NCBI GenBank assembly: GCA_020343875.1
Contig: CP070811.1
Location: 2,582,279-2,629,642 of the forward strand
Origin: Anaerolineales bacterium
Lineage (GTDB): Bacteria; Chloroflexota; Anaerolineae; 4572-78; NAK82
Direction: 5' to 3'
Length of the DNA stretch: 47,364 bases
Shown one piece after another: positions 1 to 47,364 of the stretch (its first letter is position 1; each line of letters starts with the position of its first letter). The notes beneath the pieces are model-generated. The model was not told the origin of the DNA. It ran no database searches and saw nothing but the letters and a program-made list of their open reading frames with translations. Position numbers and translations under genes: made by a program.

Positions 1-118
1 CAGTATGTTTGAGACGCTGGCTGCGCAGCCAGCAGGGGGCAAGCTAGTGCCTTTCCTCATATGCTTTTTGGGGTGTTGGGGGCGCTATCGACCAGGCTGT
101 GATGACCCTGAAACATAT

Positions 119-129
119 GAGGGAATAAC
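119..129. repeat. Left copy of target-site duplication
   Basis: GAGGGAATAAC directly abuts the left end of the insertion sequence and is repeated exactly at 1354-1364. Because base 129 and base 1354 are also complementary, the element could be drawn one base longer at each end, giving a 9-bp duplication. ISAs1-family elements usually duplicate 8-10 bp. Confidence 0.93.
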
Positions 130-1353
130 CAGGGCTTTCCGAAAGTAAGAGAACGGGCTAATCTTTAGCAAACATCGGATAAGGAGGGAGACGATGAAAG
201 CGAAGATTAGGCCCTTGAGCGACTATTTTGCCACGATTTCTGATCCACGAAAAGCGAAGGGTCTACGTCATCCGTTGGTGGCGATACTCAATCTGTGTTG
301 TGTGGCGATGATGTGCGGCGCGAAGACACCCAAGGCCATTGCCAACTGGTGGCGAAACCGGAGAGTCCATAGGGGGTTATTGAAGCGGTTGGGCTTCACC
401 AAAGCATATGGTCCCAGCAAATCTACAATTTACGAAGTCTTGGCCTTGGTGACAGTCGAGGGTTTTGAGGCCGGGGTGAATCAGTGGATTGAAGACAATT
501 TCAGTGAGTGGCCTGCTGCCCAAGACGGGCAATTGGAAGGGGTTGCAGTTGATGGTAAGACATTACGTGGCAGCCGAAAGCAAGGGGCAAACAATGCCCA
601 TCTATTGAGTGCTTTGAGTCATCGGCTGGGGGTGACCCTGCGGCAGTTAGGAGTGGATGATAAAACTAATGAGATTGGCACAATGACCGAGTTTCTAGTA
701 GATATGGTTATGGAAGGGCGGGTTTTCACAATGGATGCATTGTTGACCCAGCGAGAAATTGCGCAAACCATCATCGATGGTAGAGGCGACTACGTGATGA
801 TCGTCAAAGAAAACCAGCCCACCCTCTATGCTGATTTGCAGTTCTTGTTTGCAGAGCCCGGAGCCGCCCCTTTTATTCACGACCAGATCACCGTCCCCAA
901 TAAGGGGCACGGACGCATTGAGCAACGCACCCTCTGTACCAGTCTCGACTTGAATGACCTGGTAGACTGGCCAGGCCTACAACAAGTATTTCGACTGGAT
1001 CGTAAGACCATCATTCAGAAAACGGGCCAAATTCGGACCGAAACTGTCTATGGCATCACCAGTCTGCCACCTCATCAAGCCAATGCCGCCCAACTCCTCA
1101 CCCTTACCCGCGGACATTGGAGTATTGAGAACCGGAGCCACTGGGTGCGGGACGTAACATTCGGCGAGGACAAAAGCCAAGTGCGCAGGGGAAACCTACC
1201 TCAGATGATGGCCGCTTTACGCAATTGTGTCATCAACTTAGTCCGACTGCACAACTTCCGTTTCATCCCTGACGCCTTTGACTATTTCGCTGCCTGCCCC
1301 TTCGAGGCTCTTGACGCCATCGGCCGCTGAATACCTACTTTCGGAAAGCCCTG
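130..1353 (+). mobile_element. Intact ISAs1-family insertion sequence, 1224 bp
   Basis: The element is bounded by perfect 18-bp terminal inverted repeats: CAGGGCTTTCCGAAAGTA at 130-147 and its reverse complement at 1336-1353. It carries one full-length DDE transposase gene filling almost the whole element, and it is flanked by an exact direct repeat. Perfect ends, perfect duplication and an intact gene point to recent insertion and probable continued mobility. Confidence 0.95.
194..1330 (+). CDS. ISAs1-family DDE transposase
   Basis: This 378-residue protein cuts and joins the ends of its own element. The N-terminal part has the ISAs1-type LSDYFATISDPR start and a predicted DNA-binding region. 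The catalytic triad is visible as D120 in AVDGKTLRGS, D181 in TMDALLTQ and E312 in HWSIENRSHW, followed by a family-typical DVTFGEDKSQVR stretch. The length is normal for the family, and no frameshift or internal stop is seen. The ATG at 194 has a strong ribosome-binding site (AAGGAGGGAG) just upstream. The gene starts 64 bp inside the left end and stops 6 bp before the right terminal repeat. Confidence 0.96.
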   Translation: MKAKIRPLSDYFATISDPRKAKGLRHPLVAILNLCCVAMMCGAKTPKAIANWWRNRRVHRGLLKRLGFTKAYGPSKSTIYEVLALVTVEGFEAGVNQWIEDNFSEWPAAQDGQLEGVAVDGKTLRGSRKQGANNAHLLSALSHRLGVTLRQLGVDDKTNEIGTMTEFLVDMVMEGRVFTMDALLTQREIAQTIIDGRGDYVMIVKENQPTLYADLQFLFAEPGAAPFIHDQITVPNKGHGRIEQRTLCTSLDLNDLVDWPGLQQVFRLDRKTIIQKTGQIRTETVYGITSLPPHQANAAQLLTLTRGHWSIENRSHWVRDVTFGEDKSQVRRGNLPQMMAALRNCVINLVRLHNFRFIPDAFDYFAACPFEALDAIGR

Positions 1354-1364
1354 GAGGGAATAAC
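1354..1364. repeat. Right copy of target-site duplication
   Basis: GAGGGAATAAC follows the right terminal inverted repeat and is identical to 119-129. Confidence 0.93.
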
Positions 1365-1504
1365 AGAAACGCTTGACCAGATGCAGGTAGTAGTCTATCA
1401 TGTGGCGGCAGTGTTTGGACGCCTGTTTTGGCTAGATTGGCGGAAACGCTGATCGTTGTTGGCCTCATGCCAAGCTCTTTGATACCAGCTGGGGAGGGTT
1501 GACC

Positions 1505-3847
1505 TTGAGAGTTGATCCAAGAGCGATGCCTAAAGTGCTCGAACTACACTTGGAAATCACTCGCTACCCCATTCTCGCTAAGAAGATTCGGGAACGGATG
1601 CGGGAAGAGCTCTTCTCACGTCATGTCATTTCTCCTGATACGTTTGAGCAAGAGGTCAAGGAAAAGGCGATTCGCTCGCAGTTCGTGGAAGGCCTAGAAG
1701 ACCCGTACGAGCAGGAAGCCCCCGAGGTGTGGCAAGAACGAGTCTGGCAGATTCGAGACGACCTCACAGACTTCTATTTTGCCTACAATCTGCCCCATTC
1801 TCTTTTTGAGGAGATTGTAAGAGCTCTGCTCAAAGGGCGCAAGCCTGACAAAGAGATTATCCTTGCTTTCAACCCGGAGCTTGCCCCCTGGGATATACTC
1901 TTCAGCAAGGCTGATGAATACGAGTCCTATCCGCCTGAAGAGAAGTCCAAGATCAGCCATCATCTACAAGAGATTATTGTGGTGCTCCTCAAGGGCATGA
2001 TCAGCGATCAATTGAGCTTTGTCGGCATCGCCAAGAAATTCTTCACCATTGCTGACCTTAAAGAGATTCGCCGCCGACGAATCGGTCGTGGCAAGATTGG
2101 CGGTAAGGCTGCTGGTATGATGCTCGCATACAAGATCCTGCAGCATGCGCTGGCAGAGGCTGAAATTGAGTTGAAGCACCCCATCGTCATTCCCGACTCG
2201 TACTTTATGGGCGCCGACGTCTATTACGAATTCCACGAACTGAATGGCCTGCACGACTTTCATAATCAGAAATACAAAACACGCGACGAAATCGTAGCCG
2301 AGTATCCTGGGGCAGTCAGAGCCTTTACCAGTGGCCGCTTTTCCGAAGAAGTAAGGGCTCAGCTACGCGATATGCTGGTCGAGGTGGGCTCGGTTCCGTT
2401 GATCGTGCGTTCATCCAGTTTGCTTGAAGACAACTTTGGAAGTTCCTTTGCCGGCAAGTACGATAGCTATTTTTGCCCCAACCAAGGTACATTGGATGAG
2501 AATCTAGATGCCTTGGTCGAGGCGATCAAATCCGTCTACGCCAGCGTGCACAATCCCAACGCCCTGCTTTACCGAAGGCAGAAAGGCTTGCTTGATTACG
2601 ATGAGCGCATGGCTATTCTGATTCAGAAAGTTGCGGGACAGCAATTCGGTCACTACCTTTTCCCTGCCGCGGCAGGCGTGGCTCATGGCTGGAATCCGTT
2701 TCGCTGGAATCGAATGATTCGGCGCGAAGATGGCTTCTTGCGAATGGTATGGGGACTGGGGACTCGCGCCGTAGATCGCGTGGCCAACGACTACCCCCGC
2801 ATGGTGGCCCTGAGTCACCCGCTGCTTCGTCCGGAGAAAACTGCAAAGGAAATCAGAAAATATTCGCAGCATTTTGTGGACCTGATCGATCTGGCTGAGA
2901 ACCGTATGAAAACCTTGCCTGTGGCCGAAGTTATCTCAGCCGCCTACCCTGGCATCCAATTGCTGGCCGGGCTGGATAAACAGGACTACATCCAGCCTAT
3001 CTTCGCCCTGGGCGGTGGAATGGAACCCAGCTCCATGGTGCTTACCTTCGATGGCTTGGTGAAAGATGTGTCTTTTGTGTCGACAATGAAGTCTCTTCTA
3101 ACAACATTGGAGAAACATTATCAGGTCACAGTGGATGTGGAGTTCGCGGTTGATATCTTGCCGGAACCCTCAGGCCCGAAGTACTGCCTTCACTTGCTTC
3201 AATGCCGCCCTTTGACCAGTCAGCAGTTGGTAGGAGAGCTGAAATTGCCTGCCGATGTGCCTGAGACCGACAAGCTGTTTTCAGCCCGCAAACTTGTGCC
3301 ACACGGTGCTGTCTCCGATATCGGCTATATCATATACGTTGACCCCGAGGTATATAGCCGTATCGCTGAACGTTCGGTCAAATTTGAGATTGGTCGTGTC
3401 GTCGGCCGCCTCAACAAGAGACTTGAAAACGAGCGATTCGTCCTTATGGGCCCGGGCCGCTGGGGAAGCTCAAACATTGACTTGGGGGTAAGGGTGGCCT
3501 ATGCTGATATTTATAATACCCGCGTCCTGATCGAAATCGCCATTGGGAAGGACGGCGAAACTCCTGAGGTTTCCTACGGTACGCACTTTTTCCAGGATTT
3601 GGTTGAATCTGGCATTTATCCCCTGCCACTATATCCCAATGACGAAGGTGTGATCTTCAACCGGGAGTTCTTGGACGGAGCGCCCAACCTGTTGCCCGAG
3701 TTGCTTCCAGCCGATGCGTCTAGTGCTGACTACCTCAAGGTCATCGACGTGGCGGCTGTCTCCGGCGGACGTTGTTTGGAGATTGTGATGAATGGAGAGG
3801 AGGAGCAAGCCTTGGCCTACCTCAAGACCAGCAGCAAGATGGTGTAA
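1505..3847 (+). CDS. PEP/pyruvate-binding domain protein (PEP-synthase-like)
   Basis: About 780 residues. A helical N-terminal region of roughly 190 residues precedes a PPDK/PEP-synthase-type ATP-grasp region: IGRGKIGGKAAGMM near residue 200, VRSSSLLEDNFGSSFAG near 305, and LLQCRPLTSQ near 570. A C-terminal extension carries GPGRWGSSNIDLG and FFQDLVESGIYPLPLYP. The phospho-histidine swivelling domain and the PEP-binding TIM barrel of true PEP synthase are missing, so the full dikinase reaction is not expected from this chain alone. An ATP-dependent transfer or sensing role is inference. The frame is open from TTG 1499, but GGGGAGG (1491-1497) is correctly spaced only from TTG 1505. The 3' end lies 14 bp before the RNA methyltransferase gene. 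Confidence 0.8.
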   Translation: MRVDPRAMPKVLELHLEITRYPILAKKIRERMREELFSRHVISPDTFEQEVKEKAIRSQFVEGLEDPYEQEAPEVWQERVWQIRDDLTDFYFAYNLPHSLFEEIVRALLKGRKPDKEIILAFNPELAPWDILFSKADEYESYPPEEKSKISHHLQEIIVVLLKGMISDQLSFVGIAKKFFTIADLKEIRRRRIGRGKIGGKAAGMMLAYKILQHALAEAEIELKHPIVIPDSYFMGADVYYEFHELNGLHDFHNQKYKTRDEIVAEYPGAVRAFTSGRFSEEVRAQLRDMLVEVGSVPLIVRSSSLLEDNFGSSFAGKYDSYFCPNQGTLDENLDALVEAIKSVYASVHNPNALLYRRQKGLLDYDERMAILIQKVAGQQFGHYLFPAAAGVAHGWNPFRWNRMIRREDGFLRMVWGLGTRAVDRVANDYPRMVALSHPLLRPEKTAKEIRKYSQHFVDLIDLAENRMKTLPVAEVISAAYPGIQLLAGLDKQDYIQPIFALGGGMEPSSMVLTFDGLVKDVSFVSTMKSLLTTLEKHYQVTVDVEFAVDILPEPSGPKYCLHLLQCRPLTSQQLVGELKLPADVPETDKLFSARKLVPHGAVSDIGYIIYVDPEVYSRIAERSVKFEIGRVVGRLNKRLENERFVLMGPGRWGSSNIDLGVRVAYADIYNTRVLIEIAIGKDGETPEVSYGTHFFQDLVESGIYPLPLYPNDEGVIFNREFLDGAPNLLPELLPADASSADYLKVIDVAAVSGGRCLEIVMNGEEEQALAYLKTSSKMV

Positions 3848-3861
3848 ACCTGGATTGCCCT

Positions 3862-5100
3862 ATGGTCACACTAGAGCTAACGCAAATGGCCCACGGCGGG
3901 CCGGCGATGGGACGTCACCAGGGTAAGGTGTTCTTTGTACCTTATGCTTTGCCAGGTGAGACTGTGGTCGTGGAAGTAGAGACAAGTAAAAAGGGGTGGG
4001 CTAGGGCGCGCCTGACAGAGGTGATTGAATCTTCGCCAGAGCGGATAGCACCGGCCTGCCCGCACTTTGGCCCAAATGCTTGCGGGGGATGTCAGTGGCA
4101 ACATATCCGCTATCCCGCGCAGCTTGCCTACAAGACGGACGTAGTAAGCGATCAACTCGCCCGGTTGGGCGGGCTGATTGAGGCCAAAGTAAGCCCTACT
4201 CGCGCGGTGGGTCAACCATGGGGGTATCGCAACCACGTGCAGTTGCATGTATCCCCCAATGGCCTGGGCTACGTGGCTGCCGACGGGCAGCGGGTGGAAG
4301 CGATTACTATCTGCCCCATCATGCACCCCTTGATCGCCGAGCTTTTCGAGGAATTGGACATCGAGATTGAGCACTTGGATGGACTTTCATTGCGAGCAGG
4401 GGCAGGGACTGACCAGCAACTGGTGATCTTTGAGACGACTGATGATGAACCTTTCGAATTGATGGTGGACCGGCCTGTATCATGTGTGATGATGCTACAA
4501 GATGGCACGCCGGTTACCCTGGCGGGCAATGATCACTTGTTCGAGCGAGTCAAAGGGCATGAGTATCGGGTGTCGGCAGGCAGTTTCTTTCAGGTGAACA
4601 CCGCCGGTGCCGAGGTGCTGGTGGATGCTGTCGTCGACTGCCTATCACCTCGCCCCCATGAGACACTGCTCGACTTATACTGCGGTGTAGGGCTGTTCAG
4701 CCTGGCACTGTCCACGTTGGTGGCCCAGGTGATCGCCGTAGAGACTCACCCAGCTGCGGTGACCGATGCACGCTTCAACGTCGAAGCAGCTGGGCTGGAC
4801 AACGTGCGCATCCTCCAGGACGATGTGGCTAGCGTGCTTTCTGACTTCGATGAGGTAGCCCACGCAGCCATCGTTGATCCACCCCGCAGTGGCTGCGGCC
4901 CTGGTGTGATGCGACAACTCGCGTCGCTGCGTCCGAATCGGCTGATCTACGTGGCCTGCGACCCCGCTACCCTGGCCCGTGATGCGAAAGCCCTGACGGG
5001 GGCTGGTTATCACCTGGTTCAGGTTCAACCTTACGACCTGTTCCCTCAAACCTATCATGTGGAGTGTGTGGCGCTTTTTGTGAGAGATGCATTGGCTTGA
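3862..5100 (+). CDS. 23S rRNA (uracil-C5)-methyltransferase, RlmD/TrmA family
   Basis: A 412-residue SAM-dependent enzyme that methylates C5 of a uridine in RNA. The N-terminus is a TRAM-like beta-barrel (GPAMGRHQGKVFFVPYALPGE). An iron-sulphur motif follows as CPHFGPNACGGCQW, with a further Cys in ITICPIM. The C-terminal methyltransferase domain shows LLDLYCGVGLFSLAL (SAM site), VDPPRSG, and the nucleophilic Cys in YVACDPATLARD. The cluster motif favours RlmD/RlmC over TrmA, but the exact target base cannot be read from sequence. The frame is open further upstream (to 3772), but that would overlap the previous gene by 76 bp; the ATG at 3862 begins the family-typical N-terminus. Confidence 0.88.
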   Translation: MVTLELTQMAHGGPAMGRHQGKVFFVPYALPGETVVVEVETSKKGWARARLTEVIESSPERIAPACPHFGPNACGGCQWQHIRYPAQLAYKTDVVSDQLARLGGLIEAKVSPTRAVGQPWGYRNHVQLHVSPNGLGYVAADGQRVEAITICPIMHPLIAELFEELDIEIEHLDGLSLRAGAGTDQQLVIFETTDDEPFELMVDRPVSCVMMLQDGTPVTLAGNDHLFERVKGHEYRVSAGSFFQVNTAGAEVLVDAVVDCLSPRPHETLLDLYCGVGLFSLALSTLVAQVIAVETHPAAVTDARFNVEAAGLDNVRILQDDVASVLSDFDEVAHAAIVDPPRSGCGPGVMRQLASLRPNRLIYVACDPATLARDAKALTGAGYHLVQVQPYDLFPQTYHVECVALFVRDALA

Positions 5101-5137
5101 AGAATCCGGACTGGCTATGATAGTAGCCATAGATTCT
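5101..5137 (+). terminator. Terminator-like hairpin after the methyltransferase gene
   Basis: Immediately after the stop codon, AGAATC (5101-5106) pairs with GATTCT (5132-5137) and TGGCTA (5112-5117) pairs with TAGCCA (5124-5129) around a 6-nt loop. No U-tract follows, so termination is likely but not certain. Confidence 0.5.
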
Positions 5138-5183
5138 GGGAGCTTTCATCCCTCTCCAGCCATTAATATTGATCGCCAAAAAC

Positions 5184-5234
5184 GAGAATCCAGCCCCTGA
5201 TTCTCTTGACAAGCCCTATAGGCTGTGATAAACT
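5184..5234 (+). promoter_or_regulatory. Putative nuo operon promoter with adjoining inverted repeat
   Basis: A perfect -35 box TTGACA (5206-5211) lies 17 bp before TAAACT (5229-5234); an alternative -10, GATAAA at 5227-5232, has a preceding TGT. Directly upstream, GAGAATC (5184-5190) and GATTCTC (5199-5205) form a 7-8-7 inverted repeat that abuts the -35 box and could be an operator. nuoA starts 57 bp downstream. The -10 match is moderate. Confidence 0.5.
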
Positions 5235-5291
5235 TAACGCATTCGTCTTCCGCTGTGGTCGCACAGAACCCTCTCAAAGGATCTTGCTCCT

Positions 5292-5648
5292 ATGCCGATT
5301 GACTATTTGCCCATCCTGGTTTTCTTTGTCATTGCTGGACTTTTCGGTATTGTGGCATTGGTTGTCCCTGCTCAGCTTGGGCCTCGACGCCCCAGCTCTA
5401 ACAAGCTGAAGACGTATGAATCTGGCAAAGTCCCCTACGGGGATGCAAGAGGCAAGATCCCCGTGCATTACTACAAAGTCTCCATGTTATTCATTCTGTT
5501 CGACCTGGAAGTGGTGTTCTTCTATCCATGGGCTGTGCTCTTTCGCAAGCTGAAGCTCTTCGGCCTGATCGAGATGGGGGTTTTTATAGCGATCTTGCTA
5601 GTTGGATATGTCTATGTATGGAAAAAAGGCGCTTTGGAGTGGGAATAG
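5292..5648 (+). CDS. nuoA: NADH-quinone oxidoreductase subunit A
   Basis: A 118-residue integral membrane subunit of respiratory complex I, part of the membrane arm next to NuoH. It has three hydrophobic segments (about residues 5-27, 60-80 and 88-110). The conserved loop reads [16 protein letters not shown], followed by [23 protein letters not shown] in family style. Length is normal. The ATG at 5292 has AAGGA upstream. It is the first gene of the nuo operon, and its stop is separated from nuoB by one base. Confidence 0.97.
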
Positions 5649-5649
5649 A

Positions 5650-6144
5650 ATGGACCAGGTAGGCAGCGGAAGCAAAACAGGAAGCCTTGGCGTCATTGTC
5701 ACGGTGCTTGAGCAGGCAGCTAATTGGGGCCGAAAGTACTCGATGTGGCCCCTGACGTTTGGCTTGGCTTGTTGTGCGATTGAGATGATGGCCTCTGGCG
5801 CATCCCGTTTCGACATCTCGCGTTTTGGGGCTGAAGTCTTTCGAGGATCCCCCCGTCAATCGGACTTGATGATTGTATCCGGGCGAGTCAGCAATAAGAT
5901 GGCGCCTGTGGTCAAGCGACTGTATGAGCAAATGCCCTATCCTAAGTGGGTCGTTGCCATGGGTGATTGCGCGTCGGTGGGGGGGCCTTTCAACAACTAT
6001 GCCATCGTTCAGGGCGTGGACAAGCTTATCCCGGTAGACGTGTACGTACCGGGGTGCCCTCCTCGCCCAGAGGCTCTCTTTTATGCTCTTACCTTGCTGC
6101 AAGAGAAGATTCAGAAGCATGAGAAGCTAGGCGAACGGATGTGA
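5650..6144 (+). CDS. nuoB: NADH-quinone oxidoreductase subunit B
   Basis: A 164-residue peripheral-arm subunit that binds cluster N2, the last iron-sulphur cluster before quinone. The four ligands are visible: the adjacent pair C41-C42 in [11 protein letters not shown]107 in GDCASVGG and C136 in PGCPPRPEA. The frame is open back to 5602, but that would overlap nuoA; the ATG at 5650, one base after the nuoA stop, gives the normal length and suggests translational coupling. Confidence 0.97.
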
Positions 6145-6151
6145 GCAGCCG

Positions 6152-7900
6152 ATGAGTGATACAACTTTCGAGAAGTTGAGGGCTCAATTCCCGGACGCCG
6201 TCCTGGACGTGAGCGAGTTTCGTGGCGATACCACGGCCACCATCACACGCGAAACGTTTCTCGATGTTGCGCGTTTTTTGCGAGATGAACCGGATCTGCA
6301 GTATGACTTGCTGGTGGATCTGACCAGCATTGACCGGCGTGACCTGGGGATTGAACCGCGCTTTGTCACCGTTTATGAGCTGTATTCCATCCCCAAGAAT
6401 CATAGTGCTCGGCTGAAGGTGCCCCTACCGTGGGATAATTCGACCGAGATGCCGCAGTGTCCGAGTGTGGCTGCCATCTGGCCAACCGGGAACTGGCATG
6501 AGCGCGAAGTTTACGACCTGATGGGCATTGGATTCACCGGGCATCCCTGGCTGCATCGTATTCTGATGCCGGAGAATTGGGTGGGCCATCCGCTGCGCAA
6601 AGACTACCCCTTAGGCGGCGAGCCGGTTTACTTTTCCTCTGACCGGGACAATCCGCGCTTTGCCCACCTGGGAAAGCCGATCATGGAAGGCCCTTCCTAT
6701 CCCAGCAAGCTGCCGGACGATGTTGATTCGGAGACGCATCTGGTCATCAATGTGGGGCCGCAACACCCGGCGACTCACGGCGTTCTCCGTCTGGCAGTAG
6801 AGTTGGATGGGGAGCGCATCGTGAGTGTTAATCCCGACATTGGTTACCTGCACTCCGGCTTTGAGAAGACGGGCGAGAACAAACGCTACGAAAAGTTCAT
6901 TCCCTACACCGATCGTATGGACTACCTGGCTGCTATGAACAACAACCTGGCCTATGTCCTCACGGTGGAGAAGCTATTGGAGGTAGAAATCCCGCCTCGG
7001 GCCCAGTACATTCGCGTCATCTTGGCCGAGCTGCAGCGCATCGCCAGTCACCTCTTCTGGATAGCTACTCACGCCCATGACGTGAGCGGCACGATCCACA
7101 GTTTGCTTATGTACGCCCTGCGCGAACGGGAGAGAATCCTGGACATCTTCGAGATGTTCTGTGGGGCGCGCCTGACCACCAGCGGCATGAGCGTGGGGGG
7201 GCTGCGGCAAGACATCCCCGGCGCTTTTCCCGACGCAGTGCGGTCGTTCGTGAGCGAATTTTGGAAGCGCCTCCAAGACTATGAGGCGATGCTTACCCGT
7301 AATCCTATCTGGCTGTCACGGCTGAAGGGGGTTGGCATTCTGAGAGCCGAGGATGCCGTCGCGTTGGGGGTCACTGGTCCAATGCTGCGGGCGGGTGGCG
7401 TCCCCTTTGACTTGCGTAAAGCGCAGCCTTACTCGAGCTACGACCACTTCGATTTCGATATCCCCACCGCAACCGAGGCCGACAGCTATGCTCGCTATCA
7501 GGTGCGTATGCGTGAGATGGAACAGAGCTTGCGCATCGTTGAGCAGGCGGTTAACAGGCTGCCCGAAGGCCCCTTCTGCACTGACGACCGCAAGGTGGCC
7601 CCGCCTCCGCGTTCGGAGATAGATCTTTCGATGGAGTCTCTGATTCACCACTTCAAGCTGTACACCGAGGGCTACAAACCACCTGTGGGCGAAGTGTACG
7701 GCATGGCTGAGAATCCCAAGGGCATCTTGGGCTTTTTCCTGGTTAGCGACGGCACTGCCATCCCCTACCGCCTGCATGTACGTGGCCCATCCTTCGTCAA
7801 CTTGCAGGCAACCGACCTGATGGCCAGGGGGCATTTGCTATCGGATCTGATTACTATCATCGGCACGATAGACGTTGTGCTGGGGGATGTAGACCGGTGA
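6152..7900 (+). CDS. nuoCD: NADH-quinone oxidoreductase, fused subunits C and D
   Basis: A 582-residue fusion. Residues 1 to about 190 are NuoC (30-kDa type: WPTGNWHEREVYDLMGI, RILMPENWVGHPLRKDYPL). From about 197 (THLVINVGPQHPATHG) to the end is NuoD, the 49-kDa-type subunit that forms the quinone pocket with NuoB (HSGFEKTGENKRYEKF, YTDRMDYL, C-terminal GTIDVVLGDVDR). There is no stop or restart between the domains. Fused NuoCD is known from Escherichia coli and other bacteria. The ATG at 6152 lies 7 bp after the nuoB stop. Confidence 0.96.
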   Translation: MSDTTFEKLRAQFPDAVLDVSEFRGDTTATITRETFLDVARFLRDEPDLQYDLLVDLTSIDRRDLGIEPRFVTVYELYSIPKNHSARLKVPLPWDNSTEMPQCPSVAAIWPTGNWHEREVYDLMGIGFTGHPWLHRILMPENWVGHPLRKDYPLGGEPVYFSSDRDNPRFAHLGKPIMEGPSYPSKLPDDVDSETHLVINVGPQHPATHGVLRLAVELDGERIVSVNPDIGYLHSGFEKTGENKRYEKFIPYTDRMDYLAAMNNNLAYVLTVEKLLEVEIPPRAQYIRVILAELQRIASHLFWIATHAHDVSGTIHSLLMYALRERERILDIFEMFCGARLTTSGMSVGGLRQDIPGAFPDAVRSFVSEFWKRLQDYEAMLTRNPIWLSRLKGVGILRAEDAVALGVTGPMLRAGGVPFDLRKAQPYSSYDHFDFDIPTATEADSYARYQVRMREMEQSLRIVEQAVNRLPEGPFCTDDRKVAPPPRSEIDLSMESLIHHFKLYTEGYKPPVGEVYGMAENPKGILGFFLVSDGTAIPYRLHVRGPSFVNLQATDLMARGHLLSDLITIIGTIDVVLGDVDR

Positions 7901-7999
7901 TGTGGCGTTAGCCAACCGGACGACAGGTAACAAAGCGGCAAAGCATGTGTTGTCGCCATGTTGTTTCTGAACTTATTGACCTCTTATCGGAGAACTGCT

Positions 8000-8485
8000 G
8001 TGCTGTCGGAAGCCGAACATCAAGAACTCAATGAAATCCTGAAGAAATATCCTGATAAGCGATCGGCCGTACTGCCTGCCCTGTACATCGCCCAGCGCGC
8101 CCGGAACTACTTGACCGACGATGACATTCGGGGTGTGGCAGAGGCACTGGATATAAGCGTCACTGAGGTGCAGGCCATCGTCGGCTTTTACACCCTGCTG
8201 CGTAAGGATCCAACCGGCAAGTACATCGTTCAGGTTTGCACCGACCTGCCTTGCGCGCTGCGTGGCGCCGAGGAGTTCTATCGTCGCCTGTGTCAGCGGC
8301 TGGGGCTTCCGCCCCAGGGAGGTACCACCGACGATGGCCTGTTTACGGTGGAGGCGGTGGTCTGCTTGGCCGCCTGCGACAAGGTGCCTTTGGCACAGAT
8401 CAATTTGAAATACTATGAGAACCTGAGCGATGACAGGATAGACGCCATCCTTGACGGACTGCGGCGGGATAGTGAAGATGCCTGA
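8000..8485 (+). CDS. nuoE: NADH-quinone oxidoreductase subunit E
   Basis: A thioredoxin-fold subunit carrying [2Fe-2S] cluster N1a in the NADH-oxidising module. Ligands are seen in QVCTDLPCALRG and VVCLAACDKVP. The N-terminal helical part (YPDKRSAVLPALYIAQRARNYL) is typical. The frame is open from ATG 7958, which has no ribosome-binding site. GTG 8000 has GGAGA (7989-7993) at proper distance and gives a normal 161-residue protein, so I prefer it; 7958 remains possible. Confidence 0.94.
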   Translation: MLSEAEHQELNEILKKYPDKRSAVLPALYIAQRARNYLTDDDIRGVAEALDISVTEVQAIVGFYTLLRKDPTGKYIVQVCTDLPCALRGAEEFYRRLCQRLGLPPQGGTTDDGLFTVEAVVCLAACDKVPLAQINLKYYENLSDDRIDAILDGLRRDSEDA

Positions 8486-8503
8486 GATGAACTGGGGTAG
8501 CAA

Positions 8504-9775
8504 ATGAGCCTGCTGGCAGAACACGTTTTACTCCGACACCGAGACGTACCCCATATCCGGGATATCAACGTCTATACCAATCACGGTGGCTATGACGCCC
8601 TGCGTAAGGCGCTCAGCGACATGCGCCCCGAAGAGGTGACCGATGTGGTCAAGGCTGCTGGCCTGCGTGGGCGCGGTGGCGCCGGCTTCCCGGCTGGCGT
8701 TAAGTGGTCTTTCATCCCAGCAGGCGTCAAGCCTGTCTACATCGTCGTCAACGCTGACGAAAGCGAGCCGGGCACTTTCAAGGATCGGGAGATTATCGAG
8801 GCCAACCCGCACCAAATGATCGAAGGTATTGCCCTGTGCGCCTATGCGGTGGGCGCACAAGCGGCTTACGTTTATGGCCGGGGTGAGTTCAAAGGCCCGT
8901 TTGTTGGCCTGCAACAGGCGCTTGATGACGCCTACGAAAAGGGCTTCTTGGGGCGTAACATCTTGAATAGCGACTTTTCCTTTGATATCTATACCCACCT
9001 GGGTGCCGGGGCTTACATCTGCGGCGAAGAGACAGCCTTGCTTGAGAGCCTGGAGGGAAAACTGGGTCAACCCCGCAACAGGCCTCCTTTCCCGGCCCAG
9101 GTTGGGTTGTATAATAAGCCAACTGTCGTCAACAATGTGGAGACTCTGACCAACGTGCCGCCGATTGTGCTCCATGGGGCGCAGTGGTATCGCCAGTTCG
9201 GCACCGATAAGAGCCCGGGCACCAAAATCTTTTGCCTGAGCGGGCACGTGGCCAGGCCGGGCAACTACGAATTGCCCCTGGGCGCTCCGTTGCGCCATCT
9301 CATCGAGGAATGCGGTGGGGGGGTGCCAGGCGGCCGGGCGCTCAAAGCTATTTTGCCGGCCGGTGCCTCGGCGCCAATCCTGCCAGGCCCCGGCTGGGGG
9401 ACAGGCGATATCCTCGACCTCTCCCTGGATTACGAGTCGGTGCAGGCTGCTGGCTCAATGCTGGGCTCTGCCTCCTTTATTGTGATGGACGAGACGGTGG
9501 ATATGGTTTGGGCCGCCAGCAAGATGGCTCACTTCTTCAAGCATGAGAGTTGCGGCAAATGCAGCCCTTGCCGGGAAGGGACCTATTGGGTGGAGGATGT
9601 CTATCATCGCCTGCGTGACGGGAGTGGCCGACCGGGCGACGTGGACCTGCTACTCAACATCGCAGATCAGATGGATGGCAACTGTTTCTGTCTATTAGGT
9701 GAGTTCTCGGTTTGCCCAGTACGCAGCAGCATCCAGCACTTTCGAGACGAATATGAGGCGCTGGTAAAGGGGTAA
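8504..9775 (+). CDS. nuoF: NADH-quinone oxidoreductase subunit F (NADH- and FMN-binding)
   Basis: A 423-residue subunit that oxidises NADH on FMN and passes electrons through cluster N3. Visible are the nucleotide/FMN region GLRGRGGAGFPAGVKW and NADESEPGTFKDR, the loop GAGAYICGEETALLESLEG, and the N3 ligands SCGKCSPCREG with a fourth Cys in GNCFCLLGEF. Its presence shows that this complex I uses NADH rather than only ferredoxin or F420. It lies 18 bp after nuoE. Confidence 0.97.
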   Translation: MSLLAEHVLLRHRDVPHIRDINVYTNHGGYDALRKALSDMRPEEVTDVVKAAGLRGRGGAGFPAGVKWSFIPAGVKPVYIVVNADESEPGTFKDREIIEANPHQMIEGIALCAYAVGAQAAYVYGRGEFKGPFVGLQQALDDAYEKGFLGRNILNSDFSFDIYTHLGAGAYICGEETALLESLEGKLGQPRNRPPFPAQVGLYNKPTVVNNVETLTNVPPIVLHGAQWYRQFGTDKSPGTKIFCLSGHVARPGNYELPLGAPLRHLIEECGGGVPGGRALKAILPAGASAPILPGPGWGTGDILDLSLDYESVQAAGSMLGSASFIVMDETVDMVWAASKMAHFFKHESCGKCSPCREGTYWVEDVYHRLRDGSGRPGDVDLLLNIADQMDGNCFCLLGEFSVCPVRSSIQHFRDEYEALVKG

Positions 9776-9838
9776 GTAGTAGCTCGGAGTCGCAGACGTA
9801 CCGGCTGACTATACGGCAAACGACAAGTTGAGGACGTG

Positions 9839-12508
9839 ATGACAGTTACTCTGACCATTGATGGCCGTCAGGCAACCGTTCCTAAAGGGACGCTCATCGT
9901 CGAGGCGGCCAAGCAGGTGGGGATTGAGATTCCCGTCTTTTGCTACCATCCTAAGTTGGAGCCGGTGGGCATGTGCCGAATGTGCCTGGTGACCGTCGGT
10001 ACGCCACTGGTAAACCGGGCCACTGGTCAGTCCCAGCTCGATGCTGATGGGCTGCCGATCATCCGCTGGTTCCCCAAGCCGCAGACTGCCTGCACCATGT
10101 CTGTTTCCGAGGGTATGGTCGTCATCACTGACAGCCAGGAGGTGGCCGCCGACCGCAAGGCGATTCTGGAGTTCCTGCTAACCAGCCATCCCTTGGACTG
10201 CCCTGTGTGTGACAAGGGAGGCGAGTGTCCCTTACAGGATCTCACCTACCGCCACGGGCCCGGGGTCAGCCGCTTCGACTATGATAGCAAGCATCACAGC
10301 GCGAAACGTTACCCCCTGGGCGACCTGATCGTGCTGGACCGGGAGCGCTGCATTTTGTGCGCACGCTGTACGCGCTTCCAAAGTGAGATCGCCCAAGACC
10401 CGGTGCTGGCTATCGAGAATCGGGGCCGCGACGCCAGGATCGTTAGCTATTCCAATCCCGTCTTTGATAGCCATTACTCCGGTAACACCACCGACATTTG
10501 TCCGGTCGGTGCGCTGACCAGTCGTGATTTTCGATTCCATGCGCGAGCCTGGGAGCTGACGAACATACCCAGTTTGTGCAATCACTGTGGCGTTGGTTGC
10601 AATACGGTCCTCAGTACGCGACGGGGTCAGATCGCGCGCATTATGCCCCGTCAAAATGAAACGGTCAATGAAGTTTGGATTTGTGACAAGGGACGCTTCG
10701 GCCATCACTTCAACAGCAGCCCCTATCGCCTGACCATGCCGCTGATACGGCGTGACGGTGAATTGGTCGAAGCCTCCTGGGACGACGCCCTGCAGCACGT
10801 AGCCAGTCGCCTGACCAGCATCATAGAGGCGCACGGTTCTGACAGCATCGGTGGTATTGCCGGCGCTTGCCTGCCCAACGAAGATCTTTATTTGTTCCAA
10901 AAATTCTTGCGTGAGGTTATTGGGACGCACAATGTAGATCACCGGGTGGGGTTGAGCGCCACCTTTGAGGATGACACCGTTTACGCGGTTGGTGTGGGAA
11001 CAGGTACCGACCTGGGGCGAGTTGGGCGAGACACGGCGTTTCTGGTCATTGGCAGCGATTTGGATCAGGAAGCACCTATCCTTTATCTGCGGGTGGCTGG
11101 TGCCGCTCGCCACGGCGCAACGCTCATTACTGCCGGCGGCCGGCCCACCAAGCTTGACAAGCAGTCCAATCATTCCCTCCGCTATCGCTATGGCACCGCG
11201 ACACACTTGCTGCTGGGCATGATACACGTCATTCTAGAGGCGAATCTGACTGGCAACGAAACTGTCCCACATCGCGTGAATGGCCTGAATGAGCTGCGGG
11301 CCAATGTTGCAGACTGGGCGCCGGAGCGTGTGGCAGAGATCACCGGCGTTCCCCCGGACGAGATTCGTGCCGCTGCCCGCGCGTTTGGGGAAGCGAAGAA
11401 CGGTATAGTTCTTTATGGCCCTGAAGGGTTAGGCTGGGGTAACGGTACCCAGGGGACTTCTTGGGAGGCGGGATCGCCGTTGCGCCAGGCGGTCGCCAAC
11501 CTGGTCACGTTGACCGGTTTCATAGGCCGGCCCAACAACGGTGTTATCGCGGTACTCCCTCACGCCAACAGCCGGGGTGCCGCTGATCTGGGAGTGGTCC
11601 CGGACCGGCTGCCTGGCTATGTCCCGGCCGAGAGGCCTGGCCTAAACGCTCAGGAGATGCTGGGCGGTGGCGTGCGTGCGTTGCTGGTCGCCGGAGCTGA
11701 TCCACTGGCGGGAGTCACCCTCGCTGATGAGCTGGAATTTCTGGTGGTGCAGGAACTTTTCCTTACCCAGACGGCCCAGCAAGCCGACGTGATACTCCCG
11801 GCGGCAGCTCTCGCGGAACGGGACGGCACCTTTACTAACCTGGAACGTTGGGTCCAACGCTTCGATCCTGGACTGCCCGTTCCTGGTCAGGCTCGGCCTG
11901 ATTGGACGATTATCCGCCAGCTGGCGGTCCTGCTGGGGGCTGATTGGGCCTACGCGACAGTTGGCGGTGTACTGGCTGAGATGGCGCAGGCCATCCCTCT
12001 TTATAGGGGAATGAGCTACGAGCAGTTGTCGCAGCCAGTATCCCTCTCTCGCCGTATGTCACACTACATATACGCTGGGATGAGTTTCCAGGCCGAGATG
12101 CGGGAGGGTATGCAATGGCCTGCCCTGGCCGAGGACGGGTCGGCCAAGTTGGAGCTGGACTGGCTTGATCCGCCTGCTCCCCCCGCCGAAGGTGACGGAT
12201 TCACGTTGGTGGCACCTCGGGTGCTTTATGACGGGGGCACTCTGCTGGGCCAGGCTGAGATACTGGGCACCCGTCTGGTGCAGCCCCACATTGCCCTCTC
12301 TAGCGCCGATGCGGCGGCCTTGGGCGTGCTGGATGGCCAAGGCCTGCAGGTGTCGGCGAATGGACAGAGCATTAGCCTACCTGCTCGAGTGGATGGCCTG
12401 GTGCCCCAAGGGGTCGTCGCCATCCCGCGCAACTTGAAGGGCGCGCCTGCCGAGTCGTTGCTGGGGGAAGGGCGTATCTTTAGTCGGGTCAAGGTGGTCA
12501 AAGGGTAG
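9839..12508 (+). CDS. nuoG: NADH-quinone oxidoreductase subunit G
   Basis: An 889-residue iron-sulphur subunit of the NADH module. The N-terminal ferredoxin-like domain has VFCYHPKLEPVGMCRMC plus QTAC for N1b. Next come the His-containing cluster motif HPLDCPVCDKGGECPLQD and CILCARC with a distant ICPVGAL. The molybdopterin-oxidoreductase-like region opens with CNHCGVGC and a Cys about 27 residues later (WICDKG), the extra cluster called N7 that many species lack. A C-terminal MopB-binding-like domain (from about residue 780) is present. GTG 9836 is in frame, but GAGG at 9830-9833 fits ATG 9839. Confidence 0.95.
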   Translation: MTVTLTIDGRQATVPKGTLIVEAAKQVGIEIPVFCYHPKLEPVGMCRMCLVTVGTPLVNRATGQSQLDADGLPIIRWFPKPQTACTMSVSEGMVVITDSQEVAADRKAILEFLLTSHPLDCPVCDKGGECPLQDLTYRHGPGVSRFDYDSKHHSAKRYPLGDLIVLDRERCILCARCTRFQSEIAQDPVLAIENRGRDARIVSYSNPVFDSHYSGNTTDICPVGALTSRDFRFHARAWELTNIPSLCNHCGVGCNTVLSTRRGQIARIMPRQNETVNEVWICDKGRFGHHFNSSPYRLTMPLIRRDGELVEASWDDALQHVASRLTSIIEAHGSDSIGGIAGACLPNEDLYLFQKFLREVIGTHNVDHRVGLSATFEDDTVYAVGVGTGTDLGRVGRDTAFLVIGSDLDQEAPILYLRVAGAARHGATLITAGGRPTKLDKQSNHSLRYRYGTATHLLLGMIHVILEANLTGNETVPHRVNGLNELRANVADWAPERVAEITGVPPDEIRAAARAFGEAKNGIVLYGPEGLGWGNGTQGTSWEAGSPLRQAVANLVTLTGFIGRPNNGVIAVLPHANSRGAADLGVVPDRLPGYVPAERPGLNAQEMLGGGVRALLVAGADPLAGVTLADELEFLVVQELFLTQTAQQADVILPAAALAERDGTFTNLERWVQRFDPGLPVPGQARPDWTIIRQLAVLLGADWAYATVGGVLAEMAQAIPLYRGMSYEQLSQPVSLSRRMSHYIYAGMSFQAEMREGMQWPALAEDGSAKLELDWLDPPAPPAEGDGFTLVAPRVLYDGGTLLGQAEILGTRLVQPHIALSSADAAALGVLDGQGLQVSANGQSISLPARVDGLVPQGVVAIPRNLKGAPAESLLGEGRIFSRVKVVKG

Positions 12509-12527
12509 AGCGAGGTAATTCTAAGTC

Positions 12528-13535
12528 ATGGATTGGATTTCGTTGCTTCTCGTCCCTGCCATTAAGAGCTTGGTGGTGGTAGTAGCTTTGCTAACCGGCT
12601 TTGCATACCTTAGCTACGTCGAGCGCAAGCTGGTGGCTCGCTTTCAGGTGCGCTACGGCCCCAATCGGGCAGGGCCTTTCGGCATCTTGCAGCCCATTTC
12701 GGATGCATTGAAGATGGTCTTCAAGGAAGAGATTGTTCCCCTGAATGTGGATCACGTCGTCTATCTGTTGTCGCCGGCCCTGACGGTCATGCCTGCGTTG
12801 GTCATCTGGGCCGTGATCCCGGTCAGCGGGGCTTCGTTTACTCTCTTCGGCCAGACGATTACCCCTTACGTGTCGGATGTCAATGTGGGTTTGCTATACA
12901 TCTTGGCGATTGCCAGCCTGGCGACCTACGGCATTGTACTGGCAGGCTGGAGCAGCAACAACAAATACTCGCTACTGGGTGCACTGCGGACCAGCTCCCA
13001 GATGCTCAGCTATGAGTTGCCAATGGGCATCACTCTGGTGAGCGTGCTGCTGATCGCCGGCTCACTCAGCTTGGTGGATATAGTCCAGGCACAGAGAGGG
13101 GTGTGGTTTGCCTTACTGCAACCCATTGGCTTCATTATCTACTTTATCTGCGGGCTGGCCGAGGCTGGTCGCTCTCCATTTGACCTGCCGGAGACAGAGA
13201 ACGAACTGGTATCAGGTTTCGCAACCGAGTATGGCGGCATCAAGTTTGCCCTCTTCTTTATGGGCGAATACATTCATATGATCACCATCAGCGCCCTGGC
13301 CACCACCTTTTTCCTGGGCGGATGGTATGGGCCCTTTGTGAACCAGATCCCCGTTCTGGGTTTGGTGTATTTCCTGATTAAAGTAGCGTTCATGATCTTC
13401 TTGATCGTCTGGATACGCGCCAGTCTGCCTCGGATCCGATACGACAAGTTGATGCATTTCTGTTGGAAGTTTCTGCTACCGCTTTCACTTTTGAACCTGG
13501 TGGTGACAGCAGTGGTGCTGGTGCTGGTGGGATAA
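12528..13535 (+). CDS. nuoH: NADH-quinone oxidoreductase subunit H
   Basis: A 335-residue multi-spanning membrane subunit at the base of the peripheral arm, forming part of the quinone chamber. It has about eight hydrophobic helices. The conserved YVERKLVARFQVRYGPNRAG follows the first helix, and GLAEAGRSPFDLPETENELV is the charged loop lining the quinone tunnel. Length is normal. It starts 19 bp after nuoG. Confidence 0.97.
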   Translation: MDWISLLLVPAIKSLVVVVALLTGFAYLSYVERKLVARFQVRYGPNRAGPFGILQPISDALKMVFKEEIVPLNVDHVVYLLSPALTVMPALVIWAVIPVSGASFTLFGQTITPYVSDVNVGLLYILAIASLATYGIVLAGWSSNNKYSLLGALRTSSQMLSYELPMGITLVSVLLIAGSLSLVDIVQAQRGVWFALLQPIGFIIYFICGLAEAGRSPFDLPETENELVSGFATEYGGIKFALFFMGEYIHMITISALATTFFLGGWYGPFVNQIPVLGLVYFLIKVAFMIFLIVWIRASLPRIRYDKLMHFCWKFLLPLSLLNLVVTAVVLVLVG

Positions 13536-13580
13536 CGGGGGCGCTTGGTTACTTGGTCAACTATGTGTTGGAGTAATACG

Positions 13581-14090
13581 ATGTTGAGAGAGGTTTGGAG
13601 CGGTTCAATAGAGATTTTGCGGGCGATGTGGATTACCCTCAAACATTTCTTTAGGCCGCCGGTGACGAACCAGTATCCCGATGATCGGGTGCCCGTCTAT
13701 CCTCGCTTCCGGGCGCGACATGTGCTCAAGCGCTATGAGAATGGCCTGGAGCGCTGCATCGGTTGCTCGTTGTGTGCGGCTGCTTGCCCCACAGATTGCA
13801 TCTTGGTGATCGCGGCCGAAAATACCGAGGAGAATCGTCGTTCGCCTGGTGAGCGTTACGCCGAAGTTTATGAAATCAACCTATTACGGTGCATCTTCTG
13901 TGGCTACTGCGCCGAGGCTTGTCCTACCGAGGCTATCGTGTTGGAGCACGACTTCGAGCTGTCAACCCATAATCGTTGGGATGCGATTATTACGCAGGAG
14001 GAGTTGTTGGAGCCTCACGAACCAGATTACATTCTCATCCGCGACGACCAGGTGTGGGTCGAGCCAAAGTGGGGGCATCTAACAAAGTAA
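13581..14090 (+). CDS. nuoI: NADH-quinone oxidoreductase subunit I
   Basis: A 169-residue ferredoxin-like subunit holding clusters N6a and N6b, which carry electrons toward NuoB. Two complete motifs are seen: CIGCSLCAAACP (C59, C62, C65, C69) and CIFCGYCAEACP. The N-terminal amphipathic helix (WITLKHFFRPP) docks it to the membrane arm. The frame is open from a TTG at 13545, but the ATG at 13581 has GGAG at correct distance and gives the usual length. Confidence 0.96.
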   Translation: MLREVWSGSIEILRAMWITLKHFFRPPVTNQYPDDRVPVYPRFRARHVLKRYENGLERCIGCSLCAAACPTDCILVIAAENTEENRRSPGERYAEVYEINLLRCIFCGYCAEACPTEAIVLEHDFELSTHNRWDAIITQEELLEPHEPDYILIRDDQVWVEPKWGHLTK

Positions 14091-14173
14091 TCAAGCCGCG
14101 GATCAGCAAATCAGCCAGTTGGCGGGCCGATGAGATGAGTTGCATAGATCCGCAGTCATTGGGGAATGGTAGT

Positions 14174-14731
14174 ATGGCTCAACAATTGCAGCAAGGGTTG
14201 TTCCTGGCGCTGGCCGGAGTGGCGGTGGTGGCCGCGCTGGGAGTGATTTTCAACCGGAATGCAGTCCACAGCGCGCTATCGTTGTTGGCGAACTTTGTGG
14301 CATTGGCAATGCTCTACGTGTTGCTCAACGCCCAATTCATCGCCATAGTGCAGGTGGCTGTCTATGCAGGCGCCATTGTCGTGCTCTTCTTGTTTGTGGT
14401 GATGTTGTTGGGGGCCGGGGGTGAAATGCAGATGGGAGGCTGGCTCAACTGGCGCACGGCGTTCATAGTGGCAGCCGCCTTGGTCTTGCTGACTTTGACT
14501 GGCACCGCGGTGTTTGAAGGGACGATCAACGGTGCCATAGGCACCGCCACGCCGGAGCAAATCGCCCAGGTGGGCCAGACCGAGGCGGTAGGCACGGCCC
14601 TATTCACCGATTATCTGCTGCCTTTTGAATTGGCTTCGGTGCTGCTGCTGGTAGGTATGCTGGGGGCAGTGGTGCTCGGCCAGCGGTGGCGGGGGGCAAT
14701 TGCTGGTCGCCCGTCAGGCGAGGCAGAATGA
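14174..14731 (+). CDS. nuoJ: NADH-quinone oxidoreductase subunit J
   Basis: A 185-residue membrane subunit with five hydrophobic helices. The conserved third helix reads VQVAVYAGAIVVLFLFVVMLL, including the pi-bulge region that takes part in coupling. The open frame extends back to 13976, overlapping nuoI with non-family sequence; ATG 14174 (GGGGAATGGTAGT upstream) begins the family-like N-terminus MAQQLQQGLFLALAG. Confidence 0.94.
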   Translation: MAQQLQQGLFLALAGVAVVAALGVIFNRNAVHSALSLLANFVALAMLYVLLNAQFIAIVQVAVYAGAIVVLFLFVVMLLGAGGEMQMGGWLNWRTAFIVAAALVLLTLTGTAVFEGTINGAIGTATPEQIAQVGQTEAVGTALFTDYLLPFELASVLLLVGMLGAVVLGQRWRGAIAGRPSGEAE

Positions 14732-14753
14732 CGAAAAAGGAAGGTGAGGCACT

Positions 14754-15062
14754 GTGACCGCTGTCCCAACCTCATGGTTTCTGTTATTGAGTGCGATCTT
14801 GTTCGTCATTGGGGCGGGGGGCGTTCTGCTTCGACGTAACGTGCTCATTATGCTCATGTCTGTCGAGATGATGATGAATGCTGTCAACCTCACCTTCATC
14901 GCCTTGTCACGTCACCTCAGCTCACTTACCGGCCAGATATTCGTCTTTATGGTGATGGCCGTGGCTGCTGTTGAGGTGGCGGTAGGATTGGCTATTCTGA
15001 TTGAACTGAACCGTCTGCGCGCGACGACTGACGTGGACGATGTTTCGTCATTGAAGGGGTAG
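14754..15062 (+). CDS. nuoK: NADH-quinone oxidoreductase subunit K
   Basis: A 102-residue membrane subunit with three helices. Family residues include the glutamates in MLMSVEMMMNAVNLTF and AAVEVAVGLAILI, which sit on the proton path, and RNVLIML. Translation starts at GTG 14754 with GGTGAGG four bases upstream. Two bases separate its stop from nuoL. Confidence 0.97.
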   Translation: MTAVPTSWFLLLSAILFVIGAGGVLLRRNVLIMLMSVEMMMNAVNLTFIALSRHLSSLTGQIFVFMVMAVAAVEVAVGLAILIELNRLRATTDVDDVSSLKG

Positions 15063-15064
15063 CA

Positions 15065-17047
15065 ATGATTATCCAATCCATCTGGCTGGCCATCGCGTTT
15101 CCGCTGGCCGGGCTGCTATTCAATGGACTGCTTGGCCGGCGATTAGGGCGAGGGGTTGTGGGCATTGTTGGCCCGGGCACGGTCGCCTTGGCCTTTGTCG
15201 TCGGCCTCTTTGCCGGCTTGGATTTGTTAGCCTTGCCCGCTCAGGACCGAGCCATAGTCGTGACCCTGTGGAACTGGATCAGCGTAGGCAGCTTCCGGGC
15301 GGGGATGAGTCTACTGGCCGACCCGCTTTCGGTGTTAATGGTGTTGGTCGTCACTGGCGTGGGTTTCCTGATTCATGTCTATTCCATTGGCTACATGGAA
15401 CATGAAGAAGATCGACTTTACGCCCGCTTTTTCACCTTCCTCAATCTCTTCATCGTTTCGATGCTTATCTTGGTGCTGGCTGACAACTACCTGCTGATGT
15501 ACGTCGGCTGGGAATTGGTGGGCGTGTGCTCGTATTTGCTCATTGGCTTCTGGTTCCGCAGGGGTGACGATCCGCAGGATCCAGTCCGCCTTAAGGACGG
15601 CGAGCTTGTGCCCGTTCCGGCCAACCTGAACCCCGCTGATTCGGGCAAGAAGGCCTTCATTGTTAACCGGGTGGGCGACTTTGGTTTTGCCCTGGGTGTC
15701 TTTCTGATCTGGACCACCTTCGGCACGCTGAACTTCGCCGATGTGTTTGGCGCAGCGCCGGAGATCGCCAGTGGGACGGTCACAGTCATCACGCTGCTGC
15801 TCTTCGTCGGGGCGGTGGGCAAGAGCGCACAATTGCCGCTCTACGTCTGGTTGCCTGATGCGATGGCTGGCCCGACCCCAGTGTCGGCCCTGATTCATGC
15901 GGCCACCATGGTGACGGCCGGCGTCTATATGGTTGCTCGCAGCCACGCCCTTTACGCATTGGCCCCGACCACTTCGCTGGTGGTGGCGCTAGTTGGGGTG
16001 ATTACTGCTCTCTACGCGGCCACAATTGCTCTGGTGCAGACTGATCTGAAGCGGGTGCTGGCCTACTCTACCATCAGCCAGCTCGGCTACATGTTTCTGG
16101 CGGTGGGGGTGGGAGCTTACGCATCTGGCATGTTTCATCTGACTACCCATGCCTTTTTCAAGGCGTTGCTCTTTTTGGCCGCTGGCAGCGTGATGCATGC
16201 CTTGGGCGACGTGATTGACATCCGCCGCATGGGTGGGCTGCGCCAGAAGATGCCACGCACCTACTGGACCTTCGTCATCGGTGCACTGGCACTGGCTGGC
16301 TTCCCCTTGACGTCAGGTTTCTTCTCCAAGGATGAAATACTGGCCAAGGCCTTCGAATTTTCCCCAATTCTTTGGGCGCTGGGCCTGCTCACTGCTTTGC
16401 TGACAGGTTTCTATACCTTCCGTGCTCTCTTTGTTGCCTTTTGGGGCAGCGCACGCGATCAGGAACTCTTCGATCATGCCCACGAGTCACCGGGGGTGAT
16501 GACCTGGCCACTGATCCTGCTGGCAGGCCTGGCACTTTTTGGCGGCATTTTGGGGCTGCCGCAGATTCTTGGAGTAGATCACGCACTCGCAGGATGGCTG
16601 CACCCCGCTTTTGCCGATCTGGAAGGGGAAGGGGCCGAAGCAATCCATCATGGGCTCTCGGCCGGGTTGGAATGGGGATTGCTTGGCCTGTCGAGCGTTA
16701 TTGCACTGCTGGGCATCGGACTGGCCTACTGGTTCTACGTGGCCAACCCGGGTTGGCCTGCTGATCTTGCCGTGCGTTTCAAATCGGTTTTTAAGCTGCT
16801 GGTCAACAAGTATTACGTAGATGACTTGTACGATTTGCTGTTCGTGGATCCTGGTAAGGCGTTAGCTCGCTTCTGCGCGCAAGGCATTGACAATGCTGCG
16901 ATTGACGGGATCATAGACGGCGGCGCGCGCCTGATTGTCCAGGGTGGGGCCTGGCTGGGTCGCTTGCAGACTGGCTTCATCCGGCATTACGCACTGGCCA
17001 TGTTTTTGGGAGTGATCGTTGTGGTTGCCTACTTTTTCCTGCGATGA
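15065..17047 (+). CDS. nuoL: NADH-quinone oxidoreductase subunit L
   Basis: A 660-residue antiporter-like subunit at the far end of the membrane arm, with the long lateral helix expected in its C-terminal third. Signatures include [22 protein letters not shown]-type sequence near residue 145, [27 protein letters not shown] near 260, and [18 protein letters not shown]-type sequence near 330. A moderate insert (about residues 160-195, RKGDDPQDP-like) follows the WELVG helix. Length is at the upper end of the normal range. Confidence 0.96.
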   Translation: [660 protein letters not shown]

Positions 17048-17075
17048 GCGTAAAGCTTAAGGCGTAGAACGTAAA

Positions 17076-18578
17076 ATGAACTCAATGGACTTCCCCTTGC
17101 TTTCTCTGCTATTGGCCCTGCCGGTTGCAGGGGCTATTCTGGTAGCTTTGCTGCCCCGAGAGCGAACCGAGTTGGTGAAAGGGGTCGCTTTCGCTACCTG
17201 CGTAGCCGCCTTGGTCCTGTCGCTGCCGCTCTACTTCAATTTCCAGCCCGGTGTGACCGGCTTTCAGTTTGAAGAGGTGACGGACTGGATCCCTGGCCTG
17301 AACATTAGCTACCACGTGGGCGTGGATGGTATCAGCCTCTTCCTGGTGCTGCTGACGACGCTGCTCAGTGCGGTAGCTGTGCTCAGCTCGTGGACGGCTA
17401 TCACCGAGCAGGTCAAAGAGTACATGGCCTTGATGCTGCTGATGGAGACCGCTATGCTGGGCGTCTTCGTGTCCCTGGACCTGTTCCTCTTCTACGTCTT
17501 CTGGGAAGCGAGTCTCATCCCCATGGCATTGCTTATTGGGCGCTGGGGCGGGACACGGCGGATATACGCGGCCATCAAGTTCTTCCTATTCACCATGGCT
17601 GGCAGCGCACTGATGCTGGTAGCAACCATCGTGCTCTACCTGTGGGGTGGCGGTACCAGCGACCTTCCGAAACTCCTGAGCAGCCAGATCCCGGCCTGGC
17701 TTCAAGTCTGGCTCTTTGCTGCTTTTGCCCTGGCCTTTGCGGTTAAGGTGCCGCTCTTTCCACTCCACACCTGGTTGCCGGCGGCTCATGTGGAAGCCCC
17801 CACGGCCGGCTCGATCATCCTGGCCGGGGTGTTACTCAAGATGGGAGCCTACGGCTACTTGCGATTTGCCCTGCCCCTGTTTCCCGATGCTGTGCCCTTG
17901 TTTGCGCCCTGGCTATCGATCCTGGCCCTGATCGGCATCGTCTATGGCGCGTTGGTGGCACTGGCCCAAGAGGACGTGAAGAGCTTGGTGGCCTATTCCA
18001 GCGTGGCTCACATGGGCTTCATCGTGCTTGGCACCTTTGCCTTGACGCCTCAGGCGGTCAGCGGCGCTGTGCTGCAAATGGTGAACCATGGTCTGAGCAC
18101 GGGGGGCCTCTTCTTGCTGGTAGGCGTGCTTTACGAGCGGCGCCATACCCGCCTGTTGAAAGACTATGGAGGCATCTGGGTAAAAGCTCCTATCTTTGGC
18201 TCCTTTTTCATTATCACTGCCCTGTCCTCGGTGGGGTTGCCGGGCATGAATGGTTTCGTGGGTGAGTTCACTATCTTGCTGGGCACTTTCCGCGTGAACG
18301 TGGTCTACGCTGCCATCGCTACCTTCGGCATCGTGCTGGCTGCCTGGTACCTGCTGGTCGCTGTCCGCCGCTTGCTCTTTGGCCCACTCAATCCAGCCAA
18401 CACCGATTTGAGCGACATGAACGCCCGCGAGATTGCGGTCATGCTGCCGTTGGTGGTTTTCTTCTTCGTCATTGGCCTTTTCCCTAACCTTTTCTTCCAG
18501 AAGATCAACCCGGCGGTGGAAACCATGACTTCCCAGGTGACGCAGACGAGGGCGGTTGCGGAAATGAGTAACGAGTAA
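17076..18578 (+). CDS. nuoM: NADH-quinone oxidoreductase subunit M
   Basis: A 500-residue proton-pumping antiporter-like subunit. It shows HVGVDGISLFLVLLT near residue 80, the key glutamate helix FYVFWEASLIPMALLIG near 140, VPLFPLHTWLPAAHVEAPT near 225, and DVKSLVAYSSVAHMGF near 305. About 14 hydrophobic helices are visible. It lies 28 bp after nuoL. Confidence 0.97.
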   Translation: MNSMDFPLLSLLLALPVAGAILVALLPRERTELVKGVAFATCVAALVLSLPLYFNFQPGVTGFQFEEVTDWIPGLNISYHVGVDGISLFLVLLTTLLSAVAVLSSWTAITEQVKEYMALMLLMETAMLGVFVSLDLFLFYVFWEASLIPMALLIGRWGGTRRIYAAIKFFLFTMAGSALMLVATIVLYLWGGGTSDLPKLLSSQIPAWLQVWLFAAFALAFAVKVPLFPLHTWLPAAHVEAPTAGSIILAGVLLKMGAYGYLRFALPLFPDAVPLFAPWLSILALIGIVYGALVALAQEDVKSLVAYSSVAHMGFIVLGTFALTPQAVSGAVLQMVNHGLSTGGLFLLVGVLYERRHTRLLKDYGGIWVKAPIFGSFFIITALSSVGLPGMNGFVGEFTILLGTFRVNVVYAAIATFGIVLAAWYLLVAVRRLLFGPLNPANTDLSDMNAREIAVMLPLVVFFFVIGLFPNLFFQKINPAVETMTSQVTQTRAVAEMSNE

Positions 18579-18588
18579 GGAATTATCC

Positions 18589-20070
18589 ATGCCCATCGAA
18601 ATCCCTACGCTGAACTTTATTGCTCTTGCGCCGCCGCTGATCGTGATTGGCACGGCCCTGCTGGTGCTTCTGTTCGACCTGGCAGTGACCGATAAACGCG
18701 TCCTGGGCTATCTGGGACTGGTCGGCGTGGTGATAGCAGCCGGCGTGTCAATAGCGATGGGGCCGCGCCCTGCGACTACCTTCCAGGCCATGGCCATCAG
18801 CGATGGTTATGCCCTCTTCTTCAACCTTGTCTTTTTGGCGACGGCTGGCCTGTCCATCCTGATTGCCATTGATTACCTGGAGCGGCATGACTTGCAGCGG
18901 GGAGAATATTACGCCTTACTCCTCTTCTCTGCCAGCGGTATGATGCTCATGGCTGCAGCCACGGACCTCATCGTGGTCTTCTTGGGGCTGGAGATCATGT
19001 CGGTTGCCCTGTATATTCTGGCCGGGTTCAATTGGAGACAGCTGGCCTCGGCCGAGGCGGCCATGAAGTATTTTATCCTGGGCGCTTTTGCGTCGGCCTT
19101 TTTCTTGTACGGCGCGGCGCTGACCTACGGCGCGACTGGCACCACGAACCTGAATCAAATAGGCCTTTGGCTTTCGGGGGGCAACTCCGACCCCATGGCA
19201 CTGGTCGGGCTGGGCCTCTTGCTGGCCGGCTTCGCCTTTAAGGTGGCAGCGGTCCCATTTCAGTGGTGGACACCCGATGTGTACCAGGGTGCTCCAACTT
19301 CAGTGACAGCCTTTATGTCGGTTGGGGCTAAAGGGGCTGGCTTTGCTGCGCTCATTCGTGTGCTTCGCTCGGGCTTCGGGGATTCAGCTTATTCCGCCGA
19401 CTGGGCGCTGGCTGCCGCTGTGCTGGCCGTGCTGACCATGACCTTCGGCAACCTGGCAGCGTTGCCACAAAAAGACGTCAAGCGCATGCTCGGTTATTCC
19501 AGCATTGCCCACGCTGGCTACATCCTGGTCGGCGTGGCGGCTGCCAGCGAGAGTGGCGTGCGCGGCGTGCTCTTCTACTTGTTGGCCTACGCCTTTATGA
19601 ACGTTGGGGCCTTTGCGGTTGCCTCCGCTCTGGAGCGACGGGGTGAATTTAGCACTACGCAACGTGACTATGCTGGCTTGAGCCAGCGAGAACCCTTGCT
19701 GGCAGTGGCTATGACTGTCTTTATGCTGTCGCTGACGGGCATGCCGCCTCTGGTTGGTTTTTGGGGCAAGCTCTTCGTCTTTCGGGCTGCGGTTGAGGCT
19801 GGCATGAGCTGGCTGGCAATTGTAGGGGTGATCAACAGCGCCGTCTCTGCCTTCTACTACTTGGGGGTGGTGGTGCAAATGTATATGCGCGCCCCGGCGG
19901 AGTACTCGCCAAGGCTGGTCGGTGAGGAAAGCGATGCCAAAAAGCCTGCCGCAGTCAATCTGGAAGTGGCCATTGGCACGGCGGTGTTGCTGGCCATGCT
20001 ACTGACCGTGGTTTTAGGCCTGTGGCCCGGGCCGGTCGCCAGTTTGGTGACGATGATGCCCCTTGGCTGA
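18589..20070 (+). CDS. nuoN: NADH-quinone oxidoreductase subunit N
   Basis: A 493-residue antiporter-like membrane subunit, the last gene of the nuo operon. Visible are VVFLGLEIMSVALYILAGF with the conserved glutamate near residue 130, VPFQWWTPDVYQGAPTSVTAF near 225, and KDVKRMLGYSSIAHAGYILVG near 305. It starts 10 bp after the nuoM stop. With it, all fourteen conserved subunits are present as thirteen genes. Confidence 0.97.
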   Translation: MPIEIPTLNFIALAPPLIVIGTALLVLLFDLAVTDKRVLGYLGLVGVVIAAGVSIAMGPRPATTFQAMAISDGYALFFNLVFLATAGLSILIAIDYLERHDLQRGEYYALLLFSASGMMLMAAATDLIVVFLGLEIMSVALYILAGFNWRQLASAEAAMKYFILGAFASAFFLYGAALTYGATGTTNLNQIGLWLSGGNSDPMALVGLGLLLAGFAFKVAAVPFQWWTPDVYQGAPTSVTAFMSVGAKGAGFAALIRVLRSGFGDSAYSADWALAAAVLAVLTMTFGNLAALPQKDVKRMLGYSSIAHAGYILVGVAAASESGVRGVLFYLLAYAFMNVGAFAVASALERRGEFSTTQRDYAGLSQREPLLAVAMTVFMLSLTGMPPLVGFWGKLFVFRAAVEAGMSWLAIVGVINSAVSAFYYLGVVVQMYMRAPAEYSPRLVGEESDAKKPAAVNLEVAIGTAVLLAMLLTVVLGLWPGPVASLVTMMPLG

Positions 20071-20093
20071 TTCTAGAGTGTGCTTGATTTTAG

Positions 20094-20146
20094 TGGTAGG
20101 GCAATTTGGCGATTCCCCCGGGACAAGTCTCCGAATTGCCCTACCA
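20094..20146. repeat. Long palindromic hairpin after nuoN (REP-like or terminator)
   Basis: TGGTAGGGCAATTTGG (20094-20109) and CCGAATTGCCCTACCA (20131-20146) pair over 16 bp with one G-T wobble, around a 21-nt loop. The element lies 24 bp after the nuoN stop and 30 bp before the next start. It has no U-tract, so it may be a dispersed palindromic repeat that also limits read-through or protects the nuo mRNA 3' end. Confidence 0.7.
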
Positions 20147-20176
20147 GCTATTTGAAACAGAGGGGGAATCCGAAAT

Positions 20177-20917
20177 ATGAAACTATTGAGCAACAAGCTG
20201 CCCACCATACGCGCGTGGGCGGTTCATTTCTACACCAGCCTGGGACTTGTCGCCGGTTTGCTGGCGCTGATTGCGGTCACCGAGGGACGACCTCGGGATG
20301 TATTTATCTTCTTGGGATTGGCTTTGTGGATCGATTCCACGGATGGCATGCTGGCGCGTGGCTGGGAGGTGCTTGTCTGGACGCCCCGTTTCGACGGGCG
20401 AAAGCTGGATGACATCACAGATTATTTGAACTATACCTTTATTCCTGTCTTTTTCGCGTATCAGTTTGAACTGGTATCTGGTGTCTGGACCCTGTCACTC
20501 CCGGTGGTATTACTTGCATCCGCCTACGGCTTTTGCCAGAAGGCCGCTAAGACTGACGATGGTTATTTCACCGGTTTTCCGTCCTACTGGAATGTATTGG
20601 TGTTTTATTTCTATCTGCTGGACACCCAGCCAGCGGTGACCGGACTGTTGCTGTTGTTTTTTGCAGTGATGGTGTTCGTACCTATCAAATATATCTATCC
20701 TTCCCGGACGCCGGTTCTGCGCCAGATTAACATTGGACTGGGTTTCATCGGGTTTCTGGTTCTTTGCCTGATTATGATAAACTTTGACCAGCCTGATCCG
20801 CGCCTGGTATACTTGTCACTTATCTATCCCCTCTACTATCTGGCGCTTTCCGTTTATCTCCACTTTCGGCCCAGGCTTCTCTCTTGGCTACGCTTCTCCA
20901 GCTTGAGGGGAGATTGA
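20177..20917 (+). CDS. CDP-alcohol phosphatidyltransferase, phosphatidylcholine-synthase-like
   Basis: A 246-residue membrane protein that would join a CDP-activated lipid to an alcohol. The family signature is complete: DSTDGMLAR, then after a spacer FDGRKLDDITD, giving the two-metal aspartates (DxxDG, AR, GxxxDxxxD). The following DYLNYTFIPVFFAY and the overall length match bacterial phosphatidylcholine synthase (Pcs) more than PgsA or PssA. About seven hydrophobic helices follow. The ATG at 20177 lies after GAGGGGGAATCC. It is downstream of nuo but separated by the palindrome; whether the cell makes phosphatidylcholine cannot be told from this. Confidence 0.75.
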   Translation: MKLLSNKLPTIRAWAVHFYTSLGLVAGLLALIAVTEGRPRDVFIFLGLALWIDSTDGMLARGWEVLVWTPRFDGRKLDDITDYLNYTFIPVFFAYQFELVSGVWTLSLPVVLLASAYGFCQKAAKTDDGYFTGFPSYWNVLVFYFYLLDTQPAVTGLLLLFFAVMVFVPIKYIYPSRTPVLRQINIGLGFIGFLVLCLIMINFDQPDPRLVYLSLIYPLYYLALSVYLHFRPRLLSWLRFSSLRGD

Positions 20918-20973
20918 GCGGAAGATAGCAGCCTCGGGCGAAGCCAGCCTAAGTCTCCAATCTGCCGCTTCCT

Positions 20974-21792
20974 CTATGGGCGCTCAAGTCCATGCCGCTC
21001 CAAGAGCGCCACGTCCTCCATCAATTGCTGGGTGGGACCATCGGCGACGATACGCCCTTTGTCCATAATCACCATGCGTGAGAAAAGCTCGCTCACCATT
21101 CGCATGTCGTGCGTGGAGGTCAGCATGGTGACTGGAAGCTGGCGCAGTTGTGTGATGAGTGCACGGCGGGCGCGAGGGTCCAGCCCAGCGGATGGCTCAT
21201 CAAGGACCAGAATCTCCGGATCCATGGAGAGGACGGTAGCGATGGCGATGCGTTTCTTCTCTCCGACGCTAAGGTGGTAGGAGAGTCTGTTGGCGTAGTC
21301 GCTCATACCCACTTGCGCCAGCGCCCGGGCCACTCGTTTATGGACTTCGTCCTTGGACATGCCCATGTGAAGCGGCCCAAAGGCAACATCCTCAAAGACA
21401 GTGGGCGAGAAGAGCTGATCATCGGGGTTTTGAAATACCAGCCCCACTTTGCTGCGAACCACCGATAGATTGGACTTGGTCACGGGCATCCCCGCCACCT
21501 GAACCTGCCCCCGGTCGCTCAGGATGCCGTTCAGGTGCAGCAGAAGTGTGCTCTTGCCTGCCCCGTTGGGCCCAACTAATGCCACCTTCTGACCATTATT
21601 TACCTGTAGCGACACATCCTGCAGCGCAACGTGGCCGTCGGGATAGCTGTAACTGAGATTCTTGACCAGGAGCGTTGGCGCACTATTGCCCCCACGATCG
21701 CCGTTATCGCCGTGGAAGTGTGTTGTGGGAGAGACTTGAGCAACCGTTGTGGGTTCCTGAATTTCGTTCATAATACTGACTCGCAAGTTCAT
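20974..21792 (-). CDS. cbiO: Cobalt/nickel ECF transporter ATPase (CbiO/EcfA type)
   Basis: A 272-residue ABC ATPase energising the metal importer. Seen are Walker A GPNGAGKST, Q-loop VFQNPDDQLFSPTVFEDV (the ECF-type NPDDQLF form), signature LSVGEKKRIAIA, Walker B ILVLDEPSAGLD and switch His in STHDMRM. An N-terminal extension of about 40 residues contains HFHGDNGD, a possible metal-binding stretch, before the ABC domain. A second ATG at 21771 would shorten it by seven residues. It starts 10 bp after the cbiQ stop and is the last gene of the metal operon. Confidence 0.93.
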   Translation of the reverse strand: MNLRVSIMNEIQEPTTVAQVSPTTHFHGDNGDRGGNSAPTLLVKNLSYSYPDGHVALQDVSLQVNNGQKVALVGPNGAGKSTLLLHLNGILSDRGQVQVAGMPVTKSNLSVVRSKVGLVFQNPDDQLFSPTVFEDVAFGPLHMGMSKDEVHKRVARALAQVGMSDYANRLSYHLSVGEKKRIAIATVLSMDPEILVLDEPSAGLDPRARRALITQLRQLPVTMLTSTHDMRMVSELFSRMVIMDKGRIVADGPTQQLMEDVALLERHGLERP

Positions 21793-21802
21793 TGGGGATA
21801 GC

Positions 21803-22603
21803 CTACTGGAGCGTCAGGCGTCCGATCACCTGGAGTAAAAGCATGATGATAATCGCCGTCGCCCCAATTGCCCAGTCTTTGGTGTGCATCTGGTGGGGAC
21901 TGATTGTCAAGAACTGGCCGCTGTAGCCGCGTGCTAACATTGCGTTGTACACACGGTCGCTGCGCTCATAGCTTCGCAGGAAGAGCTGTCCAATCATGTT
22001 GCCGGATACCCGAGCACGCCAGGCCACGGAGCCCCCCCCACCTCCAGCCATTGGTCGGGCACTGCGTGCCTCGCGAGCACGCATCAGGCGCATCGCCTCA
22101 TCGGTAAGGATGAACAGGTAGCGATACATGAAGGAGATGATGGCGACTAGCAGTTGGGGAATGTGCAGGTGGTTCAACGCATGGATCAGGTCTGGGAAGC
22201 GAGTGGTCGCCGTCAGCAGAATTGCCATTTGCACAGAAAGCCAGGTGCGAACCACAATACTGGCAAAGCGGATCACGCCCGCATCGGTAGCTACCAGCTG
22301 CCAGGGCCCAATGTTCCACTTCACAAGGGGCTGCCCTGGTAGGTTGAAGGCTACCGTAACCGCCGCCAGGGCGAAGGGGAGGGCCACGAAAGAACGCTTG
22401 AGGGTATAGCCGATGCCCAGCCCAGCCAGCGTACTGGTGAGCAAGACCAGGCACCAGGCAAGCGAAAGGGCCAGCCAAGCTCCATCCGGCAGCAATACGT
22501 TGGAGAGGATAAAGAGTACCGTCAGAACGACCTTGACTTGAGGAGCCAGGCTGTGGATCAAGCCCTCCCCAGCTTGATAACGGTCAAACGTGTTGGCATG
22601 CAT
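21803..22603 (-). CDS. cbiQ: ECF transporter transmembrane coupling protein (CbiQ/EcfT type)
   Basis: A 266-residue membrane protein linking the ATPase to the substrate-binding component. It has about five hydrophobic helices and the family coupling motif with charged residues and ARG near the C-terminus (SDRVYNAMLARGYSG), together with MRAREARSARP in the cytoplasmic loop. Position between cbiM and cbiO supports a metal specificity. Start is ATG at 22603. Confidence 0.92.
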   Translation of the reverse strand: MHANTFDRYQAGEGLIHSLAPQVKVVLTVLFILSNVLLPDGAWLALSLAWCLVLLTSTLAGLGIGYTLKRSFVALPFALAAVTVAFNLPGQPLVKWNIGPWQLVATDAGVIRFASIVVRTWLSVQMAILLTATTRFPDLIHALNHLHIPQLLVAIISFMYRYLFILTDEAMRLMRAREARSARPMAGGGGGSVAWRARVSGNMIGQLFLRSYERSDRVYNAMLARGYSGQFLTISPHQMHTKDWAIGATAIIIMLLLQVIGRLTLQ

Positions 22604-22696
22604 AGTCGGGACTTAGCCTCGGTCTGTAGAGCGTTTAGGATCTTGGTAATGCGGGTTTCAAGTTTGGTGCCTGCCGATCTTCCAGCTTTCCCAGCC

Positions 22697-23674
22697 TTAA
22701 GACGTGGCTCTGGCCGGGCGTCGCAGCAATCGTACTACCATTACGGTCAATCCAGCTACCACCATCACGCCAATTGCGCCGGCCAAGATAGTGGATAAAG
22801 CCGTCTCGTTCATCAGAGGCAGCGTATAGTCAGGCAGAATCTGGTAAGGCGAAGCCATGCCTTGCTGGATGAAGCCCAGGTCCATGGCAACGCGCTCCAG
22901 CCCATCTGGGTTGGCCGAGGCCAGCGGCGCCAGCAATACCACAACCAGGGCCATGATTGCGCCTGCAATCACCCAACCACGGCCCCCTCGTGTCTGACTG
23001 TGTACCTCCAATATGTCGGGACGCGTCTGCAGGATGAAGGCCAGGGCAGCTACGGTGATCAGTGCCTCGCCGATGCCGATCAGGGCGTGAATGCCTACCA
23101 TAGCCGGCACGACGATGCGTAAGGCTGTGGTCCCGCTCAGCCAGAGCTGGAGGGACGTGGCCAGCGCTCCCGCTATCACCGATAGCCAGGCCGCTATCCC
23201 GGCCACCGCCAACCGAACCTCACGTCGCTGCCCGGCTACGGTCTGGAAGAGGCCATAGCCGATGAGAGTCGTCAATAGCCCCATGTTCAGGATATTGGCC
23301 CCCATCACCACCAGCCCACCATCCTGAAAGAGCAGTGCCTGGACACCAATCACGCTGGTCATAACCAACATTCCTGCCCAGGGACCCAGGGCAATCGCTG
23401 CCAAGGCTCCGCCCAGCAGGTGCCCAGATGTTCCCCCGGCAACTGGGAAATTGATCATCTGCGCGGCAAAAATGAAGGCCGCCATCACACCCATCAAGGG
23501 AATCTGGCGTTCTACGAGCTCACCTCGACTTCGCCGCACCGCGATGGCCAGTAGCAAGACCGCCGCTGCCCAGCATAACAGCGCCATCCACACACTCAGA
23601 AAGCCGTCGGGGATGTGCAACGCGGGGCTATCGGTTGCTCCAGCCGAAATGTAGGCACGTGAAACATAAGACAT
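22697..23674 (-). CDS. cbiM: Cobalt/nickel ECF substrate-binding protein CbiM fused to a PDGLE (CbiN-like) domain
   Basis: A 325-residue membrane protein. The CbiM core begins LHIPDGF, continues with AGGTSGHLLGGALAAIALGPWA (second His ligand) and ends near residue 225. A C-terminal PDGLE domain (ANPDGLERVAMDLGF, then a final helix) replaces a separate CbiN. In characterised CbiM/NikM proteins the free N-terminus and His2 hold the metal, so mature proteins start with MHIPDGF. Here the ATG at 23674 has an excellent AAAGGAG site and adds 18 residues before LHIPDGF; the Leu codon (23618-23620) is TTG, itself a possible start but without a good ribosome-binding site. Co or Ni cannot be told apart. 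Confidence 0.9.
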   Translation of the reverse strand: MSYVSRAYISAGATDSPALHIPDGFLSVWMALLCWAAAVLLLAIAVRRSRGELVERQIPLMGVMAAFIFAAQMINFPVAGGTSGHLLGGALAAIALGPWAGMLVMTSVIGVQALLFQDGGLVVMGANILNMGLLTTLIGYGLFQTVAGQRREVRLAVAGIAAWLSVIAGALATSLQLWLSGTTALRIVVPAMVGIHALIGIGEALITVAALAFILQTRPDILEVHSQTRGGRGWVIAGAIMALVVVLLAPLASANPDGLERVAMDLGFIQQGMASPYQILPDYTLPLMNETALSTILAGAIGVMVVAGLTVMVVRLLRRPARATS

Positions 23675-23701
23675 GATCTGATCTCCTTTGAGGTGGTGAA
23701 A

Positions 23702-24133
23702 TCAACGTTCGCTTTCCGCGCACTGCGGGCAGAGACCGGTGAGCGCCAGGTGGCTGATATCAGCCTTGAATCCATGCTCTCGCAGGAGATGGGAGCGCAA
23801 CTCATGAAAATGGAAGTCCGGCAACTCCTGGATAGCCCCGCAGGCGTGGCAGACAAGATGATGATGGGGCGTCTCGCCGGCAATCTCATACACGGCACGT
23901 CCGTCGATTTCTGCTGAGACGACCAAATGCAGCTCGCACAGAAAATCCAAGGTTCGGTAAAGCGTTGCCTGGTTGATTCCCGGGGCTTTGGCTTGCACGC
24001 GGTCATAAATCTCATCGAAGGTTGTGTGTTCTTTACCTTCGCAGATGGCATCCAGAATCAACATACGCTGGGGCGTAACCCGGAATCCGCGCTCTCGTAT
24101 CTGGGCCGCGCATTCCAATCGATCATGGGACAT
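23702..24133 (-). CDS. Fur-family metal-responsive repressor
   Basis: A protein of about 143 residues: winged helix (RVTPQRMLILDAICEGKEHTT, NQATLYRTLDFL) followed by a dimerisation/metal domain with HHHLVCHACG and a C-terminal CPQC. The two CxxC pairs form a structural zinc site as in Fur, Zur and PerR. It is the first gene of an operon with cbiMQO (27-bp gap), so a nickel- or cobalt-responsive (Nur-like) or Zur-like role is inferred. The frame is open to TTG 24163, but that lies within the operator palindrome; ATG 24133 has GGAG six bases upstream. Confidence 0.9.
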   Translation of the reverse strand: MSHDRLECAAQIRERGFRVTPQRMLILDAICEGKEHTTFDEIYDRVQAKAPGINQATLYRTLDFLCELHLVVSAEIDGRAVYEIAGETPHHHLVCHACGAIQELPDFHFHELRSHLLREHGFKADISHLALTGLCPQCAESER

Positions 24134-24148
24134 AGGCCGCTCCGTTTC

Positions 24149-24204
24149 TGCAAATTTTTGCAACAGCTAGTTATGATTATAGCAGCGAGTCTCATATATT
24201 ACAA
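24149..24204 (-). promoter_or_regulatory. fur-cbiMQO promoter with palindromic operator candidate
   Basis: On the minus strand TTGTAA (24204-24199) lies exactly 17 bp before a perfect TATAAT (24181-24176). Downstream, the inverted repeat TGCAAA-TT-TTTGCA (24149-24162) lies in the leader 15 bp before the fur ATG. Both are well placed for metal-dependent autoregulation by the encoded repressor. That the palindrome is the binding site is inference. Confidence 0.65.
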
Positions 24205-24364
24205 ATCTGTTTGGGTAGCCCCTTGTTGCTTGATCTTGTCTGCTTAATGCCAGTCAGATCCAGGTTTGAGGCGGGCCTTGCGGGGATGACTTGCCCCTTC
24301 CCTTCTCCCAAAAAGCGTGGACACACCCCCTATTGCTGTGCCTATAGCCTGGCAACCCTCATGG

Positions 24365-24373
24365 TGCTATAAT
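24365..24373 (+). promoter_or_regulatory. Extended -10 promoter very close to the hydrolase start
   Basis: TGC-TATAAT (24365-24373) is a perfect extended -10 box; no good -35 is seen. The ATG at 24383 begins only 10 bp after it, so the mRNA would be leaderless or nearly so. Confidence 0.55.
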
Positions 24374-24382
24374 AAGAGGGCG

Positions 24383-25693
24383 ATGGACACCAATTCAAGG
24401 CCCAACCGCCGCAAGCACCGTTCCTGGCTGATCGCCGCTCCAGGCGCGCTGCTGCTGGTCTGCCTTGCGCTGGGTCTGGCCCTGCGCACTGAAGAGGGCA
24501 GTGCGTTCATGAACGTGGCCGAGTACCGCTTGCGCGTCGCCTGGTGGTCTCTGGTCGGTAAACCAGAATACGATCCCGATCAAACGGGAAGTCTATCTGG
24601 CGTGATACGAAATGCCGAGGGTCAGCCCCTGGCCGATGCCGTCGTTCTAGTCGCCACGCTGCGTGGGCAGGTGTACCAGGCGCGCAGTGACAAGCGGGGG
24701 CGCTACCGGATTGACGGCGTGCCGCCCGGTCGCTACGTACCGCTGGCTGCGGCATGGGGATACGAAGAAACCACCCGCGAACCAGTGCAAGTGGTGCGCG
24801 GGCGCGTACAGCGCAACCTGGATTTTGTTCTGCCTCGCTATTGGCCGGTCCCCGTGGAGCCGACCCATCTACAAATCGGCCCATCCCAACCAGCCTCTTG
24901 CACCTTCCCCACGCCACTGGTCGCCAGTCGTACCCCTTTCACCTTTACGCTGGACGGCCTGACCATCAACGGCGGTCATCTCTACCTGCCAGCGGACGCA
25001 CCTGGGCCGCTGCCCACCTTACTCATCGTCTATCCTTCGGCACCGCTCAACTGGGACGCTACCTCGGTGGCGCTGACACGAGATGGATTTGCGGTGCTGG
25101 CTATCGGGCCCGATGCAGACCGGGGGCTGGACGTTGAAGGGCACGTGCGCGACCTGAGGGCCACTTTTCAGCTGTGGCAGGAAGGCCGCCTTGAGCCCTC
25201 TGAAAGCATGACTGTACCGATTGACAGCAGCCGGTGGGTCCTGATGTCAGGTAGCTTTGGTTCGCTGATTGTGTTTCGTGCATTGCGCGACCTGCCGCCG
25301 GTGCCAGCCATCGTAGACGTGGGTGGGGTGAGCGATGCCTTCCTGGTGGTGGGTTCGCTGTACAGTGAAGATTTGAAGATCCCTCCCCCGTATGATAGCG
25401 CCATTGCCGCCATGGGCCGCCCGGATCGGGATCCGGCCTTTTTCTTCGCCTTCTCACCCGTCTTTTTTGCGGACCGGCTGCCACCCGTTTTGATTGTGCA
25501 CACATACGCCGATGAGGTAATCCCTTACAGCCAGGCCGTCGCGTTGGACGTCGCCTTGGCGGAGGCGGGTACCCCCCACGAACTCTTCCTCTACGAAGAT
25601 ACCACTCACTATCTGGACGCCTATAACCCCACTCAGGCCACCTTTCTAGTTTACGAACGCGTTGTGGCCTTCGCGAAAGAACACGTACGCTAA
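24383..25693 (+). CDS. Membrane-anchored alpha/beta hydrolase with carboxypeptidase-regulatory-like domain
   Basis: About 436 residues. A positively charged N-terminus and one hydrophobic helix (about residues 15-33) anchor the protein, probably facing outward. Residues about 75-150 form a beta-sandwich of the carboxypeptidase regulatory type (GSLSGVIRNAEGQPLADAVV, GRYRIDGVPPGRY). The rest is a prolyl-oligopeptidase-like hydrolase: nucleophile Ser in SGSFGSL (first Gly of GxSxG replaced by Ser), Asp in HTYADEVIPY, His in DTTHYLDAY. Substrate unknown; an ester or peptide bond is likely. An in-frame GTG at 24317 is upstream of the promoter, so 24383 is chosen. It is monocistronic. Confidence 0.72.
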   Translation: MDTNSRPNRRKHRSWLIAAPGALLLVCLALGLALRTEEGSAFMNVAEYRLRVAWWSLVGKPEYDPDQTGSLSGVIRNAEGQPLADAVVLVATLRGQVYQARSDKRGRYRIDGVPPGRYVPLAAAWGYEETTREPVQVVRGRVQRNLDFVLPRYWPVPVEPTHLQIGPSQPASCTFPTPLVASRTPFTFTLDGLTINGGHLYLPADAPGPLPTLLIVYPSAPLNWDATSVALTRDGFAVLAIGPDADRGLDVEGHVRDLRATFQLWQEGRLEPSESMTVPIDSSRWVLMSGSFGSLIVFRALRDLPPVPAIVDVGGVSDAFLVVGSLYSEDLKIPPPYDSAIAAMGRPDRDPAFFFAFSPVFFADRLPPVLIVHTYADEVIPYSQAVALDVALAEAGTPHELFLYEDTTHYLDAYNPTQATFLVYERVVAFAKEHVR

Positions 25694-25720
25694 ACTTGAA
25701 GTATTTGACGATCCAAACCC

Positions 25721-25749
25721 TTGACTCTCATATATCATGATGTTATAAT
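25721..25749 (+). promoter_or_regulatory. gntR promoter
   Basis: TTGACT (25721-25726) lies 17 bp before a perfect TATAAT (25744-25749), which is preceded by TGT, an extended -10. It is among the best promoter matches in the window and lies 132 bp upstream of the GntR gene. Confidence 0.75.
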
Positions 25750-25759
25750 GTTTAAAGGT

Positions 25760-25785
25760 TGCCAAAGCATGCCTGTGCTTTGGCA
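25760..25785 (+). promoter_or_regulatory. Hairpin at the 5' end of the gntR leader
   Basis: TGCCAAAGCA (25760-25769) and TGCTTTGGCA (25776-25785) pair perfectly over 10 bp with a 6-nt loop. It begins a few bases after the expected transcription start. It could stabilise the mRNA, attenuate transcription, or be a protein-binding palindrome. Confidence 0.6.
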
Positions 25786-25822
25786 TTCTCCCCTCGTTAG
25801 GGCACACCGTCGGATGAGAGCA

Positions 25823-25838
25823 CACTTGTATTCATGAG
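25823..25838. promoter_or_regulatory. Candidate GntR operator in the gntR leader
   Basis: CACTTGTATTCATGAG matches 13 of 16 positions of the ideal palindrome CACTTGTATACAAGTG. A closer match (14 of 16 self-symmetric) lies at 32492-32507 in the same gene cluster. GT/AC-containing palindromes are typical of GntR/HutC regulators. Autoregulation is inferred. Confidence 0.4.
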
Positions 25839-25881
25839 ATTCACAACCTCCTGGCAGCGATTGGAAACCAAGAAGGGCTAG

Positions 25882-26613
25882 ATGAGACGAATTAGCCGCT
25901 CCAGTAAGCTACCACTCTACCATCAGTTGTACCAGATACTGCGGGGTAACATAGCAGATGGCGACTGGCAGCCGGGGGACATGATTCCGCCGGAGTCTGA
26001 GTTGATCGACAGGTACCGGGTGAGCCGCACCACGGTACGCCAGGTGTTGGACATGCTTGCCAGCGAGGGTTTGATTGAGCGGAAACAGGGGCTGGGCACG
26101 TTTGTGATTCATCCCACAGTGGACCAGGGTTTGGTGCGGATCGTAAACTTCACCGAGGATATGCGCTTGAGAGGGTGTGAGCCGAGTTCACGGGTGTTGT
26201 TTTCTGGTCTTGTTCGAGCGGTACAAGATATCGCTGAGAAATTGCAGGTCGAGCCAGGCGAAGAGCTGGCACGCCTGGAACGTTTGCGCTTGGCGGATGG
26301 CGAGCCGATGGGCATCGAGGAATCGTATCTCGTTCATCGTTATTGCCCTGGCATCCTGCAGGGCGACTATGAGACAGCCTCTTTGCGGGAGGCCCTGGAG
26401 CAGAATTATGGCATCCGCTGGGCACATGCCACGCAGGCTATACGGGCTATCCTGACACCGCCTGAACTGGCCAGCACATTGGGAATCAAAGCCAGGTCAG
26501 CGTTACTTTTCCTCGAGCGAGTCTCCTATACCCAAGAGGGCCTACCGGTCGAGTTTCTGCGCATTTACTATCGGGCTGACCTATACGTTCTTTATAATGA
26601 ATTGCAGGGCTAG
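25882..26613 (+). CDS. GntR/HutC-family transcriptional regulator
   Basis: A 243-residue one-component regulator. The N-terminal winged helix (LPLYHQLYQILRGNI, PPESELIDRYRVSRTTVRQ, GLIERKQGLGTFV) is followed by a UTRA effector domain (about residues 95-238; RLRLADGEPMGIEESYL, FLERVSYTQEGLPVEFLRIYYRADLY). UTRA domains bind small molecules, often sugar phosphates or histidine-pathway intermediates. It opens the sugar-catabolism locus and likely represses it until an intermediate accumulates. ATG 25882 has AAGAAGGG upstream. Confidence 0.93.
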   Translation: MRRISRSSKLPLYHQLYQILRGNIADGDWQPGDMIPPESELIDRYRVSRTTVRQVLDMLASEGLIERKQGLGTFVIHPTVDQGLVRIVNFTEDMRLRGCEPSSRVLFSGLVRAVQDIAEKLQVEPGEELARLERLRLADGEPMGIEESYLVHRYCPGILQGDYETASLREALEQNYGIRWAHATQAIRAILTPPELASTLGIKARSALLFLERVSYTQEGLPVEFLRIYYRADLYVLYNELQG

Positions 26614-26778
26614 CATTTAAAAGACCTTTTTGTCGTATCAGATTACCTGTTCAATTTTCTGGGTGTACCCCTGGCCCTCAGCTACAGGCCTTTTGAAGTG
26701 CCCGAGGTGGCTTGTTCTGGAAGATACCAGGCAAGTCGTTAATTGGCTTGGCTCCGGCCAGGCTGGATAGGGGGAGAC

Positions 26779-28200
26779 ATGAAGAAAAAGACGACCTTAG
26801 CCTTAATTGTGGGAACCCGTGATTTCTTCCCGGCCGAACCCGTGCTTGAGGCGCGGCGAGAGATGTTGGCGCTTCTGGACGGGATGGATATTGGCACGCT
26901 GATTCTGGATGAAGATGCTACCCATCTGGGGGCGGTCGAAACCTGGGAGGACGCTCAAAAATGTGCAGCGCTGTTCAGAGCCAATCGTGACCGGATTGAT
27001 GGCATCTTGGTGGTGTTGCCTGTCTTCGGCCCGGAGAGGGGTATCGCAGACTCGATCAAGTTGTCCGAATTACAGGTGCCCATCCTGGTCCAGGCCTACC
27101 CCGACGCCCCTGATAAGATGGGGGTGGAACTGCGAAGGGATGCTTTTTGTGGCAAGATTTCGGTCTGCAACAACCTGAGCCAGTATGGCTATCCTTTCTC
27201 CCTGACAGAGAACCACACCGTTCAGCCCACCACGGATGGCTTTAAGACAGACCTGAACAAGTTTGTGGGCGCCTGCCGGGTGGTGAAGGGTCTCCGGAGA
27301 GCGCGGCTGGGAGCGGTGGGCGCCCGGCCGACGATTTTCAACACCGTGCGCTATAGCGAAAAGCTATTGCAAGCGGATGGTATCGGCGTCACCACGATTG
27401 ACCTGTCCGAGATCTTTGCTGCCACTGATAAGCTGGCGGATCAGGACCCCAGGGTGCGCGAACGTTTGGAAGGCATCCAAGCCTATATCAATACCGATGC
27501 AGTGCCCTTATCCCCGCTGGTCAAGATGGCCAAGCTAGGCATCGTGCTGGATGACTGGATAGCTGCCAATGAGTTGGACGCCACCGCCATTCAGTGCTGG
27601 ACATCCATGCAACAGAACTACGGGGTGAACGTCTGTGCCCTGATGAGCATGATGAGTGACCGGTTGATGCCCAGCGGCTGTGAGGTGGATGTGACCGGCG
27701 TGCTGTCTATGTATGCTCTACAGCTTGCCTCTGGCAAGCCCAGTGCTTTGGTGGACTGGAACAACAACTACTTGGACGACCCGGATAAGTGTGTTCTGTT
27801 CCACTGTGGTAATTGGGCTCGCAGCTTCTTCTCTGAAGTTAAGATGGCGAACGCCGAGATCCTGGCCACTGTGCTCGGCAAAGAGAGCACATACGGCACT
27901 GTGTCAGGGCGGGCTGTCGCCAGCCCAATGACTTTTGCCCGCATCACCACCAACGATCGGCTTGGCAAAATCCAGGCTTACGTTGGCGACGGTGAGATCA
28001 CCGATGACGACCTGGATACATTTGGCAGCCGGGCTGTGGTTGAAATTCCCAGGCTGCAAACGCTGCTGCGATATGTTTGCAGGAATGAGTTTCCGCATCA
28101 TACAGCTATGAATGCCTCACATTCGGCGGCCATCCTGGCCGAGGCCTTTGAGACCTACCTGGGTTGGGAAGTCTATTATCACACGAGACCAGACTCCTGA
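26779..28200 (+). CDS. L-fucose/L-arabinose isomerase-like protein (first copy)
   Basis: A 473-residue protein of the FucI-like superfamily, which interconverts aldoses and ketoses with Mn2+. Residues of the metal site are likely Glu in SGCEVDVTG, Asp in SALVDWNNNY and His in LFHCGNW. It resembles the short 'FucI-related' group rather than the 590-residue true FucI, so the substrate is open. A clear paralogue lies at 40400-41866 in the opposite orientation; both share DAFCGKxSVCNN and PSALxDWNNNYxDDPDK. The start at 26779 (MKKKTTLALIVG) has AGGGGGAG upstream; an earlier TTG (26743) lacks one. Confidence 0.82.
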   Translation: MKKKTTLALIVGTRDFFPAEPVLEARREMLALLDGMDIGTLILDEDATHLGAVETWEDAQKCAALFRANRDRIDGILVVLPVFGPERGIADSIKLSELQVPILVQAYPDAPDKMGVELRRDAFCGKISVCNNLSQYGYPFSLTENHTVQPTTDGFKTDLNKFVGACRVVKGLRRARLGAVGARPTIFNTVRYSEKLLQADGIGVTTIDLSEIFAATDKLADQDPRVRERLEGIQAYINTDAVPLSPLVKMAKLGIVLDDWIAANELDATAIQCWTSMQQNYGVNVCALMSMMSDRLMPSGCEVDVTGVLSMYALQLASGKPSALVDWNNNYLDDPDKCVLFHCGNWARSFFSEVKMANAEILATVLGKESTYGTVSGRAVASPMTFARITTNDRLGKIQAYVGDGEITDDDLDTFGSRAVVEIPRLQTLLRYVCRNEFPHHTAMNASHSAAILAEAFETYLGWEVYYHTRPDS

Positions 28201-28264
28201 GTCCCCAATTACTGCCTCAATCAAGACCTCCCAATGAGGGGAGCACTAGGAGGGGGATAGGTTC

Positions 28265-29230
28265 ATGGACATTGTATGTCTGGGCGAACTCCTTGTTGAC
28301 ATGTTTCCGGCCGAGCTGGGCCGGAGACTGGCCGAGGTATCGGCGTTTCGGCCTAAGCCTGGCGGCGCGCCCGCCAACGTGGCCGTGGCGGCGGCGCGCC
28401 TGGGAGGGCGCAGCGCCTTCATTGGCAAGGTAGGTGATGAGGCATTTGGCCATCACCTGGCCGACGTCTTGAGGAAAGAGGGCGTGGACGTAACCGGGAT
28501 GCGATTTGACGAAGAAGCCCGTACCGGCATGGCCTTTATTGCTATGCCGGATGAGAACACAGCGGAGTTTGTCTTCTACCGCAATCCAGGTGCTGACATG
28601 CGCTTGCGGGCGGACGAGCTGGACCGTGAGTTGCTGGGGAAAACTCGTGCTTTCCACTTCGGGTCTCTCAGTTTGGGCCAGGAACCCAGCCGCAGCGCCA
28701 CTCTGGAGGCGGCTAAAATCGCCCGCCAGGGGGGCGCGCTGATTTCCTTCGACGTCAATTACCGGCCAACCTTGTGGCGTAGCCCCGAAGAGGCCTATGA
28801 GCGGGTTATGGCCACGGTGCCTGACGTCGACCTGCTCAAAGTCAACGAGGTAGAGTTGGCCCTGCTGACTGGGCGTGAAGATCTGGACGTGGCTAGCAAG
28901 TCCCTGTTAGAGCATGGTCCTGACCTATGCGTAGTGACGTTGGGCCCAGGCGGAAGCTTCTTCCAGGTCTCGGAAGGAGGGGAGCACGTTCCCGCCTTTA
29001 AGGTCCAAACCGTGGATGCCGTCGGGTGCGGGGATGCATTTATCGCCGGGCTGCTCTGCCAGCTTGTGATTGACGCTAACTGGCGCGATCAGCTATCGGT
29101 GACCCGCATGCGCGAAATCCTGCGTTACGCCAACGCCGTGGGCGCACTCACGGCACTTACGCAGGGCGTCATCCCGGCTTTGCCCACCGCCAGCCGGGTT
29201 GAGCAGTTTCTGGCCCAATACAATCAATGA
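28265..29230 (+). CDS. PfkB-family carbohydrate kinase
   Basis: A 321-residue ribokinase/fructokinase-type enzyme that phosphorylates a sugar with ATP. The N-terminal substrate signature is GGAPANVAVAAARLGG and the C-terminal ATP/anion-hole signature is DAVGCGDAFIAGLL, with the catalytic Asp in GCGD (most relatives have GAGD). VNEVELALLTG and FDVNYRPTLW are typical of fructokinases. In context it would phosphorylate the ketose made by the upstream isomerase. AGGAGGGGG precedes the ATG. Confidence 0.9.
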   Translation: MDIVCLGELLVDMFPAELGRRLAEVSAFRPKPGGAPANVAVAAARLGGRSAFIGKVGDEAFGHHLADVLRKEGVDVTGMRFDEEARTGMAFIAMPDENTAEFVFYRNPGADMRLRADELDRELLGKTRAFHFGSLSLGQEPSRSATLEAAKIARQGGALISFDVNYRPTLWRSPEEAYERVMATVPDVDLLKVNEVELALLTGREDLDVASKSLLEHGPDLCVVTLGPGGSFFQVSEGGEHVPAFKVQTVDAVGCGDAFIAGLLCQLVIDANWRDQLSVTRMREILRYANAVGALTALTQGVIPALPTASRVEQFLAQYNQ

Positions 29231-29246
29231 GATAGTGGAGAGCTAT

Positions 29247-30089
29247 ATGCCTGAAACCCTGAAGCAAGAACGCAGTTTGCAGGATCTGAAGGAAAAGGCA
29301 CGCAGTCTGCGCCTCGACGTGTTGGAAATGACGACCCGGGCTGGCTCGGGTCACCCTTCCAGCTCTTTCTCCTCCGTAGAGATACTGACGGCTCTGTATT
29401 TTGGCGACATTCTGCGCTATCGCAGCCACCAACCGAACTGGCCGGAACGGGATCGCTTTATTCTGAGCAAAGGGCACGCTGCGCCGCTGCTCTACGCGGT
29501 ACTGTCTCATGCCGGTTACTTTGAGCGGGAGATGCTGTGGCGCTTACGCCAGGTGGATAGCCCGGTGGAAGGTCACCCGATCCAGAACAAGCTGCCGGGC
29601 ATCGAGACCACATCTGGCTCGCTAGGTAAGGGCATATCCGTGGGGCTAGGCCACGTCTTGGGCGGCCGCCTGAATGGGCTGAAGTATCGAGTCTACGTGC
29701 TGCTGGGCGACGGAGAGTGCGAGGAGGGCCAGATTTGGGAAGCGGCCATAGCGGCTGCCCACTTCAAGGCGGACAACCTGATCGCTATCGTGGACTACAA
29801 CAAGTACCAGGAAACCGGTCCGATCAGCCGGGAGATGGCACTGGAGCCCTTCGCCGCAAAGTGGCGCGCCTTCGGTTGGCACGTGGAAGAAGCGGACGGA
29901 CACGACGTCGGCTCGGTCATTGAGAAACTGAAATCGGCGCAAGCAGTCACGGGCCAGCCATCAGTGGTCATCGCTCATACCGTCAAAGGCAAGGGCGTTT
30001 CGTTCGTAGAAGCAGACTACACTTTCCATGGTCGTGCGCTAAAGCCAGAACAGGCCGAAAAAGCGCGGGAGGAAATCCTATGCAGCTAG
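29247..30089 (+). CDS. Transketolase N-terminal subunit
   Basis: A 280-residue TPP-binding half of a two-subunit transketolase. The TPP/Mg signature is GDGECEEGQIWEAA with a later IVDYNKYQ; SGHPSSSFSSVEIL and SKGHAAPLLYAVL are substrate and cofactor loops. It would work only with the next gene's product. The frame is open from 29199 in the previous gene, but ATG 29247, 16 bp after the kinase stop, gives the family N-terminus. Its last 10 bases overlap the next start. Confidence 0.94.
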   Translation: MPETLKQERSLQDLKEKARSLRLDVLEMTTRAGSGHPSSSFSSVEILTALYFGDILRYRSHQPNWPERDRFILSKGHAAPLLYAVLSHAGYFEREMLWRLRQVDSPVEGHPIQNKLPGIETTSGSLGKGISVGLGHVLGGRLNGLKYRVYVLLGDGECEEGQIWEAAIAAAHFKADNLIAIVDYNKYQETGPISREMALEPFAAKWRAFGWHVEEADGHDVGSVIEKLKSAQAVTGQPSVVIAHTVKGKGVSFVEADYTFHGRALKPEQAEKAREEILCS

Positions 30090-31063
30090 GTGAAAAAGCC
30101 GGGCTCAAGCCTTCGAAACCGATGCGTGACGTGTTTGGCGATGCCTTCCTGGAGCTCTGCCGGCAGAATCCCAAGATTGTGGTGCTGGATGGGGACCTGT
30201 GCAACACGACTAAGACATTGGCGGTGCGCCAAGAGTTTCCGGAGCGGTTCTTCAACATCGGCCTGGCCGAAAGTAACATGGTCAGTATCGGCGCTGGGCT
30301 GGCGGACTGTGGGTTCATCCCATTCATCACCAGCATGTCCTCGTTCCTGCTGTGTAATGCGTACGACCAGCTTCGACTGTCCATCGCCATCGCGGGCCTT
30401 AACGCCAAGGTGGTGGGCAGCCATGGTGGGATCACCCTGGGCAAGGATGGCCCAACCGCGATGGCCATTGAGGATCTGGCCCTGATGGGCGGTCTGCCTA
30501 CCTTCACCATCCTGGTGCCATGCGACCCAACTTCGATGCACCTGGCGGTGCGAGCCATGGCCGAGCACGTGGGCCCGGTGTATTTGCGCTCCAGCCGCGT
30601 GGCCATACCACACATCTACCCTGAGGACGATTGCCCCTTCGAGATTGGGGTGGCTAATACCGTGCGCCAGGGATCTGACCTGACCATCATAGGCTGTGGC
30701 ATCATGGTCGCGGCGGCGCTGGACGCGGCGGCGATACTGGCTGAGGAAGGAATTCAGGCGCGCGTGCTGGATATGCACACCCTCAGGCCGATGGACACAC
30801 AGGCGATTGCGGCTGCGGCGCGGGAGACAGGCGCGATCGTCACGGCTGAAGAGCACTTGCTCCACGGCGGCATGGGGAGCAATGTGGCACGCGCGGTGGG
30901 GGCTACTCACCCGGTGCCGATGCGCTTCATTGGCCTGGCCGATACCTACACGGATTCGGGAGACCCGTACGACTTGTTGAAGAAATACGGTATGACCGCT
31001 GAGGACATCGCCCAGGCAGCGCGTGAAGTGGTGGCAGCCAAGGGGGAGACTGCGGGCGCTTGA
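30080..31063 (+). CDS. Transketolase C-terminal subunit
   Basis: A 327-residue partner containing the pyrimidine-binding domain (FFNIGLAESNMVSIGAGLA with the catalytic Glu) and the C-terminal domain (VLDMHTLRPMD, TAEEHLLHGGMGSNVA). It starts ten bases before the end of the N-terminal subunit, in another frame, a sign of translational coupling. Two-subunit transketolases are used in several peripheral sugar pathways, for example AptAB acting on D-apulose 4-phosphate, as well as in central metabolism of some bacteria and archaea. Substrate here is unknown. Confidence 0.94.
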   Translation: MQLGEKAGLKPSKPMRDVFGDAFLELCRQNPKIVVLDGDLCNTTKTLAVRQEFPERFFNIGLAESNMVSIGAGLADCGFIPFITSMSSFLLCNAYDQLRLSIAIAGLNAKVVGSHGGITLGKDGPTAMAIEDLALMGGLPTFTILVPCDPTSMHLAVRAMAEHVGPVYLRSSRVAIPHIYPEDDCPFEIGVANTVRQGSDLTIIGCGIMVAAALDAAAILAEEGIQARVLDMHTLRPMDTQAIAAAARETGAIVTAEEHLLHGGMGSNVARAVGATHPVPMRFIGLADTYTDSGDPYDLLKKYGMTAEDIAQAAREVVAAKGETAGA

Positions 31064-31141
31064 CCGAGCAGGGCATCGCATCTTTGGACTGCTGGGCCAG
31101 GGGGCTTGAGGAACCACACGGTTTAAGAAGCAGGAGTTCAT

Positions 31142-32428
31142 ATGCTACACCAGGAGTTGTTACGACTTGAGGCCGAGGGCAAACCGATCCGTGTTGGAGT
31201 TAGTGGCGCTGGCTGGATGGGGGGCGGTTTTCTAGCCCAGGTCTCGCATGTACCCGGCATGGAGGTTTGGGTGCTGGCTGATGCAGACACGCGTGCTGCC
31301 TGGGAGGCGTTCTTGGCTACAGGCGTTGAGCGTGACGAAATCGTCGAGGCCAGCCAGCCTGGCCATGCTATGGACGCCCTGCGGGCGGGCAGGCGGGTGG
31401 TAACCGGATCCTACACTCTGGCCGCGCAGTTGGAAGCGGTGGATATTGTCACTGACGTCACACCATCACCGGCCATTGGCGCCGAAACAGCCTATGCCTG
31501 CATCCAGCATGGTAAGGACGTGGTGCTGGTAAACATCGAGGCTGACGTGACGGTGGGACGCATTCTCAACAAGATGGCCCAACAGGCGGGAGTGTTATAC
31601 ACCGTTTCCTCGGGCGATGAACCGGGCTGCCTGATGGAACTCTTTGACTTCGTAGGCAGCCTGGGCTACCAGTTGATCGTCATCGGCAAGGGGAAGAATA
31701 ACCCCCTTAACCCGACAGCTACGCCAGACACGGTGGCCGCATCGGCCAAGCGTGCAGGCAAGGATCCCTTTCAGGTGGCATCCTACGTAGATGGCACCAA
31801 GACTATGTTCGAGATGACGTGCGCGGCCAATGCCACCGGGTGCCTGCCGATGCAACGTGGCATGATGGGTCCCGAAGCCACTCTCGAGACGGTATCTGAG
31901 ATCTTTGCCCTTGAAGAAGATGGCGGCATCGCCAAGTTCCCAGGCGCAGTGGACTTCGTGCAAGGGAATTCGATGGCGGGTGGTGTCTTTGTCACCGTCC
32001 GCGTGGAGGATGAGCGCATCCGGGGTGATCTACAATACCTTAAGGTGGGGTCTGGCAAGTATTTTACCTTCTTCCGTCCCTATCACCTCTGGTTCTTAGA
32101 GGCACCGATTTCCATCGCCCGAGCCCATCTGCATCGCCAGACGACGCTGGTACCTCTGGACCAGCCAGTGGCCGAGGTCATGACGGTGGCCAAACGTACG
32201 CTGAAGCCAGGCGAGCGGCTGGATGACTTTGGCGGCTTCACGTTCTACGGGATTATGGACCGGGCTGAGGAGGCGCGTACCTTGAACGCGCTTCCAGTTG
32301 GGCTGGCGCCCGGTGCAGAAGTGGTACGACCGGTTGCGGCTGGGCAGATTCTGACCTGGGAAGACGTCAGGCTGGACGAAGACAGTATTGTCGTCAAGTT
32401 GTGTCGCCAGCAGAGCGGCAAATTGTGA
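31142..32428 (+). CDS. NAD(P)-binding oxidoreductase with C-terminal SAF domain
   Basis: A 428-residue protein. The N-terminus is a Rossmann fold (VGVSGAGWMGGGFL near residues 18-31). A homoserine-dehydrogenase-like middle part contains DVTPSPAIGAE, VLVNIEADVTVG and SSGDEPGCLMEL. A SAF domain occupies roughly 340-425 (KRTLKPGERLDDFGGF, LPVGLAPGAEVVRPVAAGQILTW-type). Such proteins occur in sugar and sugar-acid gene clusters and are often misnamed flagellar FlgA-like because of the SAF domain. It probably oxidises or reduces a pathway intermediate; I cannot name the reaction. CAGGAG lies before the ATG. Confidence 0.78.
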   Translation: MLHQELLRLEAEGKPIRVGVSGAGWMGGGFLAQVSHVPGMEVWVLADADTRAAWEAFLATGVERDEIVEASQPGHAMDALRAGRRVVTGSYTLAAQLEAVDIVTDVTPSPAIGAETAYACIQHGKDVVLVNIEADVTVGRILNKMAQQAGVLYTVSSGDEPGCLMELFDFVGSLGYQLIVIGKGKNNPLNPTATPDTVAASAKRAGKDPFQVASYVDGTKTMFEMTCAANATGCLPMQRGMMGPEATLETVSEIFALEEDGGIAKFPGAVDFVQGNSMAGGVFVTVRVEDERIRGDLQYLKVGSGKYFTFFRPYHLWFLEAPISIARAHLHRQTTLVPLDQPVAEVMTVAKRTLKPGERLDDFGGFTFYGIMDRAEEARTLNALPVGLAPGAEVVRPVAAGQILTWEDVRLDEDSIVVKLCRQQSGKL

Positions 32429-32449
32429 GAAGGCAGGCCGGTAAAATGT

Positions 32450-32468
32450 TGGAGTGAGTACCACTCCA
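32450..32468 (+). terminator. Short hairpin between oxidoreductase and epimerase genes
   Basis: TGGAGTG (32450-32456) and CACTCCA (32462-32468) pair perfectly with a 5-nt loop, 22 bp after the oxidoreductase stop. No U-tract follows; partial termination or mRNA end protection is possible. Confidence 0.4.
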
Positions 32469-32491
32469 TGCGCCTACTGTTCTGCCTGACT

Positions 32492-32507
32492 CACTGGTAT
32501 ACAAGTG
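32492..32507. promoter_or_regulatory. Candidate GntR operator over an extended -10
   Basis: CACTGGTATACAAGTG is a 16-bp palindrome with a single mismatched pair. It contains TGG-TATACA (32495-32503), an extended -10-like box, so a bound repressor would block an internal promoter before the epimerase gene (start 32540). It is related to the site at 25823-25838 in the gntR leader. Confidence 0.45.
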
Positions 32508-32539
32508 TAACCGATAGACCAAATCAAAGGAGGTTTGCC

Positions 32540-33502
32540 ATGCGTATCGGATTACTTACGGCCCCTTTCTCGAGCCTGTCTCTTGAGGAAGCGTTGGATC
32601 GAGCAGTAGAGGTGGGTGTGTCGGCTGTCGAGGTTGGCTCAGGTGGCTATCCCGGCCACCCTCATTGCCCGGTGGATGAGTTGCTCAAGAGCGAGTCCAA
32701 GCGCGCGGAATATTTGGAGGCGATTAGCTCGCGAGGCTTGATCATCAGCGCTCTCAGTTGCCACAATAATCCTATCCACCCCGACCAAGAGGTGGCCAAG
32801 GAAGCGGACGAGGTGTTCCGCAGGACGGTGCGCCTGGCTCAGCTGTTGGAGGTGCCAGTTATCAATACGTTTTCTGGCCTGCCTGCCGGTGCAGCGGGTG
32901 ATCGTATGCCTAACTGGGTGACTTGCCCCTGGCCGCCGCACTTCTTGGAGATGCTGGATTACCAGTGGCATCAGGTGGCAATCCCCTATTGGAAGGAGGC
33001 CGCCAAGTTCGCCGAGGACCACGGCATCAAGGTTGCCTTTGAGATGCACCCTGGTATGCTGGTCTACAACGTGGATACGATGCTCCGGATGCGCGATGCA
33101 GCGGGGCCGACCATCGGTTGTAATTTCGATCCCAGCCATCTGTTCTGGAATGGGGTGGACCCGGTGGCGGCCATTCGCAAACTGGGCGATGCCATTTTCC
33201 ACGTGCATGGCAAAGACGTATACGTTGACCCTATCAACGTCTCTGTCAACGGCTGTAACGATAACAAGCCGTATGATCGAATCCCAGAGCGCTCCTGGAC
33301 CTTCCGCAGCATTGGCTATGGCCACAGTGCCAAGACTTGGAAAGATATCGTGAGTGCTTTCCGGATGGTGGGTTATGACTACGTCATCTCCGTCGAACAC
33401 GAAGACGCCCTGATGTCGGTTGACGAGGGTCTGGCTAAGGGGGTGGCCTTGCTGAAGGATGTCTGCATCTTCGAACCGCCCGGCGAGATGTTCTGGGCCT
33501 GA
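32540..33502 (+). CDS. Sugar phosphate isomerase/epimerase (xylose-isomerase-like TIM barrel)
   Basis: A 320-residue AP-endonuclease-2/xylose-isomerase-like TIM barrel. Metal-site residues are likely Glu in VAFEMHPGML, Asp and His in NFDPSHLFWNG, His in FHVHGKD and Glu in ISVEHEDALMS. Relatives epimerise ketoses or isomerise sugars, lactones or inosose. The start is set by a perfect AAAGGAGG seven bases before ATG 32540; the open frame from 32468 would include the operator-like palindrome. Its promoter may make it and the downstream dehydrogenase genes a separate transcription unit. Confidence 0.88.
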   Translation: MRIGLLTAPFSSLSLEEALDRAVEVGVSAVEVGSGGYPGHPHCPVDELLKSESKRAEYLEAISSRGLIISALSCHNNPIHPDQEVAKEADEVFRRTVRLAQLLEVPVINTFSGLPAGAAGDRMPNWVTCPWPPHFLEMLDYQWHQVAIPYWKEAAKFAEDHGIKVAFEMHPGMLVYNVDTMLRMRDAAGPTIGCNFDPSHLFWNGVDPVAAIRKLGDAIFHVHGKDVYVDPINVSVNGCNDNKPYDRIPERSWTFRSIGYGHSAKTWKDIVSAFRMVGYDYVISVEHEDALMSVDEGLAKGVALLKDVCIFEPPGEMFWA

Positions 33503-33529
33503 TCTGCTGGCCGACTTAATCTTAAGGAG

Positions 33530-33564
33530 CAGGCCCTAGGGGTTTTCGAAAGCCTTGGGGCCTG
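33530..33564 (+). terminator. Strong hairpin after the epimerase gene
   Basis: CAGGCCCTAGGG (33530-33541) pairs with CCTTGGGGCCTG (33553-33564) over 12 bp with two G-T wobbles; the loop itself contains the palindrome TTTCGAAA. It lies 28 bp after the epimerase stop and 84 bp before the E1 gene. No U-tract; a Rho-independent role is possible but unproven. Confidence 0.5.
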
Positions 33565-33648
33565 ATACTCACCTGTGTAACCTGTGCGGCTTGTCGGCCT
33601 GCTAACCCAGCAGACCCACCCCCACGCCCCCTATATAGGGAGTGCCTG

Positions 33649-35730
33649 ATGGCCTCTTCTGAAACTGTCGAGACTCCAACCCAGCTCGGTGCAGACCTGA
33701 GCGGCGAACGCCTGGTAGCTATGCTCTACCAGATGGTGCTCATCCGCCTATTTGAAGAGTCCGCACAACAGCTTTACTTCTCCGGGAAGGTCCACGGAAC
33801 CATGCACCTTTACAGCGGAGAGGAAGCTGTAGCGGTTGGAGCTATGGCTGCTCTTCGGCCAAGTGATTACATCACGTCTACCCATCGAGGCCATGGGCAC
33901 GCTATCGCCAAGGGCCAGGACGTGAACGCGATGATGGCTGAGCTGCTTGGTAAGGAGACCGGCGTTTGTCGTGGGCGCGGGGGCTCTATGCATATGGCCG
34001 ACCTCACCTTGGGCAACCTGGGAGCCAATGGGGTTGTTGCTGGAGGTATCCCCATCGCGGTGGGGGCTGGGCTTAGCCTGAAGCTACAGAAAACGGATGG
34101 GGTGGTGGTGTGCTTCTTTGGCGACGGGGCATCCAATACGGCCAATTTTCATGAGAGCCTGAACATGGCCGCCATCTGGAATCTGCCAGTGGTTTTCCTA
34201 TGCGAGAACAACCAGTACGCCATGTCTATGCCCGCTCAGCGCTCAGTTTCTGCGCCAAGCATAGCCGACCGCGCTTGCGCCTATGATATCCCCGGTGCAG
34301 CGGTGGATGGCATGGATGTGCTGGCAGTCTACGAGGCAGTCAAGATAGCTGCGAGGCGCGCCCGCCGGGGTGAAGGGCCAACCCTGCTGGAAGCGGTTAC
34401 TTACCGCTACAAGGGACATTCCAAGAGCGATAAGCAGGTGTACCGGACCAAGGAAGAGCTCCGGGCCTGGATGGAGCGAGACCCGATCCCCCGCTTCCAG
34501 GCATGGTTGGCTGATCGAGGGTACTTGACCCAGGCTGAGGGCGAAGCACTGCATGTCAAGGCGCAGGCCGTCATTCAGGCGGCTATCGATTTCGCCCAGG
34601 CTGGCCCTGAACCCCCTGTGGAAGATCTCCTGATCGACGTGTATGAAGAAGAGCCGGCGGTAGAGGCCAATCCAGATCAGGCTCTGCCTGCTTGGGCCCG
34701 GATCACCTTTGGCCCCGCCACGCCCATCGTGCCCCCACCAGGGGAGCGGGAAATCACCTATGCAGAGGCATTGCGTGAGGCCATGGAGCAGGCATTAGAA
34801 GGCGATTCCCGCGTGTTCCTCATAGGAGAAGACGTCGGCGTCTACGGTGGGGCCTTTGGGGTGACGATGGGCCTGATTGACCGTTTCGGGCCAGAGCGGG
34901 TGCGCGATACGCCCATCTCGGAAAACAACATCGCCGGGGCATCGGTGGGAGCTGGCATAACCGGGATGCGACCTATCGCCGAGATACAGTTTATGGACTT
35001 CGTGACGTTATCTATGGAACAGCTCGTGCTGCAGGGGGCCAAGATCCGCTACATGTTTGGGGGCAAGGCCCACGTGCCGATGGTTCTCCGTACCCCGGGC
35101 GGTTCGGGCACCGGCGCTGCGGCTCAGCATTCTGAGAGCCTGGAGTCCTGGTTTGTCAATGTGCCGGGCCTCAAGGTGGTCATGCCCAGCACGCCCTATG
35201 ATGCCAAAGGACTGCTGCTGGCTGCGATTGCAGATAACAATCCGGTCATCTTCGTTGAGCACAAGTTGCTCTATCGAACCCGAGGCATGGTCCCTAAGGA
35301 GCCGTACTTGGTGCCTTTGGGGCGGGCCGAGATCAAGCGCCCTGGACAACACCTGACAGTGGTGGCGGCTTCTATCATGGTGCCCCGTGCGCTGGAAGCC
35401 GCTCAACAACTGGCTGAAGAGGGGATCGAGATCGAGGTCATCGACCTGCGCACCTTGAAACCGTATGATGTGCAGACCATCGTCGAATCAGTGAAACAGA
35501 CCGGCCGTTTGCTGATTGCACACGAAGCGCCTCTGATTGGCGGCTTCGGCGCTGAGATCGCCGCTATGGTCGCCCAGAGTGAGGCGTTTGCCTACCTGGA
35601 GGCGCCCATCCTCCGTTTGGGCGGTGCTGACGTGCCCATTCCTTACAACCGGACGCTGGAGCAGGCCAGCGTGCCCCAGATGGAAGACATCGCCGAGGCC
35701 GCACGGCGCCTGGTTAAGCTGGAGATTTGA
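33649..35730 (+). CDS. 2-oxoacid/acetoin dehydrogenase E1, alpha and beta subunits fused
   Basis: A 693-residue thiamine-diphosphate enzyme. Residues 1 to about 345 are E1-alpha ([30 protein letters not shown] motif [14 protein letters not shown] with ENNQYAM). After a proline-rich linker ([12 protein letters not shown]), residues about 368-693 are E1-beta ([60 protein letters not shown]). Most bacteria encode these as two chains or as the unrelated homodimeric AceE. Substrate could be pyruvate, acetoin or another 2-oxo compound. The E2 gene follows after 48 bp; no E3 gene is in the window. Confidence 0.9.
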
Positions 35731-35778
35731 CAGGACGAAGCCCTCACAGAGGACAGGCCCTCAGGGAGGACAGGCCCG

Positions 35779-37107
35779 ATGCCAACACCTGTGATTATGC
35801 CTAAGTTCGAAATGGCCCAGGAGACCGGCACCGTCTTGCGCTGGCTCAAGTACGCTGGCGATTCGGTTGAGAAAGGGGAAGCCATCCTGGAGGTCGAAAC
35901 GGACAAAGTGAACATGGAGGTCGAGGCACCGGCCAGCGGAATTCTGGCAGGCATCCAGGCTGATGCCGGTACCGTGGTGCCGATTGGGCAGCCCATTGCG
36001 TATATTATCCAGCCCGGCGAACCTTGGCCAGAGGATGCTGCTGATGCCCTGGTCGCCCCCGCAGCTGAGACCGCCGAGACCCAGACAGCCCCTGCCCCTA
36101 CGAGCCGAGCTACCCCGCTGGCTGAGCGTATAGCCGAGGCGCACGGGGTTGATCTGAGCGTTGTGCCGCCAGCGGACGCTGGGGGGCGAGTCACCAAAGC
36201 GGATGTGGAAGCCTATCTGGCCGCGCGACAGGCCCAACCGTCGCCTCAGCTGGGAAAAATCAAGGCTGTGCCGGCTGCCAGGCGATTAGCCCGGGAGATG
36301 CATGTCCCCCTGGAGATGGTCTCCGGCACGGGTCCGGGCGGTCGCATTCAAGCAGAAGATGTGCGCCAGGCTGCGGCTGGGCAATTGGCCTCCCCTCCAC
36401 TAGTTGCGGGCCGGCCAGCCGTAGGGCGTACCATTCCCCTGGTCGGGATGCGGCGGACCATCGCGGAGCGCATGACGGCCAGTGTACGCCAGGCCCCTCA
36501 ATTCACCTTGAGTGTAGACCTGAATATGAGCCGGGCGTTGGCCATCGTCGAAGACCTGCGAGCCGGCACGGAGGCTGCCAACGGCCCGCGGGTGACTCTA
36601 ACAACTTTCCTGGTCAAGGCGTGTAGCTGGGCTTTGATGCGCCACCCGGCCCTCAACGCATCTCTCGAAGGGGAAAACATCTTGGAGTGGGCTGAGATCA
36701 ACATGGGCGTGGCAATGGCCGTGGAAGAAGGACTAATCGTCCCTGTGATTCATCATGCAGACCGGTTGGAGATCATCGACATAGCCGACCGGCTGGCCGA
36801 TCTCTCCACACGAGCTCGCCAGGGACGGCTGCGCCCGGAGCATGTACAGGGCGGCACCTTCACCCTGTCTAACCTGGGCATGTTCGGCATTGACCGCTTT
36901 ACCGCGATTTTGAACCCCCCTCAGGCCGGCATTCTGGCGATTGGGCGCGTATCCAGGCGACCATTGGTCGAGGAGGATCAGGTGGTCATCCGGCCCATGG
37001 CTACTTTTACTCTGACTGCGGACCATCGAGTTGTAGACGGTGCTCGGGCGGGTCGTTTCCTGCTCGACCTCCAGAGCGCTGTTGAGCGCCCGGGCGTGAT
37101 GCTGTGA
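35779..37107 (+). CDS. Dihydrolipoyl acyltransferase E2 with two subunit-binding domains
   Basis: A 442-residue core enzyme that takes the acyl group from E1 to CoA. It has one lipoyl domain (residues 1-78, lipoyl Lys43 in ETDKVNMEV). Two peripheral-subunit-binding domains follow in tandem: about 111-150 (PLAERIAEAHGVDL, GGRVTKADVEAYL) and about 158-195 (AARRLAREMHVPLEMV, GPGGRIQAEDVRQA). The catalytic domain spans about 215-442, with the His/Asp motif DHRVVDGARAGRF. Most E2 proteins have a single binding domain. It is adjacent to the fused E1 and surely forms a complex with it. Confidence 0.9.
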   Translation: MPTPVIMPKFEMAQETGTVLRWLKYAGDSVEKGEAILEVETDKVNMEVEAPASGILAGIQADAGTVVPIGQPIAYIIQPGEPWPEDAADALVAPAAETAETQTAPAPTSRATPLAERIAEAHGVDLSVVPPADAGGRVTKADVEAYLAARQAQPSPQLGKIKAVPAARRLAREMHVPLEMVSGTGPGGRIQAEDVRQAAAGQLASPPLVAGRPAVGRTIPLVGMRRTIAERMTASVRQAPQFTLSVDLNMSRALAIVEDLRAGTEAANGPRVTLTTFLVKACSWALMRHPALNASLEGENILEWAEINMGVAMAVEEGLIVPVIHHADRLEIIDIADRLADLSTRARQGRLRPEHVQGGTFTLSNLGMFGIDRFTAILNPPQAGILAIGRVSRRPLVEEDQVVIRPMATFTLTADHRVVDGARAGRFLLDLQSAVERPGVML

Positions 37108-37222
37108 GGGAAAATGATCGGACAGCGCCAGGCACCCATCTTTGCCCTACCCGTGACAACCGGCACCCGCCCATGGGCTGGCGGAGGCTTTCATACCGTA
37201 CAGTAGAAGGAGTTGAGGTACT

Positions 37223-38446
37223 ATGAATGGTAAGACCATCGTCGTACTGGCTACCCTGGACACCAAGGGACATGAGGCTCAGTATCTGCGTGAGCAGATC
37301 GAGAAAATGGGTGACAAGGCCCTAGTCGTTGACGTGGGCGTGGTTGGCACGCCGGCGGCTAGAGCCGACATCACCCGAGAAGCAGTGGCCGAGGCAGGAG
37401 GTATACCCCTGGCCAAACTCCTGGAGAAACCCGACCGGGAGGTGGCTGCGCCCCTGATGGCCAACGGCGCGACCAAGATCGTGACCGAACTGGCGGATGA
37501 GGGCAAGGTTCACGGAATCGTGGCCATGGGCGGCACGCAGGGCACCACCCTGGCCACCAAGGTCATGCGTGCCCTGCCCTACGGATTCCCGAAGGTGATG
37601 GTCTCCACCATGGCCTCCGGCAACGTCGCGCCCTGGGTTGATATTAAGGACATCACCATGATGTTCTCGGTGACCGACATCTTGGGGCTGAATCCAGTCA
37701 CACGCAAGATCTTGGCCAATGCCGCCGGGTCAGTCTGTGGCATGGCCGGCGTGGATGTGAAACTGGAACGGGGCGAAAAGCCATTGGTGGCCGTCACGAC
37801 CGTGGGCATAACCACCCAGGGCGCGATGAAGGCCGTCCAGGTACTCGAAGACGCCGGCTACGAAACCATAGTGTTCCACGCCATTGGCCCGGGCGGACGC
37901 GCTATGGAACAGATGATGAAGGAAGAGATCATCGGCGCGGTGCTAGACTATTCGACCATTGAGGTTTCTAACGAAATGCACCATGCCCTGCTGGCAGGGG
38001 GGCAGGAACGCCTGACCACAGCAGGGAAGCTGGGTATCCCGCAGGTGATCTGCCCAGGCGCGATTGAAGTGTTGGTCTTCAACGAGCCGGAGACCGTGCC
38101 TCAAAAATACCAGGGTCGCACACTCATCCGCCACAGTCCACAGATCACCGATCTGCGCCTGAATAAGGAGGAGATGGCCGAAGTCGGGGGAGAGGTGGCT
38201 CGCCGTTTGCAGCATACTCGGGATGAGGCCATCTTCATGATCCCTACCGCAGGCTATGACAGCTACGCGGTGGAAGGGATGGGCTTCTATGAGCCGCACG
38301 CCGACGCTGCATTTGTGGCTGAGTTGAGAGCCAATCTGCCCAAGAATTTCCGGATCATCGAGCGGGATACGCATATAGAGGACCCCGCTTTCGCCACAGA
38401 AGCAGCCAAACTGTTGATTTCCCTGATTGAGAAGCGGCAGAACTAA
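37223..38446 (+). CDS. Tm-1-like ATP-binding domain protein (UPF0261)
   Basis: A 407-residue protein matching the UPF0261/Tm-1 N-terminal family: TIVVLATLDTKGHEAQYL at the start, AMGGTQGTTLATKVMRALPYGFPKVMVSTMASG near 95-125, and IPTAGYDSYAVEGMGF near 345. In tomato, Tm-1 carries this ATP-binding domain fused to a C-terminal TIM barrel and blocks tobamovirus replication. In bacteria the function is not established and the genes sit in catabolic clusters. Here it is followed by the matching TIM-barrel gene. AAGGAGTTGAGG precedes the ATG. Confidence 0.88.
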   Translation: MNGKTIVVLATLDTKGHEAQYLREQIEKMGDKALVVDVGVVGTPAARADITREAVAEAGGIPLAKLLEKPDREVAAPLMANGATKIVTELADEGKVHGIVAMGGTQGTTLATKVMRALPYGFPKVMVSTMASGNVAPWVDIKDITMMFSVTDILGLNPVTRKILANAAGSVCGMAGVDVKLERGEKPLVAVTTVGITTQGAMKAVQVLEDAGYETIVFHAIGPGGRAMEQMMKEEIIGAVLDYSTIEVSNEMHHALLAGGQERLTTAGKLGIPQVICPGAIEVLVFNEPETVPQKYQGRTLIRHSPQITDLRLNKEEMAEVGGEVARRLQHTRDEAIFMIPTAGYDSYAVEGMGFYEPHADAAFVAELRANLPKNFRIIERDTHIEDPAFATEAAKLLISLIEKRQN

Positions 38447-38448
38447 CC

Positions 38449-38526
38449 CTCTGTCAAAGATGATTTTTAGGGTAACAACAGCCGCCATAGGGTTCCAGAT
38501 CACCCCTCAATTCAGTATTGACAGAG
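38449..38526. repeat. Spaced 9-bp perfect inverted repeat between the Tm-1-like genes
   Basis: CTCTGTCAA (38449-38457) is the exact reverse complement of TTGACAGAG (38518-38526), with 60 bp between. It occupies nearly the whole intergenic gap and ends just before the ribosome-binding site (AGGAGG). The mRNA could loop here; the right arm also contains a TTGACA box. Confidence 0.45.
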
Positions 38527-38547
38527 CACCAGTAGGAGGCAAGTAAG

Positions 38548-39405
38548 ATGGCTAAACGTTACTCTCGCCAGGAGTTCCTGGATCGTCTGTGGGGCGAGAT
38601 CAAACGCGGCAAACCTCTGGTTATGACCGGGGCTGGCAATGGCATTGCAGCCAAATTCATCGAGCGCGGCGGGGTGGACATTCTGGGCGTCTACAACACG
38701 GGCTACTTCCGCATGCAGGGCTATGGCTCACTGGCCGGCATGCTGCCCATGGCCGACGCCAATGAATTGGTCTACCAGGTGGGCAAGCGCGAGGTGCTGC
38801 CACAGGTCAAGGAAGTACCCGTCATCGCCGGGCTGAACGGTGTCGACCTGCTGCGCGATATGCGCCTTTTCCTGGAAGACTGCAGGCGGATTGGTTTTTC
38901 GGGCGTGCACAACTTCCCTACAGTGGCCTGGTTCGACGGGGAGTTTCGCAGAACTTTGGAAAAGACCGGCTTGGGCTACCAACATGAAATCGACATGCTC
39001 AACCTGGCCCGCGAGTTGGATATGCTGACCATCGGCTACGCCTTCAACGAAGAGGATGCCGAACGGCTGTTGAAGGAAGCGGCCCCCGATATCTTCATCT
39101 TCCATGCGGGGATTACTCGGGGCGGGACGACCGGCTATACTGAGGGCCGATCCATTCAGGAGATGGCCGAACGCAGCCAGGCACACTACGAGCTGGCCAA
39201 GAAGATCAAGCCGGACGTGATCCTGTTGGCTCACGGCGCGGCGCTGACAAACCCCGAAGATGGGCAGTATATGATCGACCACACCGCTTGTCACGGCGTG
39301 CAGTTGGGGTCCAGCATCGAACGCATGGCTATTGAGCAGCCGCTGGAGGCGCGGGCGGCATCGTTCAAGGACGTGCATTTCCCAGACGGGGCTCAACGCT
39401 GGTAG
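38548..39405 (+). CDS. TIM-barrel 'phosphoenolpyruvate hydrolase' family protein (Tm-1 C-terminal-like)
   Basis: A 285-residue TIM barrel of the family annotated as PEP hydrolase-like. Visible are GAGNGIAAKFIERGGVDILGVYNTG, VIAGLNGVD, GVHNFPTVAWFDG, and FHAGITRGGTTGYTEG. It corresponds to the C-terminal half of plant Tm-1, whose N-terminal half is encoded by the gene just upstream; a heteromeric or stepwise action is likely. A lyase or hydrolase acting on a phosphorylated or 2-oxo acid is plausible but not shown. AGGAGG lies before the ATG. Confidence 0.85.
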   Translation: MAKRYSRQEFLDRLWGEIKRGKPLVMTGAGNGIAAKFIERGGVDILGVYNTGYFRMQGYGSLAGMLPMADANELVYQVGKREVLPQVKEVPVIAGLNGVDLLRDMRLFLEDCRRIGFSGVHNFPTVAWFDGEFRRTLEKTGLGYQHEIDMLNLARELDMLTIGYAFNEEDAERLLKEAAPDIFIFHAGITRGGTTGYTEGRSIQEMAERSQAHYELAKKIKPDVILLAHGAALTNPEDGQYMIDHTACHGVQLGSSIERMAIEQPLEARAASFKDVHFPDGAQRW

Positions 39406-39427
39406 TTGCCACCATTGAGGTACCAGG

Positions 39428-40366
39428 ATGCTCAGAGTAGTATTCTTTGGCAATTCTCAGAGCGTGTTCAGCAACCGCCACTTTCAGGCCTTGCTGGAAA
39501 CACCATGCGAACTGGTAGGCCTGGTCGACGCGCCGCTCTCAAAGCGGACCTCCACCAACCCCACCCAGACCGACCTACCCAATTTTGTAGAGGTGGCACG
39601 CCAGGGTGGGACACCCGTTTTCGAGCCTGACAGCCCCAACTTGCCGGAGTTCGTGGAGGCCACCCGTGGCCTGTCTCCCGATCTATTCCTGGCGGCCGGG
39701 TACACCAACTTGCTCAAGGCCCAGATTCTGGCGGTGCCTCGTCTTCTGGCGGCTAATTTTCACGCTTCGTTGCTGCCCGCCTACCGGGGAAAGCATCCAG
39801 TATTCTGGGCCTTGAGGCACGCTGAGCGCTGGGCCGGCCTGACGGTGCATGTCATGGACCTCGGCCTGGATACGGGCCACATCCTCTACCAGGTTCGGGT
39901 GCGGACCCGCCAGCGGGACTCGGTAGCCTCCCTCTACGAGCGGATTATGGAGCGCAGCGTGAAGCTGGTGGAACGGCTGATTGAGGATGCTGAACAGGGA
40001 AGGCTACAGCCCAGGCCACAGCTTGAAAGCGGAGCGTCCTATTACTCGTCCGTCTCTGAGGACGATTTCAGGCTTGACTGGGCCCGGCATGCCGAGCAAT
40101 TGCGGCGCTGGATTCAAACCTCGCCAGGCCAGTGCTTCGCCAATGCGGCCGGTCAACGCCTCTTTTTTATGGACGCTGAGGTGGTTGAGCGGCCAAACGA
40201 CGCGCCTCCCGGCGTGCTGGTTCGAGTGGGCAGAACCAGTTGCACAGTAGCGGCCGGCGCAGACGCATTGCGCCTGCGCCGGGTGAGACTCAGTCATCAG
40301 GAAGAGAAATCCATGCCGCAATTGTGTCGAGAACTCGGCCTGGAACCAGGCCTTTCTTTGGCTTGA
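39428..40366 (+). CDS. Formyltransferase-fold protein (Fmt/ArnA-like)
   Basis: A 312-residue protein with the folate-dependent formyltransferase N-terminal fold. The catalytic triad is present: N110 and H112 in ANFHASLLPAYRG and Asp in LDTGHIL. A C-terminal domain of about 100 residues has the Fmt-C-like DDFRLDWARHAEQLRRWIQTSPG. It is too divergent in HPVFWALR and its loops to be called the housekeeping methionyl-tRNA formyltransferase with confidence. It starts 22 bp after the TIM-barrel gene and looks co-transcribed with the sugar locus, so transfer or removal of a formyl group on a pathway compound is possible. Confidence 0.78.
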   Translation: MLRVVFFGNSQSVFSNRHFQALLETPCELVGLVDAPLSKRTSTNPTQTDLPNFVEVARQGGTPVFEPDSPNLPEFVEATRGLSPDLFLAAGYTNLLKAQILAVPRLLAANFHASLLPAYRGKHPVFWALRHAERWAGLTVHVMDLGLDTGHILYQVRVRTRQRDSVASLYERIMERSVKLVERLIEDAEQGRLQPRPQLESGASYYSSVSEDDFRLDWARHAEQLRRWIQTSPGQCFANAAGQRLFFMDAEVVERPNDAPPGVLVRVGRTSCTVAAGADALRLRRVRLSHQEEKSMPQLCRELGLEPGLSLA

Positions 40367-40399
40367 GCCTTGTTTCTTTCTGGAGTCTGGTGAATTTTC

Positions 40400-41866
40400 T
40401 TAAGCACTCACTTCGCTTCTATGCCAATGCACGTCCCAGCCCAGGTATTTGCTCAGGGCTTCGTTCACGGCCGAGGCGGTCTGCGACAGGCTGATGGCTG
40501 CGTGGTGCTCGAAGCCATGCTCGCAGATGTAACCCAGCAAGCGTTGAAAGCCCGGCACACGCACCACGCCATATCCGCCGAATGTCCGTAGCGGGTCATT
40601 GGTGAGTTCCCCTTCCCCCACGTAGACCAGAATCCGGCCATTGAAGTCGTCCGTGGACACTCGACAGAAGGTGAACGGCTCGGCCCGCAGCCGGCCCACC
40701 ACGGTGCCGAAGGTGTTTTCCTTGCCCACCGTGTCGGCGATGATCGCCTGGTAGCTCATGGTGGCCGCTTCGTCGGGCCCGGCCACGCCAGCGTGGATCT
40801 CGTCCTCGCCCACAAATATGTCTTTGGGCAGGTTGGAGCAGTGGAAAATAACGCCTTTGTCCGGGTCGTCGGCGTAGTTGTTGTTCCAATCTATCAACGC
40901 ACTCGGCTTTTGGGAGGCCAGAGTCAGGGCATACATGCCCACCACCCCTGCGATGTCGGTCTCGCACGCCGAGGGCATGAGGTTGTTGCTCATGATGCTC
41001 ATCAAGGTGCACGGCTGCACCCCGTAGAACTCTTCCATCGCCGTCCAGCATTGTAAGGCACTGGCCACCAGATTATTCTCCGCCATCCAGCCGTCAATCA
41101 CCAGGCCTAATTTGGCCATTTTCACCAGCGCATCATTGGGTACCCCCTTGACGGGGATGTAGCCGGTGATTTGTTCCAACTTGGCTTTGAGTTTCGTTTC
41201 GCCATCGCTAATACCGCGGGCGAGGCCGAAGACTTCAGAGAGGTCGATTGTCTCCACCGAGATACCCGCCCGCTCGAGCAGTTTCTCGCTGAAGCGCACG
41301 GTGTTGAACGCGGCAGGTCGGGCGCCGATGGCTCCCACGCGGGCCTTTTTCAAGCCGCGCACGACACGACAGATACTCACAAAACGCCGCAAGTCGGCCC
41401 TGAAACTCTCGCTTTCTGGGTCTGCTGTGTGCAAGCTCGTTAGCGAGTACCGTATGCCGTACTGATGCAAGTTGTTGCAGACCGACATCTTGCCGCAGAA
41501 AGCGTCGCGCCGGTCAGCATAGGTGGCCATTTGGCCCACGTCGTCGGGGAAAGCGTGTACCAAGACCGGTACGTCCAGGCCAGCCCAGCGCAGTGTATTG
41601 GCTACCGCCCGCTCGTCGCCGAAATTGGGCAGCGTCACCAAGACACCATCGATCTGGCCGTGATGTTTTTTGAACAGGTCCACGCATTTTTGAGTGTCGG
41701 CCAGGGTCTCGACGCTGCCGGCCTTGGTATCCTCCGGTGTCAGGGCCACGGCGGTGATGCCTTCTTGGTCCAGCACCTTCAGGATAGCCTGTCGCCCACT
41801 TTCACACAAGTGGTCGGGAAAAAAGCCTCGGTTGCCTACGATGACTCCCAATACTGGCTGGTTCAC
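40400..41866 (-). CDS. L-fucose/L-arabinose isomerase-like protein (second copy)
   Basis: A 488-residue paralogue of the isomerase at 26779-28200, alike along its full length, with the same candidate metal residues (SACETDIAG, SALIDWNNNY, IFHCSNL). It contains a short insert (GEDEIHAGVAGPDEAAT) after the FHC motif that the first copy lacks. It reads toward the sugar locus from the opposite side, with 33 bp between convergent stops. Start is GTG 41866 with a perfect AAGGAGGT upstream. It probably handles a related sugar or the other end of the same pathway. Confidence 0.83.
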   Translation of the reverse strand: MNQPVLGVIVGNRGFFPDHLCESGRQAILKVLDQEGITAVALTPEDTKAGSVETLADTQKCVDLFKKHHGQIDGVLVTLPNFGDERAVANTLRWAGLDVPVLVHAFPDDVGQMATYADRRDAFCGKMSVCNNLHQYGIRYSLTSLHTADPESESFRADLRRFVSICRVVRGLKKARVGAIGARPAAFNTVRFSEKLLERAGISVETIDLSEVFGLARGISDGETKLKAKLEQITGYIPVKGVPNDALVKMAKLGLVIDGWMAENNLVASALQCWTAMEEFYGVQPCTLMSIMSNNLMPSACETDIAGVVGMYALTLASQKPSALIDWNNNYADDPDKGVIFHCSNLPKDIFVGEDEIHAGVAGPDEAATMSYQAIIADTVGKENTFGTVVGRLRAEPFTFCRVSTDDFNGRILVYVGEGELTNDPLRTFGGYGVVRVPGFQRLLGYICEHGFEHHAAISLSQTASAVNEALSKYLGWDVHWHRSEVSA

Positions 41867-41961
41867 AATCAGACCTCCTTGAACTTTGTATTGTTTGATG
41901 ACCAGAATAATCCCTCAAATGCTGTCAACACATGTGGGGGAGACTGTAGATGGGTTCGCCT

Positions 41962-41970
41962 ATTATAGCA
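41962..41970 (-). promoter_or_regulatory. Extended -10 promoter of the second isomerase gene
   Basis: On the minus strand TGC-TATAAT occupies 41970-41962, about 96 bp before the GTG start. A -35 box is not clear, as is common for extended -10 promoters. Confidence 0.5.
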
Positions 41971-42042
41971 CATCTGGCGTCTCCTGCGCAGCTAGACTGG
42001 TAGGAATTTAGGGTTAAGACGCACCTGGGTTCAGGCAGTTGC

Positions 42043-42071
42043 TTGGCCGAGGACCGGTGTGGTGGTATAAT
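42043..42071 (+). promoter_or_regulatory. Promoter upstream of the PAS-LuxR gene
   Basis: TTGGCC (42043-42048) lies 17 bp before a perfect TATAAT (42066-42071) preceded by TGG, an extended -10. It is divergent from the isomerase promoter; together they fill the 326-bp gene-free gap 41867-42192. Expected transcription start is near 42078. Confidence 0.65.
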
Positions 42072-42132
42072 CAAGCCAGTGTTATGGCTGCCTCATCGGA
42101 GTGGCGGGATTTGACAAGATTTCTCTACATCT

Positions 42133-42168
42133 GCCGAAGGTTGTTTCCTGGCCTTCGGCTGCGTTTTT
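42133..42168 (+). terminator. Intrinsic terminator inside the PAS-LuxR leader
   Basis: GCCGAAGG (42133-42140) pairs with CCTTCGGC (42152-42159), extended by one wobble pair, around a 9-nt loop, and is followed by TGCGTTTTT (42160-42168). It lies between the promoter and the ATG at 42193, so it either attenuates the gene or ends a short RNA of about 90 nt. Confidence 0.7.
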
Positions 42169-42192
42169 AGGCCTCTGGAAGGAAAGCGGACT

Positions 42193-43860
42193 ATGGCGGA
42201 CATCATGGTAGAGGATGAAGAACAACTGCAGCAGGGAATCGGTAAGGGGGATCAGTCGGAGTCCCAGAGGGCGCAATTGGACTCTGCGCTGGAAGCGCTG
42301 CGCCAGAGTGAGGAGACAATACGCGCCCTCCTGAACGCTGCCACCGAAACGGCCGTACTGGTCGATCCGCAGGGAACCATCTTGGCTCTGAACCGGGTCG
42401 CAGCCCAGCGGGTGGGCAAAAGCGTGGATGAGCTGCTTGGGGTGTGCGTCTATGACCTGCTTCCGCCTGAGCTGGCCGAAAGCAGACGGGCCATGGTGGA
42501 TGAAGTGGCTCGTTCGGGGCTGCCGGTCCGTTTTGAAGATGAGCGAGCTGGCATCCTGTTTGACAATCATTTGTACCCGGTGTTTGATGCACAGGGCGAG
42601 GTCATACGTCTCGTCATTTTCAGCCGGGATATGACCAAGCGCAAACAGGCCGAGATACAAAGTGTTCGGTACAGGTCAGAGAGGGACTCGGCCCTGGAGG
42701 CCTGGCAGGCCAGCGAGATTAACTTTCGCGCCCTGGCCGAGGCGATGCCGACAGCAATCGCTGTCGTTCAGAACGATCGGATTCGCTACGCTAATTCGGC
42801 GACTGGGGTTCTCACCGGCTATGCCCAGGCCGAACTGCAGACCATGGATTTCTGGGATTTTGTCCATCCCGAGTTTCGGGCACTAACCAGGGAACAGGAG
42901 CTGGCACGCGAGCGGGGGGAAGAGGCTGCCGCGCGTTTCGAGATTAAGGTTGTGACCAAAGAGGGCCAGGAACGCTGGGTGGACGTCAGCGTGGGCGCCA
43001 TTCAGTTTGAGGGCAAGCCAGCCGGGCTGGCGGTTGCCCTGGACATCACCCAACGCAAGGAGATGGAGTTGACCTTGCGAGCCAGCGAAGCCCAAAACCG
43101 AGCTCTGCTTGATGCCATACCGGATATGTTCTTTCGCCTCAGCCGAGACGGCACCTATTTGGACTTCATGCCCGCCCAAGGTATGCAGCCGTACCGCCCC
43201 CCAAGTGAGTTCTTGGGAAAAACGGTGCTTGAGATACTGCCAGCTGAGATGGCCAGGGCGGTTATGCATCACGTGCAGCAAACCCTGGCAACCGGCCAAA
43301 CCCAGATATTCGAGTATTCGCTGGAAGTGGGGGACCAACTACACCATTACGAGGCGCGATTGGTCCCCAGCGGCCTGCAGGCGGACCAAGTTCTGGCCAT
43401 TGTGCGGGATATCACCCAGCGTAGAGAGCGTGAGGCCATTGTGGAAGAGGAACGGGAGCGTATCGCCCGCGATTTGTACGATGGCTTAGCCCACACTCTG
43501 TATCTCTTGGGCCTGAGACTGGACTATAGCCGCAGGCACTCACGCCGTGATTCTTGGGGGGCAAGCGGCGAACCGCACCCCTCCATAGAGATGGAGGGGA
43601 CTGACCCCCCTGGGCAGGGCAGCCCTGCCCAAGCCCCCCACACGCGGGCTCCCCTGTCAGCGCTTGAGTTGACGATCTTGCGCCTGGTCGCCCAGGGGCT
43701 ATCCAACAGTGACATCGGCGCTGAGCTGGGCATGGCTGAGAAGACGATCGGCAATCGGCTGACCGGGATTTTCAATAAGCTAGGTGTCAGCAACCGCGTT
43801 CAGGCTGCTCTATATGCCCTGCGCCAGGGGTTGGCCAGCCTGGATGAGGGAAATGAATGA
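42193..43860 (+). CDS. PAS sensor with degenerate histidine-kinase core fused to LuxR helix-turn-helix
   Basis: A 555-residue protein. A coiled N-terminus is followed by three PAS domains (about 42-150, 170-288, 290-415). Then comes a HisKA_3-type dimerisation helix (EEERERIARDLYDGLAHTL) in which the phospho-acceptor His of the usual RELHDGL is Tyr429. The HATPase domain is absent. After a Pro/Gly-rich stretch (about 452-484) a LuxR HTH follows (LSALELTILRLVAQGLSNSDIGAELG, EKTIGNRLTGIFNKLGV). It should bind DNA directly in response to a PAS signal rather than by phosphotransfer. GGAAGGAAAG precedes the ATG. Confidence 0.85.
   Translation: MADIMVEDEEQLQQGIGKGDQSESQRAQLDSALEALRQSEETIRALLNAATETAVLVDPQGTILALNRVAAQRVGKSVDELLGVCVYDLLPPELAESRRAMVDEVARSGLPVRFEDERAGILFDNHLYPVFDAQGEVIRLVIFSRDMTKRKQAEIQSVRYRSERDSALEAWQASEINFRALAEAMPTAIAVVQNDRIRYANSATGVLTGYAQAELQTMDFWDFVHPEFRALTREQELARERGEEAAARFEIKVVTKEGQERWVDVSVGAIQFEGKPAGLAVALDITQRKEMELTLRASEAQNRALLDAIPDMFFRLSRDGTYLDFMPAQGMQPYRPPSEFLGKTVLEILPAEMARAVMHHVQQTLATGQTQIFEYSLEVGDQLHHYEARLVPSGLQADQVLAIVRDITQRREREAIVEEERERIARDLYDGLAHTLYLLGLRLDYSRRHSRRDSWGASGEPHPSIEMEGTDPPGQGSPAQAPHTRAPLSALELTILRLVAQGLSNSDIGAELGMAEKTIGNRLTGIFNKLGVSNRVQAALYALRQGLASLDEGNE
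43578..43630. repeat. Two tandem palindromes inside the PAS-LuxR coding region
   Basis: CCCCTCCAT (43578-43586) and ATGGAGGGG (43591-43599) form a perfect 9-bp stem with a 4-nt loop. GGGCAGGGC (43612-43620) and GCCCTGCCC (43622-43630) form a perfect 9-bp palindrome. They encode the Pro/Gly-rich linker exactly at the junction between kinase-like and LuxR parts, as expected of an in-frame repeat insertion. Confidence 0.7.
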
Positions 43861-44044
43861 CAAATCCTCATCAGGGGTAGCTTCGGCCTGAATTCCCCAC
43901 TCTGGGGGCGCGCATAGCTATTCACCCCACTAATTTGCCTGGCCGCATCAGACGAGCGACCGCCAACCGCGGTCGCTTTCTGCATGTCCGGGATATTCTC
44001 CCTGAAAATGCGGGGAAAAAACCCTATTCAGCAAGACGCCTATG

Positions 44045-44388
44045 TGGTATACTAAACTTGGGGGGTTTCTCCGTTTACGTCTTCAACCCCCAGCGTTGTC
44101 CCGAAGAGTCCACATTCAACGAAATCGGAGAGCCAGAAGTTCACGCTGTGCCTATGCCGCCGGCGGCCGGGGCTGGATCAGGCGCCTTAGGCATTGCCGA
44201 AGGGCGGCACCCTTCCCTAAGCCGAGCCCGACGCTCGATCCCCAGGAGGGGGTATGGAAGTAGACTGGAACGGTGATCAAAATGGCAGGCGGGGGCAGGG
44301 GCGAAGCATTCCCTGCGAGTTTCTGGTAGGAGAGGTCGCCTCGCCCAACCCAAGGCATCCAGCTCAGGAAACTGGATATCCGGAATGC
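44045..44388 (+). ncRNA. Candidate structured non-coding RNA in a 538-bp gene-free stretch
   Basis: The stretch 43861-44398 has no convincing gene. TGG-TATACT (44045-44053) is an extended -10 box. Downstream are several possible stems: GGGGG/CCCCC (44060-44064 with 44087-44091), CGTTG/CAACG (44094-44098 with 44117-44121), TGCCTA/TAGGCA (44149-44154 with 44188-44193), GAAGGG/CCCTTC (44199-44204 with 44210-44215) and GCATTCC/GGAATGC (44306-44312 with 44382-44388). I found no tmRNA, RNase P, SRP or riboswitch signature. The boundaries are guesses. GC-rich DNA gives chance stems, so this is tentative. Confidence 0.3.
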
Positions 44389-44398
44389 ATCGCCCCAA

Positions 44399-44911
44399 CT
44401 ACGCCTCTTGCCGCGCTTGGGCCAGAGCCTGGTCGCAAAGCTGTTCGCTGATCCAAAGATCGGGCTGTGCCTTGATGTTCTGGATGAGGAGCTCGAATTC
44501 TCTTAAAGAGAGATAGCCTCGACGGAAGGCTTGCATAAGCAAACCAACTGTGCCCTTCAGCGGAAGCCCTGCCTCACGGGCAGCTTTGCGGGCGTGAACG
44601 TTGTCAATTAGCACCCAGTCCGCCGCCTGCTGCTGGGCGAGAACGATGACTTCCAGCTCCCCAGCGTCAATGGATTGCGCCCAAGCAGGTAGAGGAGAAG
44701 GCAAAGTGACGTCAGCGACTTGAATGTGACCTTCCTGGATTAGAAAATCGACTGCTCGGGCGTCTGGTGCACCGAGACGTAAGCCGCTGACGACGACTTC
44801 GTTGTAGACTTCAGTGGGGATTAGAACCTCGCTGTAGAGTTTGAAAAGTAGGCCAAGTTGGCCCAGTTTGCCCAAGGTAATCAAAGGACTGGCGTTGCTG
44901 GCGACTTTCAC
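44399..44911 (-). CDS. DUF3368 PIN-like toxin
   Basis: A 170-residue PIN-fold protein, the expected ribonuclease toxin of a type II module. It has the N-terminal SNASPLITLGKLG, the acidic SIDAGELEVIVLA and VLIDNVHARKAA, and the C-terminal GTVGLLMQAFRRG typical of DUF3368. The first acidic residue of the usual D-N-A-S-P start is Ser here, which could weaken metal binding. Start is GTG, overlapping the antitoxin stop by four bases (GTGA), so translation is coupled. Confidence 0.85.
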   Translation of the reverse strand: MKVASNASPLITLGKLGQLGLLFKLYSEVLIPTEVYNEVVVSGLRLGAPDARAVDFLIQEGHIQVADVTLPSPLPAWAQSIDAGELEVIVLAQQQAADWVLIDNVHARKAAREAGLPLKGTVGLLMQAFRRGYLSLREFELLIQNIKAQPDLWISEQLCDQALAQARQEA

Positions 44912-45171
44912 GCCAACTCTTCCCGAATCGTCTCTTCGTCAACAGCCGCGCGGAGGCCTTGTGCGACGGCGTACTGAGTCATCTCGCGAAGGGAAACTCC
45001 AGCCATGCGGGCAGCTTTCCAGAGAGAGATGTTCCCTTTCTTGAACAAGGCTAGGCTCTGTTCGACCTTGACTTCACGTAAGCCGATGCGGAGTAGATCG
45101 TCCAGGTTGTCGCGGTAAGGCTCCAACTGGGCGGAAAGGTCGTCAGGAATAGCGATGGTTACGGTAGGCAT
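44908..45171 (-). CDS. UPF0175-family antitoxin
   Basis: An 87-residue small protein with an N-terminal strand (PTVTIAIPDDL) and the UPF0175 helix-turn-helix (LFKKGNISLWKAARMAGVSLREM). This family pairs with DUF3368 nucleases and represses its own operon. The frame extends to 45192, but ATG 45171 has GGAGG at proper distance. It is upstream of and overlaps the toxin gene. Confidence 0.87.
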   Translation of the reverse strand: MPTVTIAIPDDLSAQLEPYRDNLDDLLRIGLREVKVEQSLALFKKGNISLWKAARMAGVSLREMTQYAVAQGLRAAVDEETIREELA

Positions 45172-45182
45172 AAGGTCCTCCA

Positions 45183-45238
45183 GGTAACACAATCAATGCC
45201 TTGAGCGCAACGGGTAACACGATGATTTGATTATCGTG
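45183..45238 (-). promoter_or_regulatory. Operator region of the toxin-antitoxin operon
   Basis: CACGATGAT (45218-45226) and ATTATCGTG (45230-45238) form a 9-3-9 inverted repeat with one mismatch. In addition GGTAACACAAT (45183-45193) and GGTAACACGAT (45213-45223) are direct repeats exactly 30 bp apart, about three helical turns. They lie just upstream of the antitoxin start. A TGC-TATTAT extended -10-like box for this operon is at 45281-45273 on the minus strand. Confidence 0.5.
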
Positions 45239-45386
45239 CGGGGGTTCTTATTTAAACCCGTATCACCTGCCCATAATAGCACGGCTTTGAGGCAAAGGAA
45301 AGGTTATCGATAGCTCTTTCAGGAGTCGCCCAGCGGTTTCACCAGCTCGGGTCGGATTCCTCGCTATGCAGAAAGGTGAAGCCTAT

Positions 45387-45947
45387 ATGCCATCCACCAT
45401 AGCTCACACAACCTCGGCTTCGTGGATTGCGATAACGGTTGTCCACGTTCAGCCCTCCGAAAGCTCGTACATTCTGGCTGCACTGGTCTGCGCCTGTATC
45501 CTGGATGGTGATCACTTGGTTCGCGTGATCGGAGACAGCAGGAAGCTTCGGCGGCCGGGTGATGAACACAACCTGAAAGGCGAAAGAAGCGCCCTTCACG
45601 GGCTTTTGGGGCTGCTGGTGGTGGGTGTCTTGTCAACGCTGCTGTTTTTTGTCGACCAGAAACTGGCTTGTGTGGCGTTTATCGCCTATGCCATCCACGT
45701 GGCTCAAGATTGGATGATCGGCAAGTCGAACCCGCTGTCCCCGGTTGACAAGGCACAGGTGCAGCTTTTATGGTTACCCCCTAAACAGAAGATGATCGTG
45801 GATATGCTGATTGTGATATCGTTTGGGGCCTTATGGATCTTATACCTGACCGGCCTCATCTACCTTCGCCGTACCGGGCGCTGCTTTCCTTTCTTGAAGC
45901 GCGGTTGGTTCTGCCAGATATCAGCCCGGCCTATTACAGCGCTTTGA
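45387..45947 (+). CDS. YdjM-like membrane-bound metal-dependent hydrolase
   Basis: A 186-residue membrane protein with about four hydrophobic helices. Conserved metal-site motifs are IAHTTSASW near the start, LDGDH, RSALHG and HVAQDWMIGKSNPLSP, matching the LexA-regulated/YdjM hydrolase family (PF04307 type). The reaction of this family is not well defined; related proteins act on phospholipids or phosphate esters. The frame opens at 45366, but ATG 45387 has AAGGTGA upstream. Its last 115 bp overlap the next gene in another frame. Confidence 0.75.
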   Translation: MPSTIAHTTSASWIAITVVHVQPSESSYILAALVCACILDGDHLVRVIGDSRKLRRPGDEHNLKGERSALHGLLGLLVVGVLSTLLFFVDQKLACVAFIAYAIHVAQDWMIGKSNPLSPVDKAQVQLLWLPPKQKMIVDMLIVISFGALWILYLTGLIYLRRTGRCFPFLKRGWFCQISARPITAL

Positions 45948-46282
45948 GCATACTGTTGTCCGTCGCGTTTCTTTATGCGCAAACAACGCTGGGGAAGGTG
46001 CTTATCATCGGCGTGGTGTTGTTGGCTGACTGGTTGGACGGGGCGACGGTGAGAAGATATGGGCAGGTTCGAAGAGCCGGATACATCATCGATGCGGCGG
46101 TGGACAGGCTGAGCGAGGCGCTTATCGTTTCCGGGGAGGTTACCACGCTTCCTGGACAGGTCTTCTTCCTGCTGTGGCTGGTCAACTCACTGCTGACATT
46201 CTATAGCGTCAGCTCCAACCAGCATGTGTCGCTGCCACTGCGCTTTCTGTACATGATGGCTCTGATACTCTATCCACACTGA
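45833..46282 (+). CDS. CDP-alcohol phosphatidyltransferase family protein, short
   Basis: A 149-residue membrane protein with the family signature DWLDGATVRR followed by GYIIDAAVDR, giving all four metal-site aspartates; the Ala of the usual AR is Val. Four hydrophobic segments are seen; most relatives have six and about 180-200 residues, so it is short at the C-terminus. The N-terminal LPDISPAYYSALSIL fits the family. It overlaps the preceding gene by 115 bp, an unusually long overlap suggesting coupling or a recent loss of the upstream stop. Confidence 0.78.
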   Translation: MDLIPDRPHLPSPYRALLSFLEARLVLPDISPAYYSALSILLSVAFLYAQTTLGKVLIIGVVLLADWLDGATVRRYGQVRRAGYIIDAAVDRLSEALIVSGEVTTLPGQVFFLLWLVNSLLTFYSVSSNQHVSLPLRFLYMMALILYPH

Positions 46283-46299
46283 ACTGGGGGGGAATCTGG

Positions 46300-47325
46300 A
46301 TGCGTATCAAAAACCCCTTTCGCTCTCTGGTGAGAATTCTGTTACTCAGGGCGCCCATAGAGGCTCAGCTAATTGTCACCCGCCGCTGCAATCTGAGTTG
46401 TGGATACTGCACGGAGTACGATCACCTCTCGGAACTTGTGCCGCTTGAGGTTTTGAAGAACCGGATTGATGCGCTGCATCGTTTGCACGTGGCCAATATC
46501 ACGCTGCAGGGTGGTGATCCGTTACTGCACCCGCAGATTGCCGACCTCGTTGCGCATGCCGGTTCCCGCGCCCAGGTGTCGATCACCACCAACGGCTTTC
46601 TACTTTCGGAGGAGTTGATTGAACGCCTGAATGGTGCTGGTCTCGACAATATGCAGGTCAGTATCGATACTCTCTATCCGGATGGCTCAGGCCATATTCA
46701 GAAGAGCATCAAGTCGCTGGCGCCCACCCTGGAGCGGTTGAGGCGTTTGGCCAGGTTTGGCGTGCACGTCAATGTGGTGTTATGCGAAAGCTCCAAGGAT
46801 CAGTTCTTGGCCCTGCTTCGACACCTTGGCAAGTTCGGTTTCTTCATCTCGGTTGGTCTGGTGCACGATAATAGAGGCACGGTCGCGATCAGTGGTTCGG
46901 ACTACCTGGATCTGTGGGAGCATCTCTTCCAGAAGGGTAGGCCCATTTCCTGCGTCGAGTACGAGTACGGCAAGCAGCTTCTGCTGGGCCAACGACCGGT
47001 ATGGCAATGCCGCGCTGGGGCGCGTTATCTGTATGTGGATGAATTTGGCAACGCACAGTTTTGCTCGGCCCAGCGAGGCCGATTAGACAAGCCGATTATG
47101 GCTTATACACGGCAAGACATTCGCCGGCATTCCGCTACCTACAAAGGCTGCGAGGCCGGCTGTTCGCTATTCTGCGGATATCGCAGCTCGCAAGTGGACA
47201 ATGCACTTCCCAGCATAGCGACCGCTATGTTTCACATGCTGCGCAGAGTCAGGCTGTCTGATGGTCATTACGCCAGTAAGCGAATTAGTGGCATGCTTCG
47301 GAGTCCCCGAGGGGCAGCCGGCTAA
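46300..47325 (+). CDS. Radical SAM enzyme with SPASM/twitch-like C-terminus
   Basis: A 341-residue enzyme. The radical SAM cluster motif is C30, C34, C37 in RRCNLSCGYC, followed by the TLQGGDPLLHP and SITTNGF strands. The C-terminal part holds extra Cys residues arranged as in SPASM/twitch domains (WQCRAGARYLYVDEFG, QFCSAQRG, GCEAGCSLFCGYR), expected to bind one or two further iron-sulphur clusters. Such enzymes modify peptides, sugars or lipids. It lies 17 bp after the phosphatidyltransferase gene with a G-rich ribosome-binding site, so a lipid-related substrate is a reasonable guess. The last 39 bases of the window hold nothing recognisable. Confidence 0.85.
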   Translation: MRIKNPFRSLVRILLLRAPIEAQLIVTRRCNLSCGYCTEYDHLSELVPLEVLKNRIDALHRLHVANITLQGGDPLLHPQIADLVAHAGSRAQVSITTNGFLLSEELIERLNGAGLDNMQVSIDTLYPDGSGHIQKSIKSLAPTLERLRRLARFGVHVNVVLCESSKDQFLALLRHLGKFGFFISVGLVHDNRGTVAISGSDYLDLWEHLFQKGRPISCVEYEYGKQLLLGQRPVWQCRAGARYLYVDEFGNAQFCSAQRGRLDKPIMAYTRQDIRRHSATYKGCEAGCSLFCGYRSSQVDNALPSIATAMFHMLRRVRLSDGHYASKRISGMLRSPRGAAG

Positions 47326-47364
47326 CGTGCTAAGTATGGACTTTGGCATTTAATTGACTTCTCA

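Follow-up and report, generated by a model that had tools for sequence, protein, structure and literature searches.

Plant Tm-1, known from tomato, confers resistance to virus; it was recruited from a metabolic enzyme whose reaction is unsettled. We take the UPF0261 and TBST families to be COG5441 and COG5564. According to the available text of a 2016 study, bacteria, archaea and fungi carry UPF0261 and TBST as two genes and streptophytes as one fused gene, and outside plants the split form is normal; the two families co-evolve, and of 504 bacterial genomes with TBST, 491 carry UPF0261 as well (PMC5028733). The equivalence between the PF09370 family and the C-terminal half of plant Tm-1 is taken from the same text (PMC5028733). 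In fungi, COG5441-COG5564 is among the five best-ranked pairs in the part of the source at hand (PMC8963296). The split of the two genes, noted in the initial annotation of this locus, and their pairing and co-occurrence were published in 2016 and are not new (PMC5028733, as far as its available text goes).

A precedent for the activity of one family comes from Novosphingobium aromaticivorans. PDB entry 9mpy shows a UPF0261 protein from this organism (Saro_1862) with acetovanillone bound, and acetovanillone catabolism in N. aromaticivorans begins with MarK, described in the accessible part of the source as a single-component kinase (PMC13101465). Saro_1862 is probably MarK; a literature search on 9MPY found no relevant paper. 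The acetovanillone in 9mpy also brought up HpeHI and AcvAB as candidate UPF0261 enzymes, and these were rejected, HpeHI being composed of ATP-grasp and swivel domains (PMC12167813, in the text available). No activity of the TBST family was found in a search of open-licence papers. With 9mpy and MarK as precedents, the statement that the family's role is unknown can no longer be upheld for the UPF0261 half.

The genes of the locus were read correctly at the outset, the finding is mostly known, and the interpretation offered with it is partly supported. What is added here is a revised placement of the pair among its relatives, a precedent for kinase activity and an operon specific to one clade. 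This clade, which is new, comprises eight loci, is centred on Chloroflexota and has a re-tuned TBST protein and a partner set of its own.

The U-T pair

The window, by which we mean the whole stretch of 47,364 nucleotides analysed from an Anaerolineales bacterium, carries one gene of each family on the + strand. U (37223-38446, 407 aa; PF06792, PF23189) is a UPF0261 protein, of the family of the Tm-1 N-terminal half, and a proposed small-molecule kinase. T (38548-39405, 285 aa; PF09370) is a TIM-barrel protein, of the family of the Tm-1 C-terminal half, and a proposed enzyme for a phosphorylated product. Both open reading frames are intact, a gap of 101 bases lies between them, and by eye a purine-rich, ribosome-site-like stretch directly precedes the ATG of each. 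U matches PF06792 at 5.3e-62 (209.3 bits; cut-off 27) and PF23189 at 4.7e-67 (225.9 bits; cut-off 27), and T matches PF09370 at 8.6e-90 (301 bits; cut-off 33.8). Sequence matches were found between U and tomato Tm-1 (3wry, 2.9e-47) and Saro_1862 (9mpy, 1.8e-59), and between T and Mll9387 (2p10, 2.4e-70). That two adjacent genes represent the two Tm-1 half families is borne out by these matches.

The AlphaFold2 model of U has a mean pLDDT of 92.9 and resembles the Tm-1 structures at Z 41.7-42.4 (3wrw highest, 42.4) and then 9mpy (Z 33.0); unrelated structures come next at Z 12. All 36 of the near-invariant UPF0261 columns (at least 95% conserved in 81 relatives) are kept in U, as are 30 of 36 in Saro_1862, the presumed MarK, and 32 of the 33 covered in Tm-1.

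The model of T has a mean pLDDT of 80.3, with values below 50 in the loops 61-68, 126-128 and 190-199. Among the structures listed by Foldseek, 2p10 is closest to it (Z 31.9), followed at Z about 19 by TrpA, IGPS and other barrels, including 4ml9, whose title refers to a TIM barrel with a conserved phosphate-binding site. Foldseek by itself places PanB next after 2p10. A phosphate site common to T and TrpA was looked for at the sequence level and not found, the profile comparison of the two giving no sequence kinship (hhalign E 0.097), so the idea that T grips a phosphate draws solely on the fold.

Relationship to tomato Tm-1

The same genome carries a second U-T pair (G000:C1:3891659-3893804), and this pair is closer to the plant and structural references: its U matches Tm-1 with 269.8 bits, against 164.7 for the window U, and its T matches 2p10 with 351.5, against 240.4 for the window T. 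In a tree of 84 UPF0261 proteins, which includes a single partial plant sequence, six members of the window clade form one clade (support 100/100). This clade joins UPF0261 proteins without T (97/90) and falls outside a set of 66 sequences (100/98) in which Tm-1 lies together with the canonical paired proteins; the tree is unrooted, and loss and gain of T look the same in it. Tm-1 and MarK are both long branches, that of MarK being very long and away from the window clade.

By sequence, then, the window pair is not this genome's counterpart of Tm-1, and the initial description of it as a bacterial version of that protein is not supported, the second pair being closer. The window pair and the plant Tm-1-like proteins have both families, the fold of U and nearly all of the near-invariant columns in common. 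They differ in that the plant protein is a fusion whereas U and T are two reading frames with their own stop codons, in the position of U outside the clade holding Tm-1, and in the window having no viral context.

Linkage of U and T

Linkage was assessed in the best 80 of a larger number of T loci in a scan of genome contigs. A U match was present within the fetched stretch at 65 of these loci, and at 55 it lay within 300 bases of T on the same strand, with gaps taken from composition-scored gene calls (a negative gap at L102 is an artefact of two T matches). The 15 loci showing no U match include several at contig ends. One canonical-type T gene, L139 (G105:C5:820851-821672), contains a single in-frame TAA.

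In 100 genomes of the host's class, U occurs in 24, T in 17 (one match, in G084, being a 42-residue fragment) and both in 16. T without U is thus confined to one genome, while eight of the 24 genomes with U have no T. Distances among U proteins correlate with those among T proteins (r = 0.73 for 61 pairs, a value reached by none of 2000 permutations; r = 0.66 for the 56 canonical pairs alone). The functional link between U and T that had been proposed from their adjacency is supported by the 55 loci, the 16 of 17 genomes and the correlated distances. The co-occurrence survey suggested with it shows T nearly always accompanied by U, and U at times without T; the two are functionally linked, though not always inseparable.

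So close an association could also mean that the pair is a single two-component enzyme, in which ATP would be bound by U and the second substrate by T, with neither protein working alone, as in HpeHI, which belongs to another, ATP-grasp family. The near absence of T without U, the adjacency of the genes, the fusion in plants and the correlated trees, both those in the available text of PMC5028733 and our own, would all agree with this. We nevertheless think it rather unlikely, given that U stands without T in a third of the U-bearing genomes and that MarK is described, in the part of the source available, as single-component (PMC13101465). Likeness to the HpeHI/AcvAB aromatic dikinase does not extend to the families involved, which are ATP-grasp and swivel there (PMC12167813, available text); at E 0.001, U and T match only UPF0261 and PF09370.

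Gene neighbourhood

The genes around the pair encode enzymes of sugar type and parts of a dehydrogenase complex. Upstream of U on the same strand lie a fused E1 alpha-beta gene of the 2-oxoacid/acetoin dehydrogenase type complex (33649-35730; PF00676, PF02779, PF02780) and an E2 acyltransferase with a lipoyl domain (35779-37107; PF00198, PF02817, PF00364). They are preceded by a xylose-isomerase-like TIM barrel of the sugar epimerase or isomerase type (32468-33502, +; PF01261), a DRL-type oxidoreductase with a SAF domain (31142-32428, +; PF21135, PF03447, PF08666), and the N-terminal (29199-30089, +; PF00456) and C-terminal (30080-31063, +; PF02779, PF02780) subunits of a transketolase. Further upstream, also on the + strand, are a PfkB-like sugar kinase (28265-29230), an L-fucose-isomerase-like protein (26743-28200) and a GntR-like regulator (25882-26613), the kinase and the regulator being reading frames named by eye. 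Directly after T comes a formyltransferase-like gene (FMT; 39428-40366, +; PF00551, PF02911), and the cluster is closed on the opposite strand by another L-fucose-isomerase-like gene (40400-41866, -; PF02952). The dehydrogenase and sugar enzymes that had been noted beside the pair are confirmed by these Pfam assignments to E1 and E2, transketolase, DRL and the xylose-isomerase-like protein.

The two fucose-isomerase-like genes are paralogues (phmmer 520 bits) and flank the operon on opposite strands; the product of 40400-41866 also gives a weak match to sulfoquinovose isomerase (78.3 of 700 bits). Elsewhere in the window, inspection by eye points to a transposase-like reading frame at 194-1330 and, at 5602-20070, a long run of genes resembling a respiratory complex I (nuo) cluster.

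DRL stands in for DXR in Brucella. A role for the DRL-type protein as this genome's isoprenoid (MEP) enzyme was considered and rejected: neither DXR nor IspG has a match in the genome, which is rated 85.6% complete, and HMG-CoA reductase is present. With IspG missing and HMG-CoA reductase in place, the mevalonate route is likelier, and the oxidoreductase therefore probably serves sugar metabolism here.

The window clade and its partner genes

Eight loci make up the window clade: the window itself, L051-L055, L142 (genome G015) and L143 (G119). Matches in G118 and G105 appear to be the same as L052 and L051 and were excluded from the count. Within the best 80 loci, identity to the window T is 79-87% for L051-L055 and then drops straight to 48%. 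The remaining 75 loci are referred to as canonical, and Mll9387 (2p10) and the second pair of this genome belong with them. Window and canonical pairs have the two families, their adjacency and mostly the gene order in common, with a mean identity of about 44% for T and about 38% for U.

Of 74 columns that are near-invariant in the 75 canonical T proteins, 16 are changed in the window T, and 11 of these changes are fixed in all seven clade members compared. The fixed changes lie mostly in or beside the loops that follow barrel strands (31, 34, 51, 53, 195, 231, 232, 251, 253, 254). Since U has kept every one of its near-invariant columns, the changes in T suggest that it has taken on a different substrate and is not decaying.

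The clade also differs from the canonical pairs in its neighbours. Partner genes were counted by six-frame searches with HMMs derived in part from proteins of the window clade, a bias in its favour: E1 was found at four of the eight clade loci (window, L053, L054, L055) and a class II aldolase-like gene also at four (L142, L053, L054, L055), each against none of 75 canonical loci (Fisher p 3.8e-5 for either, kinship ignored). FMT was found at three (window, L142, L054) against none of 75 (p 6.1e-4, kinship ignored), and xylose-isomerase-like genes at five of eight against six of 75 (p 7.3e-4, kinship ignored). The count of E1 by gene calls is likewise zero among canonical loci, and the six-frame search recovered FMT and aldolase genes of L142 that are absent from the gene calls. 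The cupin gene shows the opposite pattern, with none of eight clade loci against 26 of 75 canonical ones (p 0.052, kinship ignored). The link of the pair to E1 and sugar enzymes therefore recurs in relatives, in half of the clade loci for E1 and in five for the xylose-isomerase-like genes.

L054 has the fullest set, with xylose-isomerase-like, RuBisCO-like, U, T, formyltransferase, aldolase, E1 alpha and E1 beta genes. Relatives of FMT directly follow T in both L054 and L142. In L143 an acetolactate-synthase-like thiamine enzyme precedes U instead of E1. E1 was not found at four clade loci, of which L052 and L143 are on contigs of 3.2-4.5 kb and L051 and L142 are not on such short contigs. The exception in the clade is L051, whose only partners are xylose-isomerase-like genes on the opposite strand. 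Beside the window pair there is no class II aldolase, the genome's only match being 39% identical and far away. At L053:3065-5467 and L055:11873-13255, E1 has a lipoyl domain fused at its front end, an unusual position.

Near canonical U-T pairs of many phyla a small cupin gene occurs, often in the same operon (e.g. L063:10828-11247, L112:10119-10532). A pooled Pfam scan of operon neighbours kept 113 of 166 proteins, those of 85-620 residues, and covered none from the window clade, from L056 or L057, or from loci in this genome or G015.

A proposed function for the pair

We propose that U and T both serve, as separate enzymes, a single pathway that breaks down a sugar-derived keto compound, with U as the kinase and T acting on the phosphorylated product, a proposal to which we give an even chance. 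In a first step U, using ATP, would phosphorylate a hydroxyl of a small sugar-derived keto compound. T would then rearrange or cleave this phosphorylated product, and the fragments would pass to the class II aldolase, or in this genome perhaps to transketolase. Finally, the thiamine-dependent E1/E2 complex would yield an acyl-CoA. The order of these steps is our inference from the genes present.

In favour of the proposal are the intact near-invariant columns of U, the conserved pairing, the partner genes of the clade and the barrels that come next to T in fold. Against it are the substrates of MarK, which are phenolic and belong to an aromatics pathway, not to sugars; MarK working with no T partner, none being described in the text available (PMC13101465); the missing E1 at half of the clade loci; and the missing class II aldolase beside the window pair. 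The parts of the proposal differ in strength. By analogy with MarK and Saro_1862, U is quite probably a kinase. The neighbouring genes make a sugar-derived substrate fairly likely. T could act on a phosphorylated ligand, as its modelled fold would allow, and here we lean slightly towards doubt. An ATP-dependent step on a sugar-derived acid had been suggested for the pair; the ATP-dependent part fits 9mpy and MarK, and the sugar acid remains a guess.

A different reading of the same precedent would make U a MarK-like phenol kinase in an operon that degrades a plant-derived aromatic ketone. U and Saro_1862 are of one family and fold, and have most of the near-invariant columns in common, and 9mpy does contain acetovanillone. 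They are 30% identical. MarK stands far from the window clade in the tree, the ten proteins scanned around the pair include neither a carboxylase nor a phosphatase of the Hpe/Acv type, and the neighbours are sugar-type isomerases and transketolase, with an aldolase in clade loci. We therefore judge a phenolic substrate improbable.

PanB belongs to the PEP mutase superfamily. Its appearance among Foldseek's next matches for T, together with the Pfam name of PF09370 and the title of 2p10, could be taken to mean that T is a phosphoenolpyruvate or phosphonopyruvate hydrolase with U as an accessory. The names are predictions, however, the open-licence literature yielded no such activity, and VIA-align 2 ranks TrpA and IGPS next rather than relatives of PEP mutase, so that we give this little credence. 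That the pair is regulatory, as the family name TIM-barrel signal transduction domain used in the available text of PMC5028733 would solely suggest, is very hard to reconcile with the conserved polar positions, which are typical of an enzyme, and with the catabolic gene clusters around every well-covered window-clade locus except L051.

If U is indeed a kinase and T a phosphate-dependent lyase or isomerase acting after it, screening substrates on a bacterial pair would lead directly to what Tm-1 originally did. In the window clade, the close-knit group of partner enzymes limits the substrates to be expected.

UPF0261 and RuBisCO-like proteins

UPF0261 genes also occur in tandem, without T, in five genomes of the class (G001, G013, G040, G049, G072), and in all five clusters a RuBisCO-like gene lies 2.3-2.5 kb away. 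The clusters of G049 (L145) and G013 (L146) include a DeoC/LsrF-like aldolase. A URO-D-like protein was found in L146 by Pfam scan, and in L145 and L147 (G040) by eye; L146 additionally has a BKACE enzyme, an IlvD/Edd dehydratase and a metallo-beta-lactamase-fold protein. The clusters L145-L147 possibly encode an undescribed acid-sugar pathway. A RuBisCO-like gene also directly precedes U in L054. Other RuBisCO-type matches of the class are on contigs without U, with the exception of this genome, whose one RuBisCO-like protein (G000:C1:2515868-2516695) is encoded about 103 kb from the window U-T pair.

For the RuBisCO-like proteins in L146 and L147 the best match is 2,3-diketo-5-methylthiopentyl-1-phosphate enolase, at 348 and 357.1, below the cut-off of 409. 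Enzymes of this kind act on phosphorylated ketones, and such neighbours therefore fit UPF0261 as a kinase. Comparable systems are the DUF1537 four-carbon acid-sugar kinases, found with class II aldolases, and the RuBisCO-like pathways of the OiaX type, which involve phosphorylated sugar acids. These are alike in having a kinase beside an aldolase or a RuBisCO-like protein, but the kinase family differs, and the three RuBisCO-like neighbours scanned reach 156.7-214.3 against a cut-off of 700 for OiaX.

Tentatively, the UPF0261 proteins may in general be kinases that act on enolisable keto compounds, with each one coupled to a particular enzyme for a C-C bond: T in canonical pairs, a DeoC/LsrF-like aldolase and a RuBisCO-like protein in the tandem clusters, and T with a class II aldolase-like protein, formyltransferase and thiamine-dependent E1 in the window clade. 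We hold this to be possible, on the doubtful side. Were it true, the window clade would represent an undescribed sugar catabolic pathway, and UPF0261 would be the missing kinase of several RuBisCO-like-protein pathways. The recurring RuBisCO-like neighbours in any case make UPF0261 a kinase to test for RuBisCO-like proteins that have not been assigned to a pathway.

One further UPF0261 gene, L014:805-3510 (-), is open for 902 aa. Its first ~490 residues have no Pfam match, and the long frame is either a fusion or a read-through of an open upstream frame.
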